Shown piece by piece: positions 1 to 64,000 of a stretch of 64,000 bases of DNA. Under the pieces are notes generated by a model. It did no database searches and had not been told where the DNA came from. It saw nothing but the letters and a program-made list of their open reading frames with translations. Every line of letters begins with the position of its first letter. Within the stretch, counting starts at the first letter, position 1. This DNA is from Phycisphaera sp. (lineage in GTDB: Bacteria > Planctomycetota > Phycisphaerae > Phycisphaerales > SM1A02): positions 1-64,000 of the forward strand of contig WGMP01000025.1 in assembly GCA_016124975.1 (NCBI GenBank), in the 5' to 3' direction. The position numbers and the translations under genes were made by a program.

Positions 1-141
1 AGACCAAAGAAGCGCGCGGCGCCCGGATGGCAAGGAGGCGAAACGAAGCTGTATCCGCAGCGATACAGCGAGTTGAAGCCGACGCCGCCAGCCGGGATGC
101 CGCGCGATTCGACGTCCGGGGATCCGTCAGACAGAACCTAG
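1..141 (+). CDS. possible 3' end of a gene cut by the window start
   Basis: Frame 1 is open from the first base to a TAG at 139-141 and would encode the last 46 residues of a protein ending in DPSDRT. The peptide contains Trp, Tyr and Lys in ordinary proportions. About a quarter of its codons end in A or T, more than in the firm genes of this window, and it contains one of the rare ACGT sites (112-115). Its end would overlap the convergent gene at 127-1713 by 15 bases. I recognise no family. It may be non-coding, or it may be DNA of different origin from its neighbours. Confidence 0.25.
   Translation, partial: RPKKRAAPGWQGGETKLYPQRYSELKPTPPAGMPRDSTSGDPSDRT
48..69. other. 7-bp perfect stem-loop
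   Basis: GCTGTAT at 48-54 pairs perfectly with ATACAGC at 63-69 around an 8-base loop. It lies 58 bases beyond the stop codon of the minus-strand gene at 127-1713 and could help end that transcript. There is no T-run after it on either strand, and it also lies inside the possible partial reading frame at 1-141. Confidence 0.35.
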
Positions 142-1713
142 CGCAAGCGAGCCGCGAACCATCGCCTGCTCGGTCGGGCCATCGAGCGCCGTGAGCTCTC
201 CCTGCGGCCCGAAGGTCGCGGCCAGCGTCGCGCGATGCGGGAGATAGACCACGAGCAGACGCCATTCGGCGCGTGTGGCGCCCGCCGGAATCGCGACCGT
301 GAACGGCGCTGCGTCGTCCCTGAAACGAGGCTCCGCGTTCGCTCCGATGGGGTCGCCTCCGTCGAAACACACCGACTCGAGGACGATCGCGGCCTGGCCC
401 CATGGGGAGAATAGATCGCTGCTGAAGCGCGGCGTGAACCTCAGGGAGCGTTCGCCGCGTGGGTCCGTGTCGATGACGACATCCGCGGTGGCGCTCGCCG
501 CGAGGGCGCGCGCCAGGAACTCAGGCGGCAGGGTGCCTGCGGCGATCGCGGCGGGAATGTGGCCGAGGCCGAGAGGGAGGCTTGGCTCGCGCGCAGCCGC
601 GAGATCGCCCTCCGCGCGCTCGATGAGCCGCTCGGCGAGGCCCACCGCATGCCGCGGCGAGAGGCTGCGGCCGGTGAGTGCGTCGCGGGCCGACATCGCC
701 GACAGCCCGTCGCCCTCTGCGAGCGGGACGAGCACCGCGTTCGGAAGGTATGCAAACCCGCCAAGGACTGCGAAGGTGAGGAAGCCGAAGAGTCCGAGGA
801 CCGGCAGCGCGAGCGAGAGAATCGAGATCGCGGCGTACCTGAACTCGAAGCGCCGCTCGACCGTCGCGACCGCGGCGGGGGCGGAGAGATCGACGCCGCA
901 CTCGGGACAGCGCGCGGGATGAGGGTTCGCCAGCAGCTGCCTGCACGCGCTGCAGCGGGCCTCGGCGCGCCTGCGCATCACGACGCCCATCACGGCGAAC
1001 GGGCCCGTGACGAGAAGCATGATGCCGAGGTAGGCGACCAGGAGGGGCACCGATCGCGGTGGGAGATCGGCGATCCCGAACGCAAGTACGACGAACCCCG
1101 GCACGCTGAAGAAGGCCATGAGCTGAAGCGCCGCGAGGTAGCGCGCACCCAGTCGGCGCCCATGGTCCTGCGCGGTCGACAGGCCCTGCGCGTGGACGCG
1201 CGCGAAGCGCACGCCGAACGACCGCTTGGGCGCGCGTGCCGCGAGCGCCGCGAACCCGCGCATCGCCGTCACATCGTCTCTGCGCGCCTGCGCCTCCCAG
1301 TACTCGACGAGGTCGGGCTGGTCGTCGCGCGAGAGCCCGTGCGGGCAGCGCGGTGCCTCGCCCTGTTCGGTGCGCGTCGGAAGCGCGCGCCTGCACAGCG
1401 GGCAGACGCATCCGCCGTCGTCCCACGCGGCCTCGAGGGCACGGCTGAGCTCCGCGTGGCGCCGCAGCCCCTGCAGCGCGACCACGAGCATCGTCGCCAT
1501 GTAAGCGGATGCCGCGATTCCCCACCACCAGCCACCCATCCGAATGCCGACGAACGCGCCGACGAACGCGCCAGCGCCGAGCGTCAGGAAGACGACGGGA
1601 AGTCGCCACCAGCGATTCCCGCCGAGCCTGTCCCAGCGGGCTCTCCGCGCAAGCAACCCGTCCCACTCCGATCGTGGGATCGACCAGGATCGATGATTGT
1701 CGGCGCGATCCAT
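127..1713 (-). CDS. membrane protein with two zinc-ribbon-like Cys clusters (paralogue 1)
   Basis: A 528-residue membrane protein of unknown function. The chosen ATG gives an N-terminus (SWSIPRSEWDGL) that matches the start of its upstream neighbour (EWSITKAEWDGL); upstream codons would run into the intergenic space. Hydrophobic segments lie near residues 37-57, 61-80, 195-215, 222-245 and 294-318. Two cysteine clusters are visible: C102/C104/C107 with C123, and a CxxC-CxxC ribbon (C254, C257, C269, C272). The C-terminal 200 residues are soluble-looking. The same architecture in the gene at 1751-3385 shows a tandem duplication. It is the last gene behind rny and the other paralogue, 37 bases after the previous stop, so probably co-transcribed. 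The Cys ribbons suggest zinc binding; no enzymatic motif is seen. Confidence 0.8.
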   Translation of the reverse strand: MDRADNHRSWSIPRSEWDGLLARRARWDRLGGNRWWRLPVVFLTLGAGAFVGAFVGIRMGGWWWGIAASAYMATMLVVALQGLRRHAELSRALEAAWDDGGCVCPLCRRALPTRTEQGEAPRCPHGLSRDDQPDLVEYWEAQARRDDVTAMRGFAALAARAPKRSFGVRFARVHAQGLSTAQDHGRRLGARYLAALQLMAFFSVPGFVVLAFGIADLPPRSVPLLVAYLGIMLLVTGPFAVMGVVMRRRAEARCSACRQLLANPHPARCPECGVDLSAPAAVATVERRFEFRYAAISILSLALPVLGLFGFLTFAVLGGFAYLPNAVLVPLAEGDGLSAMSARDALTGRSLSPRHAVGLAERLIERAEGDLAAAREPSLPLGLGHIPAAIAAGTLPPEFLARALAASATADVVIDTDPRGERSLRFTPRFSSDLFSPWGQAAIVLESVCFDGGDPIGANAEPRFRDDAAPFTVAIPAGATRAEWRLLVVYLPHRATLAATFGPQGELTALDGPTEQAMVRGSLALGSV

Positions 1714-1750
1714 CACGGAGTGACGATACCCGCAACGACGGCGGCGCGTC

Positions 1751-3385
1751 TCACCGCGTCGTGACCGTCGCCTCGAGCTCGAGCGGATAGACCCCAAGCG
1801 CGTCCGCAGGCGGGATCAGCGCGTCCGATTCGTCGAACTCGGGCGTGTACCGCTGCCACGACGGCCCCCACACCACGATCCAGCAGCGCGCGCGCACGGT
1901 GCGCGTGCCGGGCGGGACGCCCTCGAGGCGCGCGGTGAAGGCGAGCTTTGACTCAGGCAGCGCGCGACCTTGCGCCCGCTCCCGCCAGAAGTCCTCGACA
2001 TCGTGGGCGAAGATCGACCAGTCCGCACCCTTCGTCCAGGTCTCTCCGTCGAGTGAGACGCCTCCGAACACGAGACGCGGTGTGCGTTCCATGCCGAAGA
2101 TGAGCGTGCCGAACTCGGGTGTCACCGTCGCGACAACCGCATCGCCATCGCGTGCGATGGCGAGGTCAGCCTGCACGACGGTGCGCGCGGCGCGCTCGAT
2201 GGTGGCGGGCTGCACCTTCCCAGCCGCCATCGCGTTCGGCAGGAAGTCAAAGTCGAGAAGCGGCCGCGGCCCGTCGGGCGCGGCGCACGAGATCAGCACC
2301 TCGAGCGCGCCGTCGATCTCGGCCTGCGTCATCGTGGCCACGGTCATGCTCTGGAAGTAGTCGTACGGTGGGCGCGTCCACGCATAGATCGGGCTTTGGA
2401 CGCTGGGAGGAAGCACGGACACGAGCGACCTGAGCAGCGGGTTGCCCGCGAAGATCAGGACGAAAGGCACGAAGAAGATCGCCGCCTTCCACGAACCCCC
2501 GCGCTGCTCGATGCGGGAAACGGCCGCGGGAAGCGTGAGATCGGAACCGCACTCGGCGCAGAGCGTCGGCTGCGCGCTCGCGCAGAGCTGTCCGCACTTG
2601 GCGCATCGCAGCTTGCCGACCTTCCAGACGGGTCCTGAGATTGCCGAGATCGGGATGAACAGCATGATCCACCAGCATCCTCCGAGGACCGGCAGCAGCA
2701 CCGAGCGGCCGAAGAAGTGCCAGACTGCGAATCCAAGCAGGGCGATGATCGCGTACTGCACCAAGATGCTCGGCAGCGCGGCGCGCAGGCGTTGCAGCGG
2801 GGTTGCATCGGGGTCTCCGAACGAGAAGAGGGAGCGCTTCGCCGCCTTCGAGATGGCGCGGCGCGCGCGCGCCAGCCCCGTGGGAGCGGCCTGCCGCGCG
2901 AGCAGCTGGTCGCCGTACTTCGTCAGCCCGCCGATGTCCGTGGTCGCCATCGACTCCCAGTAGCGCAGGAGAAGCGGCTGCTCTGCGCGCGTGAAGCCGT
3001 GCCCGCGGCAGGGGGCGGTGTCGACGCGTTCGCGGCACCATGGGCAGGCGCAGCCGCGCGACTCCCAGACCTCCGCGTGGAGCGCGTCCCAGGTGCGGCT
3101 GCTGCGCCGCATCCAGAAGTACTCGGGGATGGCGAGGAGCATCACCACCACGCCCGCGATGGACGCGACGCGCTTGATCGTGTCGAGGAGCGGCGCCTCG
3201 GGCACGCTCGTGAGGAAGAGCGGCGCGCACAGGAGAAGCACGCCGAACAGCACCGTCCCACCGACGGAGACCCACAGCCAGATGTGCAGCTTCTGGGCGC
3301 GCGAACCGAGCCCATCCCACTCCGCCTTCGTGATCGACCACTCGGGCGCGGCGGCGTTCGGCTGGGCAGGCTCCTTCCCCTCCAT
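1751..3385 (-). CDS. membrane protein with two zinc-ribbon-like Cys clusters (paralogue 2)
   Basis: A 544-residue paralogue of the gene at 127-1713 with the same order of parts: an N-terminal SITKAEWDGL motif, a pair of membrane segments (about 35-60 and 72-92), a first Cys cluster (C112, C114, C117, C126), a second membrane pair, a CxxC-CxxC ribbon (LRCAKCGQL then LCAECGSDL), another hydrophobic segment, and a long soluble C-terminal part. It starts 15 bases after the stop of rny, so the two are very likely on one transcript. Function unknown; the two ribbons probably bind zinc. I cannot say whether the two paralogues pair with each other. Confidence 0.8.
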   Translation of the reverse strand: MEGKEPAQPNAAAPEWSITKAEWDGLGSRAQKLHIWLWVSVGGTVLFGVLLLCAPLFLTSVPEAPLLDTIKRVASIAGVVVMLLAIPEYFWMRRSSRTWDALHAEVWESRGCACPWCRERVDTAPCRGHGFTRAEQPLLLRYWESMATTDIGGLTKYGDQLLARQAAPTGLARARRAISKAAKRSLFSFGDPDATPLQRLRAALPSILVQYAIIALLGFAVWHFFGRSVLLPVLGGCWWIMLFIPISAISGPVWKVGKLRCAKCGQLCASAQPTLCAECGSDLTLPAAVSRIEQRGGSWKAAIFFVPFVLIFAGNPLLRSLVSVLPPSVQSPIYAWTRPPYDYFQSMTVATMTQAEIDGALEVLISCAAPDGPRPLLDFDFLPNAMAAGKVQPATIERAARTVVQADLAIARDGDAVVATVTPEFGTLIFGMERTPRLVFGGVSLDGETWTKGADWSIFAHDVEDFWRERAQGRALPESKLAFTARLEGVPPGTRTVRARCWIVVWGPSWQRYTPEFDESDALIPPADALGVYPLELEATVTTR

Positions 3386-3400
3386 GGCGGGTTCGTCGCG

Positions 3401-5032
3401 CTACCGCGCGATCGCCTCCGCGCGCGTCTCGCGCAGCACGGTCACCTTGATCTCGCCGGGGAAGGTCATCTCTGCCTCGACGCGCTTGGCGATCGACTCT
3501 GCGATCTGGAAGGCGAGCGCGTCGTCTGCCTTCTTCGCATTGAGGATGACGCGGATCTCGCGGCCCGCCTGGATCGCGTGGGCCTCGTCGACATGCGGCT
3601 GCTCGCGGGCGATCGCCTCGAGCTGCTCGAGGCGCTTGATGTACATCTCCATCGACTCGCGGCGCGCGCCAGGACGGGCGCCCGAGATCGCGTCGGCCGC
3701 CATGACGATCGGCGTGTACGCGGTCGTCGCGGGGATGTCGCCGTGGTGGCCGCCGCAGGCGTTGAGCACGGCCTCGCTCTTCTCGCCGTACTTCTTGAGG
3801 AACTCCATGCCGATCGCGGGGTGGCCACCTTCCATCTCGTGGTCCATCGCCTTGCCGATGTCGTGGAGAAGGCCCGCGCGACGGGCGATCGCGCCGTTGA
3901 GTCCGAGCTGGTCGGCGATCATCTGCGACAGGAATGCGACCTCGATCGAGTGGCGCAGCACATTCTGGCCGTAGCTCGTGCGGAAGTGCATCTTGCCGAG
4001 CGCCTCGATGACCTTCGGGTGGAGCCCGCGGACATCGGCCTCGACGACGGCCTCGTTGCCGACCTTGACGACCTTCTCCTCGATGTCGCGCTTGGTCTGC
4101 TCCACGAGCTCCTCGATGCGCGTCGGGTGGATGCGGCCGTCGGCGACGAGCCGCTGCAGCGCCTCTGCCGCGATCGCCTGACGCACGCGGTCGAAGCACG
4201 ACACGCTGATGACGCCAGGGGTGTCGTCGACGAGGATGTCTGCGCCCGTGGCCTTCTCGATGGCGCGGATGTTGCGGCCCTCGCGGCCGATGATGCGGCC
4301 CTTCATGTCCTCGCTCGTGATCTTGATCGAGCGCACCGTCGACTCGCCGACATTCTCGGCGGCGTAGCGCTGGATCGCCATCAGGGTGATCTCGCGCGCC
4401 TTGCCCTTCGCGTCGCGCTCGGCCTCGTCGAGGATTCTTTGGCGCAGCGCGGAGCCATCGTGCTCGCTCTCGACGCGCACCTCGGCGAGGTAGAGCTCGC
4501 GGGCCTCCTCGCGGGAGAGGCCCGACACCTTCGACAGCGCGCCGCGGAGTTCGGCGCGGCTGCGCTCGTTCTCGTCGGCGATGCGGCGGAGGTCCTCCTC
4601 CTGGCGCTTGAGGTCCGCCTCGCGACCCTCGATCTTCTGCTCGCGCTGGCCGATCGACTCGAGCTTCTTGTCGAGCGTCTCCTCGCGCTTGGCGGCGCGG
4701 GCGAGGCTCTCGTCGAGCTTGGCCTGGGTCGCCTTCGACTCGCGGTCGAGCGCGGCCCGCTTCTCGGACGCCTGCTTCTCCGCCGCCAGCTCGATCTCGC
4801 GGGCCTTCTTCTCCGACTCGCTCCGTACCGCGTTCGCGGCGAGCTCCGCCTGGGCCTTGGCGTCGGCGAGCATGCGGTCGGCCTCAGCACGCGCGGCCTT
4901 GATGCCGCGGCCCGAGGCAAAGGTCAGGATCATGATGCCGACGACGGCGCCGACGACGAGCCCGATGGCCGCCGCCGTGATGAGTGCGGCGACGCCGAAG
5001 TCACCGCTTGAGTTCTGGAGAAGGATGGACAC
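3401..5032 (-). CDS. rny: ribonuclease Y
   Basis: Membrane-anchored endoribonuclease that initiates mRNA decay in many bacteria. The 543-residue product has one N-terminal membrane segment (about residues 12-36), a long charged coiled coil rich in Ala, Glu, Lys and Arg to about residue 190, a KH RNA-binding domain containing GRIIGREGRNIRAIE, and an HD phosphohydrolase domain with RHSIEVAFLS and LLHDIGKAMDHE carrying the metal-binding His and Asp. The GTG start at 5030-5032 is chosen because a perfect AGGAGG (complement of 5038-5043) lies five bases upstream; the ATG further upstream would add 17 unlikely residues. It is the first gene of a run that continues into two zinc-ribbon membrane proteins. 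Length is slightly above the usual 510-520 residues. Confidence 0.95.
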   Translation of the reverse strand: MSILLQNSSGDFGVAALITAAAIGLVVGAVVGIMILTFASGRGIKAARAEADRMLADAKAQAELAANAVRSESEKKAREIELAAEKQASEKRAALDRESKATQAKLDESLARAAKREETLDKKLESIGQREQKIEGREADLKRQEEDLRRIADENERSRAELRGALSKVSGLSREEARELYLAEVRVESEHDGSALRQRILDEAERDAKGKAREITLMAIQRYAAENVGESTVRSIKITSEDMKGRIIGREGRNIRAIEKATGADILVDDTPGVISVSCFDRVRQAIAAEALQRLVADGRIHPTRIEELVEQTKRDIEEKVVKVGNEAVVEADVRGLHPKVIEALGKMHFRTSYGQNVLRHSIEVAFLSQMIADQLGLNGAIARRAGLLHDIGKAMDHEMEGGHPAIGMEFLKKYGEKSEAVLNACGGHHGDIPATTAYTPIVMAADAISGARPGARRESMEMYIKRLEQLEAIAREQPHVDEAHAIQAGREIRVILNAKKADDALAFQIAESIAKRVEAEMTFPGEIKVTVLRETRAEAIAR

Positions 5033-5252
5033 ACGCGCCTCCTGACAAAGGAACACCCGCCGGGTGCGAAGGGCACCCGCCAAGCGTGCGGCGCTCGAAG
5101 ATGATCCAGCGGTCCCGTTTCAGTGCTTCAGGTGGTCTTCAGCGCCTTCGCACAGCGCATCGAGCCTGCGGAACGGTCCCTGGACGCGCAGATGCGCGGC
5201 CGAGTCGTGCCGAGGCGGATGTTGAAGGCTCGAAACGGTCACGAGTTACGAA

Positions 5253-5312
5253 GAACCGAATTGGGAGGAACCGAGTTGGGGACGACCTTGTCGAGAATGA
5301 CCTTGTCGGGAA
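5253..5312. repeat. four tandem 15-base units
   Basis: Two near-identical units GAACCGAATTGGGAG and GAACCGAGTTGGGGA (5253-5282) are followed directly by two more, CGACCTTGTCGAGAA and TGACCTTGTCGGGAA (5283-5312). The unit length is constant although the two pairs differ in sequence. The array is AT-richer than its surroundings and about 300 bases upstream of the permease start. Confidence 0.8.
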
Positions 5313-5399
5313 CAACTTCGGGTGCCGCCCCCCGAGGGGAGCGGCCTTGGTCTGGATCGATCTATCACGGGCACGCCACTGAGGTGGTCGGACCCGCGG

Positions 5400-5438
5400 G
5401 TTCACAGGGACCTTGGCGGACCCTGCGAACCTGTGAAC
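5400..5438. promoter_or_regulatory. 9-bp inverted repeat, candidate operator or hairpin
   Basis: GTTCACAGG (5400-5408) and CCTGTGAAC (5430-5438) are perfect inverted copies separated by 21 bases. A half-site-like GTGAACGG recurs at 5479-5486. This fits a repressor or activator binding site in front of the permease at 5614, or the stem of a leader RNA. No regulator gene is adjacent. Confidence 0.4.
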
Positions 5439-5613
5439 GGACGCGAACGGCTTGGCCTGTTCGACGAGCCGAGAAGAGTGAACGGTCGGCAGGGTCCTCG
5501 CTGGGGGTCGGCGTGAACCGATTCCTCACCGAGATGCCGCCCGGCCCGCATCCGCGGACCCCGCAAGTATCCGCTCCCTGCGCCAACTGTCAAGGTAGGA
5601 TTCGGCTCTCCCC

Positions 5614-7446
5614 ATGCCTCCGATCCTGGTCTGGCTCTCGAACCTGCTCCCCACGAACCCGATCGCGGTTCGCATCGTGGCGGGCGGCTCGCGCAGGACG
5701 CAGCATCTCCTGCTCCGCTCGGGCTATCTGGCGCTGATGATCGCCATCCTCCTGATCGGACTCCTCGGGGGAGAGGGGTCGATGAAGCAGCTGGCGACCC
5801 GCGGGGCGGGCGCGTTCTCGGTCGTGTCGTTCGGGCAGGTGGCGCTGATCTGCGTCCTGACCCCGATCTTCATGGCGGGGGCGATCGTCCAGGAGGCGAG
5901 CCCGAGGACCTGGGACATCCTGCTCACGACGCCGCTCTCGAACCTGCAGATCGTGCTCGGGAACATCTTCGGGCGCCTCTTCTTCATCATTGCGCTGCTT
6001 CTCTCGACATTTCCGCTGTTCGTGCTGACCCAGTTCTTCGGCGGCGTCCCCGGCGAGGCGATCTTCACGAGCTACGCGATCGCCGCCTCGAGCGCGCTCA
6101 TCGTCGCCACGACCGCCGTCACGCTCTCGGTGACCCGCAGCGCGGGGAAGCGCGCCGTCTTCGTCTTCTACGCGGCGGTCGTGATGTACCTCTTCGCGAC
6201 CTACGCCGCCGACGCCTACGCGCGGCAGGGGGCCGTGATCGGAATCGGAACAGGCGCCACCCAGACCACGATCTTCACGGCGTTCAACCCGTTCCTCGCC
6301 CTTGAGAGCGCGCTCAGCTCGACCAACTATGTGCCCTATGCGCCGGGAACGGCGCCGTTCACGCCCTTCGCGCCGCTCTACGAGACGCCCGCGCGGAGCT
6401 TCTGCCTCATCTGCATCGCGGCGAGCGTGGCGATGGTGGTCTGGTCGACGATGCGCCTGCGCGTCATCGGTACGCGCGGCCCGCGCGTCTCGTGGTGGCG
6501 CGCGCTTCTCGGCACGGGCGCGGGCGCGCGCGGCACGCGCGAGTCGCGCCGCGTCGGCTCGAACCCGATCGCCTGGCGCGAGAACATGCTCCGCTCGCAG
6601 TCGGTCGCGGGCATGTTCGGCCGCTGGCTCTTCCTCGGGCTCGGCGCGTGCGTCGGGCTCGTCGTGTGCGGGCTTCACCACCAGGGGACGATCAGTTCCT
6701 CCGACCTCCGCCTCGCGCTCCTCGGGATCGTCGGCGCGGAGATCGCGGTCGTGCTCCTCACCGCCGTCAGCGTCAGCGCGACCGCCGTCAGCCGCGAGCG
6801 CGAGGACGGCACGCTCGACATCCTGCTGACGACGCCGATCCAGCCAGGGCCGTATCTCGCGGGCAAGCTGCGGGGAATCGTGCAGTTCCTCGTGCCGATG
6901 CTGCTGGTCCCGTTCGTCACGCTCGGCACGGTGTCGCTCTATGTCCTCTTCGGCGGTTTCGGCGCGGCGCAGGGCGTCATGGTCACGGAGCCCTTCCTCA
7001 CGGCCACGGTGACGGGGCCGCTCGTCCTTCCCGAGGGCGCGCTCCTCGTGCTCGTCAACCTCGTGGCGGTGACTGCGTTCGCCATCATGGTGGGACTGCA
7101 GTGGTCGCTGCGCACGAAGGGCACCATCGGCTCCGTCATGGCAGCGATCGGCGTCCTCGGCCTCCTTGGAATCGTGCTCGGGACCTGCGCCACCGCGCTC
7201 GGCGCGAGCGTGCCGTATGTGGGCGCCGCGGCCGCGGCCGCGAGCCCGCTCAACATGCTCTTCGCAACCGTGACCCCCGTCACCTCCGTCGAGGAGAGCA
7301 TGAACGACCCGGTCGCGATGCGCACGAGCCTTGCGGTCGGCACGGTCGTCGCCTGCGTCCTCTACGGGGTCGCCTGCTTCCTGATGCACGCATCGATGAA
7401 GCGCGGCTTCATGATGGTGGTGCGGCGGCTCGCGGGCACGAGCTGA
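5614..7446 (+). CDS. ABC-2 type transporter permease, two homologous halves fused
   Basis: A 610-residue polytopic inner-membrane protein of the ABC-2 permease type. Each half carries the same signature: TWDILLTTPLSNLQIVLGN near residue 102 and TLDILLTTPIQPGPYLAGK near residue 405, each preceded by an SPR or ERE motif and followed by strongly hydrophobic segments. It therefore looks like two permease domains joined head to tail, which could form a complete transmembrane pore in one chain. No ATP-binding subunit is encoded next to it, so the ATPase must lie elsewhere. The start ATG lies directly behind a 581-base divergent region. Substrate unknown; related permeases without a partner are often loosely linked to exported proteins, and here the next gene encodes an exported DUF4139 protein. 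Confidence 0.85.
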   Translation: MPPILVWLSNLLPTNPIAVRIVAGGSRRTQHLLLRSGYLALMIAILLIGLLGGEGSMKQLATRGAGAFSVVSFGQVALICVLTPIFMAGAIVQEASPRTWDILLTTPLSNLQIVLGNIFGRLFFIIALLLSTFPLFVLTQFFGGVPGEAIFTSYAIAASSALIVATTAVTLSVTRSAGKRAVFVFYAAVVMYLFATYAADAYARQGAVIGIGTGATQTTIFTAFNPFLALESALSSTNYVPYAPGTAPFTPFAPLYETPARSFCLICIAASVAMVVWSTMRLRVIGTRGPRVSWWRALLGTGAGARGTRESRRVGSNPIAWRENMLRSQSVAGMFGRWLFLGLGACVGLVVCGLHHQGTISSSDLRLALLGIVGAEIAVVLLTAVSVSATAVSREREDGTLDILLTTPIQPGPYLAGKLRGIVQFLVPMLLVPFVTLGTVSLYVLFGGFGAAQGVMVTEPFLTATVTGPLVLPEGALLVLVNLVAVTAFAIMVGLQWSLRTKGTIGSVMAAIGVLGLLGIVLGTCATALGASVPYVGAAAAAASPLNMLFATVTPVTSVEESMNDPVAMRTSLAVGTVVACVLYGVACFLMHASMKRGFMMVVRRLAGTS

Positions 7447-7590
7447 GCGCGTGGCGCCCGCCGCGTGGCCGGGAACACGGCGGCACGCTGCGAGTTCAGG
7501 TGCGATTCCCGCCGTGAATGCCCGCGCGGCGAGACGCGTCCCGACGAATCGTCATGTACCGTGCCCCGCGAGCCGTTCGCGCGGCGCCTC

Positions 7591-7644
7591 GCATTCACGC
7601 CGACCTTCACGCTGACCTTCACGCTGACCCTCACGGAGACCTTC
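7591..7644 (+). repeat. 12-base tandem repeat ending at the start codon of the DUF4139 gene
   Basis: Four 12-base units, GCATTCACGCCG, ACCTTCACGCTG (twice, exact) and ACCCTCACGGAG, are followed by a half unit ACCTTC and then the ATG at 7645. The fourth unit supplies the GGAG that acts as ribosome binding site, six bases before the ATG. The frame upstream stays open, so a longer protein with a Thr-Phe/Thr-Leu repeat is formally possible, but the signal peptide begins at 7645. Confidence 0.85.
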
Positions 7645-9177
7645 ATGCTCGTGCTCGCCTCGACCCTCGCCGCGTCCGTTCTCGCCGCCTCATCCGTCGC
7701 GACGACCGACGAGAACACGAAGCCCGCGGAGGGCGTGTCGCTCACGGTCTACTCGTCCGCCGATCCCGCGGGCTTCGACCCGCAGCGGTTCGTCCAGCAG
7801 CAGCGGATGAGCGGCATGGACAATGTGTGGGGCGTGCCGGGATATGGCGTCGTGAAGGTCGTGCGCACGGTCCCCGTTCCCAAGGGAATCGGCACGCTCG
7901 CGTTCACGGATGTGGCCGCGTGGATCGACCCGACCACGGTGTCGTTCACCGATCTCGACGACCCGTCGACCGCCGTGCTCGAGCAGAACTTCCAGTTCGA
8001 CCTCGTGAGCCCGACGAAGCTCATGGAGCGCTACATCGGCCGCGAGATCTCCGTGTCGGTGCCGATGGGCGACTCCGTGTCGAATGTGACGGGCGAACTC
8101 CTCAGCGCGAACCAGGGCCAGCTCGTCCTCAAGACGGCGGACGGCGTGCGCATCGTGCCGCAGGGCGGGCAGGTGCAGCTCGGCGAGCTTCCGGGCGGCC
8201 TTCTCACGAAGCCGACCCTCATGTGGAAGCTCGCGAGCGAGACGGGCGGCGACCATCTCGTGCGCACCACCTATCAGACGAGCGGCATGACCTGGCGCGC
8301 CGACTACAACATCGTGATCGACGAGAGCGACACGGCGGGAAGCATCTCGGCGTGGGTCACGCTCATGAACCTCTCGGGGGCTTCCTATCCCGACGCGGAG
8401 CTGAAGCTTGTTGCGGGCGATGTGCAGAAGGTCGAGGCGCGCGGCGGCATGATGGGCCGCGCCGTGCGCCAGGAGGCGCTGGCCATGGCCGATGCGGCGG
8501 GCTTCGAGTCGAAGTCCTTCGCCGACTTCCACCTCTACACGCTGCCCCGCCGCACCGACATCGCGCAGAACTCGACGCAGCAGATCGCGCTCTTCCCGTC
8601 GGTCGAGGGCTTCACGCTCAAGCGCGAGCTCGTCTTCAACTTCCTGTCGGGAATCGGCGGCTTCGGCGGCGGCAACATGCCCGTCCTCGACCGCGACTTC
8701 TTCGGCAACACGATGCAGGCGAAGCCCTCGATCTTCGTCAGCTTCGAGAACAAGGAGGAGAACTCGCTCGGCATGCCGTTCCCCGCGGGCAAGATCCGCT
8801 GCTACAAGATGGACGACGCCGACGGCACGCTCGAGTTCATCGGCGAGGACATCATCTCGCACACGCCTCGCAACGAGACGGTGAAGGTGCGTCTCGGCGA
8901 GGCGTTCGATGTGGTCGGCGAGCGCACGCGCACCGACTTCTCGATCGACAGCGCCGCGAAGCGCATGACAGAGACCTTCCGCATCGAGGTGCGCAACCAG
9001 AAGGCGGTCGCGCAGAAGATCCGCGTGATCGAGCCGCTCTACCGCTGGTCGAACTGGAAGATCACGATGCAGAACCGGGGCTTCACGAAGATCGACTCGG
9101 GCACCATCGCGTTCGACCTCGACATCCCCGCGGAGGGGAAGGCAGACATCAGCTATACGGTGACCTACACCTGGTGA
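7645..9177 (+). CDS. exported DUF4139 domain protein
   Basis: A 510-residue protein with a clear signal peptide (MLVLASTLAASVLAASSVA). The central part carries the hallmark of DUF4139 proteins, SGMTWRADYNIVID near residue 213, followed by VTLMNLSGASYPDAELKLVAGDV, and the C-terminal half is beta-rich with the usual closing segment ending in a Tyr-Thr-Trp strand. Members of this family are secreted or periplasmic and of unknown biochemical role. Start chosen at the signal peptide with GGAG six bases upstream; the reading frame extends 60 codons further up, through a 12-base repeat array. It follows the permease by about 200 bases on the same strand and could be co-transcribed. Confidence 0.85.
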   Translation: MLVLASTLAASVLAASSVATTDENTKPAEGVSLTVYSSADPAGFDPQRFVQQQRMSGMDNVWGVPGYGVVKVVRTVPVPKGIGTLAFTDVAAWIDPTTVSFTDLDDPSTAVLEQNFQFDLVSPTKLMERYIGREISVSVPMGDSVSNVTGELLSANQGQLVLKTADGVRIVPQGGQVQLGELPGGLLTKPTLMWKLASETGGDHLVRTTYQTSGMTWRADYNIVIDESDTAGSISAWVTLMNLSGASYPDAELKLVAGDVQKVEARGGMMGRAVRQEALAMADAAGFESKSFADFHLYTLPRRTDIAQNSTQQIALFPSVEGFTLKRELVFNFLSGIGGFGGGNMPVLDRDFFGNTMQAKPSIFVSFENKEENSLGMPFPAGKIRCYKMDDADGTLEFIGEDIISHTPRNETVKVRLGEAFDVVGERTRTDFSIDSAAKRMTETFRIEVRNQKAVAQKIRVIEPLYRWSNWKITMQNRGFTKIDSGTIAFDLDIPAEGKADISYTVTYTW

Positions 9178-9198
9178 GCGGGCGTGCTGCTGGCGAGA

Positions 9199-9327
9199 AG
9201 GAGTCTCTCTTGGAGGCACGGAGGCACGGAGAAGAGGGCCGCTCTTTCAGTCCGGACGCGCACCGTGCGAGACGAATGGAAGACCAGGCCTGTCTGCCTC
9301 CGCGCCTCTGCGCCTCCGTGAGAAACC
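9199..9327. repeat. inverted-repeat element with ACGGAGGCACGGAG arms (copy 1)
   Basis: The left arm at about 9201-9232 reads GTCTCTCTTGGAGGCACGGA and continues GGCACGGAG. The right arm at about 9296-9325 is its imperfect inverted copy (GCCTCCGCGCCTCTGCGCCT followed by CCGTGAG). About 63 bases separate the arms. The same arms enclose a different centre at 33340-33506, so this is a repeated element rather than a local hairpin. It sits 22 bases after the stop of the DUF4139 gene and could fold into a long stem that acts as a transcript end. Confidence 0.75.
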
Positions 9328-9446
9328 TGCTTGGCTGATCGCAGGCACGAGCAGGCCGCCTGTCATCTTGACTCGACGCTGACGCAACCGTGACGGCGTC
9401 TTGACCCGCCGCGCTGACGCTCTGCTCCTCACCCGAGGAGATCTCC

Positions 9447-12410
9447 ATGCGTCAGTTGGCAGCAGCGTCCATCGCCGTTTCCGCCGTCCTGCTCGCGCCG
9501 AGCGCGCTCGCGGGTGGCCCGCAGATCTCGCTCAGCTACCTCGCGAGCACCCCGCGCGTCGGCTTCGATGTCGCGGGCGCGGAGATCGTCGCCTTCGACG
9601 CGGGTTCGAAGCGCGCGTTCGTCGTGAACGGCTTCGCGAACGCGATCGATGTCTTCGACCTCTCGAACCCTGCGGCGCCCGTCGCGGCGGGCAGCTTCTC
9701 CCTGCTTCCCTACGGCGGAGGCGTGCAGAGCGTCGCGATCAAGAACGGCAAGGTCGCATGCGCGGTCTCCGCGGCGGTGAAGACCGACCCCGGCGTCGTT
9801 GTCTTCTTCGACCTCGACCTCAACTTCATCGCATCCGTCACCGTTGGCGCGCTGCCCGACATGGTCACCTTCACGCCCGATGGAACGAAGACGATCACCG
9901 CGAACGAAGGCGAGCCAAGCGACACCTACGCGGTCGACCCCGAGGGCTCGATCAGCATCATCGATGTCAGCGGGAAGTCGATCACGCAGGCCGATGTGAC
10001 CACGCTCGGCTTCAACGGCCTCGCGGCGGGCGTGATCGATCCGTCGATCGTTCCCTTCGGCCCGGGCAACCCGACGATCGGGCAGGACCTCGAGCCCGAG
10101 TATGTCGTCGTCTCGGCGGACTCGACGACGGCGTATGTGTCGATCCAGGAGCACAGCGCGATCGCGACGGTCGACCTCGTGACGAACGCGATCGTCTCGG
10201 TCACGCCGCTCGGGACGAAGAAGCACTACGCGGGAACGCCCGCGCTGACCACGGCTGTGCTCGGCGGTCTGCCGTCGATCGGCACGACCGCCGCGGGGCA
10301 GGACATCCTCCTCGGCGGCCTCAGCGGCCTGTGGATCGATTCGGTCAACGCCACGACGGGCGTCATCACCTTCTGGGCGAACACAGACCGCGGCCCGAAC
10401 CTCGAGCCTGTCAATGTCGACGGCGACGCGGCGCTCGAGCGGCCGTTCGCGCTGCCTGCGTTCCAGCCGCGCATCGCAACCTTCACCTACGACCCCGCCA
10501 CGAACGCCATCGCGCTCACGGGCCAGATCCTGCTGCGCAAGCCCGATGGCTCGCCGATGACGGGCCTCCCGAACATCCAGGGCGCTGCGCCTGGCTTCGC
10601 CTACACCGACGAGCAGCCCGTCGACCTCTTCGGCAACCCGATTCCGAACGACCCGCTCGGCGGCGACCTCGAGGGCCTCTGCCGCACGAGCGACGGCTCG
10701 ATCTGGATGTGCGACGAGTATCGCCCCGCGCTCTACAAGTTCGACGCAACGGGCCTGATGCTCGAGCGCTTCGTGCCCGCAGGATCGAACGCGTTCGGTG
10801 CGACCGTGGGCACGGAGGCGTTCCCGGCGGTCTACGCGCAGCGCCGCGACAACCGCGGCTTCGAGGCGATCGCGGTGTGGCAGGACAAGATCTACTGCTT
10901 CGTGCAGAGCCCGCTCGACAACCCCGATGTCGCGAACGACGCGAACTCGAAGAGCTCGCGCAACATCCGCATCGCGAAGTTCGACCCGGCGACGAGCTCG
11001 GTCGTGGCGGAGTATGTCTATGTGCTCGAGGGCGGCGCGAGCGACAAGATCGGCGACGCGCACGCCTACGGCCCGGGCAAGTTCCTCGTGGTCGAGCGCG
11101 ACAGCGCCGTCGGCGGCAGCTCCCTCAAGAAGATCTTCGAGATCGACCTCGCGGGCGCGACCGATGTCTCCACGCTTTCGCCCGCGATCGCAGGCCCCGG
11201 TGGAACGCTCGACAAGATGACGCCCGCGCAACTCGCGGCTGCTGGGATCGTGCCGGTCAAGAAGACCGTGCATGTCGATCTCGCGGCGATCGGCTACGCG
11301 AATGGCATCGAGAAGGTCGAGGGCATCGCCATCCGCGATCCAGGCACGATCTTCGTCCTCAACGACAACGACTTCCGCATGCCGCTCTCATGGGACATCG
11401 CCACGGGCACCTTCGTGCCGAACGCAAGCGCTCCCGCGCCGACCCTCGGCATGATCACCTTCTCGGGGAACGGCCTCGACCCGAGCGACCAGGACACCGT
11501 GAACCGCATCCTCGGATGGCCCGTCGAGGGCACCTACCAGCCCGACGGCATGGCGCTCTTCACGGCGGGCGGCGAGAGCTACCTCGTCACCGCGAACGAA
11601 GGCGACTCGCGCGAGTGGGGCACCTTCGTCGACCTGACCACGGTGGGTTCCTCGTCGGTGGTCCTTGACGCGAACGCCTTCCGCGGCGCGGCGTGGCTCA
11701 AGAACAACCAGCGCCTCGGCCGTCTCCAGGTGCGCAAGGACCTCGGCGACCTCGACGGAGACGGAGACTGGGACCGCATCGTGCCGATCGGCGGCCGCGG
11801 CATCACCATCTGGAACTCCGCCATCGAGCGCGTGTGGGATTCGGGCGACTTCTTCGAGCAGTACACCGCGCAGCAGTTCCCCGCGAACTTCAACGCGAGC
11901 AATACCAACAACACCCGCGACAACCGCAGCCGCGCCAAGGGCCCCGAGCCCGAGGGCGTGGCGGTGGGCACGATCAACGGCAGGCAGTACGCCTTCGCGA
12001 TCTGCGAGCGCATCGGCGGCATCTTCGCCTACTCGCTCGACAACCCCGCCTCGCCCGTCTTCGAGGGCTACATCAACTCGCGCAGCTTCGCGTTCGCGCC
12101 CGGAGTCGCAGGCTCGGGCGACCTCGGCCCCGAGGGCATCACCTTCGTCCCGTCGGCGGAGTCTCCGAACGGCAAGGCGCTCCTCCTCGTGGCGCACGAG
12201 ATCAGCGGAACGCTCGCGATCTACCAGGTCGACGCGATCTGCGACGCAGCGGGCGACATCAACGCAGACTGCGCGATCGACGCGAGCGACCTCGCCGAAC
12301 TTCTCGCGCGCTGGGGCAAGTGCGGCGCGCCATGCGCGGCCGATCTCAACGGCGACGGGTTCGTCGACGCAAGCGACCTCGCGGTGCTGCTTGCGAACTG
12401 GGGTTCGTGA
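9447..12410 (+). CDS. secreted choice-of-anchor/phytase-esterase-like protein with dockerin-like end
   Basis: A 987-residue exported protein with signal peptide MRQLAAASIAVSAVLLAPSALA. Residues 25-200 and 680-920 form beta-propeller-like repeats (KRAFVVNGFANAIDVFDLSNP; GESYLVTANEGDSREW) of the choice-of-anchor I family. Between them lies an inserted esterase-like domain of the phytase family, with DILLGGLSGLWIDSVN and WANTDRGPNLEP near 287-320 and a second set of conserved blocks to about 620. The last 55 residues hold two dockerin-like Ca-binding repeats (GDINADCAIDASDLAELLAR and DLNGDGFVDASDLAVLLANW) joined by a Cys-containing linker. AGGAG lies seven bases before the ATG. Likely a cell-surface or secreted phosphatase or esterase; the substrate cannot be read from sequence. 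Confidence 0.85.
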   Translation: MRQLAAASIAVSAVLLAPSALAGGPQISLSYLASTPRVGFDVAGAEIVAFDAGSKRAFVVNGFANAIDVFDLSNPAAPVAAGSFSLLPYGGGVQSVAIKNGKVACAVSAAVKTDPGVVVFFDLDLNFIASVTVGALPDMVTFTPDGTKTITANEGEPSDTYAVDPEGSISIIDVSGKSITQADVTTLGFNGLAAGVIDPSIVPFGPGNPTIGQDLEPEYVVVSADSTTAYVSIQEHSAIATVDLVTNAIVSVTPLGTKKHYAGTPALTTAVLGGLPSIGTTAAGQDILLGGLSGLWIDSVNATTGVITFWANTDRGPNLEPVNVDGDAALERPFALPAFQPRIATFTYDPATNAIALTGQILLRKPDGSPMTGLPNIQGAAPGFAYTDEQPVDLFGNPIPNDPLGGDLEGLCRTSDGSIWMCDEYRPALYKFDATGLMLERFVPAGSNAFGATVGTEAFPAVYAQRRDNRGFEAIAVWQDKIYCFVQSPLDNPDVANDANSKSSRNIRIAKFDPATSSVVAEYVYVLEGGASDKIGDAHAYGPGKFLVVERDSAVGGSSLKKIFEIDLAGATDVSTLSPAIAGPGGTLDKMTPAQLAAAGIVPVKKTVHVDLAAIGYANGIEKVEGIAIRDPGTIFVLNDNDFRMPLSWDIATGTFVPNASAPAPTLGMITFSGNGLDPSDQDTVNRILGWPVEGTYQPDGMALFTAGGESYLVTANEGDSREWGTFVDLTTVGSSSVVLDANAFRGAAWLKNNQRLGRLQVRKDLGDLDGDGDWDRIVPIGGRGITIWNSAIERVWDSGDFFEQYTAQQFPANFNASNTNNTRDNRSRAKGPEPEGVAVGTINGRQYAFAICERIGGIFAYSLDNPASPVFEGYINSRSFAFAPGVAGSGDLGPEGITFVPSAESPNGKALLLVAHEISGTLAIYQVDAICDAAGDINADCAIDASDLAELLARWGKCGAPCAADLNGDGFVDASDLAVLLANWGS

Positions 12411-12467
12411 GCGAGAGCGCTGCGCGCGGTGGTGCCCGCGATTCGTGACGCCGCGTCCGCGCGGTAC

Positions 12468-13280
12468 CTAACCCGCGCGCCAGAGCCGAACGAGGTCCGC
12501 GACCGCGAGCGACTCGGGGCGCGCGGTCGGATCGATGCCTTCGGGCCAGCTGCGCGCGCGGCCGAGGATCGCGCCGAGCTGCTTGCGGCGCTTCGAGAAG
12601 AGCGTGTGGATGAAGGCGCCGAACGCCTCGGCCTCGTCGGGCGCGAGCGCGGGCATCGCGCGCGGGCGCAGCCCGAGCATCGCGCTCGTGACCTCGGGCG
12701 GCGGCCAGAAGCAGCCCGGCGGCAGCACGGCGATCTGCTCGACCTCGCAGAACGCCTGCACGATGATCGTGAGCGGGCCGTACTCGCCTGAGCCTGGCGC
12801 AGCGCGCAGACGGTCGCCGACCTCGCGCTGAATCGTGACGAACTGGCCTCGGCAGGCGGGCATGGTGGCGCAGATCGCCATCACGGGGCTCGCGGCCTGA
12901 TAGGGGAGGTTCGCGACGAGGGTGAACGGCCGCGCGCCGAGCTTCGCGAGCGCTTCCGCGTTGAGCGCGCGCTTTCCGTCGAGGCAGTCGCCTTCGACGA
13001 GCGTGAAGCGGGGGTTCGCGGCGAAATGCTCGCGCAGGTGCGCTGCGAGGTCGCGGTCGAGCTCGATCGCGACGAGTTCCGCGCCGCGCGCGAGGATCTC
13101 CTCGCTCATCGTGCCCGTGCCCGGGCCGATCTCGAGGACGAGCGATCCTTCGCCGACACCGCTTGTGTCGACGAGCTTCCTCAGGAGGTTCTGGTCGACG
13201 AGGAAGTTCTGCCCGAAGCGATGCTTCGGCGAGAGCCCTCGCGCGAGGAGGATCGCCTTGATGTCGGACTGGGTCTGCAC
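12468..13280 (-). CDS. rsmA: 16S rRNA adenine dimethyltransferase RsmA (KsgA)
   Basis: Dimethylates two adjacent adenosines near the 3' end of 16S rRNA during small-subunit assembly. The 270-residue product begins with the typical AILLARGLSPKHRFGQNFLV, has the SAM-binding loop VLEIGPGTGTMSEEIL and the catalytic VANLPYQAASPV motif, and matches the usual length of about 270. I choose the GTG at 13278-13280: upstream codons, including an in-frame ATG at 13382, fall within a repeated element (13344-13556) and would add a peptide made of repeat sequence. No strong ribosome binding site precedes the GTG. The gene converges with the one ending at 12410, 57 bases away. Confidence 0.93.
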   Translation of the reverse strand: MQTQSDIKAILLARGLSPKHRFGQNFLVDQNLLRKLVDTSGVGEGSLVLEIGPGTGTMSEEILARGAELVAIELDRDLAAHLREHFAANPRFTLVEGDCLDGKRALNAEALAKLGARPFTLVANLPYQAASPVMAICATMPACRGQFVTIQREVGDRLRAAPGSGEYGPLTIIVQAFCEVEQIAVLPPGCFWPPPEVTSAMLGLRPRAMPALAPDEAEAFGAFIHTLFSKRRKQLGAILGRARSWPEGIDPTARPESLAVADLVRLWRAG

Positions 13281-13343
13281 GGGGAGAGGATACGGAACCC
13301 ACGGTTGCCCGTGGACGAAGTCCACGGAACGCCAACCGCCGGG

Positions 13344-13556
13344 GTCGACGGCTGACATCATCCGTTCCGCATGCTGAAGCATGCGGGCACCCCTGCGTGT
13401 TGTGTCGGAGGCTTCTGACCGCCAGAGTCGACGGCTGACATCATCCGTTCCGCATGCTGAAGCATGCGGGCACCCCAGATTGGCAACTCAGACGCGCGCG
13501 ATCCACGCCAAAGGAAGCCGCCGCAGCGGCGACCGCTCAAAATACGCCCGCTCAAG
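13344..13556 (-). repeat. stop-codon-proximal dyad element, copy A, with 50-bp direct duplication
   Basis: Read on the minus strand it begins directly after the stop codon of the cytochrome gene: TTGAGCGGGCG, then TTTTGAGCGGTCGCCGCTGC with the dyad CGCCGC-T-GCGGCG (13519-13531), a CTTTGGCGTGGAT tract, then the 20-bp dyad CCGCATGCTTCAGCATGCGG at 13450-13469. A perfect 50-base segment carrying that dyad is present twice (13344-13393 and 13427-13476), 83 bases apart. The same parts in the same order occur at 19641-19761 and 60596-60737, and the first part alone at 30770-30847. Confidence 0.85.
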
Positions 13557-15539
13557 TCACGACCAGCTCGACAGCAGGATCGAGAGATCCGCCGCGTTCA
13601 CGATGCCGTCGGCGTTGATGTCGCCGAGGCCACCCGCGCCCCAGTTCGAGAGCAGGATCGAGAGGTCGGCAGCGTTGACGGCGCCGTCGCCGTTGAGGTC
13701 GGCGGGGTTGCCCGTCGAGAGCGTGAGCGTCGCGGTGTCCATGGCCACAGGCGCGCTCTTTCCTGCCTCGACCCACGCGTCGTAGGCGATTTGCCCCGCG
13801 TCGTTCGTCACGTTCGCGTCGCGCAGGAACTCGATGTACTCGCGCGTCGTGGTCTGGTAGTAGAGGGTCACCGTCGCGGCGACCGCGCCCGAGGGGATCG
13901 GGAAGTTCGTGTCGTCCCAGTGCTGACCATCGGCGTAGGAGTATCCCACGGCACCCGAGCCGATCGCGTTGAACGCGGCGTTGGTGAAGCCGCGCGGCGG
14001 AATGCGGTTGTCGAAGAAGACCTTGTTCGCGAGCGCAAGGTGGAACCCAGGCCCCGCGGGAATGCCCGTCAGCTTCGAGATCGCGGGCGTGATGCCGTGC
14101 TTCGCCTGGTAGACCTTCGTGTCCTTCGCCTGAAGCGTGGCGGTCTTGCTGTCGTATGCGCCGCGCTCGGCGATGACGGCGCCCTTCGCGTCCTTGAACT
14201 TCACGTTGAGCCACATGCGGCGGCCTTCGGGGTAGCCCGAGGGAAGCTTGTGGCCCGACTCGTTGGTGACGCGCACGCGCAGCGCGGAGCCCTTCTGCGA
14301 GAGCGTCATGTCGCTCGCGGCCTGGAGCATGAGGACGGTCCGCGCGGAGGCCTCGTCGATGCGCTCTTGCGTGAGACCGATTCCATCGGCCTCCTCGGCG
14401 CCCATGATGTTGCGGATCGCCTGCACAACCCAGGTGTTCGCGCCCGCGAAGGAGTGCTGCGGCATGTCGGGACGCTCGAACCACGGATCGCCGAACTCCG
14501 CGAAGCGGCAGCCGCCCGCGATGACCTTCGGCATGTGGCAGTCCTGACAGCTCGAGACGATGCCGTCGGGGTCGTTGCCGCCGAAGCGCCCGTCGGGATA
14601 GGCGACGCCGTTCGGGAACGCGCTGTGCAGCCACTCGCTGTAGGTGCGCTGCTCGGGATACATGTCCATCGGGTCCTGCGTCGGGTGCGGCGAACCGAGG
14701 GCGTTCAGCACATACTCGCCCTTCTTGTTCTTCGAGTAGAGCGGATTGCTCACATCGTGGCAGGTGCCGCAGAACTCGCTCGTGCGGTGGTAGGGCGAGG
14801 TGATGAGCTTGGTCTCGCTGCCGTGCAGGTTGAGCGGCACATCGTCGAAGGGGCCGCGGCGGTTGTCGTCGGGGTCGATGATGTAGCGCGCGTTGCCCGC
14901 GCCCTCTGGAATCAGGCCCTGCTTCTGCAGCGCGCTGATGATCGGGACATCGGGCTCCGCGGGGTCGCCCGGATATCCGATCGCGCTTCCTTCGCCGAGC
15001 ACGGGGTTCACCGCGCGGTGGCAGAAGTGGCAGTTGATGCCGTCGAAGTCGTCGGGAACGAAGTTGTCCGTCGTGCCCGTCGAGGAGCGGCCGCCGAGCC
15101 AGGCGCCGGGGGCGTGGCAGCGGATGCAGGTCTCGCCGCCGACATTCGCGTCCTGGTTCGCGATCGCGAGCGCGGCGTGCCAGATCGGGTCGCGCGCGCT
15201 CTGCGCCATCAGGCTCGCCACCCAGGTGTCGTAGGGCGCGACCTCGACGCCGTACTCCGAGTGGCAGAAGGTGCAGTTCATCGCGGGCACGATCGGGATG
15301 AGCGTCTGCTCCGACGGGTCAGGCTGCGTGCCCGGCTGGAAGAAGTCTGCGATCGTGCTCGGCAGCTGGGTCTGGCCGCCGCCGCGCGCGCTCGAGGAAT
15401 TCGTGATGAGCGCGACGATGGCGATTGCGCCGCCGATCCCCGCGAGGGCGAGCGCCCTGCGTGCGGCCACGCCGCGACGCACCGAACGGGTTCGGGCGGG
15501 CTCGGACGAAGGACGCTTGGGGTGGACTCGCTTGTGCAT
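13557..15539 (-). CDS. five-haem c-type cytochrome with dockerin-like C-terminus
   Basis: A 660-residue exported protein. A basic N-terminus is followed by a hydrophobic segment (about 28-47) that should direct export. Five CXXCH haem-binding motifs are present: CTFCH 89-93, CIRCH 138-142, CHFCH 170-174, CGTCH 257-261 and CQDCH 331-335, with further His residues that could be distal ligands. Residues 390-600 form a beta-rich domain without haem motifs. The C-terminus has two dockerin-like repeats (DLNGDGAVNAADLSILLSNW and DINADGIVNAADLSILLSSW). This suggests periplasmic or surface electron transfer by a protein held in place through its C-terminal repeats. The partner is not encoded nearby. 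A hairpin with a T-tract lies about 90 bases upstream. Confidence 0.9.
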   Translation of the reverse strand: MHKRVHPKRPSSEPARTRSVRRGVAARRALALAGIGGAIAIVALITNSSSARGGGQTQLPSTIADFFQPGTQPDPSEQTLIPIVPAMNCTFCHSEYGVEVAPYDTWVASLMAQSARDPIWHAALAIANQDANVGGETCIRCHAPGAWLGGRSSTGTTDNFVPDDFDGINCHFCHRAVNPVLGEGSAIGYPGDPAEPDVPIISALQKQGLIPEGAGNARYIIDPDDNRRGPFDDVPLNLHGSETKLITSPYHRTSEFCGTCHDVSNPLYSKNKKGEYVLNALGSPHPTQDPMDMYPEQRTYSEWLHSAFPNGVAYPDGRFGGNDPDGIVSSCQDCHMPKVIAGGCRFAEFGDPWFERPDMPQHSFAGANTWVVQAIRNIMGAEEADGIGLTQERIDEASARTVLMLQAASDMTLSQKGSALRVRVTNESGHKLPSGYPEGRRMWLNVKFKDAKGAVIAERGAYDSKTATLQAKDTKVYQAKHGITPAISKLTGIPAGPGFHLALANKVFFDNRIPPRGFTNAAFNAIGSGAVGYSYADGQHWDDTNFPIPSGAVAATVTLYYQTTTREYIEFLRDANVTNDAGQIAYDAWVEAGKSAPVAMDTATLTLSTGNPADLNGDGAVNAADLSILLSNWGAGGLGDINADGIVNAADLSILLSSWS

Positions 15540-15630
15540 GCCTCGTGCTCTCGTGATCGCGTCTCGCAGGCTCGCGACGGACTCTCGCGGGGTGTCGGTC
15601 GGTTCGCAGCAGGGACGGCTGCGTTTCCTG

Positions 15631-15662
15631 AAAAACCCAAACCCTCCGCGATTCCTCGCGGA
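15631..15662 (-). terminator. hairpin plus T-tract in the leader of the cytochrome gene
   Basis: On the minus strand TCCGCGA GGAA TCGCGGA forms a perfect 7-bp stem with a GNRA-type tetraloop, followed at once by GGGTTTGGGTTTTT. This is the best intrinsic-terminator shape in the window. It lies between a promoter-like pair (15684-15711) and the start of the cytochrome gene (15539), so it is placed to stop transcription before the gene: a candidate attenuator. Confidence 0.5.
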
Positions 15663-15683
15663 GGTGCGGACGGTTGATCGCCA

Positions 15684-15711
15684 AGCGTACGATCGGCTCG
15701 ACGCGGGTCAA
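15684..15711 (-). promoter_or_regulatory. candidate promoter of the cytochrome gene
   Basis: On the minus strand TTGACC (15706-15711) and TACGCT (15684-15689) are separated by 16 bases, close to the sigma-70-type pattern. Transcription would start about 20 bases before the terminator-like hairpin at 15631-15662. Only one half matches the consensus well, so the call is weak. Confidence 0.3.
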
Positions 15712-15840
15712 GGTTTGCGCCAAGGTTCGTGGGGAACAGAGGAGGTTCCCTTCTTCTGCGGGTGCGTCGGTCTACGCGGCCGCCCTATCGGACGGGCGGT
15801 ACACTTCGCGCCATGACGATTGGCGCGACCGCGATAAACC

Positions 15841-15900
15841 GAACGAGGGCCGGCACGAGGTCCAGAACGAGGTCCAGAACGAGGGCCGCAACGACGGGCG
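15841..15900 (+). repeat. five 12-base units just before the lipoprotein gene
   Basis: The five units are GAACGAGGGCCG, GCACGAGGTCCA, GAACGAGGTCCA, GAACGAGGGCCG and CAACGACGGGCG, with no gaps. Five bases separate the last unit from the GTG at 15906 that gives a proper lipoprotein signal. If translation began at the ATG at 15813 the array would encode an Arg-Thr-Ser-rich stretch that fits no signal peptide. A 6-bp hairpin (GGGAAC/GTTCCC, 15732-15750) lies further upstream. Confidence 0.85.
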
Positions 15901-15905
15901 AGGCC

Positions 15906-16685
15906 GTGCGCCGTGCGCCACGCGCGATCGCGGCCGCGATGTCGGTGATTGTCTCGGTCGGACTTGCGTCGTGCGCGAGCGACCCCGGCGGGCCCTCCTT
16001 CCTCAGCGTGTCGGGCGACCGCTACGCGCAGGCGTTCGAGGCCGCATGCGATGCGGCGCGCGCGGAGGGGCTGGTGCCCGAGGTGGTCGATCGACGCGCT
16101 GGCACGATCGAGACCGCGCCGCGCCTCGGTGGCTCGCTGGTCGAGCCTTGGACCTGGGGCGAGGGCACCGCGGGAGACATCCTCGAGGGAACATTCGGCT
16201 TCGAGCGCCGCCGCGCGCGCTTTGAGTTCGTGCCTGCTGGATTCAGGCCGACTGGCGTCACGACGAGCGGCGAGTCAGGTGGGGCGTCGAGCGCTCCGCT
16301 GGTCGGCCCCGTGCTGCCTGGCTCCGAGCGTGGCGTCGGTTCCGACATCGAGGCCTATGCGGCGGGTGAGGCGGACGCTGGCGCGCAGCCGTCGCTCGAC
16401 GAGAAGGGCGCCCTCGAGGTGCGCGTGGCGGTTTCGGTCGAGCGGCAGTTCCGCCCCGGCTACCAAGGGTCCACATACACGCGCGCGCTCGGAAGCTTCT
16501 GGCGCGACACGACCGCCGAGGACGACGGTTCGCTTCCGCGCGACCGCTCGCTGTGGACGCCCGTGGCGCGTGACGAGCGGCTCGAGCGCGCGCTGCTCGA
16601 GCGCGTGCGGCGCAGCCTCGAGGTCACGCCGGCCGCGGACGCCGCGAAGGACGCTCAGGCGATGCGCGGGTCGACGAATCGGTAA
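15906..16685 (+). CDS. putative lipoprotein of unknown function
   Basis: A 259-residue product from the GTG at 15906, which gives the compact signal VRRAPRAIAAAMSVIVSVGLASC with lipobox LASC and a predicted lipidated cysteine. The mature part starts with a Ser/Gly-rich tail, has a segment that reads like a compact domain (RYAQAFEAACDAARAEGL), and a conserved-looking region with an aromatic pair (RQFRPGYQGSTYTRALGSFW). An ATG at 15813 is in frame but would add an Arg-rich repeat. The 3' end overlaps the convergent permease gene by 31 bases. No family recognised; the location suggests the outer membrane or periplasmic face. Confidence 0.65.
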   Translation: MRRAPRAIAAAMSVIVSVGLASCASDPGGPSFLSVSGDRYAQAFEAACDAARAEGLVPEVVDRRAGTIETAPRLGGSLVEPWTWGEGTAGDILEGTFGFERRRARFEFVPAGFRPTGVTTSGESGGASSAPLVGPVLPGSERGVGSDIEAYAAGEADAGAQPSLDEKGALEVRVAVSVERQFRPGYQGSTYTRALGSFWRDTTAEDDGSLPRDRSLWTPVARDERLERALLERVRRSLEVTPAADAAKDAQAMRGSTNR

Positions 16686-17656
16686 AGGACATCGACCGCG
16701 AGGTTGAAGACGACCATCAGCGTCGAGTAGACGAGCACCACGCCCATCACGAGCGTGATGTCCTTGCCGAGGACGCCGTCGACGAAGTGCTGGCCGACGC
16801 CCGGAACCGCGAAGACCTTCTCCACGACGAACGAACCCGTCAGCGCGATCGCCGTCGCGGGCCCGAGGTACGAGAGGACGGGAAGGAACGCGTTCTTGAG
16901 CGCGTGCTTGAACGCGACCTTCCAGCGGGGGAGGCCCTTCGCGCGCGCCGTGCGGATGTGGTCCGCGCCCATCTCCTCGATCATGCCGAAGCGGACGAGG
17001 CGAGAGATGTAGGCCGCGAAGGGAAGCGACAGCGTGAGCGCGGGGAGGACGACATACGAAACGCCGCCCCAGCCTCCGACTGGGAACGCGCCGAGCTGCA
17101 CCGCGAAGAGCATGAGGAGCGCGCTGCCGATGACGAAGCTCGGCAGGCTGATCCCGACGATGGCGACGAGCTGGGTGAGGAAGTCGGCCGCGCTTCCCGG
17201 CTTGAGCCCGCCGACGACCCCCGCGAAGACGCCGATCGCGACCGCGAGAAGCATCGCCGAGAGGCCGAGCGTGATCGACACGGGAAGGCCCGTCGCGAGA
17301 ATCTCGTTCACGCTCCAGTCGGGCTGCTTGAGCGACGGGCCGAGGTCGAAGATGGGCGGGCGCAGGTCCGCGGGGAGATCCGCGGGCACATCGTCGCGCC
17401 CGAGGAGCCACGCGACGCCGCTCGCCTTCCCGAGATAGTCGAAGTAGAACGCGACGGGGTCGTCGAGCTTGTACTGCTTCTTCATCGCCTCGACGATCTC
17501 CGCGGGCGGGCGACGGCCCTCGGGGTTCTCGAGCGGGTTTCCGGGCACGCTCCACGCGAGGATGAAGGTGAGCGTGTAGACCGCGAGCACGATGAACGGA
17601 AGCTGCAAGAGCCGCCGCCCCACGAGGCCCGCCACCGAGGTCGGCTGCGCGCTCAT
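16655..17656 (-). CDS. OppB/DppB-like peptide ABC transporter permease
   Basis: A 333-residue inner-membrane permease of the binding-protein-dependent oligopeptide/dipeptide type. It has the typical N-terminal segment (RRLLQLPFIVLAVYTLTFIL) and membrane segments near 100-125, 137-160, 170-190 and 290-315. The EAA-type cytoplasmic loop reads DHIRTARAKGLPRWKVAFKH near 235, followed by ALKNAFLPVL. The ATG overlaps the stop of the substrate-binding protein gene (ATGA), so the two are translationally coupled. No OppC, OppD or OppF gene follows: the next gene is convergent. The missing parts must be elsewhere, or the pair works with a shared ATPase. Confidence 0.9.
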   Translation of the reverse strand: MSAQPTSVAGLVGRRLLQLPFIVLAVYTLTFILAWSVPGNPLENPEGRRPPAEIVEAMKKQYKLDDPVAFYFDYLGKASGVAWLLGRDDVPADLPADLRPPIFDLGPSLKQPDWSVNEILATGLPVSITLGLSAMLLAVAIGVFAGVVGGLKPGSAADFLTQLVAIVGISLPSFVIGSALLMLFAVQLGAFPVGGWGGVSYVVLPALTLSLPFAAYISRLVRFGMIEEMGADHIRTARAKGLPRWKVAFKHALKNAFLPVLSYLGPATAIALTGSFVVEKVFAVPGVGQHFVDGVLGKDITLVMGVVLVYSTLMVVFNLAVDVLYRFVDPRIA

Positions 17657-19584
17657 GGGAGGCCGTCCTGTGCGGCGGGCGTCTGCACGGCGCGCCCCCG
17701 TCCGCCAGCGACCTCCGCGCGGCGCTCGCGCGGGCCGAGCGTCGAGAGATCCTGCTCGAGCCGCGGGTGATCGGTCATGCCCGCCGTCTCGACCGGGTCG
17801 TAGCCGTAGACGGAGACATAGTTGCAGAGGGGAAGCATCGGCATCTCGACCGTGAAGAGCCAGCGCTCGCACTCGGCGAGCAGCTCGAGTCGCCGCGCGG
17901 GGTCCTTCTCAGCGTTCGCCTCGGCGAGCATGCGGTCGAACTCGGGGTTTGAGTAGCCGCGGTCGTTGTTGCCGTTGCCGCTCAGCTGGAGGTCGAGCCA
18001 GGTGGTCGGGTCGCCGTAGTCGCCGTACCAGCCGCCGCGTGCGATCATGAAGTTCCCCTTCTTGAGGTCCTCCTTGTAGAGCTTCGAGTCCTTGCCGCGG
18101 CACTCGGCGGCGACGCGCAGCTCGCGCTTCCACATGTCGCGCATGGCGAGCGCGAGGTTCTGGTAGCGGGGGCTCGAGGTCGAGTAGAGGATGTCGACGG
18201 TGGGGAACTTCACGCCGTTCGCGTCCTCGACGATGCCGTCGCCGTTGCGGTCCTCCCAGCCTGCGGCCTTGAGCTCGGCGCGCGCGCGCTCGGGGTCGTA
18301 GCCGAGCCCGTCGACGCGCGGATAGCCGGGGATCGAGTCGTGCGGCACCAGCGTCGAGGCGACGCGCTCGCCGAGCCGCGTGACGCGGTCGACGAGGGTC
18401 TGCTTGTCGACCGCAAGCGCGAACGCGCGGCGCACGCGCGCGTCGTGGAACGGGTTCGCCCTGTCGCCTGGCAGCGCGGGGCGGCAGTTGAAGCTGAAGA
18501 AGTCGGTGCCGAAGGCGTTGAACCCGCGCACATTGCGCCGTTCGCCGCGACCAGGCTCGGGCAGCGCCGCCACGACATCGTCGACGCGGCCGCCGAGCGC
18601 GAGGCCCGCATCGAGCTCGGCCTTGAAGCGCTCGAGATACGCGCGGCGCTCGGCGAGCATCTCCGTCTTGTACTCGGGGCCGACATCCGTGAGCCAGTCG
18701 ACCGCGCCCGACTCGTAGCTGAGGACGCCCGTGTTCGGGTTCTCGATCGTGCGGCACTCGATCGAACGCGCGACGACGGCGCCCTTGTTCCAGTAGTGCG
18801 GGTTGAGCTCGAGGCGCATGTCGCGCTTGTAGCGCCACACGGTCGGCACATACGGCCCGTTCGTCACGATGCGCCCCGGCTTCGTCCAGTCGTGTCGCTG
18901 GATCATGCGGCCGCTGGCGGGGTCGATCGAGACGAAGGCGTCGACGGTGGGGCCGTGGACGGGCGCGAAGCAGGGGAACGCGCAGAGGTCGAGGAAGTAG
19001 GCGAGCGGCGCGTTCAGCTCGACGACGAAGGTGCGCGGGTCGGGGGCGCGCAGCGCGACCATCTCGTCGAAGGCGGCGAGCGTGTCGCGCCACAGTTCCT
19101 GCGCGTCGGGCGCGCCGCCTGCGGCCTTCGCGGCGGCGAAGTCGGCGAGAAGGCGCTGGCGGTGGTCGAAGAACTCCTTCGCGCCCTTGATCGAGAAGAA
19201 GAGCGCGGAGTAGTCGGCCGCGGAATCGGGAAGGATGGCGCGGCGCCAGGTGCGGCGGAAGTCCTCTGCGACGACGGGGTCGCCGTTCGACCACTTCGCG
19301 TCGTCGCGCAGGTGGAAGGTGTAGGTGGTGCCGTCGTCGGAGACCTCCCAGCGCTCGGCGACGCCAGGGACGATCTCGCAATCTTCTGCGCGGATGTTGA
19401 CGAGCGTCTCGTAGATGACGCGCGCGCGGCGGAGCTCGTGCTGGTAGCTCATCCGCTGCGGATCGAGCGTATAGACATCGCTGCGGTCGACGATCACGAG
19501 GTCCGCGGGCGGCAGCGGGCGATCGAGCGAGACCGCCGCGACGAGCGCGAGGACAAGCAGGATGATCGGGACGAAGAGCCGCAT
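17653..19584 (-). CDS. extracellular solute-binding protein, family 5 (OppA-like)
   Basis: A 643-residue peptide-binding protein of the ABC type. The N-terminus MRLFVPIILLVLALVAAVSL is a membrane anchor or signal segment without a lipobox Cys. Family 5 features follow: a LDPQRMSYQHEL start, an IVPGVAERWEVSDDGTTYTF block near residue 90, KWSNGDPVVAEDFRRTWRR, NEP-like and ARRAFALAVDKQTLVD helices, and GWYGDYGDPTTW near the C-terminal third. It should capture peptides or similar solutes outside the inner membrane and deliver them to the coupled OppB-like permease (4-base overlap). The length is greater than the usual 530-560, mostly through loops. Start chosen at the hydrophobic N-terminus; upstream codons enter the repeat element at 19641-19761. 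Confidence 0.9.
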   Translation of the reverse strand: MRLFVPIILLVLALVAAVSLDRPLPPADLVIVDRSDVYTLDPQRMSYQHELRRARVIYETLVNIRAEDCEIVPGVAERWEVSDDGTTYTFHLRDDAKWSNGDPVVAEDFRRTWRRAILPDSAADYSALFFSIKGAKEFFDHRQRLLADFAAAKAAGGAPDAQELWRDTLAAFDEMVALRAPDPRTFVVELNAPLAYFLDLCAFPCFAPVHGPTVDAFVSIDPASGRMIQRHDWTKPGRIVTNGPYVPTVWRYKRDMRLELNPHYWNKGAVVARSIECRTIENPNTGVLSYESGAVDWLTDVGPEYKTEMLAERRAYLERFKAELDAGLALGGRVDDVVAALPEPGRGERRNVRGFNAFGTDFFSFNCRPALPGDRANPFHDARVRRAFALAVDKQTLVDRVTRLGERVASTLVPHDSIPGYPRVDGLGYDPERARAELKAAGWEDRNGDGIVEDANGVKFPTVDILYSTSSPRYQNLALAMRDMWKRELRVAAECRGKDSKLYKEDLKKGNFMIARGGWYGDYGDPTTWLDLQLSGNGNNDRGYSNPEFDRMLAEANAEKDPARRLELLAECERWLFTVEMPMLPLCNYVSVYGYDPVETAGMTDHPRLEQDLSTLGPRERRAEVAGGRGRAVQTPAAQDGLP

Positions 19585-19640
19585 GGGGTCAGAATAGCCG
19601 CGACCGCGCGCGGCCAATGCGTTGCGCGCGCCATGTCGTC

Positions 19641-19761
19641 GACTCCGACGCGCGTCGTTCCGCATGCTGAAGCATGCGGGCACCCCTGCCTGGGGACTCC
19701 GACGCGTTTCTTTCACGCCAAAGGGAGCCGCCGCAGCGGCGACCGCTCAGACCACTCCCGC
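19641..19761 (-). repeat. stop-codon-proximal dyad element, copy B
   Basis: Read on the minus strand, directly after the stop of the gene at 19762-20859: TGAGCGGTCGCCGCTGCGGC with the CGCCGC-T-GCGGCG dyad (19729-19741), CCTTTGGCGTG, a first CGTCGGAGTC (complement of 19695-19704), the 20-bp dyad CCGCATGCTTCAGCATGCGG (19660-19679) and a second CGTCGGAGTC (complement of 19641-19650). The two decamers are direct repeats flanking the second dyad, the same as in copy D. Confidence 0.85.
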
Positions 19762-20859
19762 TCACGACTTGTACGGCGCGGCAGCCACGATGCCCGACCA
19801 CCGCTTCGACTCGGCTTCGAACGCCGCCTTGTCCTTCGCGTCCCACGCCGGGCTGAGCACGCGGCCATCGGCGTCGGGCTGGGTGCCCGAGTAGGCCTGC
19901 GGCCGCTCGGAGCGGTCGATGAGGCGGAGCAGCGTCTCGCAACTGTTGAGGGTCGCCGCATAGGACTGCGACAGCGCCGCATCATCGTGCGCGGAATCCC
20001 AGTGCGCGACGCCTGTGGCGATGACATCCGCGAGCGCGGGCGCCAGCACCTTCGCCATCGCGGAACGATCCGCGGTCTGCATGAGGAGAAGATCGTTGCG
20101 CAGCGTCACGAGCGCGCGCTGCAGCGACTGCATGCGCGGATCGGCGGTCTTCGCGGCCTTCATCGACCGCGCGAGCTCGGCGATCGCCTCCGCCTGCGAG
20201 CGGCGGATCGAGCGCACCGTGTCGGACGGGAGATCCTTGCGGCGGGCCCCCGCGCCGATCGCCTGGAGCTTCTGCTGGAGCGCAATCCAGTCGCTCTCGC
20301 CCGCGCAGGCGTCGCGCAGGCGCCGCGCCGCGGACTCGTAGTAGGCGTTGTTGGCGTCGAGGTCCTCGAAGGCGTCCGAGACGAGGCTGGCGGCCGCGAG
20401 GCGCTTGCCTGCGTTCGACTCGGCCTTGGCGTCGGTTCGGGCGATGATGAGGTCAAGCCCTTCGGGCGACCGCGTGAAGCGCAGGACCTGCATCGCCTGC
20501 AGCGCGCGGCGGAGGTCGCGGCCGTTCACGGCGTCTGCAAGCTCAGGTGCGAGCGCGGCCGCGAAGGCCTTGCGGAAGGCGATGGTCGCGGCCGGGTCGC
20601 GCGAGGGGTTGATGAGGGCGTTGCGGGCCTCCTCGATGCGTCGGGCGTCGGTCGACTCGCGCAGCACGGTCGCGTGCTGTCCGATGAACGAGGCGAGCGT
20701 GGCGCTCTGCGCGGAGGAGAGCGAACCCGAGGCCGCGACGATGGAGCGCTCGAGGGTGGCACCTTGGCCGAACGCCTCGCCAGCGCCGCCAACGGCCAGC
20801 AGCGCGCAGAGAAGGAGCGATCGAAGGCGGTTGGAGCGGTCGGAAAGGGACAAGGCCAT
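19762..20859 (-). CDS. exported protein of unknown function
   Basis: A 365-residue protein with a signal peptide (basic MALSLSDRSNRLR, then SLLLCALLAVGGAGEAFGQ). The mature part is almost entirely helical by composition, rich in Ala, Arg, Asp and Leu, with no recognisable motif. The residues around 50-110 and 225-320 look like helical pairs. It ends in a Lys-Ser after a conserved-looking RWSGIVAAAPY. It is transcribed alone, towards the peptide-binding protein gene but separated from it by a repeat element, and is divergent from the exported protein at 21387. Repeated GGAAC tracts lie directly before its ATG. Function unknown. Confidence 0.7.
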   Translation of the reverse strand: MALSLSDRSNRLRSLLLCALLAVGGAGEAFGQGATLERSIVAASGSLSSAQSATLASFIGQHATVLRESTDARRIEEARNALINPSRDPAATIAFRKAFAAALAPELADAVNGRDLRRALQAMQVLRFTRSPEGLDLIIARTDAKAESNAGKRLAAASLVSDAFEDLDANNAYYESAARRLRDACAGESDWIALQQKLQAIGAGARRKDLPSDTVRSIRRSQAEAIAELARSMKAAKTADPRMQSLQRALVTLRNDLLLMQTADRSAMAKVLAPALADVIATGVAHWDSAHDDAALSQSYAATLNSCETLLRLIDRSERPQAYSGTQPDADGRVLSPAWDAKDKAAFEAESKRWSGIVAAAPYKS

Positions 20860-20950
20860 GGTTTCCTAGGTGGGGGTTCCTGGTTGGTTCCAGGGGGGTG
20901 TTCCAGCAGCCGCGTCGATCCGCTGCACAGGCCCCGATTTCAGCGGGGCC
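20860..20950. repeat. GGAAC-type repeats and hairpin before the gene at 19762-20859
   Basis: On the minus strand the 48 bases before the ATG contain four GGAA or GGAAC tracts spaced 11 to 14 bases apart, the last lying four bases before the ATG. This resembles the 12-base arrays seen before other starts but is less regular. Just upstream, GGCCCCG (20930-20936) pairs perfectly with CGGGGCC (20944-20950) around ATTTCAG. The rest of the divergent region to 21301 shows no gene or other clear structure. Confidence 0.5.
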
Positions 20951-21301
20951 GGTGCGGCCGGCGATTCGATGCCACGCCCGAACCGACGCTCGGCCCCGAG
21001 GAATGTCCGCGAGGCTCCCGCGCCGCTCCGAGGTCAGACGGGGGCCCGAGGGCAATCGTCCGAAGACATGGACGCTAATCCAACGGAGGCGGACTGTCAA
21101 CGAACCGCGGACCGATCGGCCGCGTTGCGAGGGGGCCAAAGGGCGTCTTCGTTCGACGGGGGGCGGGCTTCGAGCCGATGAGGGGAGCAGGCGGATGGGC
21201 GGGGCTCCGGTCGGTTGTCGAGTTGGGGCGTCCGTCCCCGCATCGAACGACCCGACCAGATGCCCGAGCAGGCCGCCGATCAGAGGGCCCGTGAAGGGGC
21301 T

Positions 21302-21385
21302 GATGAGAAGGCGCATGAGAAGGCGCATGAGCAAGCCCCAGAGCAAGCCCAAGCGCAGCCCCAAGAGCAAGCCGATGAGACTTCC
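21302..21385 (+). repeat. seven 12-base units with in-frame ATG codons
   Basis: The units start GATGAGAAGGCG, CATGAGAAGGCG and CATGAGCAAGCC and continue without gaps to GATGAGACTTCC at 21374-21385; an eighth partial unit GATGCGATC carries the ATG at 21387. ATG codons in the same frame occur at 21303, 21315, 21327, 21375 and 21387, so each of several units could supply a start. Change in copy number would keep the frame. Confidence 0.85.
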
Positions 21386-21386
21386 G

Positions 21387-24029
21387 ATGCGATCATTCAC
21401 CCACACAGCCGCCCGTCTCTCGGTCGCAGCGGTCCTCCTCGGCCCGGGCGCCCAAACGCTTCTCGGGCGCTCGGAGGTGCCATCGGTGGCCTTCCCAGCC
21501 CAGGAAGGCGGGGGCGCGTCGGCGGCGTCCCTCGAAGCCACCCCCAAAGTCTCCCCCAGAGTCTTACCCGAGGTCTCCAGTGAGGCACGCGCCAAGGTCG
21601 AGGAACGGCTCGCGCGCGGCTTCGCCCAGCGCGCCCGCAACCTGCTCCAGCGCGACCAGATCTATCTCGGCATGCTTCAGAGCGCGGACGCCCTGATCCG
21701 CCGCGCGGTCGCGCTGAACCCCGACAACCCCTTCATCTGGCGCATCGCCCTCGATCTCGCCACCGCCATGGAGGACGGCGACGCTGGCGCGGTCGAACTG
21801 CAGGCGCAGGCCCTTCGCCGCCTGACCGAGCTCGAGCCTGACAACGAGGTCATGCGCCTGCGTCGCCTGCTCAGCGCGGTCGACGCGCGGCAGACCGCAG
21901 AGGAACGCGTGGCGGCGCTGTCGAGGCTGCTCGAACCCGCGTCGATCGCCGCGATCGGCCGCCCCGTGGCCGCGCGCATCGCGTTCGATCTCGCGCTCCT
22001 CCTCCGCCGCACGGGCGACATCGGAGGCTTCGAGCGCGAGCTTCTCCACGCGGTCGACCTCGACCCCGCGTTCCCCGAGGCGACCGAGCTCGCCGCAGGC
22101 TACTTCCGCATGCAGGCGCCCGGCGCTGTCGAGGACGCGCAGGCCATGCGCCTTGCGATGCTCGCCAACCCCGTCCGCACGCCCGCGGCGCTCGGGCTCG
22201 CCGCGCTCTGCATGGAGCACGCCGCCTACCGCGCCGCCGCGGCGATCCTCAACATCGAGGCGGAGCTCCTGACCGTCTCGCGTCCCGATCCCGTGTTCGA
22301 CGGGGTCCTCTCCGACCTCCAGCTCGCGCTCTGGGGCTCCGACCGCCACGAGGCGGCGTTTGCGGTGCTGGTGAAGCGCCAGCGCATGCTCGACCTCGCG
22401 CTGCTTGCGGAACTCGACCGCGAGGGCGCCATCCTCTCGCTCGAGGATCGCCAGAAGACGCGCATGCCGATCGCTCCCGAGCTTGCGGCAGGATTCGCGG
22501 CCATGGCGAGCGCGATCGGGCGCCCTGATGCGGACATCGCGATCTCGAACGCCGAGATCGCCTACGAGACCCGGATCGAGGGCCTGAACCGCATGCAGGA
22601 GGGCGACCGCGCCGCGATCGAGTCGGAGATGGCCTCGGCGCAGCTGCAGGGAGCGCTTGTCCTCCTCTGGCTTGGTGGAAAGACAGACCGCGCGGAGGAG
22701 TGGATTTCCGCAGCGCGCCGCACGGCTCCGCTTTCCGAAGACGCGGAAGCGCGCTTCGCGGGATGGGTCGCGTTCCGTCGCGGCGACCTGGCGACCGCCG
22801 CCGAACGGCTCGCGTCGGTGGCCGACCGCGACCTGCCCGCGCAGCTGGGGCTCGCGCTCGTGCACGAGGCGCAGGGCGACCGCCGCGCCGCGGCGCGCGG
22901 GCTTCTCGCGGTGGCCCGCGGCACGCCCGCGACCGCGATGGGAATCTGGTCGCGCGACAAGCTTCGCGCGATGCTCGGAAAGCCCGACCTTGCCGTGATC
23001 GAGGGCGCGGAGCTCGTCGAGGCGGCCGCCGCGCTTCCCGAGGAGTTCACGCGGCTCATGCAGAAGGACTCGCGCAAGGTGCTCCTGCGCATCGTGTCGC
23101 GCGAGACCACCGTCAATGCGTGGGACCCGCTCCGCTTCGAGATCGAGCTGACGAATGTGAGCGGCTGGCCGCTCGCGATCTCGAGCGAGGGGCCGCTCCT
23201 CGACACCATGACCCTCACCGCGAGCGTGAACGCCGCGGGCCGCGCTCCCACGCTGCCGCCGTTCGCGATCGTCGCCCTCAACCGTCGCTTCGTCCTGCCG
23301 AAGGACGGCACCATGACCGTGCCGATCGACGCGTCGCTCACCGACGCTGCGATCCTTCTGCGCGACGACCCCGTCAGCGGCGCGTTCCTGTCGGTCCACG
23401 GCATCCTGAACTGGCGCACCACCGCGTCGGGCCTCGAGGCGGGTCCGCTCGGCGTCGAGGTCGAGTCGACGGTGGTCCATGTGCGGGGCGTGCGGCTCGA
23501 CCGGGCGTGGATCGAGGCGCGGCTCGCAGAGCTTGCGGACCGCTCGCGCGTTCCCGACCCCGAGACGATCGCCATGCTCGCCCACTCGCTCAAGCATGCG
23601 GCGCGGCGCGGCGACGCGCTCGATCCGTCGGTGCGCGAGGCGCTTGCGCCCGTCGGGCCCGCGATCGCGGACGCGGCCGCTCGGCTCTGGCCCGAGGCGC
23701 GCGCGTGGCTGGTCTTCGCGACGCCGCACGCCGCCACCGACGAAGGCGCCGACGCGCTGAAGGACCTCGACGAGGAGACGGCCTCCCGCGTGCTGGGCGC
23801 CGATGTGCGCGTGCCCGAGCTCGCGGCGCTCGCCGCGGTGCTGCGCGAGGACACGACCCCGATCACGCGCCTGGCGTGGATCGCCGTGCGCTCGCTGCAG
23901 CCCGAGGACCCCGTCCTGGTCGCCACCGAGTCGATGGAGCCGAAAGAGCTTGCGGATTTCGCCCGCACCTACCGCTCGTGGCTCCTCGATGTCCAGGAAG
24001 AGCGGCGTCGCTCGCTGAATCTCCGATAG
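21387..24029 (+). CDS. large exported protein with TPR-like repeats
   Basis: About 880 residues from the ATG that opens a normal signal peptide (MRSFTHTAARLSVAAVLLGP, cleavage soon after). Residues 60-560 are helical repeats resembling TPRs (for example LNPDNPFIWRIALDLATAME and LTELEPDNEVMRLRRLL). A beta-rich Ig-like segment follows (WDPLRFEIELTNVSGWPLAI near 590), then a helical C-terminal part. It is probably a periplasmic scaffold for protein contacts. The start is uncertain because five ATG codons lie in frame within the repeat array upstream. The gene is followed after 10 bases by the membrane protein gene at 24040, so the two are probably an operon. Confidence 0.75.
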   Translation: MRSFTHTAARLSVAAVLLGPGAQTLLGRSEVPSVAFPAQEGGGASAASLEATPKVSPRVLPEVSSEARAKVEERLARGFAQRARNLLQRDQIYLGMLQSADALIRRAVALNPDNPFIWRIALDLATAMEDGDAGAVELQAQALRRLTELEPDNEVMRLRRLLSAVDARQTAEERVAALSRLLEPASIAAIGRPVAARIAFDLALLLRRTGDIGGFERELLHAVDLDPAFPEATELAAGYFRMQAPGAVEDAQAMRLAMLANPVRTPAALGLAALCMEHAAYRAAAAILNIEAELLTVSRPDPVFDGVLSDLQLALWGSDRHEAAFAVLVKRQRMLDLALLAELDREGAILSLEDRQKTRMPIAPELAAGFAAMASAIGRPDADIAISNAEIAYETRIEGLNRMQEGDRAAIESEMASAQLQGALVLLWLGGKTDRAEEWISAARRTAPLSEDAEARFAGWVAFRRGDLATAAERLASVADRDLPAQLGLALVHEAQGDRRAAARGLLAVARGTPATAMGIWSRDKLRAMLGKPDLAVIEGAELVEAAAALPEEFTRLMQKDSRKVLLRIVSRETTVNAWDPLRFEIELTNVSGWPLAISSEGPLLDTMTLTASVNAAGRAPTLPPFAIVALNRRFVLPKDGTMTVPIDASLTDAAILLRDDPVSGAFLSVHGILNWRTTASGLEAGPLGVEVESTVVHVRGVRLDRAWIEARLAELADRSRVPDPETIAMLAHSLKHAARRGDALDPSVREALAPVGPAIADAAARLWPEARAWLVFATPHAATDEGADALKDLDEETASRVLGADVRVPELAALAAVLREDTTPITRLAWIAVRSLQPEDPVLVATESMEPKELADFARTYRSWLLDVQEERRRSLNLR

Positions 24030-24039
24030 TCTGCGCGGC

Positions 24040-25044
24040 GTGGAAGCCGACGAGCGCACGACGAAGACCCGACTGCCGCGATGGATCCGCGATCCTGCGC
24101 GCCGCCGCGGCGTGCTGCGCGTCGCGGGGCTCGTGGTCGGGCTCGGGCTCTTCGCGGTCGCCATCCACTTCGCGATGCGCGAGCGCGAGGAGTTCGCGCG
24201 GGCGCTCGCGGCGCTGCGGGACCCGCCCCCCGCGGCGGTGGCGCTCGTCCTCGGCTCGATCCTCGTGGGCGCGCTGCTGACGGCGCTTCTCTTCCACATC
24301 CTGATGCGGCGGTTCGCGCGGATTCCGTTCTGGGAGATGGCCGCGATCATCGCCGCGAGCACCGTCGCGAACTACCTTCCGCTCAAGCCTGGATTCGTCG
24401 GCCGCGTCGCCTACCACCGCGTGCGCCACGGGATCCGCGCCACGCACACCCTGCGCACGATCCTCGAGGCGATTGCGCTCTCGGGAACGGTCGCGTCGCT
24501 CTTCCTCCTCTCGCTCCTGGCGCTGCGCGCCCTCGCGCGGCAGGGCTTCACGCTCTGGGGCCACCCGATCGAGGGCGAATTGGCGCTGCTCGCTCCGTCG
24601 GTGCTCGGTCTCGGGGTGTTCGTGCCGCGACTCAGGACGCTGGCGCAAGCGCTGCTCGTGCGGCAGGGCGAGCTTGCGCTCTGGACCGTGCGCTACTGGG
24701 CCGTCTTCCAGCTCGTCGGTGCGCCCGTCGAGCTCGAAACGGCGATCGTGCTCGGAAGCGTCAGCGTGATCGCCACGCTGATCCCCGGCATCTCGAACGG
24801 GTTCGGTGTCCGCGAGTTCGTGATCGGGTTCCTCGCGCCGTGGATCTCGCAGGACGGCGTCTCGACCCCGGAGGCCGTGGTCGCGGAGCTCGTGCACCGC
24901 GCGGCGGAGCTGACGGTCATGGTTCCGCTCGGCCTCGCGTCGATCTACGGGCTCTTCCGCCACAACACGCGCCTTGCGCTGGCGAACGCGGCCGCGTCGC
25001 CCGATTCGGACGCGCGTCCCGACGATCGCCCTGGTGACGCGTGA
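24040..25044 (+). CDS. flippase-like membrane protein (lysylphosphatidylglycerol synthase TM-domain type)
   Basis: A 334-residue polytopic membrane protein read from a GTG. Segments near residues 26-46, 65-88, 135-160, 180-200, 225-260 and 285-310 are hydrophobic. The pattern of the segment ASTVANYLPLKPGFVGRVAY near 104 and of IPGISNGFGVREFVIGFLAP near 248 resembles the UPF0104/lysylphosphatidylglycerol synthase transmembrane family, some members of which move lipids across the membrane. It begins 10 bases after the TPR-like gene and ends 12 bases before the convergent flgH. The substrate cannot be inferred. The family assignment is moderate. Confidence 0.65.
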   Translation: MEADERTTKTRLPRWIRDPARRRGVLRVAGLVVGLGLFAVAIHFAMREREEFARALAALRDPPPAAVALVLGSILVGALLTALLFHILMRRFARIPFWEMAAIIAASTVANYLPLKPGFVGRVAYHRVRHGIRATHTLRTILEAIALSGTVASLFLLSLLALRALARQGFTLWGHPIEGELALLAPSVLGLGVFVPRLRTLAQALLVRQGELALWTVRYWAVFQLVGAPVELETAIVLGSVSVIATLIPGISNGFGVREFVIGFLAPWISQDGVSTPEAVVAELVHRAAELTVMVPLGLASIYGLFRHNTRLALANAAASPDSDARPDDRPGDA

Positions 25045-25056
25045 GCGCGGCGCCTG

Positions 25057-25842
25057 TCAGAACGCGAAGATCGCGTCGATCAGCTTGGCGATGGCGCCCT
25101 TCTCGGTGGTGTCGCGCAGCTGCCCCGTGGTCGTCTTCTTGATGACCGCGTCGGCCACGCGCTGCGACTGCACCTGGTTGTTCGTGTCGATGTCCTCGGG
25201 GCGGCAGATCCCCGAGAGCACGATGACCTGCGACTCGCCGTCGTTGGCGATCTCGCGGCGCGCCTCGAGGACGAGGAGGCCGTTCGGCCGCACCTCGACG
25301 ATCTCGGCCGTCACGCGCGCCGTGAAGTCGTCGGTGCGCGCATAGCTGCCCTTCCCCTTGAAGGTCTTGTCGCCGCTCACGCCGACCTCGGGAAGCTCGC
25401 CGCCCGCGAGCGGCGTGAGGAAGCCGCTGCCGAGCGCGGCGGGGTCGAGGTTGATCCAGGCGTCGACGCCCGCGGACATCTCGTAGTTCTTGTCGGCCTT
25501 CGCGTCGGAGGAGCTCTTCGACTTGCTCGACTCGCTGATGACGATCGTGACGAGGTCGTGCACCGCGAAGGTGCGCGGCTCGGGGTCCTTCACGGCGAAG
25601 AGGCTGCCCGGGTCTGAGTTGCCGGGGCCGCGGACGGGCTTGGGCGCGGCCTGCTGCGCCGCGAGCGCCATCGCGGTCACCGAGCGCGAGACTCGGGGCG
25701 GGGCGGCGGCCTCGCCGTCGTCGCTGGCGGCGTTGCGGGCGGGCTCGCCCGATGGCAGCGGGGCCGAGGCGGGCTTGGTTCCGTCGTTTGCGGCGAGCGC
25801 GACGATGGCGACGAGTGGCGGGAGCAGGGCTGGGATCGGCAT
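25057..25842 (-). CDS. flgH: flagellar L-ring protein FlgH
   Basis: Forms the L-ring that carries the flagellar rod through the outer membrane. The 261-residue product has the family blocks SLFAVKDPEPRTFAVHDLVT, VTIVISESSKSKSS, FKGKGSYARTDDFTARVTAE, LLVLEARREIANDGESQVIV, LSGICRPEDIDTNNQVQSQR and the typical C-terminus with a Phe. The ATG at 25842 opens a hydrophobic export segment (PIPALLPPLVAIVALAANDG). Most FlgH proteins are lipoproteins with a lipobox Cys; none is present here. Last gene of the flgF-flgG-flgA-flgH run; flgI, often next, does not follow. A 12-base repeat array lies directly upstream. Confidence 0.93.
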   Translation of the reverse strand: MPIPALLPPLVAIVALAANDGTKPASAPLPSGEPARNAASDDGEAAAPPRVSRSVTAMALAAQQAAPKPVRGPGNSDPGSLFAVKDPEPRTFAVHDLVTIVISESSKSKSSSDAKADKNYEMSAGVDAWINLDPAALGSGFLTPLAGGELPEVGVSGDKTFKGKGSYARTDDFTARVTAEIVEVRPNGLLVLEARREIANDGESQVIVLSGICRPEDIDTNNQVQSQRVADAVIKKTTTGQLRDTTEKGAIAKLIDAIFAF

Positions 25843-25851
25843 GTTGGGCTC

Positions 25852-25899
25852 GTTCGTTCGTTCGTTGGTCTGCTGGTTCTTTCGCTCGTCGGTCGGTTC
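25852..25899 (-). repeat. four 12-base units before flgH
   Basis: Read on the minus strand the units are GAACCGACCGAC, GAGCGAAAGAAC, CAGCAGACCAAC and GAACGAACGAAC, then GAGCCCAAC and the flgH ATG. The array is A-rich and should be poorly structured in RNA. It lies in the 112-base gap between flgA and flgH. Confidence 0.85.
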
Positions 25900-25954
25900 G
25901 CCTCGCGGCGTCGGTGCGGTGGGCTGCGGCTCTCGCGCGAATCTCTGCGGGTTC

Positions 25955-27052
25955 TCAGCGGACGATCGCCCGGCCATTGCCGACGACTTCGGCGTGGATC
26001 TGCTTGGCGTCGCGCGCACGGCCGACGCCCGGACGCGTGAACGCGATCGTGTCGCCGACGGCCCCGTCCTCGAGGGCGACCGCCTCGAGCTCGATGACGA
26101 CGCCGCCGACCTCGCGGCGAACGAGGACGCGGTCGTTGCGGCGGATGCTTGCCGCAGCCACGAGGTCCTCCTGCGCGAGCACGGCGCCTCGGTTGATGCT
26201 GCGCGTGAGCGTCGCGCCCATGGCAAGGGTCGGATCCGCGGCGCGCGCCGCGACGGTCGGCGCGAGGGCGCGCCGCTCGATGGAGACCGACTCGGGCGCG
26301 ACGGGGCGGCCGCGGCGGATCGGCTCGCTGGCAACGGCGACCTCGCGGACGACGCGCGGGAGGACACGCACGCGCTCGCGCGACGCGATCTCGTCGCCGT
26401 CGTGGAAGATCACCTCGAAGGCGACGGAGTCCGCGCGAAGCGCGCTCCGCGCCGCGATCTCGACGCGCATCGACCCGCGCGGCGCGAGGCGTGCAAGGTC
26501 TTCCTCCGCGATGTGGAGCTCGAGCTGCGCGCCGTCGACGCCGAAGGCATGGACCAGCATGTCGCTCACAAGGCCGAGCGGGGTCGCGAGGCCCTCGTGT
26601 CGCGATGGATCGACGACGACGGGCGCCGCGTGTCGCGCGGGGCGCGGCTCGGTTGCGGGCGCCTTCTCGCGTGCCGCCTCGCGTGGCGCGGTGGCGCCCG
26701 CCGCGAGCGGTCGCACGATGCTCCTCTCGCCGCGGAAACGGATCTCCGACAGATCGGCGCCCGCGGCCGCGAGCCGCGCACGCACGGCATCGGCCGTGAC
26801 CTCGCGCGCCGAGGACGAGGCGTCCGCGACGACGGCGGTCGAGAGCGCCGTGGCGCGCGCACCTTCGAGCTCTGCGATGTCGGCGAGCGAGACGGCGCGA
26901 TCGGCCGCGACGCGCACCGAGGCGCGCAGCGTCACCGTGTCCGCAACCGCGGTCGCCGCCGAGGCGAGGAGCGCGAGTGCCGCCGCCAGCGCGAGAAGCA
27001 GGCGTGCGCGGGGCGAGGCGGCGCGGATGGCGTCTGGTGCGGTGCGATGCAT
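25955..27052 (-). CDS. flgA: flagella basal body P-ring formation protein FlgA
   Basis: Periplasmic chaperone for assembly of the FlgI P-ring. The 365-residue product has a signal peptide (SPRARLLLALAAALALLASA), an N-terminal domain of about 100 residues, an Ala-rich linker near 120-140, and a C-terminal SAF-type domain with VREVAVASEPIRRGRPVAPE and ATLTRSINRGAVLAQEDLVA followed by RRNDRVLVRREVGGVVIELE. The closing segment GVGRARDAKQIHAEVVGNGR fits the family. It starts 10 bases after flgG. It is longer than enteric FlgA (about 220) through the N-terminal part, as in other non-enteric flagellar systems. Confidence 0.9.
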   Translation of the reverse strand: MHRTAPDAIRAASPRARLLLALAAALALLASAATAVADTVTLRASVRVAADRAVSLADIAELEGARATALSTAVVADASSSAREVTADAVRARLAAAGADLSEIRFRGERSIVRPLAAGATAPREAAREKAPATEPRPARHAAPVVVDPSRHEGLATPLGLVSDMLVHAFGVDGAQLELHIAEEDLARLAPRGSMRVEIAARSALRADSVAFEVIFHDGDEIASRERVRVLPRVVREVAVASEPIRRGRPVAPESVSIERRALAPTVAARAADPTLAMGATLTRSINRGAVLAQEDLVAAASIRRNDRVLVRREVGGVVIELEAVALEDGAVGDTIAFTRPGVGRARDAKQIHAEVVGNGRAIVR

Positions 27053-27062
27053 GGCGCTGTCC

Positions 27063-27872
27063 TCAGAAGGTGCGGATGTTCGAGACGTTCTGCAGGGTCT
27101 CGTTCGCGGCCTGGATGACCTGGCTGTTCATCTCGAAGGTGCGCTGCGTCTTGATGAGCGTCACGAGCTCGGTGACGGGGTCCACGTTCGACGCCTCGAG
27201 GAAGCCCTGGCGCAGACCGCCGATTCCCTCGAGCGTGGGCTGGCCCTCGAGAGGCTCGCCGCTCGCCGCGGTCTGGATGTAGACGTTGTTCCCGACGGTC
27301 TTGAGGCCCGATGGATTCACAAAACGAGCCAGCGTGATCTGACCGAATTCGGCGGGCTCCGTCTGCCCCGGCAGCGTGCCGGACACGATGCCGTCCTGCG
27401 AGATGCTCACTTCCTGCGCATCGGGGGGAATCTGGATCTCGGGCTCGAGGCGGTAGCCAGGGCTGTTGGCGAGGACGATCGAGCCCTCGCTGTTGAGCGT
27501 GAAGTTGCCGGCGCGGGTGAAGCCGATGCCCGTGCCGAGATCGGGCGGGATGACGAGCTGGAAGAAGCCGTCGCCCTCGATCATGATGTCGAGGGTGCGC
27601 CCCGTCGACTCCGCGGGGCCCTGCGAGAAGTTGAGCTGCGTGCCCGAAATCTGGGTGCCAAGGCCCACATAGAGGCCCGTCGGCCGCTGCACGGCGTTGC
27701 CCGCGGGAAGGCCGGGCTGCGCGAGCTCCTGGTAGAAGAGGTCCTCGAAGTTCGCGCGCGAGCTCTTGAATCCGCTGGTGTTGGCGTTGGCGATGTTGTT
27801 GGCCGTCACGTCGAGGCTGAGGGCCGATGCGCTCATGCCCGTGGCGGCCGTGTTGAGTGCGATGTAGCTCAT
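27063..27872 (-). CDS. flgG: flagellar distal rod protein FlgG
   Basis: Forms the distal rod of the flagellum. The 269-residue product starts with the family signature (LNTAATGMSASALSLDVTAN, then NIANANTSGFKSSR), has the central DLNFSQGPAESTGRTLDIMI-type segment followed by EGDGFFQL, and ends in the rod/hook C-terminal motif (SNVDPVTELVTLIKTQRTFE, then MNSQVIQAANETLQN). Length agrees with the usual 260. Four of the roughly 22 ACGT sites of the window lie within this gene. It lies 92 bases after flgF and 10 before flgA. Confidence 0.96.
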   Translation of the reverse strand: MSYIALNTAATGMSASALSLDVTANNIANANTSGFKSSRANFEDLFYQELAQPGLPAGNAVQRPTGLYVGLGTQISGTQLNFSQGPAESTGRTLDIMIEGDGFFQLVIPPDLGTGIGFTRAGNFTLNSEGSIVLANSPGYRLEPEIQIPPDAQEVSISQDGIVSGTLPGQTEPAEFGQITLARFVNPSGLKTVGNNVYIQTAASGEPLEGQPTLEGIGGLRQGFLEASNVDPVTELVTLIKTQRTFEMNSQVIQAANETLQNVSNIRTF

Positions 27873-27964
27873 GGTGGGCTCCTTCGTGGCGGGCGCGCCC
27901 TCGGTCGAGTCGCGTGCGGGCCGTAGATCTGTCAACTTAGACTTGCGTCAGAGTCTGTCATATG

Positions 27965-28750
27965 TCAGGCAAAGCGTCCAAACGCTTCGACCATGCGTCC
28001 CGTCATTTGGTCCTGGTACTGCATCAGGCGCATCGAGAAGTCGATGCCGCGCGAGATGCGCATGAGTTCGGCAAGCGTGGCAACAGAGTCCACCGTGCTC
28101 TCCTCGAGCGCGCGCTGACGGATGGCGGTGCCCTCGGGCGCGGGGACGGTCTTGCCGCCCGCGATGCGCAGCGCGTCGCGGCCCTCCTTGCGCAGGGTCG
28201 CGAGGTCGGCGGGCATCACGAGCTGCAGGCGGCCGATCTCCTCGCCGCCCTGGAAGATGCTGCCCGATGCGTCGATGAGGAGGTCCGCGGACTGGCCCTC
28301 GAGCGTGATCGGGTTGCCGTCGATCCCGAGGACGGCCGCCCCGCTCGTCGCGAGCACGAGGCGGCTCTGCGCGTCGCGCGTGAGCGCGCCCGCGCGGGTC
28401 ACGAGGACATCGTTCGAAGGCCCCGCTGCGTTGGCCGCCTTCTCGAGGACGAAGAACCCTTCGCCCTCGATGGCGAGGTCGAGCGGCCGGCCCGTGTCGC
28501 GCAGCACGCCTTGGGTGAGGTCGATCGAGGTCGGGCGGAAGAGCGTTCCACCGCCGAGCGCGTCGAGCGCCTGGTTCGTGTCGGGGTAGAGGCCGCCGTT
28601 CTCGAGGTTCTCGGGGCGGCGCGCCTCGAGCGTCAGGACATCGGCCTTGTAGCCGATGGTCATGGCGTTCGAGAGGTTGTTCGCGACGGTGTCGAGGCGT
28701 CGCATGCCCGTCACGAGTCCTGCGGTCGAGAGGTGGAATCCGTAGTTCAT
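27965..28750 (-). CDS. flgF: flagellar rod protein of the FlgF type
   Basis: A 261-residue proximal rod protein. The N-terminus (FHLSTAGLVTGMRRLDTVAN then NLSNAMTIGYKADV) and the central RDTGRPLDLAIEGEGFFVLE place it in the FlgF/FlgG group. The C-terminal segment (EESTVDSVATLAELMRISRG) carries the usual rod helix. Paired with flgG immediately downstream, FlgF is the likely identity. Its ATG overlaps the stop of the upstream unknown gene by four bases (ATGA), so translation is coupled. The symbol rests on position as well as sequence. Confidence 0.88.
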   Translation of the reverse strand: MNYGFHLSTAGLVTGMRRLDTVANNLSNAMTIGYKADVLTLEARRPENLENGGLYPDTNQALDALGGGTLFRPTSIDLTQGVLRDTGRPLDLAIEGEGFFVLEKAANAAGPSNDVLVTRAGALTRDAQSRLVLATSGAAVLGIDGNPITLEGQSADLLIDASGSIFQGGEEIGRLQLVMPADLATLRKEGRDALRIAGGKTVPAPEGTAIRQRALEESTVDSVATLAELMRISRGIDFSMRLMQYQDQMTGRMVEAFGRFA

Positions 28751-29238
28751 GCGCCTGCTCCGAAGTGCAGGGGAGCAAGCGGCTTGCCACAGTCGCCATC
28801 GGCGCGGGGCGCGTCCTCAGAGGCGAGATCGGCGGCCTCCGCGGGCGCCGGATGGAGCCGCCAGACAAAGCCGCGGGCTGCGGCGGTCAGCAGGACGACG
28901 CGGCCCTCGTCGGGGCTCCCCGCCAAAAGTTCCGAGAACATGTGGGCCTCGCGGGCTGCGCGTGGGGTCTCCGCGACGGTGGCCGTGGCCGCCTCGTCGA
29001 TTGCATCTCGCGCGCTCGGCGGGAGCAGCGCGGCGGCCTGCGAGTTTCGGAGGATCTGGTGCACGCGCCGAGCGCGGTCCTCGGCAGCGGCAAGCCGCGC
29101 CGCGCGCGCAATCGCTGCGCCCACGAGGTCGAGGCGCGGCAATTCCTGCCGATCTGCGGTTTCGGCCCGCCGAGCCTCGCGATCGGGGCGGATCGCGTGG
29201 AAGACGAGCGAATCGGCGGCTGAATGGGCCTCGGGCAT
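28747..29238 (-). CDS. unknown protein translationally coupled to flgF
   Basis: A 163-residue, Ala-, Arg- and Glu-rich, mostly helical protein without signal peptide or membrane segment. AAGGAG lies six or seven bases before the ATG at 29238, a good ribosome binding site. Its stop overlaps the flgF start by four bases, so it belongs to the flagellar operon as its first gene. It contains helical stretches at about 45-75 and 95-125, with a central SARDAIDEAATATVAE. It could be a cytoplasmic flagellar chaperone or assembly factor; that is inferred only from position. A 6-bp hairpin (GGCCGT/ACGGCC, 29263-29277) lies in its leader. Confidence 0.65.
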   Translation of the reverse strand: MPEAHSAADSLVFHAIRPDREARRAETADRQELPRLDLVGAAIARAARLAAAEDRARRVHQILRNSQAAALLPPSARDAIDEAATATVAETPRAAREAHMFSELLAGSPDEGRVVLLTAAARGFVWRLHPAPAEAADLASEDAPRADGDCGKPLAPLHFGAGA

Positions 29239-29414
29239 GCGGCACTCCTTGCCTTCTGTGCTGGCCGTTGGACGGCCTGAACCTGCGCGGCGCAACCTCC
29301 TGTCGCACCGCCCAGCCACCTCCATGCAAGCGGCGTGCCTGTTGGAATCAGGCCGCGCCGCGCCACATCTTTCGCGCCCGATCTCAGCTCTTGCCGATCA
29401 CGGACGACTCAACG

Positions 29415-29780
29415 ATGGCCCGCGAAGACGCGAACTCCTCTTCCGACAACGCACGCGACCATGCACGGCTCGGCGCCGCGCTGACAGCCGAGGCGGCGGT
29501 GGTCGACGAGTCTGCGGCGCCTGCCCTCCTCCGTTGGACCCTCGGCAACCTCGATGAAGCCTTCCGATCCTGCATCGCGCAACTCGAGACCCTCGGCGAC
29601 CTCGACTTCGCGGCCGGAACGCGCGCGGGCGCCGCTGAGCGCGGCCTCGAGCCAGGCATCGCCCGCGACGACGCCCGCTTCCGATCCTGCGACGGCCCGA
29701 TCGAGCGCGACGCGACCGTCGCGCCGTGCGGCGAGGTCGCAACCCGCTCCGACTTCACGCACGGCCACGGCCGTGCCTGA
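29415..29780 (+). CDS. possible small gene upstream of xerD
   Basis: A 121-residue frame from ATG 29415 to TGA 29778-29780 with clear codon bias (high GC at third positions) and an ordinary composition, for example WTLGNLDEAFRSCIAQLETL. Its end overlaps by eight bases the GTG at 29773 that is the best start for xerD, suggesting coupling. A 12-base word TTCCGATCCTGC occurs twice within it. The alternative is a long low-complexity N-terminal extension of XerD in another frame. No family recognised. Confidence 0.4.
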   Translation: MAREDANSSSDNARDHARLGAALTAEAAVVDESAAPALLRWTLGNLDEAFRSCIAQLETLGDLDFAAGTRAGAAERGLEPGIARDDARFRSCDGPIERDATVAPCGEVATRSDFTHGHGRA

Positions 29781-30753
29781 CGCAGCACGAACGGTCGCGC
29801 CGACGGCGAGCCCAGCGCCGAAGGGCGCCGCAGCAGCTTCCTCTGGGTTCGCACCCGCGCTGCGCGCGTTTCTCGCCTACATCCGCATCGAGTGCGGCCT
29901 CGCGCCCGCGACCATCGCCGCGTACGGACGCGACCTCGACGACCTCGTCGCCGACCTCGCCGCCCGCGGTGTCGCCACTCCCGCCGCGACGGAGCCCGCG
30001 CACCTCGTCGAGCATGTGCGCTTCCTCTCGCGCGACCGAAGCCTCGACCCGTCGACCATCGTGCGGCATGTCTCGACGGTGCGGGTCTTCTTCCGTTTCC
30101 TGCACGCGAGCAACCTGATCCCGTCGAACCCTGCGCGGCTCCTCGAGCGGCCGACGAAGTGGCGCAAGCTGCCGGGCGTCATCTCGCCTGCGCAGATGAA
30201 GAAGCTGATCTCGGCGCCCACGCCCGACAACAGCGACCTCTGGGAGCGCGACCGCGCCATCCTCGAGCTGATGTACGCCGCGGGCCTGCGCGCGAGCGAG
30301 GTCGGTTCCGTCAGGCTCAACCAGTGGTTCCCGACCATCCAGTCGCTCCATGTCGTGGGCAAGGGCTCGAAGCAGCGCGTGGTTCCCGTGGGGACGCCCG
30401 CGGCGCAGGCGCTCACGCGCTGGCTCGAAGAGGTGCGCCCGGGCATCGTGCAGGGCGACGAGGTGCGTGCCGACCACCGCCTCTTCGTCTCGAACCGAGG
30501 CCGCCCGCTCGAGCGCGTCGCCGTGTGGATGCTCGTCAAGAAGTATGCCGCCGCGGCGGGGCTCCACGATGTACACCCGCATGTCCTGCGACACAGCTTC
30601 GCCACCGATCTCCTGCGCGGCGGCTGCGACCTTCGCACCGTGCAGGAATTCCTCGGTCACGCGAGTGTGGTGACGACGCAGATCTACACCCATGTCGACA
30701 AGTCGCGCCTGCGCGAGGTGGCGGCGAAGTTCCATCCGCGATTCGGCCACTGA
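29773..30753 (+). CDS. xerD: tyrosine recombinase XerD/XerC type
   Basis: Site-specific recombinase that resolves chromosome dimers at dif. From the GTG at 29773 the product has 326 residues, close to the usual 300. An N-terminal SAM-like domain (residues 25-130, IRIECGLAPATIAAYGRDLD) is followed by the catalytic domain with all conserved residues: Arg173 in GLRASEV, Lys200 in GKGSK, His270 and Arg273 in HVLRHSFATDLL, His296 in FLGHAS and the nucleophile Tyr305 in QIYTHVD. The frame is open further upstream, but those residues are low-complexity Pro/Ser/Ala. XerD rather than XerC is likely from the motif pattern, without certainty. A dyad element lies directly after the stop. Confidence 0.88.
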   Translation: MPDAARTVAPTASPAPKGAAAASSGFAPALRAFLAYIRIECGLAPATIAAYGRDLDDLVADLAARGVATPAATEPAHLVEHVRFLSRDRSLDPSTIVRHVSTVRVFFRFLHASNLIPSNPARLLERPTKWRKLPGVISPAQMKKLISAPTPDNSDLWERDRAILELMYAAGLRASEVGSVRLNQWFPTIQSLHVVGKGSKQRVVPVGTPAAQALTRWLEEVRPGIVQGDEVRADHRLFVSNRGRPLERVAVWMLVKKYAAAAGLHDVHPHVLRHSFATDLLRGGCDLRTVQEFLGHASVVTTQIYTHVDKSRLREVAAKFHPRFGH

Positions 30754-30769
30754 GGGCTGCGCGGGCGTG

Positions 30770-30847
30770 GTTTGAGCGCTCGCCGCTGCGGCGGCTCGCT
30801 TTGGTGCTCGGAGGTCTGCCGACGATCGCGCCGCTGCGGCGGCTCGC
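30770..30847 (+). repeat. stop-codon-proximal dyad element, copy C (first part only, twice)
   Basis: TGGTTTGAGCGCTCGCCGCT begins 17 bases after the xerD stop and carries the CGCCGC-T-GCGGCG dyad at 30781-30793, followed by GCTCGCTTTGG. A second CGCCGCTGCGGCGGCTCGC copy lies at 30829-30847. The 20-bp CATGC dyad found in copies A, B and D is absent here. Confidence 0.75.
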
Positions 30848-30938
30848 GTGGGCGCGGGGGGCGTCGCCGTGTGCGCGGAGTCTTCGCGTCCACCGCGCTC
30901 CACGCCGTGCGCAGAGGCGGTAGCCTCCCGCGCACGCC

Positions 30939-32450
<1,512 letters not shown>

Positions 32451-32505
32451 CTCCATGCGCGGCGTGCTCGGGTACCCTGCGCGCTGCGCCTCTGGTGACC
32501 TCCGC

Positions 32506-33297
32506 ATGAGCGACGACGACACAGGCCCCTACAGGATCCTCGACGAGATGCCGCCGACGCCGCGGCTTCCTGGGTCGGTGTCGCTCTTCGACCACGCCGA
32601 CGGCGCGATCGACGCGGTCGGCCTCGACATCGTCAGCCAGGCCAAGGCCTGCGTGCGCGCGTTCGGCGACTTCCACCTCGCGCTCTCGGGCGGGTCGACC
32701 CCGATGCCGCTCTACCAGCGCATGATGATCGACCCTGCGTTCCGCGACATGCCGTGGCGGCGCACGCACCTGTGGATCGTCGATGAGCGCTGCGTGCCGT
32801 TCGAGGACCAACGCTCGAACTACAGGCAGATCGCGGAGCTCATCGTCGACCACTCGGGTATCCCGAGGTCGCAGGTGCATCCGATCCACGCCTACGAGCC
32901 CGACGCCGACGCCCTCTACGAGGACGAGCTGCGCGAGACGCTCGGCTGGCGCGAGAAGGGCCACGACCGACTCGACTTCGTGCTGCTCGGGATGGGCGAC
33001 GACGGCCACACCGCGAGCCTCTTCCCGCATTCCGACGCGCTGCGCGTCGACGACCGCTTCGCGTGCTTCAACCGAGGCCCGCAGGTCACGCCGCCCGACC
33101 GCGTGACGATGACATACCCGCTCATCAACAGCGCGCGCTTCATCGGCATCCTCGTCCTCGGCAAGAAGAAGGCGGGCATGGTGCACCGCATCGCGACGGG
33201 CGCAGACCCCGTGCGCGACATCCCGATCAAGGGCATCAGTCCAATCGGCGGTGAGCAGCGGTGGTACCTCGACGCCGACGCCGCGCGGTGGGGATGA
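32506..33297 (+). CDS. pgl: 6-phosphogluconolactonase
   Basis: Hydrolyses 6-phosphogluconolactone, the product of the upstream zwf enzyme. The 263-residue product shows family blocks FHLALSGGSTPMPLYQRMM near 57, THLWIVDERCVPFEDQRSNY near 88 and VLLGMGDDGHTASLFPHSDA near 161 with the catalytic His. The C-terminal part NSARFIGILVLGKKKAGMVH also fits. The ATG at 32506 is chosen because the sequence before it lies in the zwf intergenic gap. An inverted-repeat element follows 43 bases after the stop. Confidence 0.94.
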   Translation: MSDDDTGPYRILDEMPPTPRLPGSVSLFDHADGAIDAVGLDIVSQAKACVRAFGDFHLALSGGSTPMPLYQRMMIDPAFRDMPWRRTHLWIVDERCVPFEDQRSNYRQIAELIVDHSGIPRSQVHPIHAYEPDADALYEDELRETLGWREKGHDRLDFVLLGMGDDGHTASLFPHSDALRVDDRFACFNRGPQVTPPDRVTMTYPLINSARFIGILVLGKKKAGMVHRIATGADPVRDIPIKGISPIGGEQRWYLDADAARWG

Positions 33298-33339
33298 GGC
33301 TTTTGTTGCGACTGCGCTGCGTGCATCTTCACAGAGAAG

Positions 33340-33506
33340 TTTCTCACGGAGGCACGGAGATCACGGAGGCCAAGTCTTGCAACCGTCACGCTGCGCGCGC
33401 GATCAGGCAGTTCTCTCCCTCCCTCTCTCTCTGTCACCGTCTTCCCAGGCAAATCACGCGACTGCCCCTGATCTCCGCGCCTCCGTGCCTCCGTGAGAGA
33501 CTCTCC
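33340..33506. repeat. inverted-repeat element with ACGGAGGCACGGAG arms (copy 2)
   Basis: Left arm at 33340-33371: TTTCTCACGGAGGCACGGAG then ATCACGGAGGCC. Right arm at 33469-33506: TGATCTCCGCGCCTCCGTGC then CTCCGTGAGAGACTCTCC, whose complement matches the left arm closely. The centre of about 97 bases includes a pyrimidine tract (TCTCTCCCTCCCTCTCTCTC, 33411-33430). Arms match the element at 9199-9327; centres do not. It lies between the convergent ends of pgl and the helicase gene. Confidence 0.8.
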
Positions 33507-33523
33507 GGTGTCAGCACGAACGC

Positions 33524-35497
33524 TCATCGACGCGGATTGCCAACCGCCGCCGCCTGCACAGCGTCGCGCACGAAGCGGGAGCGCGACTCCTCGTCGCCGT
33601 AGCTCACGAAGCACGCGGTGCGTGCGCGCGTGATCGCAACATAGAAGAGCCGTCGCTCGCTTTCGATCGCGGGGCTGCGCTCGAGCGTGGCGCGGGCGTT
33701 CTTCTTCGCGAAGCAGCCCGATTCTTCGTCGCCCGGGAGCGGCATCCAGCCTTCGTCGCACTCGGGGATGAAGACATAGTCCCACTCGAGGCCCTTCACG
33801 CGGTGGATCGTGGTCACGCGCACGCAGTCTTCTCGCGCGCGGCCCTGCGTGGTGTCGACGGCGGCGAGGCGCGACTCGAGCTCCGCGAGCGGACAGCGCG
33901 CGGCGCGCGCGAAGTCCTCGAGCACCTCGTAGGCGCGCAGGCATTCCTGCACGCTCGCGGGGCTCCGGTGCGCGGAAAGCGCCTCCTCGAAGCCGATCTC
34001 GCTGCGAAGGACGCGGATCGCCTGCGCAGCACCCGATTCGTCTCCTGCGCGGCGGTGCGCCTTGAGCAGCGTGTTGCCGAGCGCCTTCAGCTCCTTGCGT
34101 GCGCCGCCGTGGAATCCCGCCATCACATGGAGGTCGTCCTCGAAGCAGAGGTCGCCGAGCGTGAGGCCGTCGCGCTGCGCGTCGCGCAGAAGAAGGTCGA
34201 GACCCTTGCGCGAGAGCCCACGGAACGGGCGATTGAGGATACGCGACGCATTCTTCGACAGCTCTTCATCGAGCGGCACGCGCAGCGTGCGCGCGGCGCG
34301 CGCATAGGCGAGGAGGAGCGCGAGCGACGGATCGTTCGCGAACGCGGCGTGCTCGTCCATCGCGAAGGGGATTCCCGCCGCGAGCATGCGCCACTCGAAC
34401 GCGAGGAGCTGCGCCCACGAGCGGCCGAGCACCACGATGTCGCGCGGGGGCGTGCCCGCGGCGCGCAGTTCCTCGAGCTTTGCGACGAGCGGATCGAGCG
34501 CGCGCGGCTCGTCGCCGGACTCGGTGATGACCACGAGCCGCGTGTCCTGCTCTGGGTCGGCCGCGACGATGCGCTTCGGGACGCGTGAGCCGCTCGCCGC
34601 GATCACGCGTTCTGCCGCGGCCGCGAGGTCGGGCCCGAAGCGGAAGCTCGTCGACAGCGTGAAGCGTTCGTGCGGGTGCGCGGTGAAGCGCTTCGCGAAC
34701 TCGCCGCGGATGAACGCGCTGCGCGCGCCGCGCCACTCGTGGATCGTCTGGTCGTCGTCGCCGACGACGGTCACGCGCGCGCGCGTACCTGCGAGGAGCT
34801 CGAGCAGTCGGAACTGCGCGTGGTCGCAGTCCTGGAACTCGTCGACGACGAGATGCTCGAAGCGGTCAGCGAGCCCGAGCCGCGCGGCGTCTGACTCGAG
34901 CGCGCGCACGCTGTCGACGACGAGATCGTCGAAGGTGCGGAATCCTTCGGCGCGGCGCTTCTTCTCGAAGCGCGCGTAGACGCCGACGAGGAACTCGTCT
35001 TCTGCGTGGCCCGCATCCGCGGGCGCGACCAGCATCGACTTCCACTCGCGGATCGCCTCGAGCGCACTCTCTGCGTCGCGGCCGTCGTCTTCCTCCGGGT
35101 GCTCGTTCCGCTCGGCGAACTCCTCGCGGATCGCGTCTCCGACCGCGCGCAGCACCTCGCCCGTTTCGGTGACGAGCCGCATGCGCGGCACCGCGGCGAC
35201 ATCCTCGAGATGGCGCACGAGGCCGAACGCGAGCGCGTGCCAGGTCTGGACGCGCAGCGCGCGTACATCGACGCCCGTCGCCGCAAGCCGCGCCTCGAAC
35301 GCGCGCTGCGCGGCCTTGTTGAACATCACTGCGCGCATCTGCGCGCTCGGTACGCCGCGGATCGAAAGCTCCGCGAGGCGATGCACCATCGTCGTGGTCT
35401 TGCCGCTGCCCGCGACCGCGAGCACGGTGAGGTGCGCGTCGCCGCGCGCCTCGACCACAGCGCGCTGCTCGTCGGTGAGGTGGACGCGCGCGCTCAC
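33524..35497 (-). CDS. UvrD/Rep-family superfamily 1 DNA helicase
   Basis: A 657-residue ATP-dependent 3'-5' helicase type. Motifs in order: Walker A AVAGSGKTTTMVHR near 29, Walker B VVDEFQDCDHAQ, motif III VVGDDDQTIHEWRGA, motif IV FRFGPDL, motif V VTTIHRVKGLEWDYVFIPEC and motif VI RRLFYVAITRART. This is shorter than UvrD (about 720) and nearer to the small UvrD-like group. The GTG start (35495-35497) overlaps the ruvX stop by four bases (GTGA), so translation is coupled. Last gene of the operon that includes ruvA and ruvX; a role in repair or recombination is a reasonable inference. Confidence 0.92.
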   Translation of the reverse strand: MSARVHLTDEQRAVVEARGDAHLTVLAVAGSGKTTTMVHRLAELSIRGVPSAQMRAVMFNKAAQRAFEARLAATGVDVRALRVQTWHALAFGLVRHLEDVAAVPRMRLVTETGEVLRAVGDAIREEFAERNEHPEEDDGRDAESALEAIREWKSMLVAPADAGHAEDEFLVGVYARFEKKRRAEGFRTFDDLVVDSVRALESDAARLGLADRFEHLVVDEFQDCDHAQFRLLELLAGTRARVTVVGDDDQTIHEWRGARSAFIRGEFAKRFTAHPHERFTLSTSFRFGPDLAAAAERVIAASGSRVPKRIVAADPEQDTRLVVITESGDEPRALDPLVAKLEELRAAGTPPRDIVVLGRSWAQLLAFEWRMLAAGIPFAMDEHAAFANDPSLALLLAYARAARTLRVPLDEELSKNASRILNRPFRGLSRKGLDLLLRDAQRDGLTLGDLCFEDDLHVMAGFHGGARKELKALGNTLLKAHRRAGDESGAAQAIRVLRSEIGFEEALSAHRSPASVQECLRAYEVLEDFARAARCPLAELESRLAAVDTTQGRAREDCVRVTTIHRVKGLEWDYVFIPECDEGWMPLPGDEESGCFAKKNARATLERSPAIESERRLFYVAITRARTACFVSYGDEESRSRFVRDAVQAAAVGNPRR

Positions 35498-35946
35498 CCG
35501 CCGGTCCCGTCGCCGCGCCGCGCGCGCAGGAAATCCTCGAGGATCGCGCACGCCGCCAGCGCGTCGCGCAGCGCCTTCTTCTCGCCGTGCGTGCGGCCCG
35601 TGCGCTTCAGGCGCTCCTCGGCGTCGAAGCTCGAGAGGCGCTCGTCGTGGAAGTGGAGCGCGAACCGCGCGTGCGGACCGCGGTCGGCGCGGAACGCCTT
35701 CTCGAGCTCGGCCGCGAACTCGCGCACGAGCTTCGCGCGCGGGCCTTCCGTGCCGTCCATGTTGAAGGGCATCCCGACCACGATCGCGTCGGGGCCGTAT
35801 TCGTCGATCGCGCGCATCGACGCGCGCACCTGCAGCGCGCGCGTCGGCGCCTCGACGACCGACAGAGGCTGCACCAGGCCGACGATGTCGTCTCCCGCCG
35901 CGAAGCCGGTCCGCTTGTCGCCGAGATCGATCGTGAGGAACCGCAT
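35494..35946 (-). CDS. ruvX: Holliday junction resolvase-like RuvX/YqgF nuclease
   Basis: A 150-residue RNase H-fold protein of the YqgF/RuvX family, implicated in rRNA end maturation and possibly in junction cleavage. Seen are DLGDKRTGFA at 7-16 with the first catalytic Asp, IVVGMPFNMDGTEG near 55, and the C-terminal HDERLSSFDAEERLK near 98 with the second acidic pair. The ATG is two bases after the manC stop and its own stop overlaps the helicase start. Both junctions show a tightly packed operon. Confidence 0.92.
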   Translation of the reverse strand: MRFLTIDLGDKRTGFAAGDDIVGLVQPLSVVEAPTRALQVRASMRAIDEYGPDAIVVGMPFNMDGTEGPRAKLVREFAAELEKAFRADRGPHARFALHFHDERLSSFDAEERLKRTGRTHGEKKALRDALAACAILEDFLRARRGDGTGG

Positions 35947-35948
35947 CG

Positions 35949-37049
35949 TCAGCGCCACGCCTCTGGTGCGCGCTCGGCGAGCTCCTTCACCCGCTCGGCC
36001 TCGGCCGCGGGCACGACGAGCGTGGCGTCCTTCGTGTGCACGATCACGAGGTCCTCGCAGCGGACGGTCGCGATCAGATGCCCGGGCTCGTCGGAGATCA
36101 CGCGCACGCCGCGCGAACCGTCGTCGAGCCAGTGCGCGTTCGCGCGGTTGCCGCGGTCGTCGGGCGGAACCGACTCGGTGAAGCTCGACCAGCTTCCGAT
36201 GTCGAGCCAGTTCGCGCCGAGCGTGAGCGCGCAGACCTCGAATGCGCCGTCCTCGCACGCGGCCGCTGGCTCCATCACGGCGCGGTCGAAAGACTCCTTG
36301 GGAAGCGTCGCGTAGACGCGGCGCATCGCGTCGGCGCGGGCGGGCGAGTCCCATGCCGCAGCGATCTCGGCAAGCCCCGCCGCCGATGCGGGGGCGAATC
36401 GCGCGATTGCCGCGCGCATCGTGTCGGCGCGGAAGACGAACATCCCCGAGTTCCACACGAAGTTCCCGAGGCGCAGGTACTCCTCCGCGCGCATGCGGTC
36501 GGGCTTCTCCACGAAGCGCGTGGCGCGGAACGCGTGCTCGACGCCGTCGACGGGGCCGCCGCGCTCGATATATCCATAGCCCGTCGCCGCGTAGGTCGGG
36601 GCCACGCCGAAGGTGGCGATCCGTCGCGGCGCCGCCTCGACCGCCGCGAACGCCGCGCGAAGGCGCTCGCGGAAGAGCTCGACGGGCTCGATCAAGTGGT
36701 CGGCGGTGAGGATCGCGAGCGGCGCGCGCGGATCGCGCTCCGCGAGGACGAAGGCCAGCAGGCCGACCGCGTTGAGCGTGTCGCGGCCCATCGGCTCGAG
36801 GAGCGCGTTCTCCGCGCGCAGCTCGGGAAGCGCGCCGCGCATCGCCGCTGCGAAGGCCTCGGTGGTGCACAGCAGCCGCCGCTCGGGCGCCACCACGCCG
36901 TCGACGCGCCGCCACGCGTGCATCAGGAGCGACTCGCCGCCCGCCACGGGAAGCAGCTGCTTCGGACGCGCGCGGCGCGAGAGCGGCCAGAGCCGCGTGC
37001 CCGCGCCTCCGGCGATGATGCCTGCGTAGCGGTGTTCGTTGACTTCCAT
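35949..37049 (-). CDS. manC: mannose-1-phosphate guanylyltransferase
   Basis: Makes GDP-mannose from mannose 1-phosphate and GTP. The 366-residue product has the nucleotide-binding GIIAGGAGTRLWPLSRRARP at 10-29, PKQLLPVAGG, LLEPMGRDTLNAVGLLAFVL with ADHLIEP, the substrate motif FVEKPDRM, WNSGMFVFRADTM and the NWLDIGSW segment. It lacks the C-terminal phosphomannose isomerase domain of bifunctional forms. It is placed within an operon of recombination genes but its product feeds surface polysaccharide synthesis, whose locus begins about 5 kb away. Confidence 0.93.
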   Translation of the reverse strand: MEVNEHRYAGIIAGGAGTRLWPLSRRARPKQLLPVAGGESLLMHAWRRVDGVVAPERRLLCTTEAFAAAMRGALPELRAENALLEPMGRDTLNAVGLLAFVLAERDPRAPLAILTADHLIEPVELFRERLRAAFAAVEAAPRRIATFGVAPTYAATGYGYIERGGPVDGVEHAFRATRFVEKPDRMRAEEYLRLGNFVWNSGMFVFRADTMRAAIARFAPASAAGLAEIAAAWDSPARADAMRRVYATLPKESFDRAVMEPAAACEDGAFEVCALTLGANWLDIGSWSSFTESVPPDDRGNRANAHWLDDGSRGVRVISDEPGHLIATVRCEDLVIVHTKDATLVVPAAEAERVKELAERAPEAWR

Positions 37050-37080
37050 GCCGCGCTCGCCTTCCGCTGCGTGCGTTTCT

Positions 37081-37740
37081 TCACCCGACGCCGCGCGTCC
37101 GAAGCGCGCGCGTCACGATCTCGTCGGCGCCGAGCGACTCGCCGCCCGCTGCACCCACCACGCGCTCGATCTTCGCACGCGCCTGCACGCGCGGCTCGCC
37201 GAGGGCCACGAGGACCTCCTCCGCATCGGCCGCTGGGCCGACGGGGAGCGCCACCGCGCTCGCGGCGGCGGCCGCCACCTGCGCCGCGCGCCTCGCGGCA
37301 GTCGGGTCGGCCAGGAATGGATCGAGCTTTCCCTTGAGTTCGACGATGGTGCTCTCCGCGGTGCGCTTGCCGATCTCGGGAAGCGTGGCGAGGAACTTGG
37401 CGTCGCCCGCCGCGATCGCCTCGGCCATGCGCGCGTGCGACACCTGCATCGCGCGCAGCGCCTTGCGGTTGCCGATTCCCTTCACGGTCGTCAGGAGCTC
37501 GAAGAACGCCCGCTGCTCGCGCGACCTGAAGCCGATGACCCGCGGTGCGAAGTGCGAGCCCTGTCCCTGCGACTCGAGGTAGTGGAGCGTGAAGAACGAC
37601 ACCTCGCGGCCCTGCCGCGCGAGGAGTTCGCCCGCGTCGCACGCGGGAACGAGCACCTCGTAGACGAGCCCGCCCGCGACGCGCACCTCTGCGACGCCGT
37701 CGATCACATCCTCGAGGGTTCCTTCGATCCGCGCGATCAT
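37081..37740 (-). CDS. ruvA: Holliday junction branch migration protein RuvA
   Basis: Tetrameric junction-binding subunit that works with the RuvB motor. The 219-residue product has the OB-fold domain (MIARIEGTLEDVIDGVAEVR onwards), two helix-hairpin-helix elements (LLTTVKGIGNRKALRAM and LATLPEIGKRTAESTIVELK), an Ala-rich flexible linker (about 145-165) and the C-terminal three-helix domain that contacts RuvB. ruvB and ruvC are not in the window. It lies 33 bases after the acyltransferase gene and 31 before manC. Confidence 0.95.
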   Translation of the reverse strand: MIARIEGTLEDVIDGVAEVRVAGGLVYEVLVPACDAGELLARQGREVSFFTLHYLESQGQGSHFAPRVIGFRSREQRAFFELLTTVKGIGNRKALRAMQVSHARMAEAIAAGDAKFLATLPEIGKRTAESTIVELKGKLDPFLADPTAARRAAQVAAAAASAVALPVGPAADAEEVLVALGEPRVQARAKIERVVGAAGGESLGADEIVTRALRTRGVG

Positions 37741-37773
37741 GCGGGCCGCATCCTACGGCGGAAGCGCCCGCCG

Positions 37774-38658
37774 TCAGGCGCGACGGCCGAAGGCTTCGAG
37801 ATTTCGCTCGATCGTCGCGGCGTTGGGCGGCGGCAGCTCGGTGGTCGAGATCGGCCAGCCCGTGTCCTTCGCGATCAGGTCGAAGATGCGCTCGACCGCA
37901 TCGCGGCCGTGGCCGTCGGGGCCCGGCTCGACAAGCGCGACGAAGCGCAGCCGCAGACGGGTCGGGGTGAAGAGGGCGCCGTAGGCGGTCTCCGCGATGC
38001 GCCCAGGGTCGATCGTCGCCACGAGGACGGGCGCCTGGGTGCGGGTGAGGATCAGGCGCAGCCCTCCCGAGAACGGCCGCAGGTGCCGCGGTGGCCGCTC
38101 GATCGCACCCTCGGGGAAGATTCCAAGCACCCCACCCGCCTCGACATGCGCGATCGCGGTCTTGAGCGCGGTTGCATCGCGGGCGTCGAAGCTGACGGGA
38201 ATGACGCGCAGCTTGCGCCACCACCAGGCGAGCGGCGCGTGCATCATCTCCGCGCTCATCATCCAGCGGATCGGGTGGCGCATCTCTGTCTGGATGGCGA
38301 TCGGGTCAAGCCCCGAGCCGTGCGTCGAGACCACGACGAGTCCGCGCGGGCCGATCGACTGCGGAATCAGCGCGGCGTTCTCGACCGTGAGCCGCTGGAA
38401 CAGCCGCGTGTAGGGGATGGCGACGAGGCGCATCCACCCGACGAGGGCGTCATCGGGATGGAGCCGCCGCCCGACCTTTCGCAGCACGACGAAGAGGAGG
38501 GCGGGAAGCCCGATGAGGATGAGAAGGAGCGCCGCGGCCGCGAGCCCGGGGGGCGCCGCCGCGCCCGCGACGGACCATGGCGGCGACACGCCGCCGATCC
38601 ACGACGGAACGGCGGGAATTCCGAGCGCGAGGCCGAGCGGGGGGGCTCCATCCACCAT
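37774..38658 (-). CDS. 1-acyl-sn-glycerol-3-phosphate acyltransferase (PlsC-like)
   Basis: A 294-residue membrane-bound acyltransferase of phospholipid or glycolipid synthesis. A hydrophobic N-terminal segment (about 30-60) is followed by the HX4D catalytic box in [12 protein letters not shown] near 113, the substrate-binding [19 protein letters not shown] near 178, and an [20 protein letters not shown] block. The ATG at 38656-38658 is chosen because the upstream codons fall in the divergent carB promoter region. It is the first gene of the plsC-ruvA-manC-ruvX-helicase operon. The acceptor cannot be fixed from sequence. Confidence 0.88.
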
Positions 38659-38852
38659 CGTCGGCACGGTCGCGTCCGCGTGCGCGCCTGTCAACCGCGC
38701 CGTCGCGTCAGGCCGAGGCGACTTGCTGTACACTCGTGCGGATTTTGCCCGCACCCCGCCGCTCGGCGGGCCCGTTCGACACCAAGCCAGGCCGCGCCGC
38801 ACCCTTCGTCCCCCACGGATGCGGCGGGCACACACCCTCACCGACGACGCAC
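38659..38852. promoter_or_regulatory. divergent promoter region of carB and the plsC operon
   Basis: 194 bases between two divergent starts. TACACT at 38729-38734 is the only good -10 candidate for carB, with a poor -35 17 bases upstream. The carB leader would be about 110 bases. No attenuator or PyrR-type element is visible. Confidence 0.3.
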
Positions 38853-41800
38853 ATGCCTCGCCGCGAAGACATCCACACGATCCTCATCATCGGTTCCGGC
38901 CCCATCGTCATCGGTCAGGGCTGCGAGTTCGACTACTCGGGCACCCAGGCGTGCAAGAGCCTCCGCGAGGAGGGCTACCGCGTGGTGCTCGTCAACTCGA
39001 ACCCCGCGACGATCATGACCGATCCCGCGTTCAGCGACCGCACCTACATCGAGCCGATCACGCCCGAGGCGGTCGAGAAGATCATCGTCCGCGAGAAGGA
39101 GCTCGGCACGCCGATCGACGCGCTGCTGCCGATCCTCGGCGGGCAGACCGCGCTCAACTGCGCCTGCAAGCTGTGGGACGCGGGCGTCCTCCAGAAGCAC
39201 GGCGTCGAGATGATCGGCGCCGACCGCCGCGTCATCCACCGCGCCGAGGACCGCGAGGAGTTCCGCAAGATCGTCGAGGCGCTCGGGCTGAAGCAGCCGA
39301 AGGCGAAGACCGTCACCACGCTCGAGGATGCGCGCGAGTTCCTGCAGGAGATCGGCCTTCCCGCCATCATCCGCCCCGCGTTCACGCTTGGCGGCACGGG
39401 CGGCGGCATCGCCTACAACCGCGAGGAGTTCGACGACATCATTCGCCGCGGCCTCGCCGCGAGCATGATCGGCCAGGTGCTCATCGACCAGTCGGTGCTC
39501 GGCTGGAAGGAGTACGAGCTCGAGGTCGTGCGCGACACGCGCGACAACTGCATCATCGTCTGCGGCATCGAGAACATCGACCCGATGGGCGTCCACACGG
39601 GCGACTCGATCACGGTCGCGCCGATTCAGACGCTGACCGACAAGGAGTACCAGCGCATGCGCGACGCGGCGTTCGCGATCATGCGCGCCGTCGGCGTCAA
39701 CTGCGGCGGCTCGAACGTGCAGTTCGCCATCGACCCGGCGTCCGGCGAGATGGTCGTCGTCGAGATGAACCCGCGCGTCTCGCGCAGCTCGGCGCTCGCG
39801 TCGAAGGCGACGGGCTTCCCCATCGCGAAGATCGCGGCGAAGCTCGCGGTCGGCTACACGCTCGACGAGCTCAAGAACGACATCACGGGCACGACGAGCG
39901 CGTGCTTCGAGCCGTCGATCGACTATGTGGTCGTGAAGATCCCGCGCTGGACCTTCGAGAAGTTCCCCGAGGCCGACGAGACGCTCACCACGCAGATGAA
40001 GTCGGTCGGCGAGGCCATGTCGATCGGGCGCACCTTCAAGGAGGCGTTCCAGAAGGCGATCCGCTCGATGGAGGTGAAGCGCTTCGGCTTCGGCCTCGAC
40101 CGGAACGACAAGTGGCTCGCCGCGCAGCGCGCAAGTGCCGAGGATCTCGCGAAGGGCGTGCAGGTCGCCGACCGCTCGCACGCGGTGTGGCCGCTCCCCG
40201 AGGAGACGCTCACCCGCAAGCTCGCGGTTCCGTCGCAGGGGCGCCTCTACTACGTGCGCTACGCGTTCAAGATGGGCTGGAGCGCCGAGCGCATCCACGC
40301 GCTGAGCCGCATCGACCCGTGGTTCCTCGAGGAGTTCCGCCAGCTCGTCGCGTTCGAGGACGAGCTGACGCGGCACGCGTCGCTCGAGGCCGTGCCCCGC
40401 GAGGTGCTCTTCGAGGCGAAGCGCCTCGGCTATTCCGACGCGCAGCTCGCGAACCTCTACCTCGGCACGATCTCGGCGGAGACGATCCTCGCCGTGCGCG
40501 CGCACCGCAAGTCGCTCGGCATCGAGCCCGTCTACAAGCTCGTCGACACCTGCGCCGCCGAGTTCGAGGCCGTGACGCCCTACTACTACTCGACCTACGA
40601 GGCGCCGTTCACTGTGAACGGGAAGCCCGTGCTCGACGACGAGATCCGCGTCACCGACCGCGAGAAGATCGTCATCCTCGGCGGCGGTCCGAACCGCATC
40701 GGGCAGGGGATCGAGTTCGACTACTGCTGCTGCCAGGCCGCGTTCGCGTGCGAGTCGATGGGCTTCGAGAGCGTGATGATCAACTCGAACCCCGAGACCG
40801 TGTCGACCGACTACGACACGAGCGACCTCCTCTTCTTCGAGCCGCTCACGCTCGAGGATGTGCTGAATGTGATCGAGCGCCTCAACGGCGGCGGCATCGA
40901 CCGCGCCGACCGCGCGGGCAAGGTCGTCGGCGCGATCGTCCAGTTCGGCGGGCAGACGCCGCTCAACCTCGCGCACGGCCTCGCGAAGGCGGGCGTGCCG
41001 CTCGTCGGCACGGGCCTCGACTCGATCGACCTCGCCGAGGACCGCGACCGGTTCAAGGCGATGCTCGACGAGATGGGACTCAAGCAGCCGCCGAGCGGAA
41101 TCGCCCGTTCGCTCGAGGAGGCCGTCGCCTGCGCGAACGGGATCGGCTATCCCGTGCTCGTGCGCCCGAGCTATGTGCTCGGCGGGCGCGGCATGGAGAT
41201 CTGCCCTGACGAACCCGCGCTGCGCACCTACATGACGAGCGCCGTCAATGTGAGCGACCTCGCGAACGCGCCCGTCCTCATCGACCGCTTCCTCAACGAC
41301 GCGACCGAGGTCGATGTCGATGTGGTCGCCGACTTCGAGCCGAGCGAAGGGACGCGCGCGCGGATGATCTCGCACGACCCCGAGCCGCCGCAGGCGCTCT
41401 ACTGCGGCGTCATGGAGCACATCGAGGAGGCGGGAATCCACTCGGGCGACTCGACCTGCGTGGTGCCGCCGTTCGCGCTGCCGCCCGAGACCGTCGAGGA
41501 GATCCGCTCGACCGCGCGTCGCCTCGCGGAGAAGCTGCGCGTGCGCGGGCTCATGAACATCCAGTTCGCCGTGAAGGACGGCGTCGTCTACATCCTCGAG
41601 GTGAACCCGCGCGCGTCGCGCACCTCGCCCTTCGTCGGCAAGGCGAAGGGCGTTGCGTGGCCCTACATCGCCGCGCAGGTGATGATGGGCCGCTCGCTCG
41701 CGCGCCTCGGCACGAAGGAGATTCCCGACACGGGCTTCTACGCCGTGAAGGAGTCGGTCTTCCCGTTCGCGAAGTTCCCCGGCGTCGATGTCGTCCTCGG

Positions 41801-42353
41801 CCCCGAGATGCGCTCGACGGGCGAGGTGATGGGCGCGGACCGGTCGCTGCCGATCGCGTTCGCAAAGGCGCAGATGGGCGCGGGCGTCCACCTGCCCACG
41901 AAGGGCGCGGTCTTCCTCTCGGTGCGCGAGAGCGACCGCGAGGAGATCGTCGGCATCACCCGCGACCTCGGCAAGATGGGCTTCACGGTCTTCACCTCGC
42001 GCGGCACGGGCGCCTATCTCGCCGAGCACGGCGTCGAGACGAAGACGCTCCACAAGCTGAGCGAGGGCGCGCGGCCCACGGTGCTCGATGTCATCGCCAA
42101 CGGCGAGATCCACCTCATCATCAACACGCCCACCAAGAAGGGCGCGAAGACCGACGAGGGCCGCATCCGCGCCACGGCGGTGCGCGCGGGCATCCCGATG
42201 ATCACGACGGTGTCCGCCGCGCGCGCGACGGTCGATGCGATCGCGGCGCTGCGCGCAGGCGCATGGACGGTGAGCGCGATCCAGGACTACTTCCCGCACC
42301 TCGCGCGCCCGAAGGCCACGCCGAAGCGCGCGCTGGCCGGCGCGGGGGCGTGA
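38853..42353 (+). CDS. carB: carbamoyl-phosphate synthase large subunit
   Basis: Makes carbamoyl phosphate for arginine and pyrimidine synthesis. The 1166-residue product has two ATP-grasp halves: the first from [20 protein letters not shown] at residue 12, the second from [20 protein letters not shown] near 607. Both contain an MNPRVSRSS or VNPRASRTS block. A C-terminal MGS-like allosteric domain starts near 1015 ([20 protein letters not shown]). It is about 90 residues longer than the E. coli enzyme, with small insertions (for example near 825, [20 protein letters not shown]). The ATG is fixed by the start of the conserved N-terminus. carA is not in the window. Confidence 0.97.
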
Positions 42354-42360
42354 CGGCCCT

Positions 42361-42420
42361 TTCGATGGCGATGTCGATTTCGATGTCGATTTCGATTTCG
42401 ACGTCGATGGCTGCGGCTGC
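42361..42420. repeat. five 12-base units between carB and the GH57 gene
   Basis: The units TTCGATGGCGAT, GTCGATTTCGAT (twice), TTCGACGTCGAT and GGCTGCGGCTGC are also readable as ten 6-base units. The array starts eight bases after the carB stop and ends 30 bases before the stop of the convergent GH57 gene. Unlike the other arrays it is not beside a start codon. Confidence 0.85.
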
Positions 42421-42449
42421 GACGGCCGCCGGGCCGCGCCAGACCGCCG

Positions 42450-43688
42450 TCAGCGCGCCGACTTGGCGCGCAGCGCAGGCCCCACGCCCGCGCGCGACTT
42501 CAGGTGGTCGATCACGTTCATGAAGTTGATGTACGCGTCGTACGGCGAGTCGTACGGCGAGAAGTACTTGTGGACATCGCCGTCCGACCAGTACTTCGTG
42601 CACATGTAGTAGAGATGGTCGCTCGTCGTGAGCTTGCGCCAGTCCTCGAGGATGTACGGATCGCCCGCCTTGTGGCGCTCCTTCACGGGCCCCTCGAGGT
42701 CGTAGAGCTCCTTGGCGGCGCCATCCTGGATCGGGTTTCCGAGCCACGCAGAGAGGTCGCGCTCGCTGTCGGCCCACGAGATCCAGTGCGGCACGTCGTA
42801 CTCGCCGACGGGCTCGTAGCAGTCGAGGAGCTGCGACGGCGTGAGGAAGTCGTTGTGCCCGTGGTTCGTGTCGTAGACCGCGCCGGGCAGCGCATCGAGG
42901 AACTCGAAGATCCCCGTGTCGGCCCACTGGTGCTCGCCGAAGGTCTCGTAGTCCATGAACAGGTTGCAGCAGAAGCCGTCGCCGTTGATCTGGTTCACCC
43001 AGCCCGCGAACTTCTCGGCGGAAAGCGGCCACTCCTTCCATCCGCGGTTCGAGAAGCGGAAGGCGATGTCGTCGCTCAGGCGGTAGTTCTTGAGGAGCAG
43101 CTTGACGGGCCGGTCGGCGAGGTCGCCTTCCCCGGGGGGCACATAGAGGTAGTTCGGCGAGCGGAAGCCGAGCAGGCGGTCGACGCCCTCGCAGATGATC
43201 GCGCGGTGCTGGCCGCGGCGCGCGATGTGCTCGGCGAGCGCGTTCGAGTAGATCAGCTCGGTGTTGCGGAAGATCCTCGGCGTCACCCCGAAGACCTCCT
43301 GCATGCGCTTCTGGTGGAGGTCGACCTGCTGGTCGAACTCCGCGCGCGAGAAGAGAAACGAGAGCGAGTGGTGGCTCGTCTCGCCGATCAGTTCGCACGC
43401 GCCCGTGTCGACGAGGCGCTTGAGCGTGTCGACCACGTCGGGTGCCCACATCTCGAGCTGCGAGAGCGCCGTGCCCGTGATCGAGTACGAGCAGCGGAAG
43501 CGCCCGTCGTGCCGCCTCACGAGGTCGAGCATCTTCGCCGTCGCGGGGCGATAGCACTTGTCCGCGACCTTGCGCATGATCTTCTCGTTCGCCTCGTTGT
43601 CGAAGTAGAACGGGTCGGTCGAGAAGACCGAGTAGCGCCGGAGCCTGTAGGGCTGGTGGAACTCGAAGTAGAAGCAGACGCTGGCCAT
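42450..43688 (-). CDS. glycoside hydrolase family 57 protein
   Basis: A 412-residue alpha-glucan-active enzyme type (alpha-amylase or branching enzyme relatives). The first GH57 motif is FEFHQPYRLRRY with HQP at 11-13; ICEGVDRLLGFRSPNYLY and the nucleophile region LFMDYETFGEHQW near 250 follow, where the Glu of YETFG is the expected catalytic residue. No signal peptide, so it should act in the cytoplasm. It could act in storage glucan metabolism or in processing of the glycan made by the upstream genes. It is the last gene of the eight-gene operon, 61 bases after the epimerase gene. Confidence 0.9.
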   Translation of the reverse strand: MASVCFYFEFHQPYRLRRYSVFSTDPFYFDNEANEKIMRKVADKCYRPATAKMLDLVRRHDGRFRCSYSITGTALSQLEMWAPDVVDTLKRLVDTGACELIGETSHHSLSFLFSRAEFDQQVDLHQKRMQEVFGVTPRIFRNTELIYSNALAEHIARRGQHRAIICEGVDRLLGFRSPNYLYVPPGEGDLADRPVKLLLKNYRLSDDIAFRFSNRGWKEWPLSAEKFAGWVNQINGDGFCCNLFMDYETFGEHQWADTGIFEFLDALPGAVYDTNHGHNDFLTPSQLLDCYEPVGEYDVPHWISWADSERDLSAWLGNPIQDGAAKELYDLEGPVKERHKAGDPYILEDWRKLTTSDHLYYMCTKYWSDGDVHKYFSPYDSPYDAYINFMNVIDHLKSRAGVGPALRAKSAR

Positions 43689-43749
43689 GGGCGCAGCGTA
43701 GCCGAGGGTCGCGTCGAAAGGCCCGCGTTCGCAGCGGAACGCGCAGAAC

Positions 43750-44772
43750 CTACACCCCGTAGTAGCCGCGATACCACTCGACGAAGCGCGCCACGCCCTG
43801 TTCGACGGGGGTGGAGGGGCGGTAGCCCGTGTCGCGCTCGAGCGCCTCGACGTCGGCCATGGTGTCGGGCACATCGCCTGGCTGGAGCGGCTTGAGGATC
43901 ATCTCCGCCTTGCGGCCCGTCGCCCGCTCGATCGCGGCGATGTAGTCGAGGAGCTCGACGGGGCGCGAGTTTCCGATGTTGTAGACGCGCCACGGCGCGG
44001 ACGAGGTGCCGGGGTCGGGTCGCATCGCGTCGAACGCTGGATTCGCCGCGGCGGGGCGGTCGAGGGTGCGGACGACTCCCTCGACGATGTCGTCGATGTA
44101 GGTGAAGTCGCGGCGATGACGGCCGTGGTTGAAGACCTCGATCGGCTTCCCCTCGAGGATGTTCCGCGTGAAGAGGAAGAGCGCCATGTCGGGCCGTCCC
44201 CACGGGCCGTACACCGTGAAGAAGCGCAGGCCCGTCGTCGGCACGCCGAAGAGGTGCGAGTAGGTGTGCGCGAAGAGCTCGTTCGCCTTCTTGCTCGCCG
44301 CGTAGAGCGAGAGCGGGTGGTCGACCGAGTCGTTCACCGAGAAGGGCAGCTTCGCGTTGCCGCCGTAGACCGAGCTCGAGCTCGCGTAGACGAGGTGGCG
44401 GCACCCGCCGTGCTTCTCCTGGACGCTGCGGCAGCCCTCGAGGATGTTCTGGAAGCCCACGATGTTCGCATGGACATAGGCGTGCGGGTTCGTGATCGAG
44501 TAGCGCACGCCCGCCTGCGCGGCGAGGTGCACGACGCGGTCGAAGCGGTGCCGCGCGAAGAGCGCCTCCATGCCCGAGCGGTCGGCGACATCCATCTTCA
44601 CGAACGAGAAGCCGCGCTTCGGTGCGAGGCGCGCGAGCCGCGCCTCCTTGAGCGTCGGGTCGTAGTAGTCGTTGAGGTCGTCGAGACCGACGACCTCCTC
44701 GCCTCGGTCGAGAAGGACATGGGAGACATGCGAGCCGATGAAGCCCGCGGCGCCTGTGACAAGAACCGCCAT
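43750..44772 (-). CDS. NAD-dependent epimerase, UDP-glucuronate 4-epimerase type
   Basis: A 340-residue short-chain dehydrogenase/reductase of the extended type that interconverts nucleotide sugars. It has the Rossmann motif [12 protein letters not shown] at 5-16, [15 protein letters not shown] typical of UDP-glucuronate epimerases, [15 protein letters not shown], the catalytic Ser in ASSSSVYG and the YAASKKANE Tyr-Lys pair, and [20 protein letters not shown]. The product would be UDP-galacturonate. It starts nine bases after the aminotransferase gene. Substrate assignment is by motif and remains likely rather than proven. Confidence 0.88.
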
Positions 44773-44781
44773 GGGTGGAGT

Positions 44782-46002
44782 CTACACGCTGCGTGCCGCT
44801 GCGATGGAAGCCGCGGCGCCGTGCGCGGGGCGCGCGGGGGCGAGCGCGCGTTCGCACGCATCGATCACCCGTGCGAGGTCGGCGTCGCCCATCGACGAGC
44901 CCGAGGGGAGGCAGACGCCGTCGCGGAAGAGCCGCTCGCACACGGGCGCGCGGCCTTCATCGTGCGCGAACATGCGGCAGCCTGCGAAGAGCGGCTGCAG
45001 GTGCATGGGCTTCCAGGTCGGGCGCGCCTCGATCCTTTCCGCGGCGAGCGCCGTCAGCAGCGCGTCGCGCGAGGCGCCCGCGCGCGCGGGGTCAATCGTG
45101 AGCGCGGTCAGCCAGTGCGTCGAGCGGCTCCAGGCGGGCTCGGGCATGAACTCCACGCCGTCGAGGCCGCCGAGCGCGCGCCGGTACTCCGCGAAGATCT
45201 CGCGTCGCCGCGCCACGCGTTCGTCGAGGACGAGGAGCTGGCCCCGCCCGACGCCCGCGCAGATGTTCGACATGCGGTAGTTGAAGCCCGCAACCGAGTG
45301 CTCGTAGTGCGGCGCGGGGTCGCGCGCCTGCGTCGCGAGGAAACGCGCGCGCTCGGCGATGCGCGCGTCGGGCGCGGCGAGCATGCCGCCGCCCGAGGTC
45401 GTGATGATCTTGTTGCCGTTGAAGCTGAACGCGCTCACCGCGCCGAAGCTGCCGCAGGGCCGCCCGTCGACGGTGGCGCCGAGCGCCTCGGCCGCGTCCT
45501 CGAGGATCGGGATGTTCCATTCCTCGCAGATCGGGAGGATCGCGCCGTAGTCGCAGCCCTGCCCGTAGAGGTCGACCGTGATGACGGCGCGCGGGCGCCT
45601 TCCTTCCGCGGCAAGCCCGTGCAGCGCGCGGCGCAGCGCGGCGGGCGACATGTTCCAGCTCGCGTCGTCGCTGTCGATGAAGACGGGCTCCGCGCCGAGC
45701 TGGCGGATCGGGTTCGCGGTCGCGACGAAGGTGAAGCTCGAGCAGAGGACGAGGTCGCCCGGGCCGACGCCGAGCGCGATGAGGCCGAGGTGGATCGCCG
45801 CGGTGCCCGACGCCGTCGCGCAGCAGTGGATCTCCGCGCCCGCCGAGGAGAGGCGCGCCGCGAGCTCGCGTTCGAACGCGTCGACATTCGGCCCGAGCGG
45901 CGCGATCCAGTTCGTGCGGAACGCCTCGTCGACGAAGTGGCGCTCCGCGCCCGACAGGTGAGGAGGCGAGAGGAGGATCGGCTTCGGCTCGTCGGTCGGC
46001 AT
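44782..46002 (-). CDS. DegT/DnrJ/EryC1/StrS-family sugar aminotransferase
   Basis: A 406-residue PLP enzyme that transfers an amino group to a keto-sugar nucleotide. Seen are LSPPHLSGAERHFVDEAF, GTAAIHLGLIALGVGPGD, CSSFTFVATANPI, the ILEDAAEALGA segment with the PLP-ring Asp, and SFNGNKIITTSGGGML with the Schiff-base Lys near residue 196. The C-terminus has LPSGSSMGDADLARVID. Such enzymes make the 4-amino sugars of surface glycans. No dedicated dehydratase or acetyltransferase is adjacent; the beta-helix acyltransferase at 61843 could fill the second role. A 155-base gap with a CGCCCGCGGGCG palindrome precedes the gene. Confidence 0.92.
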   Translation of the reverse strand: MPTDEPKPILLSPPHLSGAERHFVDEAFRTNWIAPLGPNVDAFERELAARLSSAGAEIHCCATASGTAAIHLGLIALGVGPGDLVLCSSFTFVATANPIRQLGAEPVFIDSDDASWNMSPAALRRALHGLAAEGRRPRAVITVDLYGQGCDYGAILPICEEWNIPILEDAAEALGATVDGRPCGSFGAVSAFSFNGNKIITTSGGGMLAAPDARIAERARFLATQARDPAPHYEHSVAGFNYRMSNICAGVGRGQLLVLDERVARRREIFAEYRRALGGLDGVEFMPEPAWSRSTHWLTALTIDPARAGASRDALLTALAAERIEARPTWKPMHLQPLFAGCRMFAHDEGRAPVCERLFRDGVCLPSGSSMGDADLARVIDACERALAPARPAHGAAASIAAARSV

Positions 46003-46157
46003 GGCGTCTTCCGTGTGCGTCGCGGCGCACGCTCCTGGCTCGCTATCGGCGGTTCATCGCCCGCGGGCGCGTCGCCCGACGGAGAACTCGGAGCGGCGTC
46101 GGCTCTATCGGCAATTCCCGCGCGTTTTCAGGATAGCGGGCCGCGTGGGCGCCGCGG

Positions 46158-48164
46158 TCACCCGCCGCCCCAGCGCTCGAGCCACGCCTGGAACATCAGC
46201 AGGTTCCACGCGTCGTAGCCGCTCGAGCCGCGCGTCGGGTCGAGCGTCCGCGCCCAGAGGGCCTGCGCGGCGGCGGGGTCGAGGTATCCCTCGTGCGCGA
46301 GGCGCTCGGGCGCGAGGAGGGCCTCCGCCCACGGCCGCAGCGGCCCGCGCAGCCACTCCGCGAGCGGCACTCCGAAACCCATCTTGGGGCGGTCGAACAA
46401 GGCGCGCGGCACACGCCGCTCGAGCACGCGCCGCAGCACCCACTTCCGCTCGCCGTCGCGGATCTTCATCGAGAGCGGCAGCGCGAAGGCGAGCTCCGCG
46501 AGGCGCGAGTCGAGCAAGGGCTCGCGCGCTTCGAGCGACACCGCCATGCTTGCGCGGTCGACCTTGACGAGGATGTCGTCGACGAGGTAGCTCGCGATGT
46601 CGGCCTGCATCATGCGCGTCTCGATGTCGAGCTCGGGAACGAGCGCATCGGGGTCCGTGAGCGCCGTCACGGGCCGCGATGCGCCGAGGACGAGCGCATC
46701 GGCCTGCGGGCAGTTGGCGACGAGGTCGAGGTAGATGGACCACGCGTCGTCGTGGGAGAGAAGCTCGGCGAGCCGATGCGCGCGGTCGCCCGCGCGGTCG
46801 ACGGAGAGCCGCGACGGAAGGACCGACGACAGCGCGCGCCCCGTGCGGTTGGCGATGCCGCGCGGCGTCGCGCGCAGCAATGCCGCGATCACCGCGCGCG
46901 CGCCGCGCGGCAGCCGCTGCGAGCGGCTCGCGATGGCCTGCGCCCATGCATATCGGTAGTAGCCGCCGAAGAGTTCGTCGCCGCCGTCGCCTGAGAGCGA
47001 CACGGTGACGCTCCGCCGCGCGATCTCGCTCACGAGAAGCGTCGGAATCTGCGAGCTGTCGGCGAACGGCTCGTCCCAGATCTCCGCGAGGCGCGGCACC
47101 GTGGCGAGCGCGTCGTCGCCCGACACATAGACCTCGGTGTGCTCGGTGCCGAGGTGCTTCGCGATCGCACGCGCGTAAGGCGCCTCGTCGAGATCCTTCG
47201 GCCCGAAGCCGATCGTGAAGGTGCGCACGGGGCGCGGCGACTGCGCCTGCATCGCGGCCACGACCGCGCTCGAGTCGACGCCGCCCGAGAGAAACGCGCC
47301 GAGCGGCACATCGGCCTCCATGCGCAGCCGCACGCTCTCGAGGAGCGCCTCGTCGACCGCCTGGATCGCCTCCGCGTCACCGCCCGCGAAGCGGTTCGCC
47401 GCGCCGCGGCGCACGAGATCGCGCGAATGCCACCAGCAGCGCTCCTCGACGCGCGCGCTCGCGAGGTCGAGCCGCAGCAGGTGCCCCGGCCGCAGCTTGC
47501 GCGCCTCGGGGTGGATCGAGAGCGGCCCGGGCACATAGCCGTGCCGCACGAAGAGCGTGAGCGCGCCGCGGTCGACCGAGCCCGACCACGCAGGGCACGC
47601 GCGCAGCGCCTTGAGCTCGCTCGCGAACACGAGCGCGGCGCCAGCAGGAAGCGCGAACGACCCGCCGGGCACGCGCGCCGCGTGCGTCAATCCATAGAAG
47701 AGCGGCTTCACGCCGAAGCGGTCGCGCACGAGCCACAGCGCGCGCTCGGTGCGGTCGAGGACCGCGAATGCGAACATGCCCTCGAACCGCGCGATCGCGC
47801 GCTCGACGCCCCATTCCTCGAACGCCGCGAGCATCGTCTCCGTGTCGGAGTGCCCGCGGAACGCGTGGCCGCGCACGCGCAGTTCCTCTCGCAGCGCGCC
47901 GTGGTTGTAGACCTCGCCGTTGAAGGCGATCGCATAGCGGCCGCGCGCAGATTCCATCGGCTGATGCCCCGCGGGCGAGAGGTCGAGGATCGCGAGCCGC
48001 CGGAACGCGAGCCCGACGCCGTTCGGTGCGTCGAACGCGACGCCATCGTCGTCGGGTCCGCGATGGACGAGCGAACACGCCATCGCGCGCAGCGCGCGCT
48101 CCGCGTCGTCACCGCCGCGCGCGATGCGCCCGTTCGGGTCGACGAAGCCAGCGAAGCCGCACAT
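46158..48164 (-). CDS. asnB: asparagine synthase-like glutamine amidotransferase (copy 1)
   Basis: A 668-residue AsnB-type enzyme. An N-terminal class II glutamine amidotransferase domain starts MCGFAGFVD with the nucleophile Cys2, then HRGPDDDGVAF, FNGEVYNHGALREEL and SDTETMLAAFEEWGVE. The synthetase domain has the PP-loop FLSGGVDSSAVVAAM near 276 and the SLSGDGGDELFGGYYRYAWA motif. In polysaccharide loci such enzymes often amidate uronic acids rather than aspartate. It lies 12 bases after the ligase gene in the same operon. A second copy (51937-53820) opens the operon; the two are about as divergent as separate paralogues. Confidence 0.9.
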   Translation of the reverse strand: MCGFAGFVDPNGRIARGGDDAERALRAMACSLVHRGPDDDGVAFDAPNGVGLAFRRLAILDLSPAGHQPMESARGRYAIAFNGEVYNHGALREELRVRGHAFRGHSDTETMLAAFEEWGVERAIARFEGMFAFAVLDRTERALWLVRDRFGVKPLFYGLTHAARVPGGSFALPAGAALVFASELKALRACPAWSGSVDRGALTLFVRHGYVPGPLSIHPEARKLRPGHLLRLDLASARVEERCWWHSRDLVRRGAANRFAGGDAEAIQAVDEALLESVRLRMEADVPLGAFLSGGVDSSAVVAAMQAQSPRPVRTFTIGFGPKDLDEAPYARAIAKHLGTEHTEVYVSGDDALATVPRLAEIWDEPFADSSQIPTLLVSEIARRSVTVSLSGDGGDELFGGYYRYAWAQAIASRSQRLPRGARAVIAALLRATPRGIANRTGRALSSVLPSRLSVDRAGDRAHRLAELLSHDDAWSIYLDLVANCPQADALVLGASRPVTALTDPDALVPELDIETRMMQADIASYLVDDILVKVDRASMAVSLEAREPLLDSRLAELAFALPLSMKIRDGERKWVLRRVLERRVPRALFDRPKMGFGVPLAEWLRGPLRPWAEALLAPERLAHEGYLDPAAAQALWARTLDPTRGSSGYDAWNLLMFQAWLERWGGG

Positions 48165-48176
48165 GTCGCGAGGGTA

Positions 48177-49520
48177 TCACACGCGCGGTCGCGCCTCTTC
48201 CGCCGGTGGCAGCGCCGCGATCGCCGCGACGACGACGGCGGGCCCGTACGCCACGTTCATGAGCTCGACGCACTCGCCTGCGGTCGCGAGCGCGACGAAG
48301 AGGAGCGCCGCGGTCGCCGCCCCTGCGACGGGGTCGCGCGCTGCGGCGCGAAGCCCGCGCCGCACGCACGACCACAGAAGCCCCGCGAGCAGCGCGAAGC
48401 CGACGAGCCCCGTCTCCGCAAGCGCGCGCAGATAGCTCGAGTGCGGGTGCCGCTGCAGGACCTCGGTGCGGTCGATCCCGCTCTCCGCGATGAAGCCCGC
48501 CGTGTCTGCATGCGATGCGAGATGCGCGGGGAACGAGCCGAGCCCGCCGCCCGCGAGCGGGTGCGCGAGCCACTGCTCCGCCGCCACGCGCCACCAGAAG
48601 AAGCGGAGGTGGATCGACGAAAAGCCGACCTCGCCGCGCGCACTCGCTGCGGCGTCGCGCTGCAGGTCGCCGAGATAGCGCAGGAAGTCTCCGCCGACGA
48701 GCGCCAGCGCGGATCCTCCGAGAAGCACGAGCACCGCCGCCGCGACGCCGACCGTCCGCAGCCGCACATGGCCTGCCGCAAGCAGGATCGCGCCCTCGAG
48801 AAGGAGCGCGACCACAAGCGACAGCGCGGGATGCCGCGACGAGGTTATGACGATGCCTGCCGCACAGAGCGCCGCGAGCGCGACGAGCGTGCATCGCGCC
48901 GCCGCTCGCGCGTGCACCGCGAGTCCGAGCGCGAGTAGGAGCGCGATGCCGCCGTTGATCGCCGCGACCGACGGAAGCGCCACGATGCCCGACGGCCGCC
49001 AGGTCGGGCCGTTCGGCGGCTCGACCCAGCCGACGCGCTGGGCGACCTGCACACCCGCGTTGAGCGACGCGGAGAGCAGGAGCGTCCACGCAAAGAGCCG
49101 CGCGCGGTCGATCACGGGAAAGAGCGCGACCGCGGCAAGCAGCGCGCGCTGCGGGCTCAGGTCGCCGAGCGCCTCGCTTCCGAGCGGGCTCCAGAGCACG
49201 CTGAGCGCGCTCCACGACACCCACGCAAGCCCGAGCCAGAACGGCGTCCAGCGGAGAAGCGGCGTCAGCAGCAGGGGATGGACGGCGAAGCGCACGACCG
49301 CCACCGAGATGAGGATGGCGAAGCCGATCGCGCTCGGCGCCTGGTCGAGCCCGCAGAGCGCCGCGAACGCGACGGCGGCGAGCACATGCAGCGCATCGCC
49401 ATGCCGGTCATGCGCGCGCACCGCACGAAGGACCTCCGCGGTCGACGCCGCGGAGGGCGGCGGCCACGCGCGTGGAAGCGGCGCACGCGCGTCGCGCCAT
49501 GGCGTCGCGGGAAGCGTCAT
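48177..49520 (-). CDS. O-antigen ligase/polymerase family membrane protein
   Basis: A 447-residue polytopic protein with about ten hydrophobic segments. The second half has the periplasmic loop and motif typical of Wzy_C proteins: LRFFWWRVAAEQWLAHPLAG, GGLGSFPAHLASHADT, then RHPHSSYLRALAETGLVGFA near 385 with the conserved His. It could polymerise repeat units or join a glycan to its lipid or protein acceptor. The ATG overlaps the stop of the upstream glycosyltransferase by four bases (ATGA), so the two are coupled. Ligase and polymerase cannot be told apart from sequence alone. Confidence 0.85.
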   Translation of the reverse strand: MTLPATPWRDARAPLPRAWPPPSAASTAEVLRAVRAHDRHGDALHVLAAVAFAALCGLDQAPSAIGFAILISVAVVRFAVHPLLLTPLLRWTPFWLGLAWVSWSALSVLWSPLGSEALGDLSPQRALLAAVALFPVIDRARLFAWTLLLSASLNAGVQVAQRVGWVEPPNGPTWRPSGIVALPSVAAINGGIALLLALGLAVHARAAARCTLVALAALCAAGIVITSSRHPALSLVVALLLEGAILLAAGHVRLRTVGVAAAVLVLLGGSALALVGGDFLRYLGDLQRDAAASARGEVGFSSIHLRFFWWRVAAEQWLAHPLAGGGLGSFPAHLASHADTAGFIAESGIDRTEVLQRHPHSSYLRALAETGLVGFALLAGLLWSCVRRGLRAAARDPVAGAATAALLFVALATAGECVELMNVAYGPAVVVAAIAALPPAEEARPRV

Positions 49521-50644
49521 GCGCCGAGCGCCTCCATGATCTCCGCGTTCACGCGTCGCACATCGAAGCGCTCCTCGGCGCGAAGCCGCGCGCGGGCGCC
49601 CATCTCCGCGCGCATCGCAGCGTCGTCGCCAAGCCGCAGGCACGCGTCGGCCAGCGCCCGCGCATCGCGCGGCGGCACGAGCAGTCCCTCGACGCCGTCG
49701 CGCACCGTCTCGCGGCATCCGACCGCATCGGTGGTGACGACGGGCCGCGCCGTCGCAAGCGCCTCGAGCGCGCTCTTCGGCGTGCCCTCGCGATAGGACG
49801 GCAGCACGAACACGCTCGCGCGCGCAAGCTCGCCGCGCACGTCGTCGAGCCGCCCTGCGAACTCGAGCACGCCCTCGCGCACCCACGCGTCGAGCTCCTC
49901 GCGGCGGATCGCAGCCGGATTCGCGTCGATCCAGCCGACGAGCCTGAACCGCCACGACGGCCGCCGTGCGCGCACGACGCGTGCAGCCTCCGCGAACTCG
50001 CGCACGCCCTTGTCGCCGAGAAGCCGCGCGACCATGAGGAAGACGGGCGGCTCCTCCGCGGGCGGCATCGCGGCGAAGGCGTCGAGGTCGACGCCACTCC
50101 CCGCGACAAGGCGAGGCGTCGGCGCCTTCGCAAGCGCGCCCGCGCGCGCAAGCTCGTCGCGGTCGTCGGCGTTCTGGAAGAGCACGGTCGTCGCGTCGAC
50201 GAGCGCGCCGCGATAGAGCCGCGTCGCGACCGCGCGCAGGACGCGTGCCTTGAACGACGAGCCCGTGAACGCATAGCCAAGCCCCGTCACCATGGCCACG
50301 CGCCGCGCGACGCCCGCCGCGCGCGCCGCGGGAATCGCATGGAAAATCGGCTTCGGATTCGAGGCGAACACGGCGTCGGGCCTGAGCTCGCGGAAGAGCG
50401 CGTCGTAGTGCGCGCGTGCACGCCGCTCCGAGAGCGGGTTGATGCCTGTTCGATCGAGCGGCGAGAACACGCATCGCGCGCCGAGCGCCTGAACCGCGCG
50501 CGAGACCGCGTCGGCGTCGACCTCCACGGGCCGTGGCGTCGACACCGTCACCGCATGGCCGCGTGCGACGAGGTCGCGCACCAGCGCGCCACGGAAGGCG
50601 ACGACGGTGTCGCCGATGCCGTTGACGATCGCGATCGTGGCCAT
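49517..50644 (-). CDS. glycosyltransferase family 4 protein (a)
   Basis: A 375-residue GT-B fold enzyme that adds a sugar to a growing glycan. The N-terminal half has NGIGDTVVAFRGALVRDLVA, DAVFASNPKPIFHAIPAARA and MVTGLGYAFTG. The C-terminal half has the nucleotide-sugar site: PPVFLMVARLLGDKGVREFA, then VFVLPSYREGTPKSALEALA with the EGTPKSALEA motif, and VTTDAVGCRETVRDGVEGLL. It resembles undecaprenyl-linked N,N'-diacetylbacillosamine transferases more than core transferases, but the donor cannot be fixed. Stop coupled to the ligase start. Confidence 0.88.
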   Translation of the reverse strand: MATIAIVNGIGDTVVAFRGALVRDLVARGHAVTVSTPRPVEVDADAVSRAVQALGARCVFSPLDRTGINPLSERRARAHYDALFRELRPDAVFASNPKPIFHAIPAARAAGVARRVAMVTGLGYAFTGSSFKARVLRAVATRLYRGALVDATTVLFQNADDRDELARAGALAKAPTPRLVAGSGVDLDAFAAMPPAEEPPVFLMVARLLGDKGVREFAEAARVVRARRPSWRFRLVGWIDANPAAIRREELDAWVREGVLEFAGRLDDVRGELARASVFVLPSYREGTPKSALEALATARPVVTTDAVGCRETVRDGVEGLLVPPRDARALADACLRLGDDAAMRAEMGARARLRAEERFDVRRVNAEIMEALGA

Positions 50645-50675
50645 GGAAAGCTCTCCGCGGGCCGCGCGACGCCGC

Positions 50676-51890
50676 TCAGCGTCCGACCGCCGCCTCCGCG
50701 GGCACATCCGCGTCGGTTGGTTCAAGCGGCGACGCCGCGAAGACAGGCATGCCGCCGCCGCGCCGCTCGGCCGCGATCTCGCGATAGAGCCGCGCATACC
50801 GCGCCGCCACGAAGGGAATCGAGAAGTGCGCGCGAATCCGCGCACGGGCGTCTTCGGCAAGCTGCGCGCGCTCGTGCGGTGCGAGCGACGCGAGCGCAAG
50901 CACGCCTTCCGCAAGCGCCGACGGATCCTTCGGCGGCACGATGCGCCCGCACGCGCCGATCACATCGGCCGTGTCGCCGACATCGGTCCCGACGACGGGC
51001 ACGCCCGCCGACATCGCCTCGCCCACCGAATTCGGGCAGCCCTCGCCCCAGCCGCTCGAGCTGACCGCCACATCGAGCGCCGCCACGATGCGCGGCATGT
51101 CCTCGCGTTCGCCGAGAAGGTGCAGCCGCCCGCGCAGCGCGCCGCGCGCGGCGGCCACGATTCCATCGTCCGTCGTCGTGCCGCGCCCCGCGAGCAGGAA
51201 CTCGAGGCGCGGATCGCGCGCGGCCGCATCGGCAGCGGCCGCGAGGAATCCGCCGTGGTCCTTCTGCGGGTGGACGCGCGCCGCCATGCCGACGAGCACG
51301 CGGCCCCCGCCCACGCCGAGCTCCGCGCGCAGCGATGCGCGTGCCGCGGCGTCGGGCTTGAAGCGCTCGACCTCGAACCCGTTCGGAATGACGAGGCTCC
51401 GCTGGTTGAGATAGCCGATGCGTGCGTGCTGCGAGCGGCTCACGCGCGAGTTGTTCACGATCGCGTCGGCGTAGGGCGCGAGCAGCCGCCCCGAGCGGAT
51501 CACCGCCTGCGTGAGGTAGCGCTCGCGCGAGATGTCGTAGAGCGACTGGCGGATGTTCCACACCACGCCCGTCCGCCGCGGCAGCCACGGCCGCGCGAGC
51601 ATGGCGGCCGCGTTCGCGTGGTACATCCACGACTGGACGAGGTCGGGACGCGTCGCGCGGAGGATGCGCACGAGCCTGCTCAGCGCGCGCGGGCTGACCT
51701 CGCCGCGCCTGAGGTCGAGGCTCAGCACCTCGATACCGAGGCTGCGGATCACCTCGCGGAGCGGACCGTCGTCGACGAGCGTCACCACGGTCGGCTCGAA
51801 CTCCGAGCGATCCATGGCGCGAAGGAGCTTCACGAGCATCTGCTCTGCTCCGCCGACGGCGAGGGTTGTGATCAGGTGGACGACGCGCAC
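50676..51890 (-). CDS. glycosyltransferase family 4 protein (b)
   Basis: A 404-residue GT4 enzyme. Seen are MRVVHLITTLAVGGAEQMLV with the GGAE acceptor loop, RPDLVQSWMYHANAAAMLAR, NSRVSRSQHARIG, VIPNGFEVERFKPD, VGMAARVHPQKDHGGFLAAA and the EX7E-like region SSGWGEGCPNSVGEAMSAGV followed by VVGTDVGDTADVIG. The C-terminal 15 residues are acidic and unlike the rest. It lies 46 bases after the first asparagine synthase-like gene and 31 before the next glycosyltransferase, in the same operon. Donor and acceptor unknown. Confidence 0.9.
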   Translation of the reverse strand: MRVVHLITTLAVGGAEQMLVKLLRAMDRSEFEPTVVTLVDDGPLREVIRSLGIEVLSLDLRRGEVSPRALSRLVRILRATRPDLVQSWMYHANAAAMLARPWLPRRTGVVWNIRQSLYDISRERYLTQAVIRSGRLLAPYADAIVNNSRVSRSQHARIGYLNQRSLVIPNGFEVERFKPDAAARASLRAELGVGGGRVLVGMAARVHPQKDHGGFLAAAADAAARDPRLEFLLAGRGTTTDDGIVAAARGALRGRLHLLGEREDMPRIVAALDVAVSSSGWGEGCPNSVGEAMSAGVPVVGTDVGDTADVIGACGRIVPPKDPSALAEGVLALASLAPHERAQLAEDARARIRAHFSIPFVAARYARLYREIAAERRGGGMPVFAASPLEPTDADVPAEAAVGR

Positions 51891-51936
51891 TTGGAGTGGA
51901 CCGAGGGGCGCAGTCTATCCGCGCTCCTGCGAACGC

Positions 51937-53820
51937 TCAAAGGGAAACTGCGCCCGGCCCGGCGCCCGCAGAGGCCCGCGGCCGCGCCGCGCGATCGCGG
52001 AGCCAGAACTCCAGGATGAGCATCGGCCACAGGCGGTAGATCGAGAAGAGCCGCGGATCGCGCTGATCGGCGAGGAATCGGTCGAGCGCCTCGGAATCAA
52101 GGTGTTCCCGCAGCACGGCGTCGAGCCCGAGCGCGTCGCCCGCGAGGGAGAGGAGCGCAGACTGCGACCAACTCTTCGGCGGAAGCCCGAACCCGACCTT
52201 GCGCCGGTCGATCCACTCGCGCGGCAGGTACTCGGACGCAAGTTCCTTGAGGATCCACTTCGTCCCCTGCGGCGGCCGCCAGAGGAGCGTGTCGGGCAAG
52301 GTCGCCGCGAACGCCCCGAGATCCTTGTCGAGGAGCGGGCAGCGCACCTCGAGCGAGCACTGCATGCTCATGCGGTCGACCTTGGTCAGCACGCTTCCCT
52401 GCATGTAGGTCCACGCGTCGAGCGCGCGCATGCGCTGGAGCGGCGTGCGCTTCCTGTCGGAGAGAAGCGCGCGCCACGCGAAGAGCTGCTGCGCGGCGCC
52501 CGTCGGCATGCGCGACCCGAGCAGCCGCTCGACGGCCTCGGGCTGCAGCATCAGCCAGCGCGGCGAGAGGTAGCGGTCGGCCACGGTCGACGCGCGCCGC
52601 CCGCGTAGCCTGAGCGCGAGCCGCGCGAGCACGCCGCGCGCGTCGCCTGCCGTCTCGTTCAGCGTGTCGCGATAGCGTCCGTAGCCGCCGAACAGTTCGT
52701 CGCCGCCGTCGCCCGAGAGCGCGACCGTCACGAATCGCCGCGTGAAGCGCGACAAGAGCAAGGTCGGCAGGCACGACGAGTCGCCGTTCGGCTCGTCGAG
52801 GCGCGACGCGATCTCGGGCAGCATCGAGAGCGCGTCGGGCGACAGCACCTCGTCATGGTGGTTCGTGCCGAGGAGGCGCGCCGTCTCGCGCGCGAAGAGG
52901 TGTTCGGTCGCCTCGGGGTCGTCGAATCCGATCGAGAAGGTGTCGACCTTCCGCCCGAAGTCCCGCGCCATCACCGAGACGACGAGCGAGCTGTCGACCC
53001 CGCCCGACAGGAACGCTCCGAGCGGCACGTCGCTCTCGAGGCGCTTCTCGACCGCGTCGCGCACGAGCCCGCGCAGCCGCGACTTCGCCTCGTCGGGCGT
53101 GAGCGAGGCCTCGGTCTCGCGCCGCGGCTCGAACTCGAAGAAGCGCCTGCGCTCCCACCCGCGCTCGGCGAAGTCGATCGCGACCGCCTCGCCCGCGTCG
53201 ATCTTGGCGACGCCCTCGTAGATCGAGAGCTCGGTCGGCACATACTGGAGCAGGAGATACGCCGCGATCGCGTCGCGCGAGATCCTGCGCTCGAAGAAGG
53301 GCAGCGCCTCGATCGCCTGCAGCTCGCTCGCGAAGGCGAGCCATCCCTCGCCTTCCGCGACGAAGAGCGGCTTCTTTCCGAACGCGTCGCGTGCGAGCAC
53401 GAGCTTCTTCTCGCGCGCGTTCCACGCCGCGAACGCGAACATGCCCGAGAGCCGCGCGCACTGCGCGAGGTCGCAGGACTCGAACATGTGGCAGAGGACC
53501 TCGGTGTCGCTCCGCGAGCGGAACGCATGGCCCTCGCGCTCGAGCTCGGCGCGCAGCGCGCGGTGGTTGTAGATCTCGCCGTTGAAGACGACCTGCACGG
53601 AGCCGTCCTCGTTCGCCATCGGCTGCCGACCCTCGGGCCGGAGGTCGATGATCGACAGGCGGCGATGCGCGAGCGCCACAATGCCGTCGTCCGAGGTCCA
53701 GGTCGCGCCGTCGTCGGGGCCGCGGTGCGTCATCGTGTCGCGCATTGCGGTCGCGAGCCTCGCGATCTCGTCGCGTCCGAGGCCGAGGCCCGTGTCGATG
53801 ATGCCGGCGATTCCACACAT
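51937..53820 (-). CDS. asnB: asparagine synthase-like glutamine amidotransferase (copy 2)
   Basis: A 627-residue AsnB-type enzyme and the first gene of the polysaccharide operon. The amidotransferase domain begins MCGIAGIID with Cys2, then MTHRGPDDGATW and FNGEIYNHRALRAELEREGH. The synthetase domain has SGGVDSSLVVSVMARDFG near 262 and ALSGDGGDELFGGYGRYRD. Together with the UDP-glucuronate epimerase gene it could amidate a galacturonate residue, as proposed for AsnB homologues in other O-antigen loci; true asparagine synthesis is equally possible for one of the two copies. A start is fixed by the required N-terminal Cys. It is divergent from the methyltransferase at 53884. Confidence 0.9.
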   Translation of the reverse strand: MCGIAGIIDTGLGLGRDEIARLATAMRDTMTHRGPDDGATWTSDDGIVALAHRRLSIIDLRPEGRQPMANEDGSVQVVFNGEIYNHRALRAELEREGHAFRSRSDTEVLCHMFESCDLAQCARLSGMFAFAAWNAREKKLVLARDAFGKKPLFVAEGEGWLAFASELQAIEALPFFERRISRDAIAAYLLLQYVPTELSIYEGVAKIDAGEAVAIDFAERGWERRRFFEFEPRRETEASLTPDEAKSRLRGLVRDAVEKRLESDVPLGAFLSGGVDSSLVVSVMARDFGRKVDTFSIGFDDPEATEHLFARETARLLGTNHHDEVLSPDALSMLPEIASRLDEPNGDSSCLPTLLLSRFTRRFVTVALSGDGGDELFGGYGRYRDTLNETAGDARGVLARLALRLRGRRASTVADRYLSPRWLMLQPEAVERLLGSRMPTGAAQQLFAWRALLSDRKRTPLQRMRALDAWTYMQGSVLTKVDRMSMQCSLEVRCPLLDKDLGAFAATLPDTLLWRPPQGTKWILKELASEYLPREWIDRRKVGFGLPPKSWSQSALLSLAGDALGLDAVLREHLDSEALDRFLADQRDPRLFSIYRLWPMLILEFWLRDRAARPRASAGAGPGAVSL

Positions 53821-53883
53821 CCGAGGCGCGCGAGAATAGCCGCTCGCTCCGAGCAGGCAGCGCGAGTCGTTATGCTCCCGACC

Positions 53884-54858
53884 ATGAAAGTGCTCGACAG
53901 GGTTCTCGCGGGCCTCCGCAGGCGGCTGCTTTCCTCGCGCGGCGGCGCCGAGAGCGGCTGGGCCGCCAGCTACGGCGGCGCCTACCGCTCCGCCGACGAA
54001 ACCACGCGCTTCGCCCTCGCCGAGATCGGCCGCATCGCGGGCTATGTCGGCGGGTTCGACGCCCTCCGCGGCCGCTCGATCCTCGAGATCGGCCCAGGCA
54101 TGGATCTCGGCGTCCCGCTCCTCGCGGCGGGCCTCGGCGCAGAGGCCTACGCCATCGACCGCTATCCCTGCCCGTTCGACCCGAAGATCCACCCTGAGGT
54201 CTACCGACTGCTCCTCGAGCGCGCCAAGTCCACGCTCCCGAACTTCGACCCGACTCCGATCGAGGAGTGCCTCGCGGCGGGCGCCCACCGCGCGCGCCGG
54301 CTGCACTGGGCCGACCTCGGCCTCGAGGACCTTCTCGACCCGCGCCTCCGCGAGCGGCACGCGATTCCCACCGCAGGGATCGACATCACCTACTCGAACG
54401 CGACCTTCGAGCACCTTGCAGACGGACGCGCGGCCATCGAGGCGCTCTTCGCCGTCACGGCGCCCGGCGGCGTCGGCTTCCACCAGATCGACCTCCGCGA
54501 CCACCGCGACTTCTCGCGTCCGCTCGAGTACCTCACGCTCGCGCCCGATGAGTTCCGCGCGCTCTTCGAGAAGGTCGAAGGCTCCTGCGGCAATCGCCTG
54601 CGCGGCCAGCAGTTCGAGGCGTTCGCGCGCGAGGTCGGCTTCGAGGCCATCCACCTCGCCAACATGTGGGCGGACGACTCCTACATCGAAGGCCTCATGC
54701 CGCGTCTTCACCCGACTGTGCGCGACTGGCCGAGGGACTGGTACCGCGCCATCAGCGGGCGCCTGGTGGTCCGCAGAGGCGGTGAATCGCCCTTCAAGCT
54801 GCATGTAGACAGTCACGGCGACCCATTCGCGGGCCCGAAGCACTCGGAAATCGGGTGA
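53884..54858 (+). CDS. SAM-dependent methyltransferase (class I)
   Basis: A 324-residue protein with the SAM-binding SILEIGPGMDLGVPLLAAGL near residue 60 and YSNATFEHLADGRAAIEALF, the acidic/aromatic block seen in sugar methyltransferases, then VTAPGGVGFHQIDLRDHRDF. The C-terminal part (GFEAIHLANMWADDSYIEGL) is typical of the group found in polysaccharide loci. An ATG at 53872 is in frame and would add four residues. Likely methylates a sugar in the glycan. A terminator-like hairpin follows at 54867. Confidence 0.85.
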   Translation: MKVLDRVLAGLRRRLLSSRGGAESGWAASYGGAYRSADETTRFALAEIGRIAGYVGGFDALRGRSILEIGPGMDLGVPLLAAGLGAEAYAIDRYPCPFDPKIHPEVYRLLLERAKSTLPNFDPTPIEECLAAGAHRARRLHWADLGLEDLLDPRLRERHAIPTAGIDITYSNATFEHLADGRAAIEALFAVTAPGGVGFHQIDLRDHRDFSRPLEYLTLAPDEFRALFEKVEGSCGNRLRGQQFEAFAREVGFEAIHLANMWADDSYIEGLMPRLHPTVRDWPRDWYRAISGRLVVRRGGESPFKLHVDSHGDPFAGPKHSEIG

Positions 54859-54866
54859 TAACGCCC

Positions 54867-54895
54867 GTCTTTCGAGTCTCATTGACTAGAAAGAC
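54867..54895. terminator. terminator-like hairpin after the methyltransferase gene
   Basis: GTCTTTC-g-AGTC (54867-54878) pairs with GACT-a-GAAAGAC (54884-54895), eleven base pairs with one G/A mismatch and a 5-base loop TCATT. It starts eight bases after the stop codon. There is no long T-run after it, so it may work by stem strength or with Rho. Confidence 0.6.
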
Positions 54896-55150
54896 CATCG
54901 CTTTACGCAGAGGACAGGGTCGAAGCGCGAACTGCGGTGTCTTCGCCGTCCGTAGTGCCTCGTCCGGGTGCAGTCGATGTGCTTGGTAGGCGGCTGGCTG
55001 CTCGGGCCACGCATCGTTGCCGTGCGGTTCTTCCGTCAATTGACGGATCAAGTCGCACGGCTCCGTTGGTCGATGTCGCACCACCGATCGGCCTTGTCGA
55101 CGGTCGATTCAGACAGTCTCGAGCCGTTTCTCTCCTCGGAGCCGTTTGCC
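54896..55150 (+). other. leader region of the RCC1/FG-GAP gene
   Basis: No gene seen in these 255 bases. The region is less GC-rich than its surroundings and holds the nested dyad at 55020-55060. A nonamer GAGCCGTTT occurs at 55121-55129 and again at 55139-55147, just before the ATG. No convincing -35/-10 pair was found. Confidence 0.5.
55020..55060. promoter_or_regulatory. nested dyad with a perfect 16-bp palindrome
   Basis: The inner palindrome TCCGTCAATTGACGGA (55032-55047) is perfect. Outside it CCGTGCG (55020-55026) and CGCACGG (55054-55060) pair as well, centred almost on the same point. The spacing suits binding by a dimeric regulator, or a cruciform. It lies 90 bases upstream of the RCC1/FG-GAP gene, in the only long gap of the plus-strand side. 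Confidence 0.55.
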
Positions 55151-57538
55151 ATGACACTCGCTCGTCGCCCCGCGATCCTCGGTCTCTTCGTCGCTTCCGC
55201 CGCCCTCGGCGTCGCATCCTCGGCCTCCGCGGTCGACGGCGTGCTGCGCGCATGGGGCAGCGATGCCTCGGGCGAGACGACCGTGCCCGTCGACCTTGGC
55301 ACTGTGACGCGCGTCGATGGCGGCGCGGCATTCACCATCGTGCTTCTTCCAGATGGCACGGTCGATTGCTTCGGCAGCAACGCTCAGCTTCAGTGCGATG
55401 TCCCCGCCGATGTCGTCGATGTCATCTGGATCGCGGCCGGCGCGCAGCACTCGCTCGCAATCCTCACGGGCGGCACCGCGCGCGGCTGGGGCGACAACAC
55501 ATTCGGCCAGATCACCTTCCCCGTCGATCTCGGAACCGTGCAGGCGCTCGCGGGCGGCGTGAGCCACTCGCTCGGCCTCACCACCGCAGGCACCGTGCGC
55601 GCCTGGGGCCTCAACGACGACGGCCAGTGCGACATCCCCGTCGGCCTCGGCGTCTCGAAGGCGATCGCAGCGGGCGACTTCCACTCGCTCGCAGTCCGCA
55701 CCGACGACACGGTGCGCGCCTGGGGCCGCAACCTTGACGGCCAGGCGACCGTTCCGCCCGACCTCGGCACCGTGCTCGCCATCGCGGCGGGCGCGTCGCA
55801 CTCGATCGCCGTCAACACGGCGGGCGAGGTCCGATGCTGGGGTTCGAACACCGACGGCCAGTGCGCCGTGCCCGGCGGCCTTGTCGATGTCATCGCCGTC
55901 GCCGCCGGCGGCAATTTCTCCATGGCGCTCGAGCGCGACGGCACCGTGACGGCCTGGGGTCTCGACACAGACGGCGAGACGACCGTGCCCGCCGATCTCG
56001 AGCCCGTCACCTTCATCGGCGCGGGCGACACCTTCGCCTTCGGCATCGAGGCCGATCCGACCGACTGCGATGCGAACGGCACTCCCGACGAGATCGAGAT
56101 CCGCGACGACCCCGATCTCGACTGCACGGGTGATGGCCTTCTCGACAGCTGCATCGACGAGTTCGTCGAGGTGACCTCGGCCAATGTCGCGCCCTTCGGA
56201 TCGGCGAGCACGGTCACGGCGACGATCAGCGACAGCCCGACTCCGCTCCTTCCCGTCGAGATCACCATCACGGTGAAGGCCGACCTCGGCTCGAGCCTTG
56301 AGTTCCTCGTCCTCTCGGTCAACGACACCGACATCGACTACCTCTTCAATGTCGGCGGCTCCGACTGCCCGACCGAGGCGCAGACCGCGACGCTGCTCCT
56401 CCCCGCGGAGGACTACCTCGCGCTCCTCGACGAGAATCGCGACGCCGTCTTCGAGCTGCGCGCGAGCGCGTTCGTGAGCACGGCCGAGTGCAGCGCGAGC
56501 TCCGCGCGCATGAGCGTGCGCTTCCGCACCGATGTCGCCGACTGCAACGAGAACGACATCCCCGATCTCTGCGAGATCGCGTCGGGCGATGTCGCGGACG
56601 ACGACGGCGACGGCATCCCAGACAGCTGCCAGGTCATCACGCGCGGCGACCACAACCGCGATGCGAAGTCGGACCTCGTCTTCTTCGACCCAGCCACGCG
56701 CCGCATCAACTTCTCGTATCTCAACGGAACGACCGTGAGCTCGACGGTGCAGGTCCAGACCGCGGTCGCGTCGGGCTGGGCGCCCGTCGCGCAGGGCGAC
56801 ATCGACGGCGACGGACAGCTCGACTTCATCGTGCGCAACGCGACGAACGGCCGCACCTTCGGCTGGCTCATGGACGGCACGGCCGTCGCCAGCTTCGCGG
56901 AGATCGGCTATGCGCTGCCCTCGCGCTACAAGGTGCTGACGATGGCCGACATCGACGGCGACGGCGACGACGACATCGTGTGGATCGACGAAGGCGACCG
57001 CAAGGTCTACGGCTGGCGCCTCGCGGGCACCGTGCTCGTCGGCGGCGGCCTCCTCGGAAACTCCGTGGGCACGGTGTTCGTCGGTTCCGGCGATGTCGAC
57101 GACGACGGCGACGACGACTTCGTCTTCCGCAACACGACGACGGGCCGCTCCTTCGTGTGGGTCATGCAGGCGGGCGCGCTCTCCGCGTTCACGCAGATCT
57201 CGGGCGGCGCCTCGCTCAACAGCGACTGGGAAGGCCGCGGGCTCGCCGACGCGAACGGCGACGGCAAGGCCGACATCTTCTGGCGCAACAAGGTCACGGG
57301 CGCCGTCTTCTGCTGGTACCTCGACGGCACCACGCAGCTCGGCGGGGGACAGGTCGGCTACAACCCCGGTCCGTCCTCCGACATTGCCGCACTCGCCGAC
57401 ATCGATGGCGACGGCACGACCGACCTCATCTGGCGCAGCGGCAACAATGTCTTCGGCTGGCTCCTCGACGGCATCGCGTTCGACTCGGGCGCGCTGCTGC
57501 GCTCGCTGCCTGCGAACAGCACCGTGCTGAAGCCGTGA
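55151..57538 (+). CDS. secreted protein with RCC1-like and FG-GAP repeats
   Basis: A 795-residue exported protein with signal peptide (RRPAILGLFVASAALGVASS ending in ASA). Residues 30-300 are about seven RCC1-like propeller repeats, each with AWG and DGQ-type turns (GTVRAWGLNDDGQCDIPVGL). Two DCDANGTPDEIEI and DCNENDIPDLCEI calcium-type motifs follow (about 305 and 475). Residues 495-795 hold FG-GAP/VCBS-type repeats (DIDGDGQLDFIVRNATNGRT; DIDGDGDDDIVWIDEGDRKV) that could form a second propeller. The mix of two propellers and Asp-rich loops fits a cell-surface adhesin or matrix protein. The catalytic role, if any, is unknown. It lies within the polysaccharide locus but is not an obvious biosynthetic enzyme. 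Confidence 0.85.
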   Translation: MTLARRPAILGLFVASAALGVASSASAVDGVLRAWGSDASGETTVPVDLGTVTRVDGGAAFTIVLLPDGTVDCFGSNAQLQCDVPADVVDVIWIAAGAQHSLAILTGGTARGWGDNTFGQITFPVDLGTVQALAGGVSHSLGLTTAGTVRAWGLNDDGQCDIPVGLGVSKAIAAGDFHSLAVRTDDTVRAWGRNLDGQATVPPDLGTVLAIAAGASHSIAVNTAGEVRCWGSNTDGQCAVPGGLVDVIAVAAGGNFSMALERDGTVTAWGLDTDGETTVPADLEPVTFIGAGDTFAFGIEADPTDCDANGTPDEIEIRDDPDLDCTGDGLLDSCIDEFVEVTSANVAPFGSASTVTATISDSPTPLLPVEITITVKADLGSSLEFLVLSVNDTDIDYLFNVGGSDCPTEAQTATLLLPAEDYLALLDENRDAVFELRASAFVSTAECSASSARMSVRFRTDVADCNENDIPDLCEIASGDVADDDGDGIPDSCQVITRGDHNRDAKSDLVFFDPATRRINFSYLNGTTVSSTVQVQTAVASGWAPVAQGDIDGDGQLDFIVRNATNGRTFGWLMDGTAVASFAEIGYALPSRYKVLTMADIDGDGDDDIVWIDEGDRKVYGWRLAGTVLVGGGLLGNSVGTVFVGSGDVDDDGDDDFVFRNTTTGRSFVWVMQAGALSAFTQISGGASLNSDWEGRGLADANGDGKADIFWRNKVTGAVFCWYLDGTTQLGGGQVGYNPGPSSDIAALADIDGDGTTDLIWRSGNNVFGWLLDGIAFDSGALLRSLPANSTVLKP

Positions 57539-57564
57539 TCCCCTGAAGAGACTGCGCTGCGCCG

Positions 57565-57581
57565 GGCCGCGTCGCGCGGCC
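57565..57581. terminator. GC hairpin between convergent genes
   Basis: GGCCGCG (57565-57571) and CGCGGCC (57575-57581) form a perfect 7-bp stem around TCG. It lies between the stop of the RCC1/FG-GAP gene (57538) and that of the convergent methyltransferase gene (57610), so it could end both transcripts. No T-run. Confidence 0.5.
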
Positions 57582-57609
57582 TGAGCGCTGCGTCGTGCCC
57601 GCGGGTTGC

Positions 57610-59103
57610 TCAGCCCTGGACCGTCGGCCGTCGCCAGAAGTGGAGGCGTCCGATGTGGACTCTCCACGCCGTCCAGTGCGCGAGCAGCTCGGCTTGGCGC
57701 GCGTGCGCCGCAGACAGTCCTGCGAAGCCGGCGTCGACCGCATCACGCGCGCTCCGCATCGCGGCGAAGCAGCGAACGCCATAGAGAAGCTGAAGGCGCA
57801 TGTCCGTCAGCGCGCGCGCGGACGATGCGGTCAACGCCTCGCCGCGTACCGATGCGGTGCGCATGCCGAGCGCATCCGACCCGCGCCGCACCGCGACCAC
57901 CGTGTCGAGCAGCGCGCTCGTCTTGCGCGTGAGCGCCGTCGGCCCGCCATAGGGATGCGTGTAGGGCTCGAGGAACGGGTACACGAGGTCGTGCGCGCCG
58001 AAGCCGAGTCGATCGAGCGCCGCGACGCGTGACGCGAGCGGCCGCGCCCACGCAGGCGCAGCGCCGTCCTCGCCTGGCGGCGAGAAGCCAAGCACCGCCG
58101 CGTCCGCACCTTCGAGAAGCCGCGCGAGCGCACTCTCCTGCTCGGCGGGCGCGATCGCGTCGACCGCGTCGAAGGCGAGGACCACGCGCGGCCCGTCGCC
58201 CGCGCCCGCGCCGATCTTCGCAGCGATCGCCTGCGCGATCGTGTCGCGCGGCTCGAACCGCGCGCGCGGGAAGGTCGTGCGCAGGAGCCGCGCGAGGTGC
58301 TCCGTCAGTGCGCCGAGATCGCCGAACGCGGCGCCTGCGCGCGCCTCGAGTGGCGGCGTCGCGCGGCCCTTGCGCGCAAGCGTGCCGATCCCGCGGTAGA
58401 GGTCGAGATACGGCGCATGCGTGAACGAGAGCGACGGGTCGCCCTCGAGGATGCGATGCACCGCGCGACGGACATGCGAGCCCCAGTAGCCGATCGCGTC
58501 GTGCAGCGCGACCACGCCGTCGGGCGTCATGTGCGCAAGCGCAAGCGCGATGTCGGCCTCGACCGCGTCCTCGAAGTGGAGTCCGTCGATGAAGGCGAAG
58601 TCGAACGGGCCTTCGCGCGCGCAGAGCTCGGGGCCGATGACGGGAATCGCGACATCCGAGAGCGCGAAGGTCGCGCCCACGGCGAACCCGCCCTCGTGGA
58701 AATGCACGCGGCCATCGAGCCCGAGCCGCTGCGCGGAGTCGCGCGCGATCTCGAGCGTGCGGCGCGCGAGGTCCGCGCTTCGGTCGGCGGAGCCCATCGC
58801 CGTGAACTCGATCTCGAGCGGAAGGTTCGGGTCGACGGAGTGGATCTCGGCATCCGGAAGGGCGCGCGCCATCAGGAACGCGCTCGTGCCGACGAACGAG
58901 CCGACCTCGAGCACGCGCCGCGCGCGCGACTCCGCGGCAAGCCGCAGGAGATCCGCCACGTCGCTCGAGGGGAGCGACCACTGCGTCACCACCTCGCGCG
59001 GGTAGCCAAGCGCTGCGAAGACCGAGAGAATTGCGTCGAGTTCCTTCGCGGGATCGATGGATTCCCGCGCATTCGGCCCGTGAACCGTCGATCCGTGCGC
59101 CAT
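57610..59103 (-). CDS. class I SAM methyltransferase with long C-terminal region
   Basis: A 497-residue protein from the ATG at 59101-59103. The N-terminal 210 residues are a Methyltransf_24-type domain: ARRVLEVGSFVGTSAFLMAR, DAEIHSVDPNLPLEIEFTAM, FDFAFIDGLHFEDAVEADIA and VVALHDAIGYWGSHVRRAVH. The remaining half, with a second Rossmann-like segment (VVLAFDAVDAIAPAEQESAL near 300), is not recognised and may be a further transferase or binding domain. A TTG codon at 59142 is in frame but would overlap the divergent gene starting at 59135. It belongs with the glycan genes around it. Substrate unknown. Confidence 0.8.
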   Translation of the reverse strand: MAHGSTVHGPNARESIDPAKELDAILSVFAALGYPREVVTQWSLPSSDVADLLRLAAESRARRVLEVGSFVGTSAFLMARALPDAEIHSVDPNLPLEIEFTAMGSADRSADLARRTLEIARDSAQRLGLDGRVHFHEGGFAVGATFALSDVAIPVIGPELCAREGPFDFAFIDGLHFEDAVEADIALALAHMTPDGVVALHDAIGYWGSHVRRAVHRILEGDPSLSFTHAPYLDLYRGIGTLARKGRATPPLEARAGAAFGDLGALTEHLARLLRTTFPRARFEPRDTIAQAIAAKIGAGAGDGPRVVLAFDAVDAIAPAEQESALARLLEGADAAVLGFSPPGEDGAAPAWARPLASRVAALDRLGFGAHDLVYPFLEPYTHPYGGPTALTRKTSALLDTVVAVRRGSDALGMRTASVRGEALTASSARALTDMRLQLLYGVRCFAAMRSARDAVDAGFAGLSAAHARQAELLAHWTAWRVHIGRLHFWRRPTVQG

Positions 59104-59134
59104 TCGGGCGAGTGTATCATCGGCATCTTCCGCG

Positions 59135-60601
59135 ATGTTCAACGCCGGCTACGACGCATCCCTCGCACGGCTCTCGAAGCGCATCGACCTGCGCGCCGAG
59201 GCGATGCGGATCGCGCGCGGCGCGGCGCGGCGCATCGTGCGTCGATCCTCGCACCTCGAGCGCCTCGCACATGCCGTGCGCAGGCGGATGACGGCGGCCG
59301 CGCATGCAGCGCCGTCGCGTCCGCGCGCCGACGACTTCGCCTTTCTGCTTGATATCCCCCAGGATCGGCCTCCCGCGCGCGAGCGTCCGCGCGTCGTCCT
59401 CTCGATCGGCTCGCTTTCCGCGGGTGGCGCCGAGCGGCAGCTCGCGGCCTTCGCTGCGTCAAGCGACACGCGCGCCGTGGTCGAACCGATCGTGCTCCTC
59501 ATCCATGCCCCCGAAGGGCAGTACGGTCACTACGCCCCGATGGTCCGCGACGCGGGCGTGCGCATCGTCGCGGCGGGCGCCGCGCCAGAGGTCGCGGTGC
59601 TCGACCGGCTGCGCCGCGACAAGGTCCTGCGCGAGCGCCTGCTCTCGCTCCCCGGCTATCTCAGGCCGTATGTGAACGAGATGGCGGGGGAGTTCCTCAG
59701 CCTTCGCCCCGACTGCGTGCACGCGTGGCTCGACCACCAGAACATCTGGTCGGGCGTCGCGGCGCTTGCGGTGGGCGTGCCGCGCATCGTCCTCTCGACG
59801 CGCAATGTCAACCCGTCGCACTTCCCGTACCTCGACCAGCCGTGGTTCCGCGAGTGGTATCGACTGCTCGCCTCGAGCCCGCGCGTGACGCTCCTCAACA
59901 ACAGCCGCCAGGGCGCGGAAGACTACGCCGAGTGGATGGGAATCCCCGCGTCGCGCTTCCGCGTGGTGCTCAACGGCATCGATCCCGCGTGGATCCGCAG
60001 GCCCGACGCGGCCGAGACCGCGCGCCTGCGCGCGGAGCTTCTCGGCGACGCCACCTCGAGTCGCCCCGCGCGCACCCAGCTCGTCGGCGGCGTCTTCAGG
60101 CTCTCCGAGGAGAAGCAGCCTCTCCTCTGGCTTGAGACGGTCCGCAGGCTGTCGCGCGAGCGGCCGCATGTCGCCTTCTTCCACGCGGGCGAGGGACTGC
60201 TCGCGTCGGAGTTCGCCTCAGCTGCGAAGGACCTCGTCGCCGCAGGCACGCTGCGCATCCTCGGCCGCCGCAACGACATTCCCGCGCTCCTCTCGGCGAG
60301 CGACCTGCTGCTGCATGCGGCGCTCCACGAAGGAACGCCGAACGTGCTCCTCGAGGCCGCACACCTCGGCTGCCCGACGGTCGCAACCACGGCGGGAGGT
60401 TCACCCGACGCCGTTTCCGAAGGCGTCACGGGCTTCCTCGTCGACCCGTCCGACGGAGACGGGCTCTTCATGAACGCCGCGCGCGTCCTCGACGACGCGT
60501 CTCTGCGCGCGCGGCTCTCCGCGAACGGCCCCGCATTCATCGCCGAGCGCTTCTCGCTCGAGCGGATGGTCGCCGAGACGCTCGCGTGCTACGAGGTTTG
60601 A
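59135..60601 (+). CDS. glycosyltransferase family 4 protein (c)
   Basis: A 488-residue enzyme with a basic N-terminal extension of about 85 residues that may bind membrane, then a GT-B fold. Seen are VVLSIGSLSAGGAERQLAAF with the acceptor loop, CVHAWLDHQNIWSGVAALAV, LSTRNVNPSHFPYLDQPWFR, VVLNGIDPAWIRRPD, VGGVFRLSEEKQPLLWLETV and the nucleotide-sugar site LHAALHEGTPNVLLEAAHLG followed by TVATTAGGSPDAVSEGVTGF. It resembles the enzyme at 50676 in its GGAE and SWM/AWL motifs. The stop lies within dyad element D. Donor unknown. Confidence 0.88.
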   Translation: MFNAGYDASLARLSKRIDLRAEAMRIARGAARRIVRRSSHLERLAHAVRRRMTAAAHAAPSRPRADDFAFLLDIPQDRPPARERPRVVLSIGSLSAGGAERQLAAFAASSDTRAVVEPIVLLIHAPEGQYGHYAPMVRDAGVRIVAAGAAPEVAVLDRLRRDKVLRERLLSLPGYLRPYVNEMAGEFLSLRPDCVHAWLDHQNIWSGVAALAVGVPRIVLSTRNVNPSHFPYLDQPWFREWYRLLASSPRVTLLNNSRQGAEDYAEWMGIPASRFRVVLNGIDPAWIRRPDAAETARLRAELLGDATSSRPARTQLVGGVFRLSEEKQPLLWLETVRRLSRERPHVAFFHAGEGLLASEFASAAKDLVAAGTLRILGRRNDIPALLSASDLLLHAALHEGTPNVLLEAAHLGCPTVATTAGGSPDAVSEGVTGFLVDPSDGDGLFMNAARVLDDASLRARLSANGPAFIAERFSLERMVAETLACYEV

Positions 60602-60737
60602 GCGGTCGCCGCTGCGGCGGCGTGGTTTGAGCGGTCGCCGCTGCGGCGGCTTCCTTTGGCGTGGATGATACTCGTCGGAGTCTCCAAACCAGGTGTGCCC
60701 GCATGCTTCAGCATGCGGAACCCCGCGCGTCGGAGTC
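60596..60737 (+). repeat. stop-codon-proximal dyad element, copy D
   Basis: GGTTTGAGCGGTCGCCGCTG begins in the last codons of the glycosyltransferase gene, so its TGA stop is part of the element. The first part is duplicated with a 29-base period (dyads CGCCGC-T-GCGGCG at 60607-60619 and 60636-60648). Then come TTCCTTTGGCGTGGAT, a CGTCGGAGTC (60673-60682), the 20-bp dyad CCGCATGCTTCAGCATGCGG (60699-60718) and a second CGTCGGAGTC (60728-60737). Confidence 0.88.
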
Positions 60738-60825
60738 GAAGTCCGACACGCTCGCGGCCACCACCGTCATTCGCGCAGCATCCGCAGCACCAAAGCAAGC
60801 AAGTTGCGAAGCAGGTTGCGAGCGC

Positions 60826-61785
60826 TCAAACCCGCCGCTTCGCCAGCAGGTGATGCCCGCACACGTTCGTCTCGCGCTTGTTGAGCAGCACGGGCGTCTC
60901 GAAGCCCGCGCGCTCGAACCAGCCGTTCGCGACCTCGAGCGGAATCACCCAGTTGTACAGCGTGTTCAGCATGTCGAGCTGGTTGATGCAGTTCTCGGGC
61001 TGGTCGGAGATGCGGTACGCGAACGCCAGCTTCTCCTCGAAGGTCCGGCAGGTACGGTGATACTCGCGGCGCCATTCGAGGATCTGCGGCGACGAGTGGT
61101 AGGTCGGCGCGTAGACGAAGATGTAGAGGTGGCCGCCCGGCTTCACGGTCTCGGCGACCGCCTCGAAGCACTTCTTCGGGTCGTGCGTGCACATGATCAC
61201 GCCCCAGCAGATCGTGAAGTCGAACGCGCGCTGGAGATCGGGCCGCGTGGGGATGTCGAAGAGGCTCAGCTTCTCGACGTCGGAGTGGAAGCGCCGCGTC
61301 GATTCGAGCCCGTGCTGCGAGACATCGATCGACTTCATGTTCGCGCCGAGCGAGAGCAGCGTCTTCGACCAGCGGCCAGCGCCGCAGCCCGCGTCGAGGC
61401 AGCGCTTACCCTCGAAGAAGTCGATTCCGAACTTCGGCTCGAGGATGAGCCGGCCGCCGAGGCCCCTGCGGACCTGCCGCGCGTGGCGGCCCGAGAGCCG
61501 CGAGAGGACTGGCGCAAGCGCGCCCCAGCGCTTCCGCCAGAGATGATCCTCGACGCCCGTCAGCTCGGCGATGCGGTCGTCGATGTACTCGTCGGTCGTC
61601 TCGACGCCCGTGTGGGTGTGGAACCCCGTCTGGCCCTGGAGGAAGAGCCGCCACTGGTCGTCGAACTGCTGGTCGTAGGCGACTGGCTGGTAGCGGCCCG
61701 AGAGCGAGTCGTCCCAGACCACGAGGTCGTCGTCGAAGTGCGGATTGCGGAGAGGTGCTGGTTGCTCGGTCGTCACGGATGTCAC
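60826..61785 (-). CDS. class I SAM methyltransferase
   Basis: A 319-residue enzyme. The N-terminal 110 residues precede the SAM site KRCLDAGCGAGRWSKTLLSL near 126, then SIDVSQHGLESTRRFHSD, FDFTICWGVIMCTHDPKKCF and VKPGGHLYIFVYAPTYHSSP. The C-terminal helical part ends NVCGHHLLAKRRV. The arrangement fits methyltransferases that act on large or lipid-linked sugars. It is the last gene of the operon that starts beyond the window end, 57 bases after the acyltransferase gene, and converges with the glycosyltransferase at 59135. Confidence 0.88.
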   Translation of the reverse strand: MTSVTTEQPAPLRNPHFDDDLVVWDDSLSGRYQPVAYDQQFDDQWRLFLQGQTGFHTHTGVETTDEYIDDRIAELTGVEDHLWRKRWGALAPVLSRLSGRHARQVRRGLGGRLILEPKFGIDFFEGKRCLDAGCGAGRWSKTLLSLGANMKSIDVSQHGLESTRRFHSDVEKLSLFDIPTRPDLQRAFDFTICWGVIMCTHDPKKCFEAVAETVKPGGHLYIFVYAPTYHSSPQILEWRREYHRTCRTFEEKLAFAYRISDQPENCINQLDMLNTLYNWVIPLEVANGWFERAGFETPVLLNKRETNVCGHHLLAKRRV

Positions 61786-61842
61786 GGGGTCGATGGTATA
61801 CGGTTCGCGCCCATCGCGAAACGCCGTCGTTTGCCCCGCAGA

Positions 61843-62739
61843 TCAGCGGGTTTCGTCGGCACCACGCCTGCCGATCTCCCGCGCGGGCACGCCCGCCACG
61901 ATCGTGCGCGCGCCGACCACGCCGCGCACGACCGCACCCGCGCCCACGACCGCGCCTTCGCCGATCGCCGCGCCCCCGAGGACGACCGCGCCTCCCGCGA
62001 TCCACACGTCGTCGCCGATCGAGATCGGCAGCAGTTCCGACCCCTGCGCGCGGATCGGCTGGTCGATGCGCGTGAAGCGATGGTTCGCGGGCACGATCAT
62101 GACGAGACCTGCGATCGCGCATCCCGCGCCGACCGTGAGCCCGCCGTGGCCGTACAGGATCGAGTTCGGTCCGACGCCAGAGCCCGTCGACATCGCGATC
62201 GATCCACCGGCGCTGTCGAGCGTGACGGCATGGGTGAAGTCGCAGCGCTCCGACACCGAGATGCCTCGGCCCGTCGCGATCCAGGTGTTCGACGCGCCGA
62301 TGTCGCAGGCGCCGCCGATCGAGAGCGGCGCCCTGTGCGCCCACAGCCTCGTGCCGCGTCCGATGCGCGTGCCGTCGCCGACTGAGAGCCACGACGCTGC
62401 GTCCGCGAGGTCCGACTCGAGCTGCGCGAGGTCGTCGATGGCGCATCCCGCGCCGATCGAGATCGACCCCGTCGGGCGGATCACCACGCCTTCGCCGATG
62501 CGCGTGCCCGCACCGATCGAGACGGTGCCGCCGAGAAGCTCGATGCGCGTACCCGCGCCGATCGTCGCGCCTGCGCCGATCGCGATGCGCGTTCCCGACT
62601 CGGTCCGCTCGAGCGCATGCTCGGTCGTGAAGCCGCGCACGGCGCGCAGCGCGCCGTCGCGCACCACAAGCGCGGGGCCTTCCCCTACGAAGAGCGCCGC
62701 AAGACGCGCGCCAAGTCCGCCACCCGAACCTATCGCCAT
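61843..62739 (-). CDS. left-handed beta-helix acyltransferase
   Basis: A 298-residue protein built of hexapeptide repeats (TRIAIGAGATIGAGTRIELL; VSIGAGTRIGEGVVIRPTGS) that form a left-handed beta helix. The C-terminal third has the transferase signature HRFTRIDQPIRAQG, ISIGDDVWIAGGAVVLGGAA and GEGAVVGAGAVVRGVV with VAGVPAREIG, typical of sugar O- or N-acetyltransferases of the WcaF/NodL group. It probably acetylates a sugar of the glycan. Its ATG lies inside the end of the upstream gene (10-base overlap). Confidence 0.88.
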   Translation of the reverse strand: MAIGSGGGLGARLAALFVGEGPALVVRDGALRAVRGFTTEHALERTESGTRIAIGAGATIGAGTRIELLGGTVSIGAGTRIGEGVVIRPTGSISIGAGCAIDDLAQLESDLADAASWLSVGDGTRIGRGTRLWAHRAPLSIGGACDIGASNTWIATGRGISVSERCDFTHAVTLDSAGGSIAMSTGSGVGPNSILYGHGGLTVGAGCAIAGLVMIVPANHRFTRIDQPIRAQGSELLPISIGDDVWIAGGAVVLGGAAIGEGAVVGAGAVVRGVVGARTIVAGVPAREIGRRGADETR

Positions 62740-63536
62740 GGCATCAACCTCCCGAGCCCGCCGCGCGCGGGGCGTGGCGCGAACCCGAGCGCGCGCAGGC
62801 CCTCGAGCACCTCGGGGAGAGGCGCGAGCGCAAGCGCCTGCCGCACGCCCGCCTCGACGGCGATGTGCGTGTCGATCGGCGCCGTGAACGCACTGACCGA
62901 GGCCGTGCGCCGCGCGGCGAAGAGGACGAGCGTCCGTGCGCCCGTCTCCGACGGCGCGAACGGCGCGTCGAGGTCCGCGATGGGCTCGACGACGCCCGCG
63001 TTGTCGTCGCCGCCGAGCACGATGCGCCACGCGGAGCACTCGGCGAACCCGTTTGCCGCGTAGAGCCGTGCGAAGAGCTTCGGCCCGAACTGGTAGAAGC
63101 CGTGGTTCGCGAATCCGTCCATCGGCGAGATGTGCATGGCCACGCCGCGCGGCGCGAGCGCGCCCATCAGCCCGCGCAGGGCGGCGGGGGCGTCGAAGAC
63201 ATGCTCGAGGGTGCCCGCGTCGAGGAATGCGTCGAACGCAGCGTGGAACGACACAGGCAGCGGCCGCGAGAGGTCGACGATCTCGTCGGGCCCTTCGTCG
63301 GGAAAGAGGTCGACGCTCGTCGACGAGGCGAAGCCGAGCGCGGCGTAGATGGCGCGGTGGTCGGCCGTCTCCGGGACTGCGCACGCGCACGCGCCCCGCG
63401 TCGCGCCGATGGCGCGCGCCGCCGTCGCGCCGTCGCAGCGGATCGTCTGGACGCCGAGCGCAAGCAGCCGCCCCTCGAGGCCGTACTGCCGCGCAACGCC
63501 GCCGAGCGCAGCGAGAAGCGGTGCGCTCAGGCCCAT
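62730..63536 (-). CDS. methyltransferase-like protein of polysaccharide loci
   Basis: A 268-residue protein. The segment FDAFLDAGTLEHVFDAPAAL near 100, followed by LAPRGVAMHISPMDGFANHG and FYQFGPKLFARLYAANGF, matches the carboxy half of a class I methyltransferase-like group common in O-antigen loci (GTxEHVF and NHGFYQ motifs). The glycine-rich SAM loop expected before it is weak, so activity is uncertain. It overlaps both neighbours by 10 bases and is translationally coupled. The role is probably modification of a sugar on the exported chain. Confidence 0.7.
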   Translation of the reverse strand: MGLSAPLLAALGGVARQYGLEGRLLALGVQTIRCDGATAARAIGATRGACACAVPETADHRAIYAALGFASSTSVDLFPDEGPDEIVDLSRPLPVSFHAAFDAFLDAGTLEHVFDAPAALRGLMGALAPRGVAMHISPMDGFANHGFYQFGPKLFARLYAANGFAECSAWRIVLGGDDNAGVVEPIADLDAPFAPSETGARTLVLFAARRTASVSAFTAPIDTHIAVEAGVRQALALAPLPEVLEGLRALGFAPRPARGGLGRLMPWR

Positions 63537-64000
63537 CGCGCGTCCTCCGCGCCGTGCGGCGCGCGTGGCTCGATCACGATCTCCGCACCGAGCTCCGCGA
63601 TGCTGGCGTCGTAGGTCGCCTTCGCGCGCTCGACCTCGAAGTCGAGCCCGTCGTAGCGGTAGTCGAGCTTGGTTCCGTCGCGGCGCGCAAGCCCGAAGCT
63701 CGCGAAGTAGCGGCCGCCCGCGAGGGTGCAGGTGAAGCGGATCTCGACCTCGAGGTCCTTTCCAGGGTCTGCCGCGAAGCCATCGGGCATCGCCGCCGTC
63801 GTGTCGGTGCCGTAGGCGACGAGCCCCTGCGGCGTGCGCACGAGGAAGCCCGCGACCATGTCGGCGACCGCCGCCGTTCCCCTCGCGCGGAACCGAAGCG
63901 TCGCACGCTCGCCCGCGCGGAGCCTGCGCGTGGGCAGGCCGTCCTCGCCGAGGAGCGCGACCTCGGCGATCGACCACCCGCCCACGCCGAACGCGCGCGA
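63527..64000 (-). CDS. Wzt-type C-terminal domain of a polysaccharide ABC exporter (partial)
   Basis: The last 158 or so residues of a gene that continues beyond the window. The beta-sandwich segment (WSIAEVALLGEDGLPTRRLR, VADMVAGFLVRTPQGLVAYG, VEIRFTCTLAGGRYFASFGL, YDGLDFEVERAKATYDASIA) matches the carbohydrate-binding domain at the end of Wzt, the ATPase of ABC-type O-antigen exporters. There it recognises a terminal modification of the chain before export. The nucleotide-binding domain lies outside the window. It overlaps the next gene by 10 bases and so is coupled to modification enzymes downstream. Confidence 0.85.
   Translation of the reverse strand, partial: SRAFGVGGWSIAEVALLGEDGLPTRRLRAGERATLRFRARGTAAVADMVAGFLVRTPQGLVAYGTDTTAAMPDGFAADPGKDLEVEIRFTCTLAGGRYFASFGLARRDGTKLDYRYDGLDFEVERAKATYDASIAELGAEIVIEPRAPHGAEDARWA

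Follow-up and report, generated by a model that had tools for sequence, protein, structure and literature searches.

Why should a bacterial multihaem cytochrome end in a pair of dockerin repeats, and what could read them? The question is raised by a gene in the first 64,000 nucleotides of contig WGMP01000025.1 from Phycisphaera sp., the stretch of DNA that we analysed and refer to as the window. An earlier note had recognised five haem motifs and two terminal calcium repeats in this gene, and both parts stand: the open reading frame translates from an ATG start on the minus strand into 660 amino acids with five CXXCH motifs and two 12-residue loops. The features discussed below are as follows.

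13557..15539, minus strand: penta-haem cytochrome gene with C-terminal dockerin (open reading frame, families, model, fold match)
15375..15539, minus strand: basic and then hydrophobic N-terminus, residues 1-55 (sequence; low model confidence for residues 1-53)
15261..15275, minus strand: haem motif 1 CTFCH, residues 89-93 (invariant in 77/77 aligned sequences)
15114..15128, minus strand: haem motif 2 CIRCH, residues 138-142 (C, C and H invariant in the 77-sequence alignment)
15018..15032, minus strand: haem motif 3 CHFCH, residues 170-174 (C, C and H invariant, same alignment)
14757..14771, minus strand: haem motif 4 CGTCH, residues 257-261 (C, C and H invariant, same alignment)
14535..14549, minus strand: haem motif 5 CQDCH, residues 331-335 (C, C and H invariant, same alignment)
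13722..14324, minus strand: beta-sandwich domain, residues ~406-606 (model strands; inside the 5ze8 match; motif N-x3-H-x-[LM]-P)
13560..13721, minus strand: dockerin tail, residues 607-660 (Dockerin_1 31.3 bits; fold matches to 2y3n_B and 2ozn_B)
13665..13700, minus strand: calcium loop 1, D614-D625, DLNGDGAVNAAD (canonical ligand positions in sequence)
13587..13622, minus strand: calcium loop 2, D640-D651, DINADGIVNAAD (canonical ligand positions in sequence)
9447..12410, plus strand: choice-of-anchor I protein with the same tail type at ~12249-12389 (Pfam and host tail profile)

The cytochrome body and its dockerin tail

The charge and hydrophobicity of residues 1-55 suggest that they are probably an export signal or a membrane anchor. 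General multihaem Pfam models match the haem region below their cut-offs. Homologues were taken from the best 80 of 422 named loci, and 76 of them were aligned with the cytochrome, leaving out L085, L112 and L125 (cut or masked) and L155 (no readable frame). The AlphaFold2 model built on this 77-sequence alignment has a mean pLDDT of 89.7, and its best solved match is 5ze8, the penta-haem cytochrome c552 of Thermochromatium tepidum, with Z 23.1 and r.m.s.d. 2.9 for 342 residues at 25% identity (Foldseek E 8.4e-16). The match spans model residues 79-607 and covers the haem and beta domains. The profile of the 77 sequences also finds 5ze8 (E 4.4e-05) with the haem motifs aligned, and in this alignment the two proteins share CQTCHMP and the region around N-x3-H-x-[LM]-P. 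When the haem region was folded alone (pLDDT 95.4), 5ze8 was again the top match (Z 13.1), followed by nitrite reductases at a middling Z of ~6 to 7.

Judged by its modelled fold, the body belongs with the penta-haem cytochromes of the c552/PHC kind. According to the part of PMC11976967 accessible to us, ExtKL and Gsu2801 of Geobacter together with cable-bacteria proteins form one pentaheme cytochrome (PHC) family, which is structurally homologous to c552, itself without a clear assigned role. The same part ranks PHC members among potentially catalytic cytochromes with five-coordinate haem and cites a proposed link between c552 and the archaeal nanowire AvECN. AvECN is not among the structure matches listed for our model, which weighs neither for nor against a nanowire reading. 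The NCBIfam ExtKL equivalog scored 22 bits on the cytochrome against a cut-off of 250, and by its sequence the protein appears to be a relative of ExtKL, not an ExtKL. Five CXXCH motifs are found in 75 of 79 readable named homologue loci, six in three, and four in one cut copy. Histidines 239, 251, 362, 430 and 500, all outside CXXCH, are kept in 72 to 77 of the 77 sequences; their number would suffice for one second ligand of its own per haem if they do act as ligands, and the cytochrome may or may not be catalytic. We infer that the redox role of the cytochrome might be that of a cell-envelope electron carrier or a reductase.

The tail scores above the Pfam Dockerin_1 cut-off of 22.9 bits, and its model (residues 607-660) superimposes on the dockerin 2y3n_B with Z 8.9 and r.m.s.d. 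1.7 over 54 residues, and on 2ozn_B with Z 7.4, where Z below 8 can mean a common arrangement. A dockerin fold is thus predicted for the tail, built from two calcium loops, a helix after each, and a conserved tryptophan at the helix end. With the NCBI model for GC-type dockerins, NF041540, the tail reached 21.5 bits against a cut-off of 29; TIGR04183, the type IX sorting domain, gave no match on the cytochrome, and the PEP-CTERM motif is not among its Pfam matches.

Conservation and exchange of the C-terminal end

The cytochrome was found in 121 of 151 family genomes, including the host of the window (E<=1e-10). Five CXXCH motifs and two terminal repeats are present in each of the 30 nearest family loci, and among the further gene ends 103 of 106 match the tail model, one being cut by a contig end and two lacking a tail; this agreement indicates that the fusion of cytochrome and tail did not arise by chance. 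The tail is kept in 133 of 136 examined family copies, a count that leaves out eight rows comprising fragments, weak matches and one copy (G126:C190) that reaches the body end. The earlier note had called the combination unusual. This holds against the open-licence literature searched, in whose accessible parts we found no cytochrome-dockerin fusion in print, but not within the family, where the fusion is the rule.

The two tail-less copies (G009 and G032) have divergent bodies of 45 and 40% identity, and no tail remnant occurs in any frame of the stretch. Their genomes gave at least 1 and at least 5 dockerin matches, respectively, the lowest and third lowest of the 121 cytochrome-bearing genomes; family dockerin counts are lower bounds, with ~39 candidates per genome at most scored (39 of 226 in G032). 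The tail-bearing G098 gave at least 3. Dockerin-rich genomes have the cytochrome more commonly (median at least 23 matches with it vs at least 10.5 without), in a comparison that ignores kinship and completeness.

Selection on the tail is purifying, and over eight close pairs its pN/pS of 0.29 vs 0.12 for the body shows that it evolves faster. Loop ligands have been lost in some homologue tails (e.g. L127 and L130). Together with the two copies lacking any tail, these observations might suggest that the tail is a partnerless calcium-binding end piece, retained because it aids stability or solubility and passed around by shuffling. Such an end piece would not be expected to persist in nearly every family copy, to have a true sorting domain stand in for it where type IX export exists, or to have helix motifs alike within a genome; we consider this explanation improbable.

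The exchange of ends can be followed beyond the family. Most planctomycete homologues among the best 80 of 422 end in dockerin-like repeats. At E<=0.001, 24 of 77 homologue ends match the GC-type dockerin model and 12 of 77 Dockerin_1, the remaining members of the dockerin class having been judged by loop pattern and eye. In six homologues from other phyla, a type IX sorting domain (TIGR04183) takes the place of the tail: L150 (Bacteroidales), L152 and L160 (Zixiibacteriota), L161 (Eisenbacteria), L156 and L158. The type IX channel SprA is present in all six of these genomes and was not found in the remaining 31 of the 37 tested, which stand for 37 of the 80 loci and the host. On the body tree the tail classes, assigned by eye, change three times, the least possible number. 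The type IX exchange is one event on this tree, and the agreement with SprA therefore counts as one observation, not six. Type IX export of the cytochrome itself was rejected, as we found no SprA in the host genome and no sorting domain on the protein.

In eight planctomycete loci (L138, L140, L141, L142, L144, L145, L153 and L159), a beta-type C-terminal domain replaces the dockerin. A sugar-dehydrogenase-like neighbour in L141 has an end that resembles this domain by eye, and the beta-type end may be the own tag of that planctomycete branch.

Tailed proteins of the host and the search for a reader

The neighbouring gene at 9447-12410 encodes 987 amino acids, with a body that matches choice-of-anchor I at 411 bits and a tail that matches Dockerin_1 at 27.1 bits, bearing out the earlier observation that two genes of the window end alike on unrelated bodies. 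The gene between them (12468-13382) is presumably KsgA-like. Next to the cytochrome gene of the nearest homologues recur what we take to be oligopeptide-transport genes, a lipoprotein-like gene and an ABC-permease-like gene; outside the nearest homologues the neighbours vary, and no conserved redox partner adjoining the cytochrome gene was found among the homologue loci. A divergent cytochrome copy in L147 is followed (near 10046) by a membrane protein with the iron-sulfur-type motif GRFFC-x-W-x-C, which we assume to be NapH/NosR-like. The same protein, judged by eye, follows the G009 cytochrome (L314), and one of 80 named loci has the arrangement. It is a possible electron donor of the cytochrome.

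The window also contains a 24-base palindrome, GTGCCCGCATGCTTCAGCATGCGG, in four exact copies (13367-13390, 13450-13473, 19660-19683 and 60695-60718) where none is expected. The host genome has 79 copies, often ~137 bases apart and near contig ends; the palindrome is a dispersed repeat.

The tail is widespread in the host genome, whose assembly comprises 59 contigs and is 97.6% complete. PF00404 gave at least 64 matches (150 of 204 candidates scored), and a profile of 49 C-terminal tails at least 126 (150 of 206 candidates scored). Listing the host proteins with this C-terminus, as had been proposed, thus returned at least 111 near-full-length tail matches at E<=1.8e-11, the 49 profile seeds included. 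In 47 of 60 extracted frames the tail lies within 10 residues of the stop; in the other 13 it is internal or near the N-terminus, or the frame leaves the fetched stretch. Among the bodies of the 47 frames are four subtilases and two reprolysin-like metallopeptidases, as well as propellers of the FG-GAP and other types. Enzymes resembling alpha-amylase and PET hydrolase are also represented, as is a di-haem oxidoreductase (DHOR), a possible redox companion of the cytochrome. In three host loci (L175, L176 and L208) the dockerin stands near the N-terminus and not at the end; L176 and L208 presumably encode proteins of the sulfatase-modifying-factor type.

The earlier note had named the same tails on cytoplasmic proteins as an observation that would count against its idea. 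By a rough rule, signal-like starts are found in 52 of 60 tailed frames vs 8 of 17 cytoplasmic controls, and under a strict setting in 35 of 60 vs 1 of 17; the controls were chosen from their sequences, and two are flagellar rod-type genes. The rule gives many false positives, as the 8 of 17 controls illustrate, and its direction leans towards export of the tailed proteins.

The tails are written in dialects. They differ by lineage, with FFDVSAFLNAF in L118, DFNAWIIAFN in L116 and DIDALINVVAGG beside L131, and their helix motifs stay alike within one genome. The tails of 27 neighbour open reading frames from 15 loci tend to resemble most closely that of the cytochrome in their own locus (median rank 1 of 51, in the top five for 24 of 27), a similarity that was reached in 0 of 2000 permutations over loci. 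The dialect is weaker across the host genome, where the median rank is 5 of 52 and 24 of 47 fall in the top five. Of the 64 tails not assigned to the type IX, beta-domain or L162 class, 13 had no match to a strict loop pattern, three of the 13 being cut or masked loci. The sharing of dialects would fit a common reader, and it would also fit a copying of tails among genes. Many unrelated host bodies, a type IX domain in the same place in six homologues and a dialect shared with neighbours support the idea of the earlier note that the tail serves as a tag.

A tag could also address a surface and not a protein. Tailed bodies such as peptidases and the amylase-like enzyme are of types whose substrates lie outside the cell, and the tail might fix the secreted cytochrome to a polysaccharide or a mineral. 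The lineage dialects and the match to protein-binding dockerins fit a protein partner better, and we know of no dockerin that binds sugar. This possibility appears very improbable to us.

The obvious protein partner is a cohesin, and ordinary cohesin-dockerin docking of a planctosome-like type might operate here if the cohesin of a surface adaptor is missing from the assembly or too divergent for Pfam. The dockerins matched by the tail were solved with cohesins, and the host assembly is in 59 pieces. In the genus of the host, 8 of 9 other sampled genomes have a cohesin above the Pfam cut-off, and by eye the proteins resemble the adaptor described in the accessible part of PMC6461901. The host genome itself gave no match to Pfam cohesin PF00963 at E<=1, and a genus profile of cohesin proteins matched only two dockerin tails in it and no cohesin. 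In G125, a genome of the same genus, no cohesin was found although its cytochrome (L033) keeps both repeats. Across the family, 27 of 151 genomes have a cohesin match at E<=0.01, 19 of them above the Pfam cut-off, and the search was without a match in 96 of 121 cytochrome-bearing genomes and in 100 of 124 genomes with at least 10 dockerin matches. Furthermore, few cohesins would have to serve many dozens of dockerins. Cohesin docking is possible in the genus, yet it does not account for the near-universal tail unless most cohesins escape Pfam, and we regard it as unlikely for this cytochrome. For the surface scaffold that the earlier note had suggested as a possible place for enzymes and electron carriers, no partner was found in the host genome.

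Eight family cohesin proteins (L061, L063, L065, L066, L069, L071, L072 and L075), aligned out of 20 loci, have one conserved domain order, by eye: the cohesin is followed by an HYR-like repeat and then by another domain, and a long end of dockerin-like type comes last.

Other components were sought in hand-picked genomes (exosortase in 30, PEP-CTERM in 30, secretin in 20). Exosortase as the reader of the tail was not supported, being present in 29 of 30 genomes, dockerin-rich or dockerin-poor alike; PEP-CTERM matches number 0 to 12 per genome. The host encodes a giant secretin on the minus strand (G000:C18 ~30124-44628; L329, L330) in an open frame of 4834 amino acids, and frames of ~1800 to 5100 amino acids occur in 12 of 20 genomes tested. 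According to Pfam, the one in G072 (L335:5110-19509) contains, within 4800 amino acids, 39 Secretin_N stretches and a single Secretin domain. The eight genomes without a giant frame have 0 to 3 dockerin matches among the matches listed; six of them are of one genus, and G098 is fragmented. G009 and G032 have the frame despite few dockerin matches listed. The giant secretin may belong to the export path of the tagged proteins.

A proposed localisation tag and its relation to known systems

The anatomy, the fold match, the conservation, the exchange of tags and the lack of a recognisable cohesin are computed observations, and from them we draw a reading to which we give an even chance: a cytochrome of the c552/PHC fold carries the dockerin as a lineage-wide C-terminal localisation tag of exported proteins, with a putative common reader. 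The cytochrome would leave the cytoplasm via its N-terminal signal, and its haem would be attached outside the inner membrane, where CXXCH cytochromes acquire their haem. The calcium-folded tail might then be bound by a single putative reader that serves the cell's tagged proteins and would sort them to, or hold them at, the cell outside. In other phyla, the same body would carry the lineage's own tag, such as the type IX sorting domain. The putative reader is probably not a cohesin recognised by Pfam. Several points could speak against a tag: the type IX exchange is a single event, tail copying could explain the dialects, which are weaker in the host, the tail-less bodies are divergent, the tail-bearing G098 has few dockerin matches listed, the signal rule often responds to controls, 13 of 60 frames have no terminal tail, and the tail lies below the GC-type dockerin cut-off.

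More generally, the dockerin-like tails of Phycisphaerae might be a general sorting signal rather than a means of cohesin docking, with one putative reader for each lineage dialect and the cytochrome thereby outside the cell; we offer this extension tentatively and with some doubt. Should the tag reading be right, proteins outside the cell in this little-cultured bacterial lineage would follow a sorting code that can be tested, and an electron carrier of the c552/ExtKL kind would sit on the cell surface or farther out. It has long been a puzzle that dockerins occur where cohesins are lacking. A single cytochrome body that takes different ends across several phyla amounts to a natural experiment, in which the replacement hints at the job of the tail, and with genomes now listed as tail-rich, tail-poor or tail-less, candidate readers can be sought by gene presence.

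Among known systems, c552 (5ze8) and the PHC family combine, as this cytochrome does, five haems with a beta or immunoglobulin-like domain. The match to 5ze8 ends at model residue 607, ahead of the dockerin, whereas for the PHC family the accessible part of PMC11976967 describes truncated-haemoglobin additions and names no dockerin. The planctosome has been proposed for freshwater Phycisphaerae, with dockerin-tailed exported proteins and single-cohesin adaptors bearing HYR repeats (PMC6461901, accessible part). The genus of the host likewise has cohesin proteins with an HYR-like repeat and a dockerin-like end. However, the planctosome was proposed for peptidases, the word 'cytochrome' is absent from the main text of PMC6461901, and neither a cohesin scaffold nor an adaptor, as expected in the same genome for a cellulosome or planctosome, was found in the 97.6% complete host. 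Dockerins are also reported from methanotrophic archaea, organisms not thought to degrade cellulose; there, scaffoldin-like proteins have up to five cohesins, and the cargo named in the accessible part of the source (PMC9012536) is transport proteins, with no cytochrome among it. C-terminal dockerins occur with a cohesin scaffold in Cloacimonadota as well, according to the accessible part of PMC8542988.

The proteins of NF041540, the GC-type dockerin, have the same kind of tail, and this model matches 34 of 47 tailed host frames at E<=0.001. The name of the model says 'anchored'. The tail of our cytochrome lies below its cut-off; no paper using the words 'GC-type dockerin' was found in the open-licence literature searched. 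The type IX sorting domain has a fold unrelated to the dockerin tail and its channel SprA was not found in the host. On our reading the two nevertheless work alike: the sorting domain, too, is a C-terminal tag on many unrelated bodies, and on homologues of this cytochrome it occupies the position of the dockerin.
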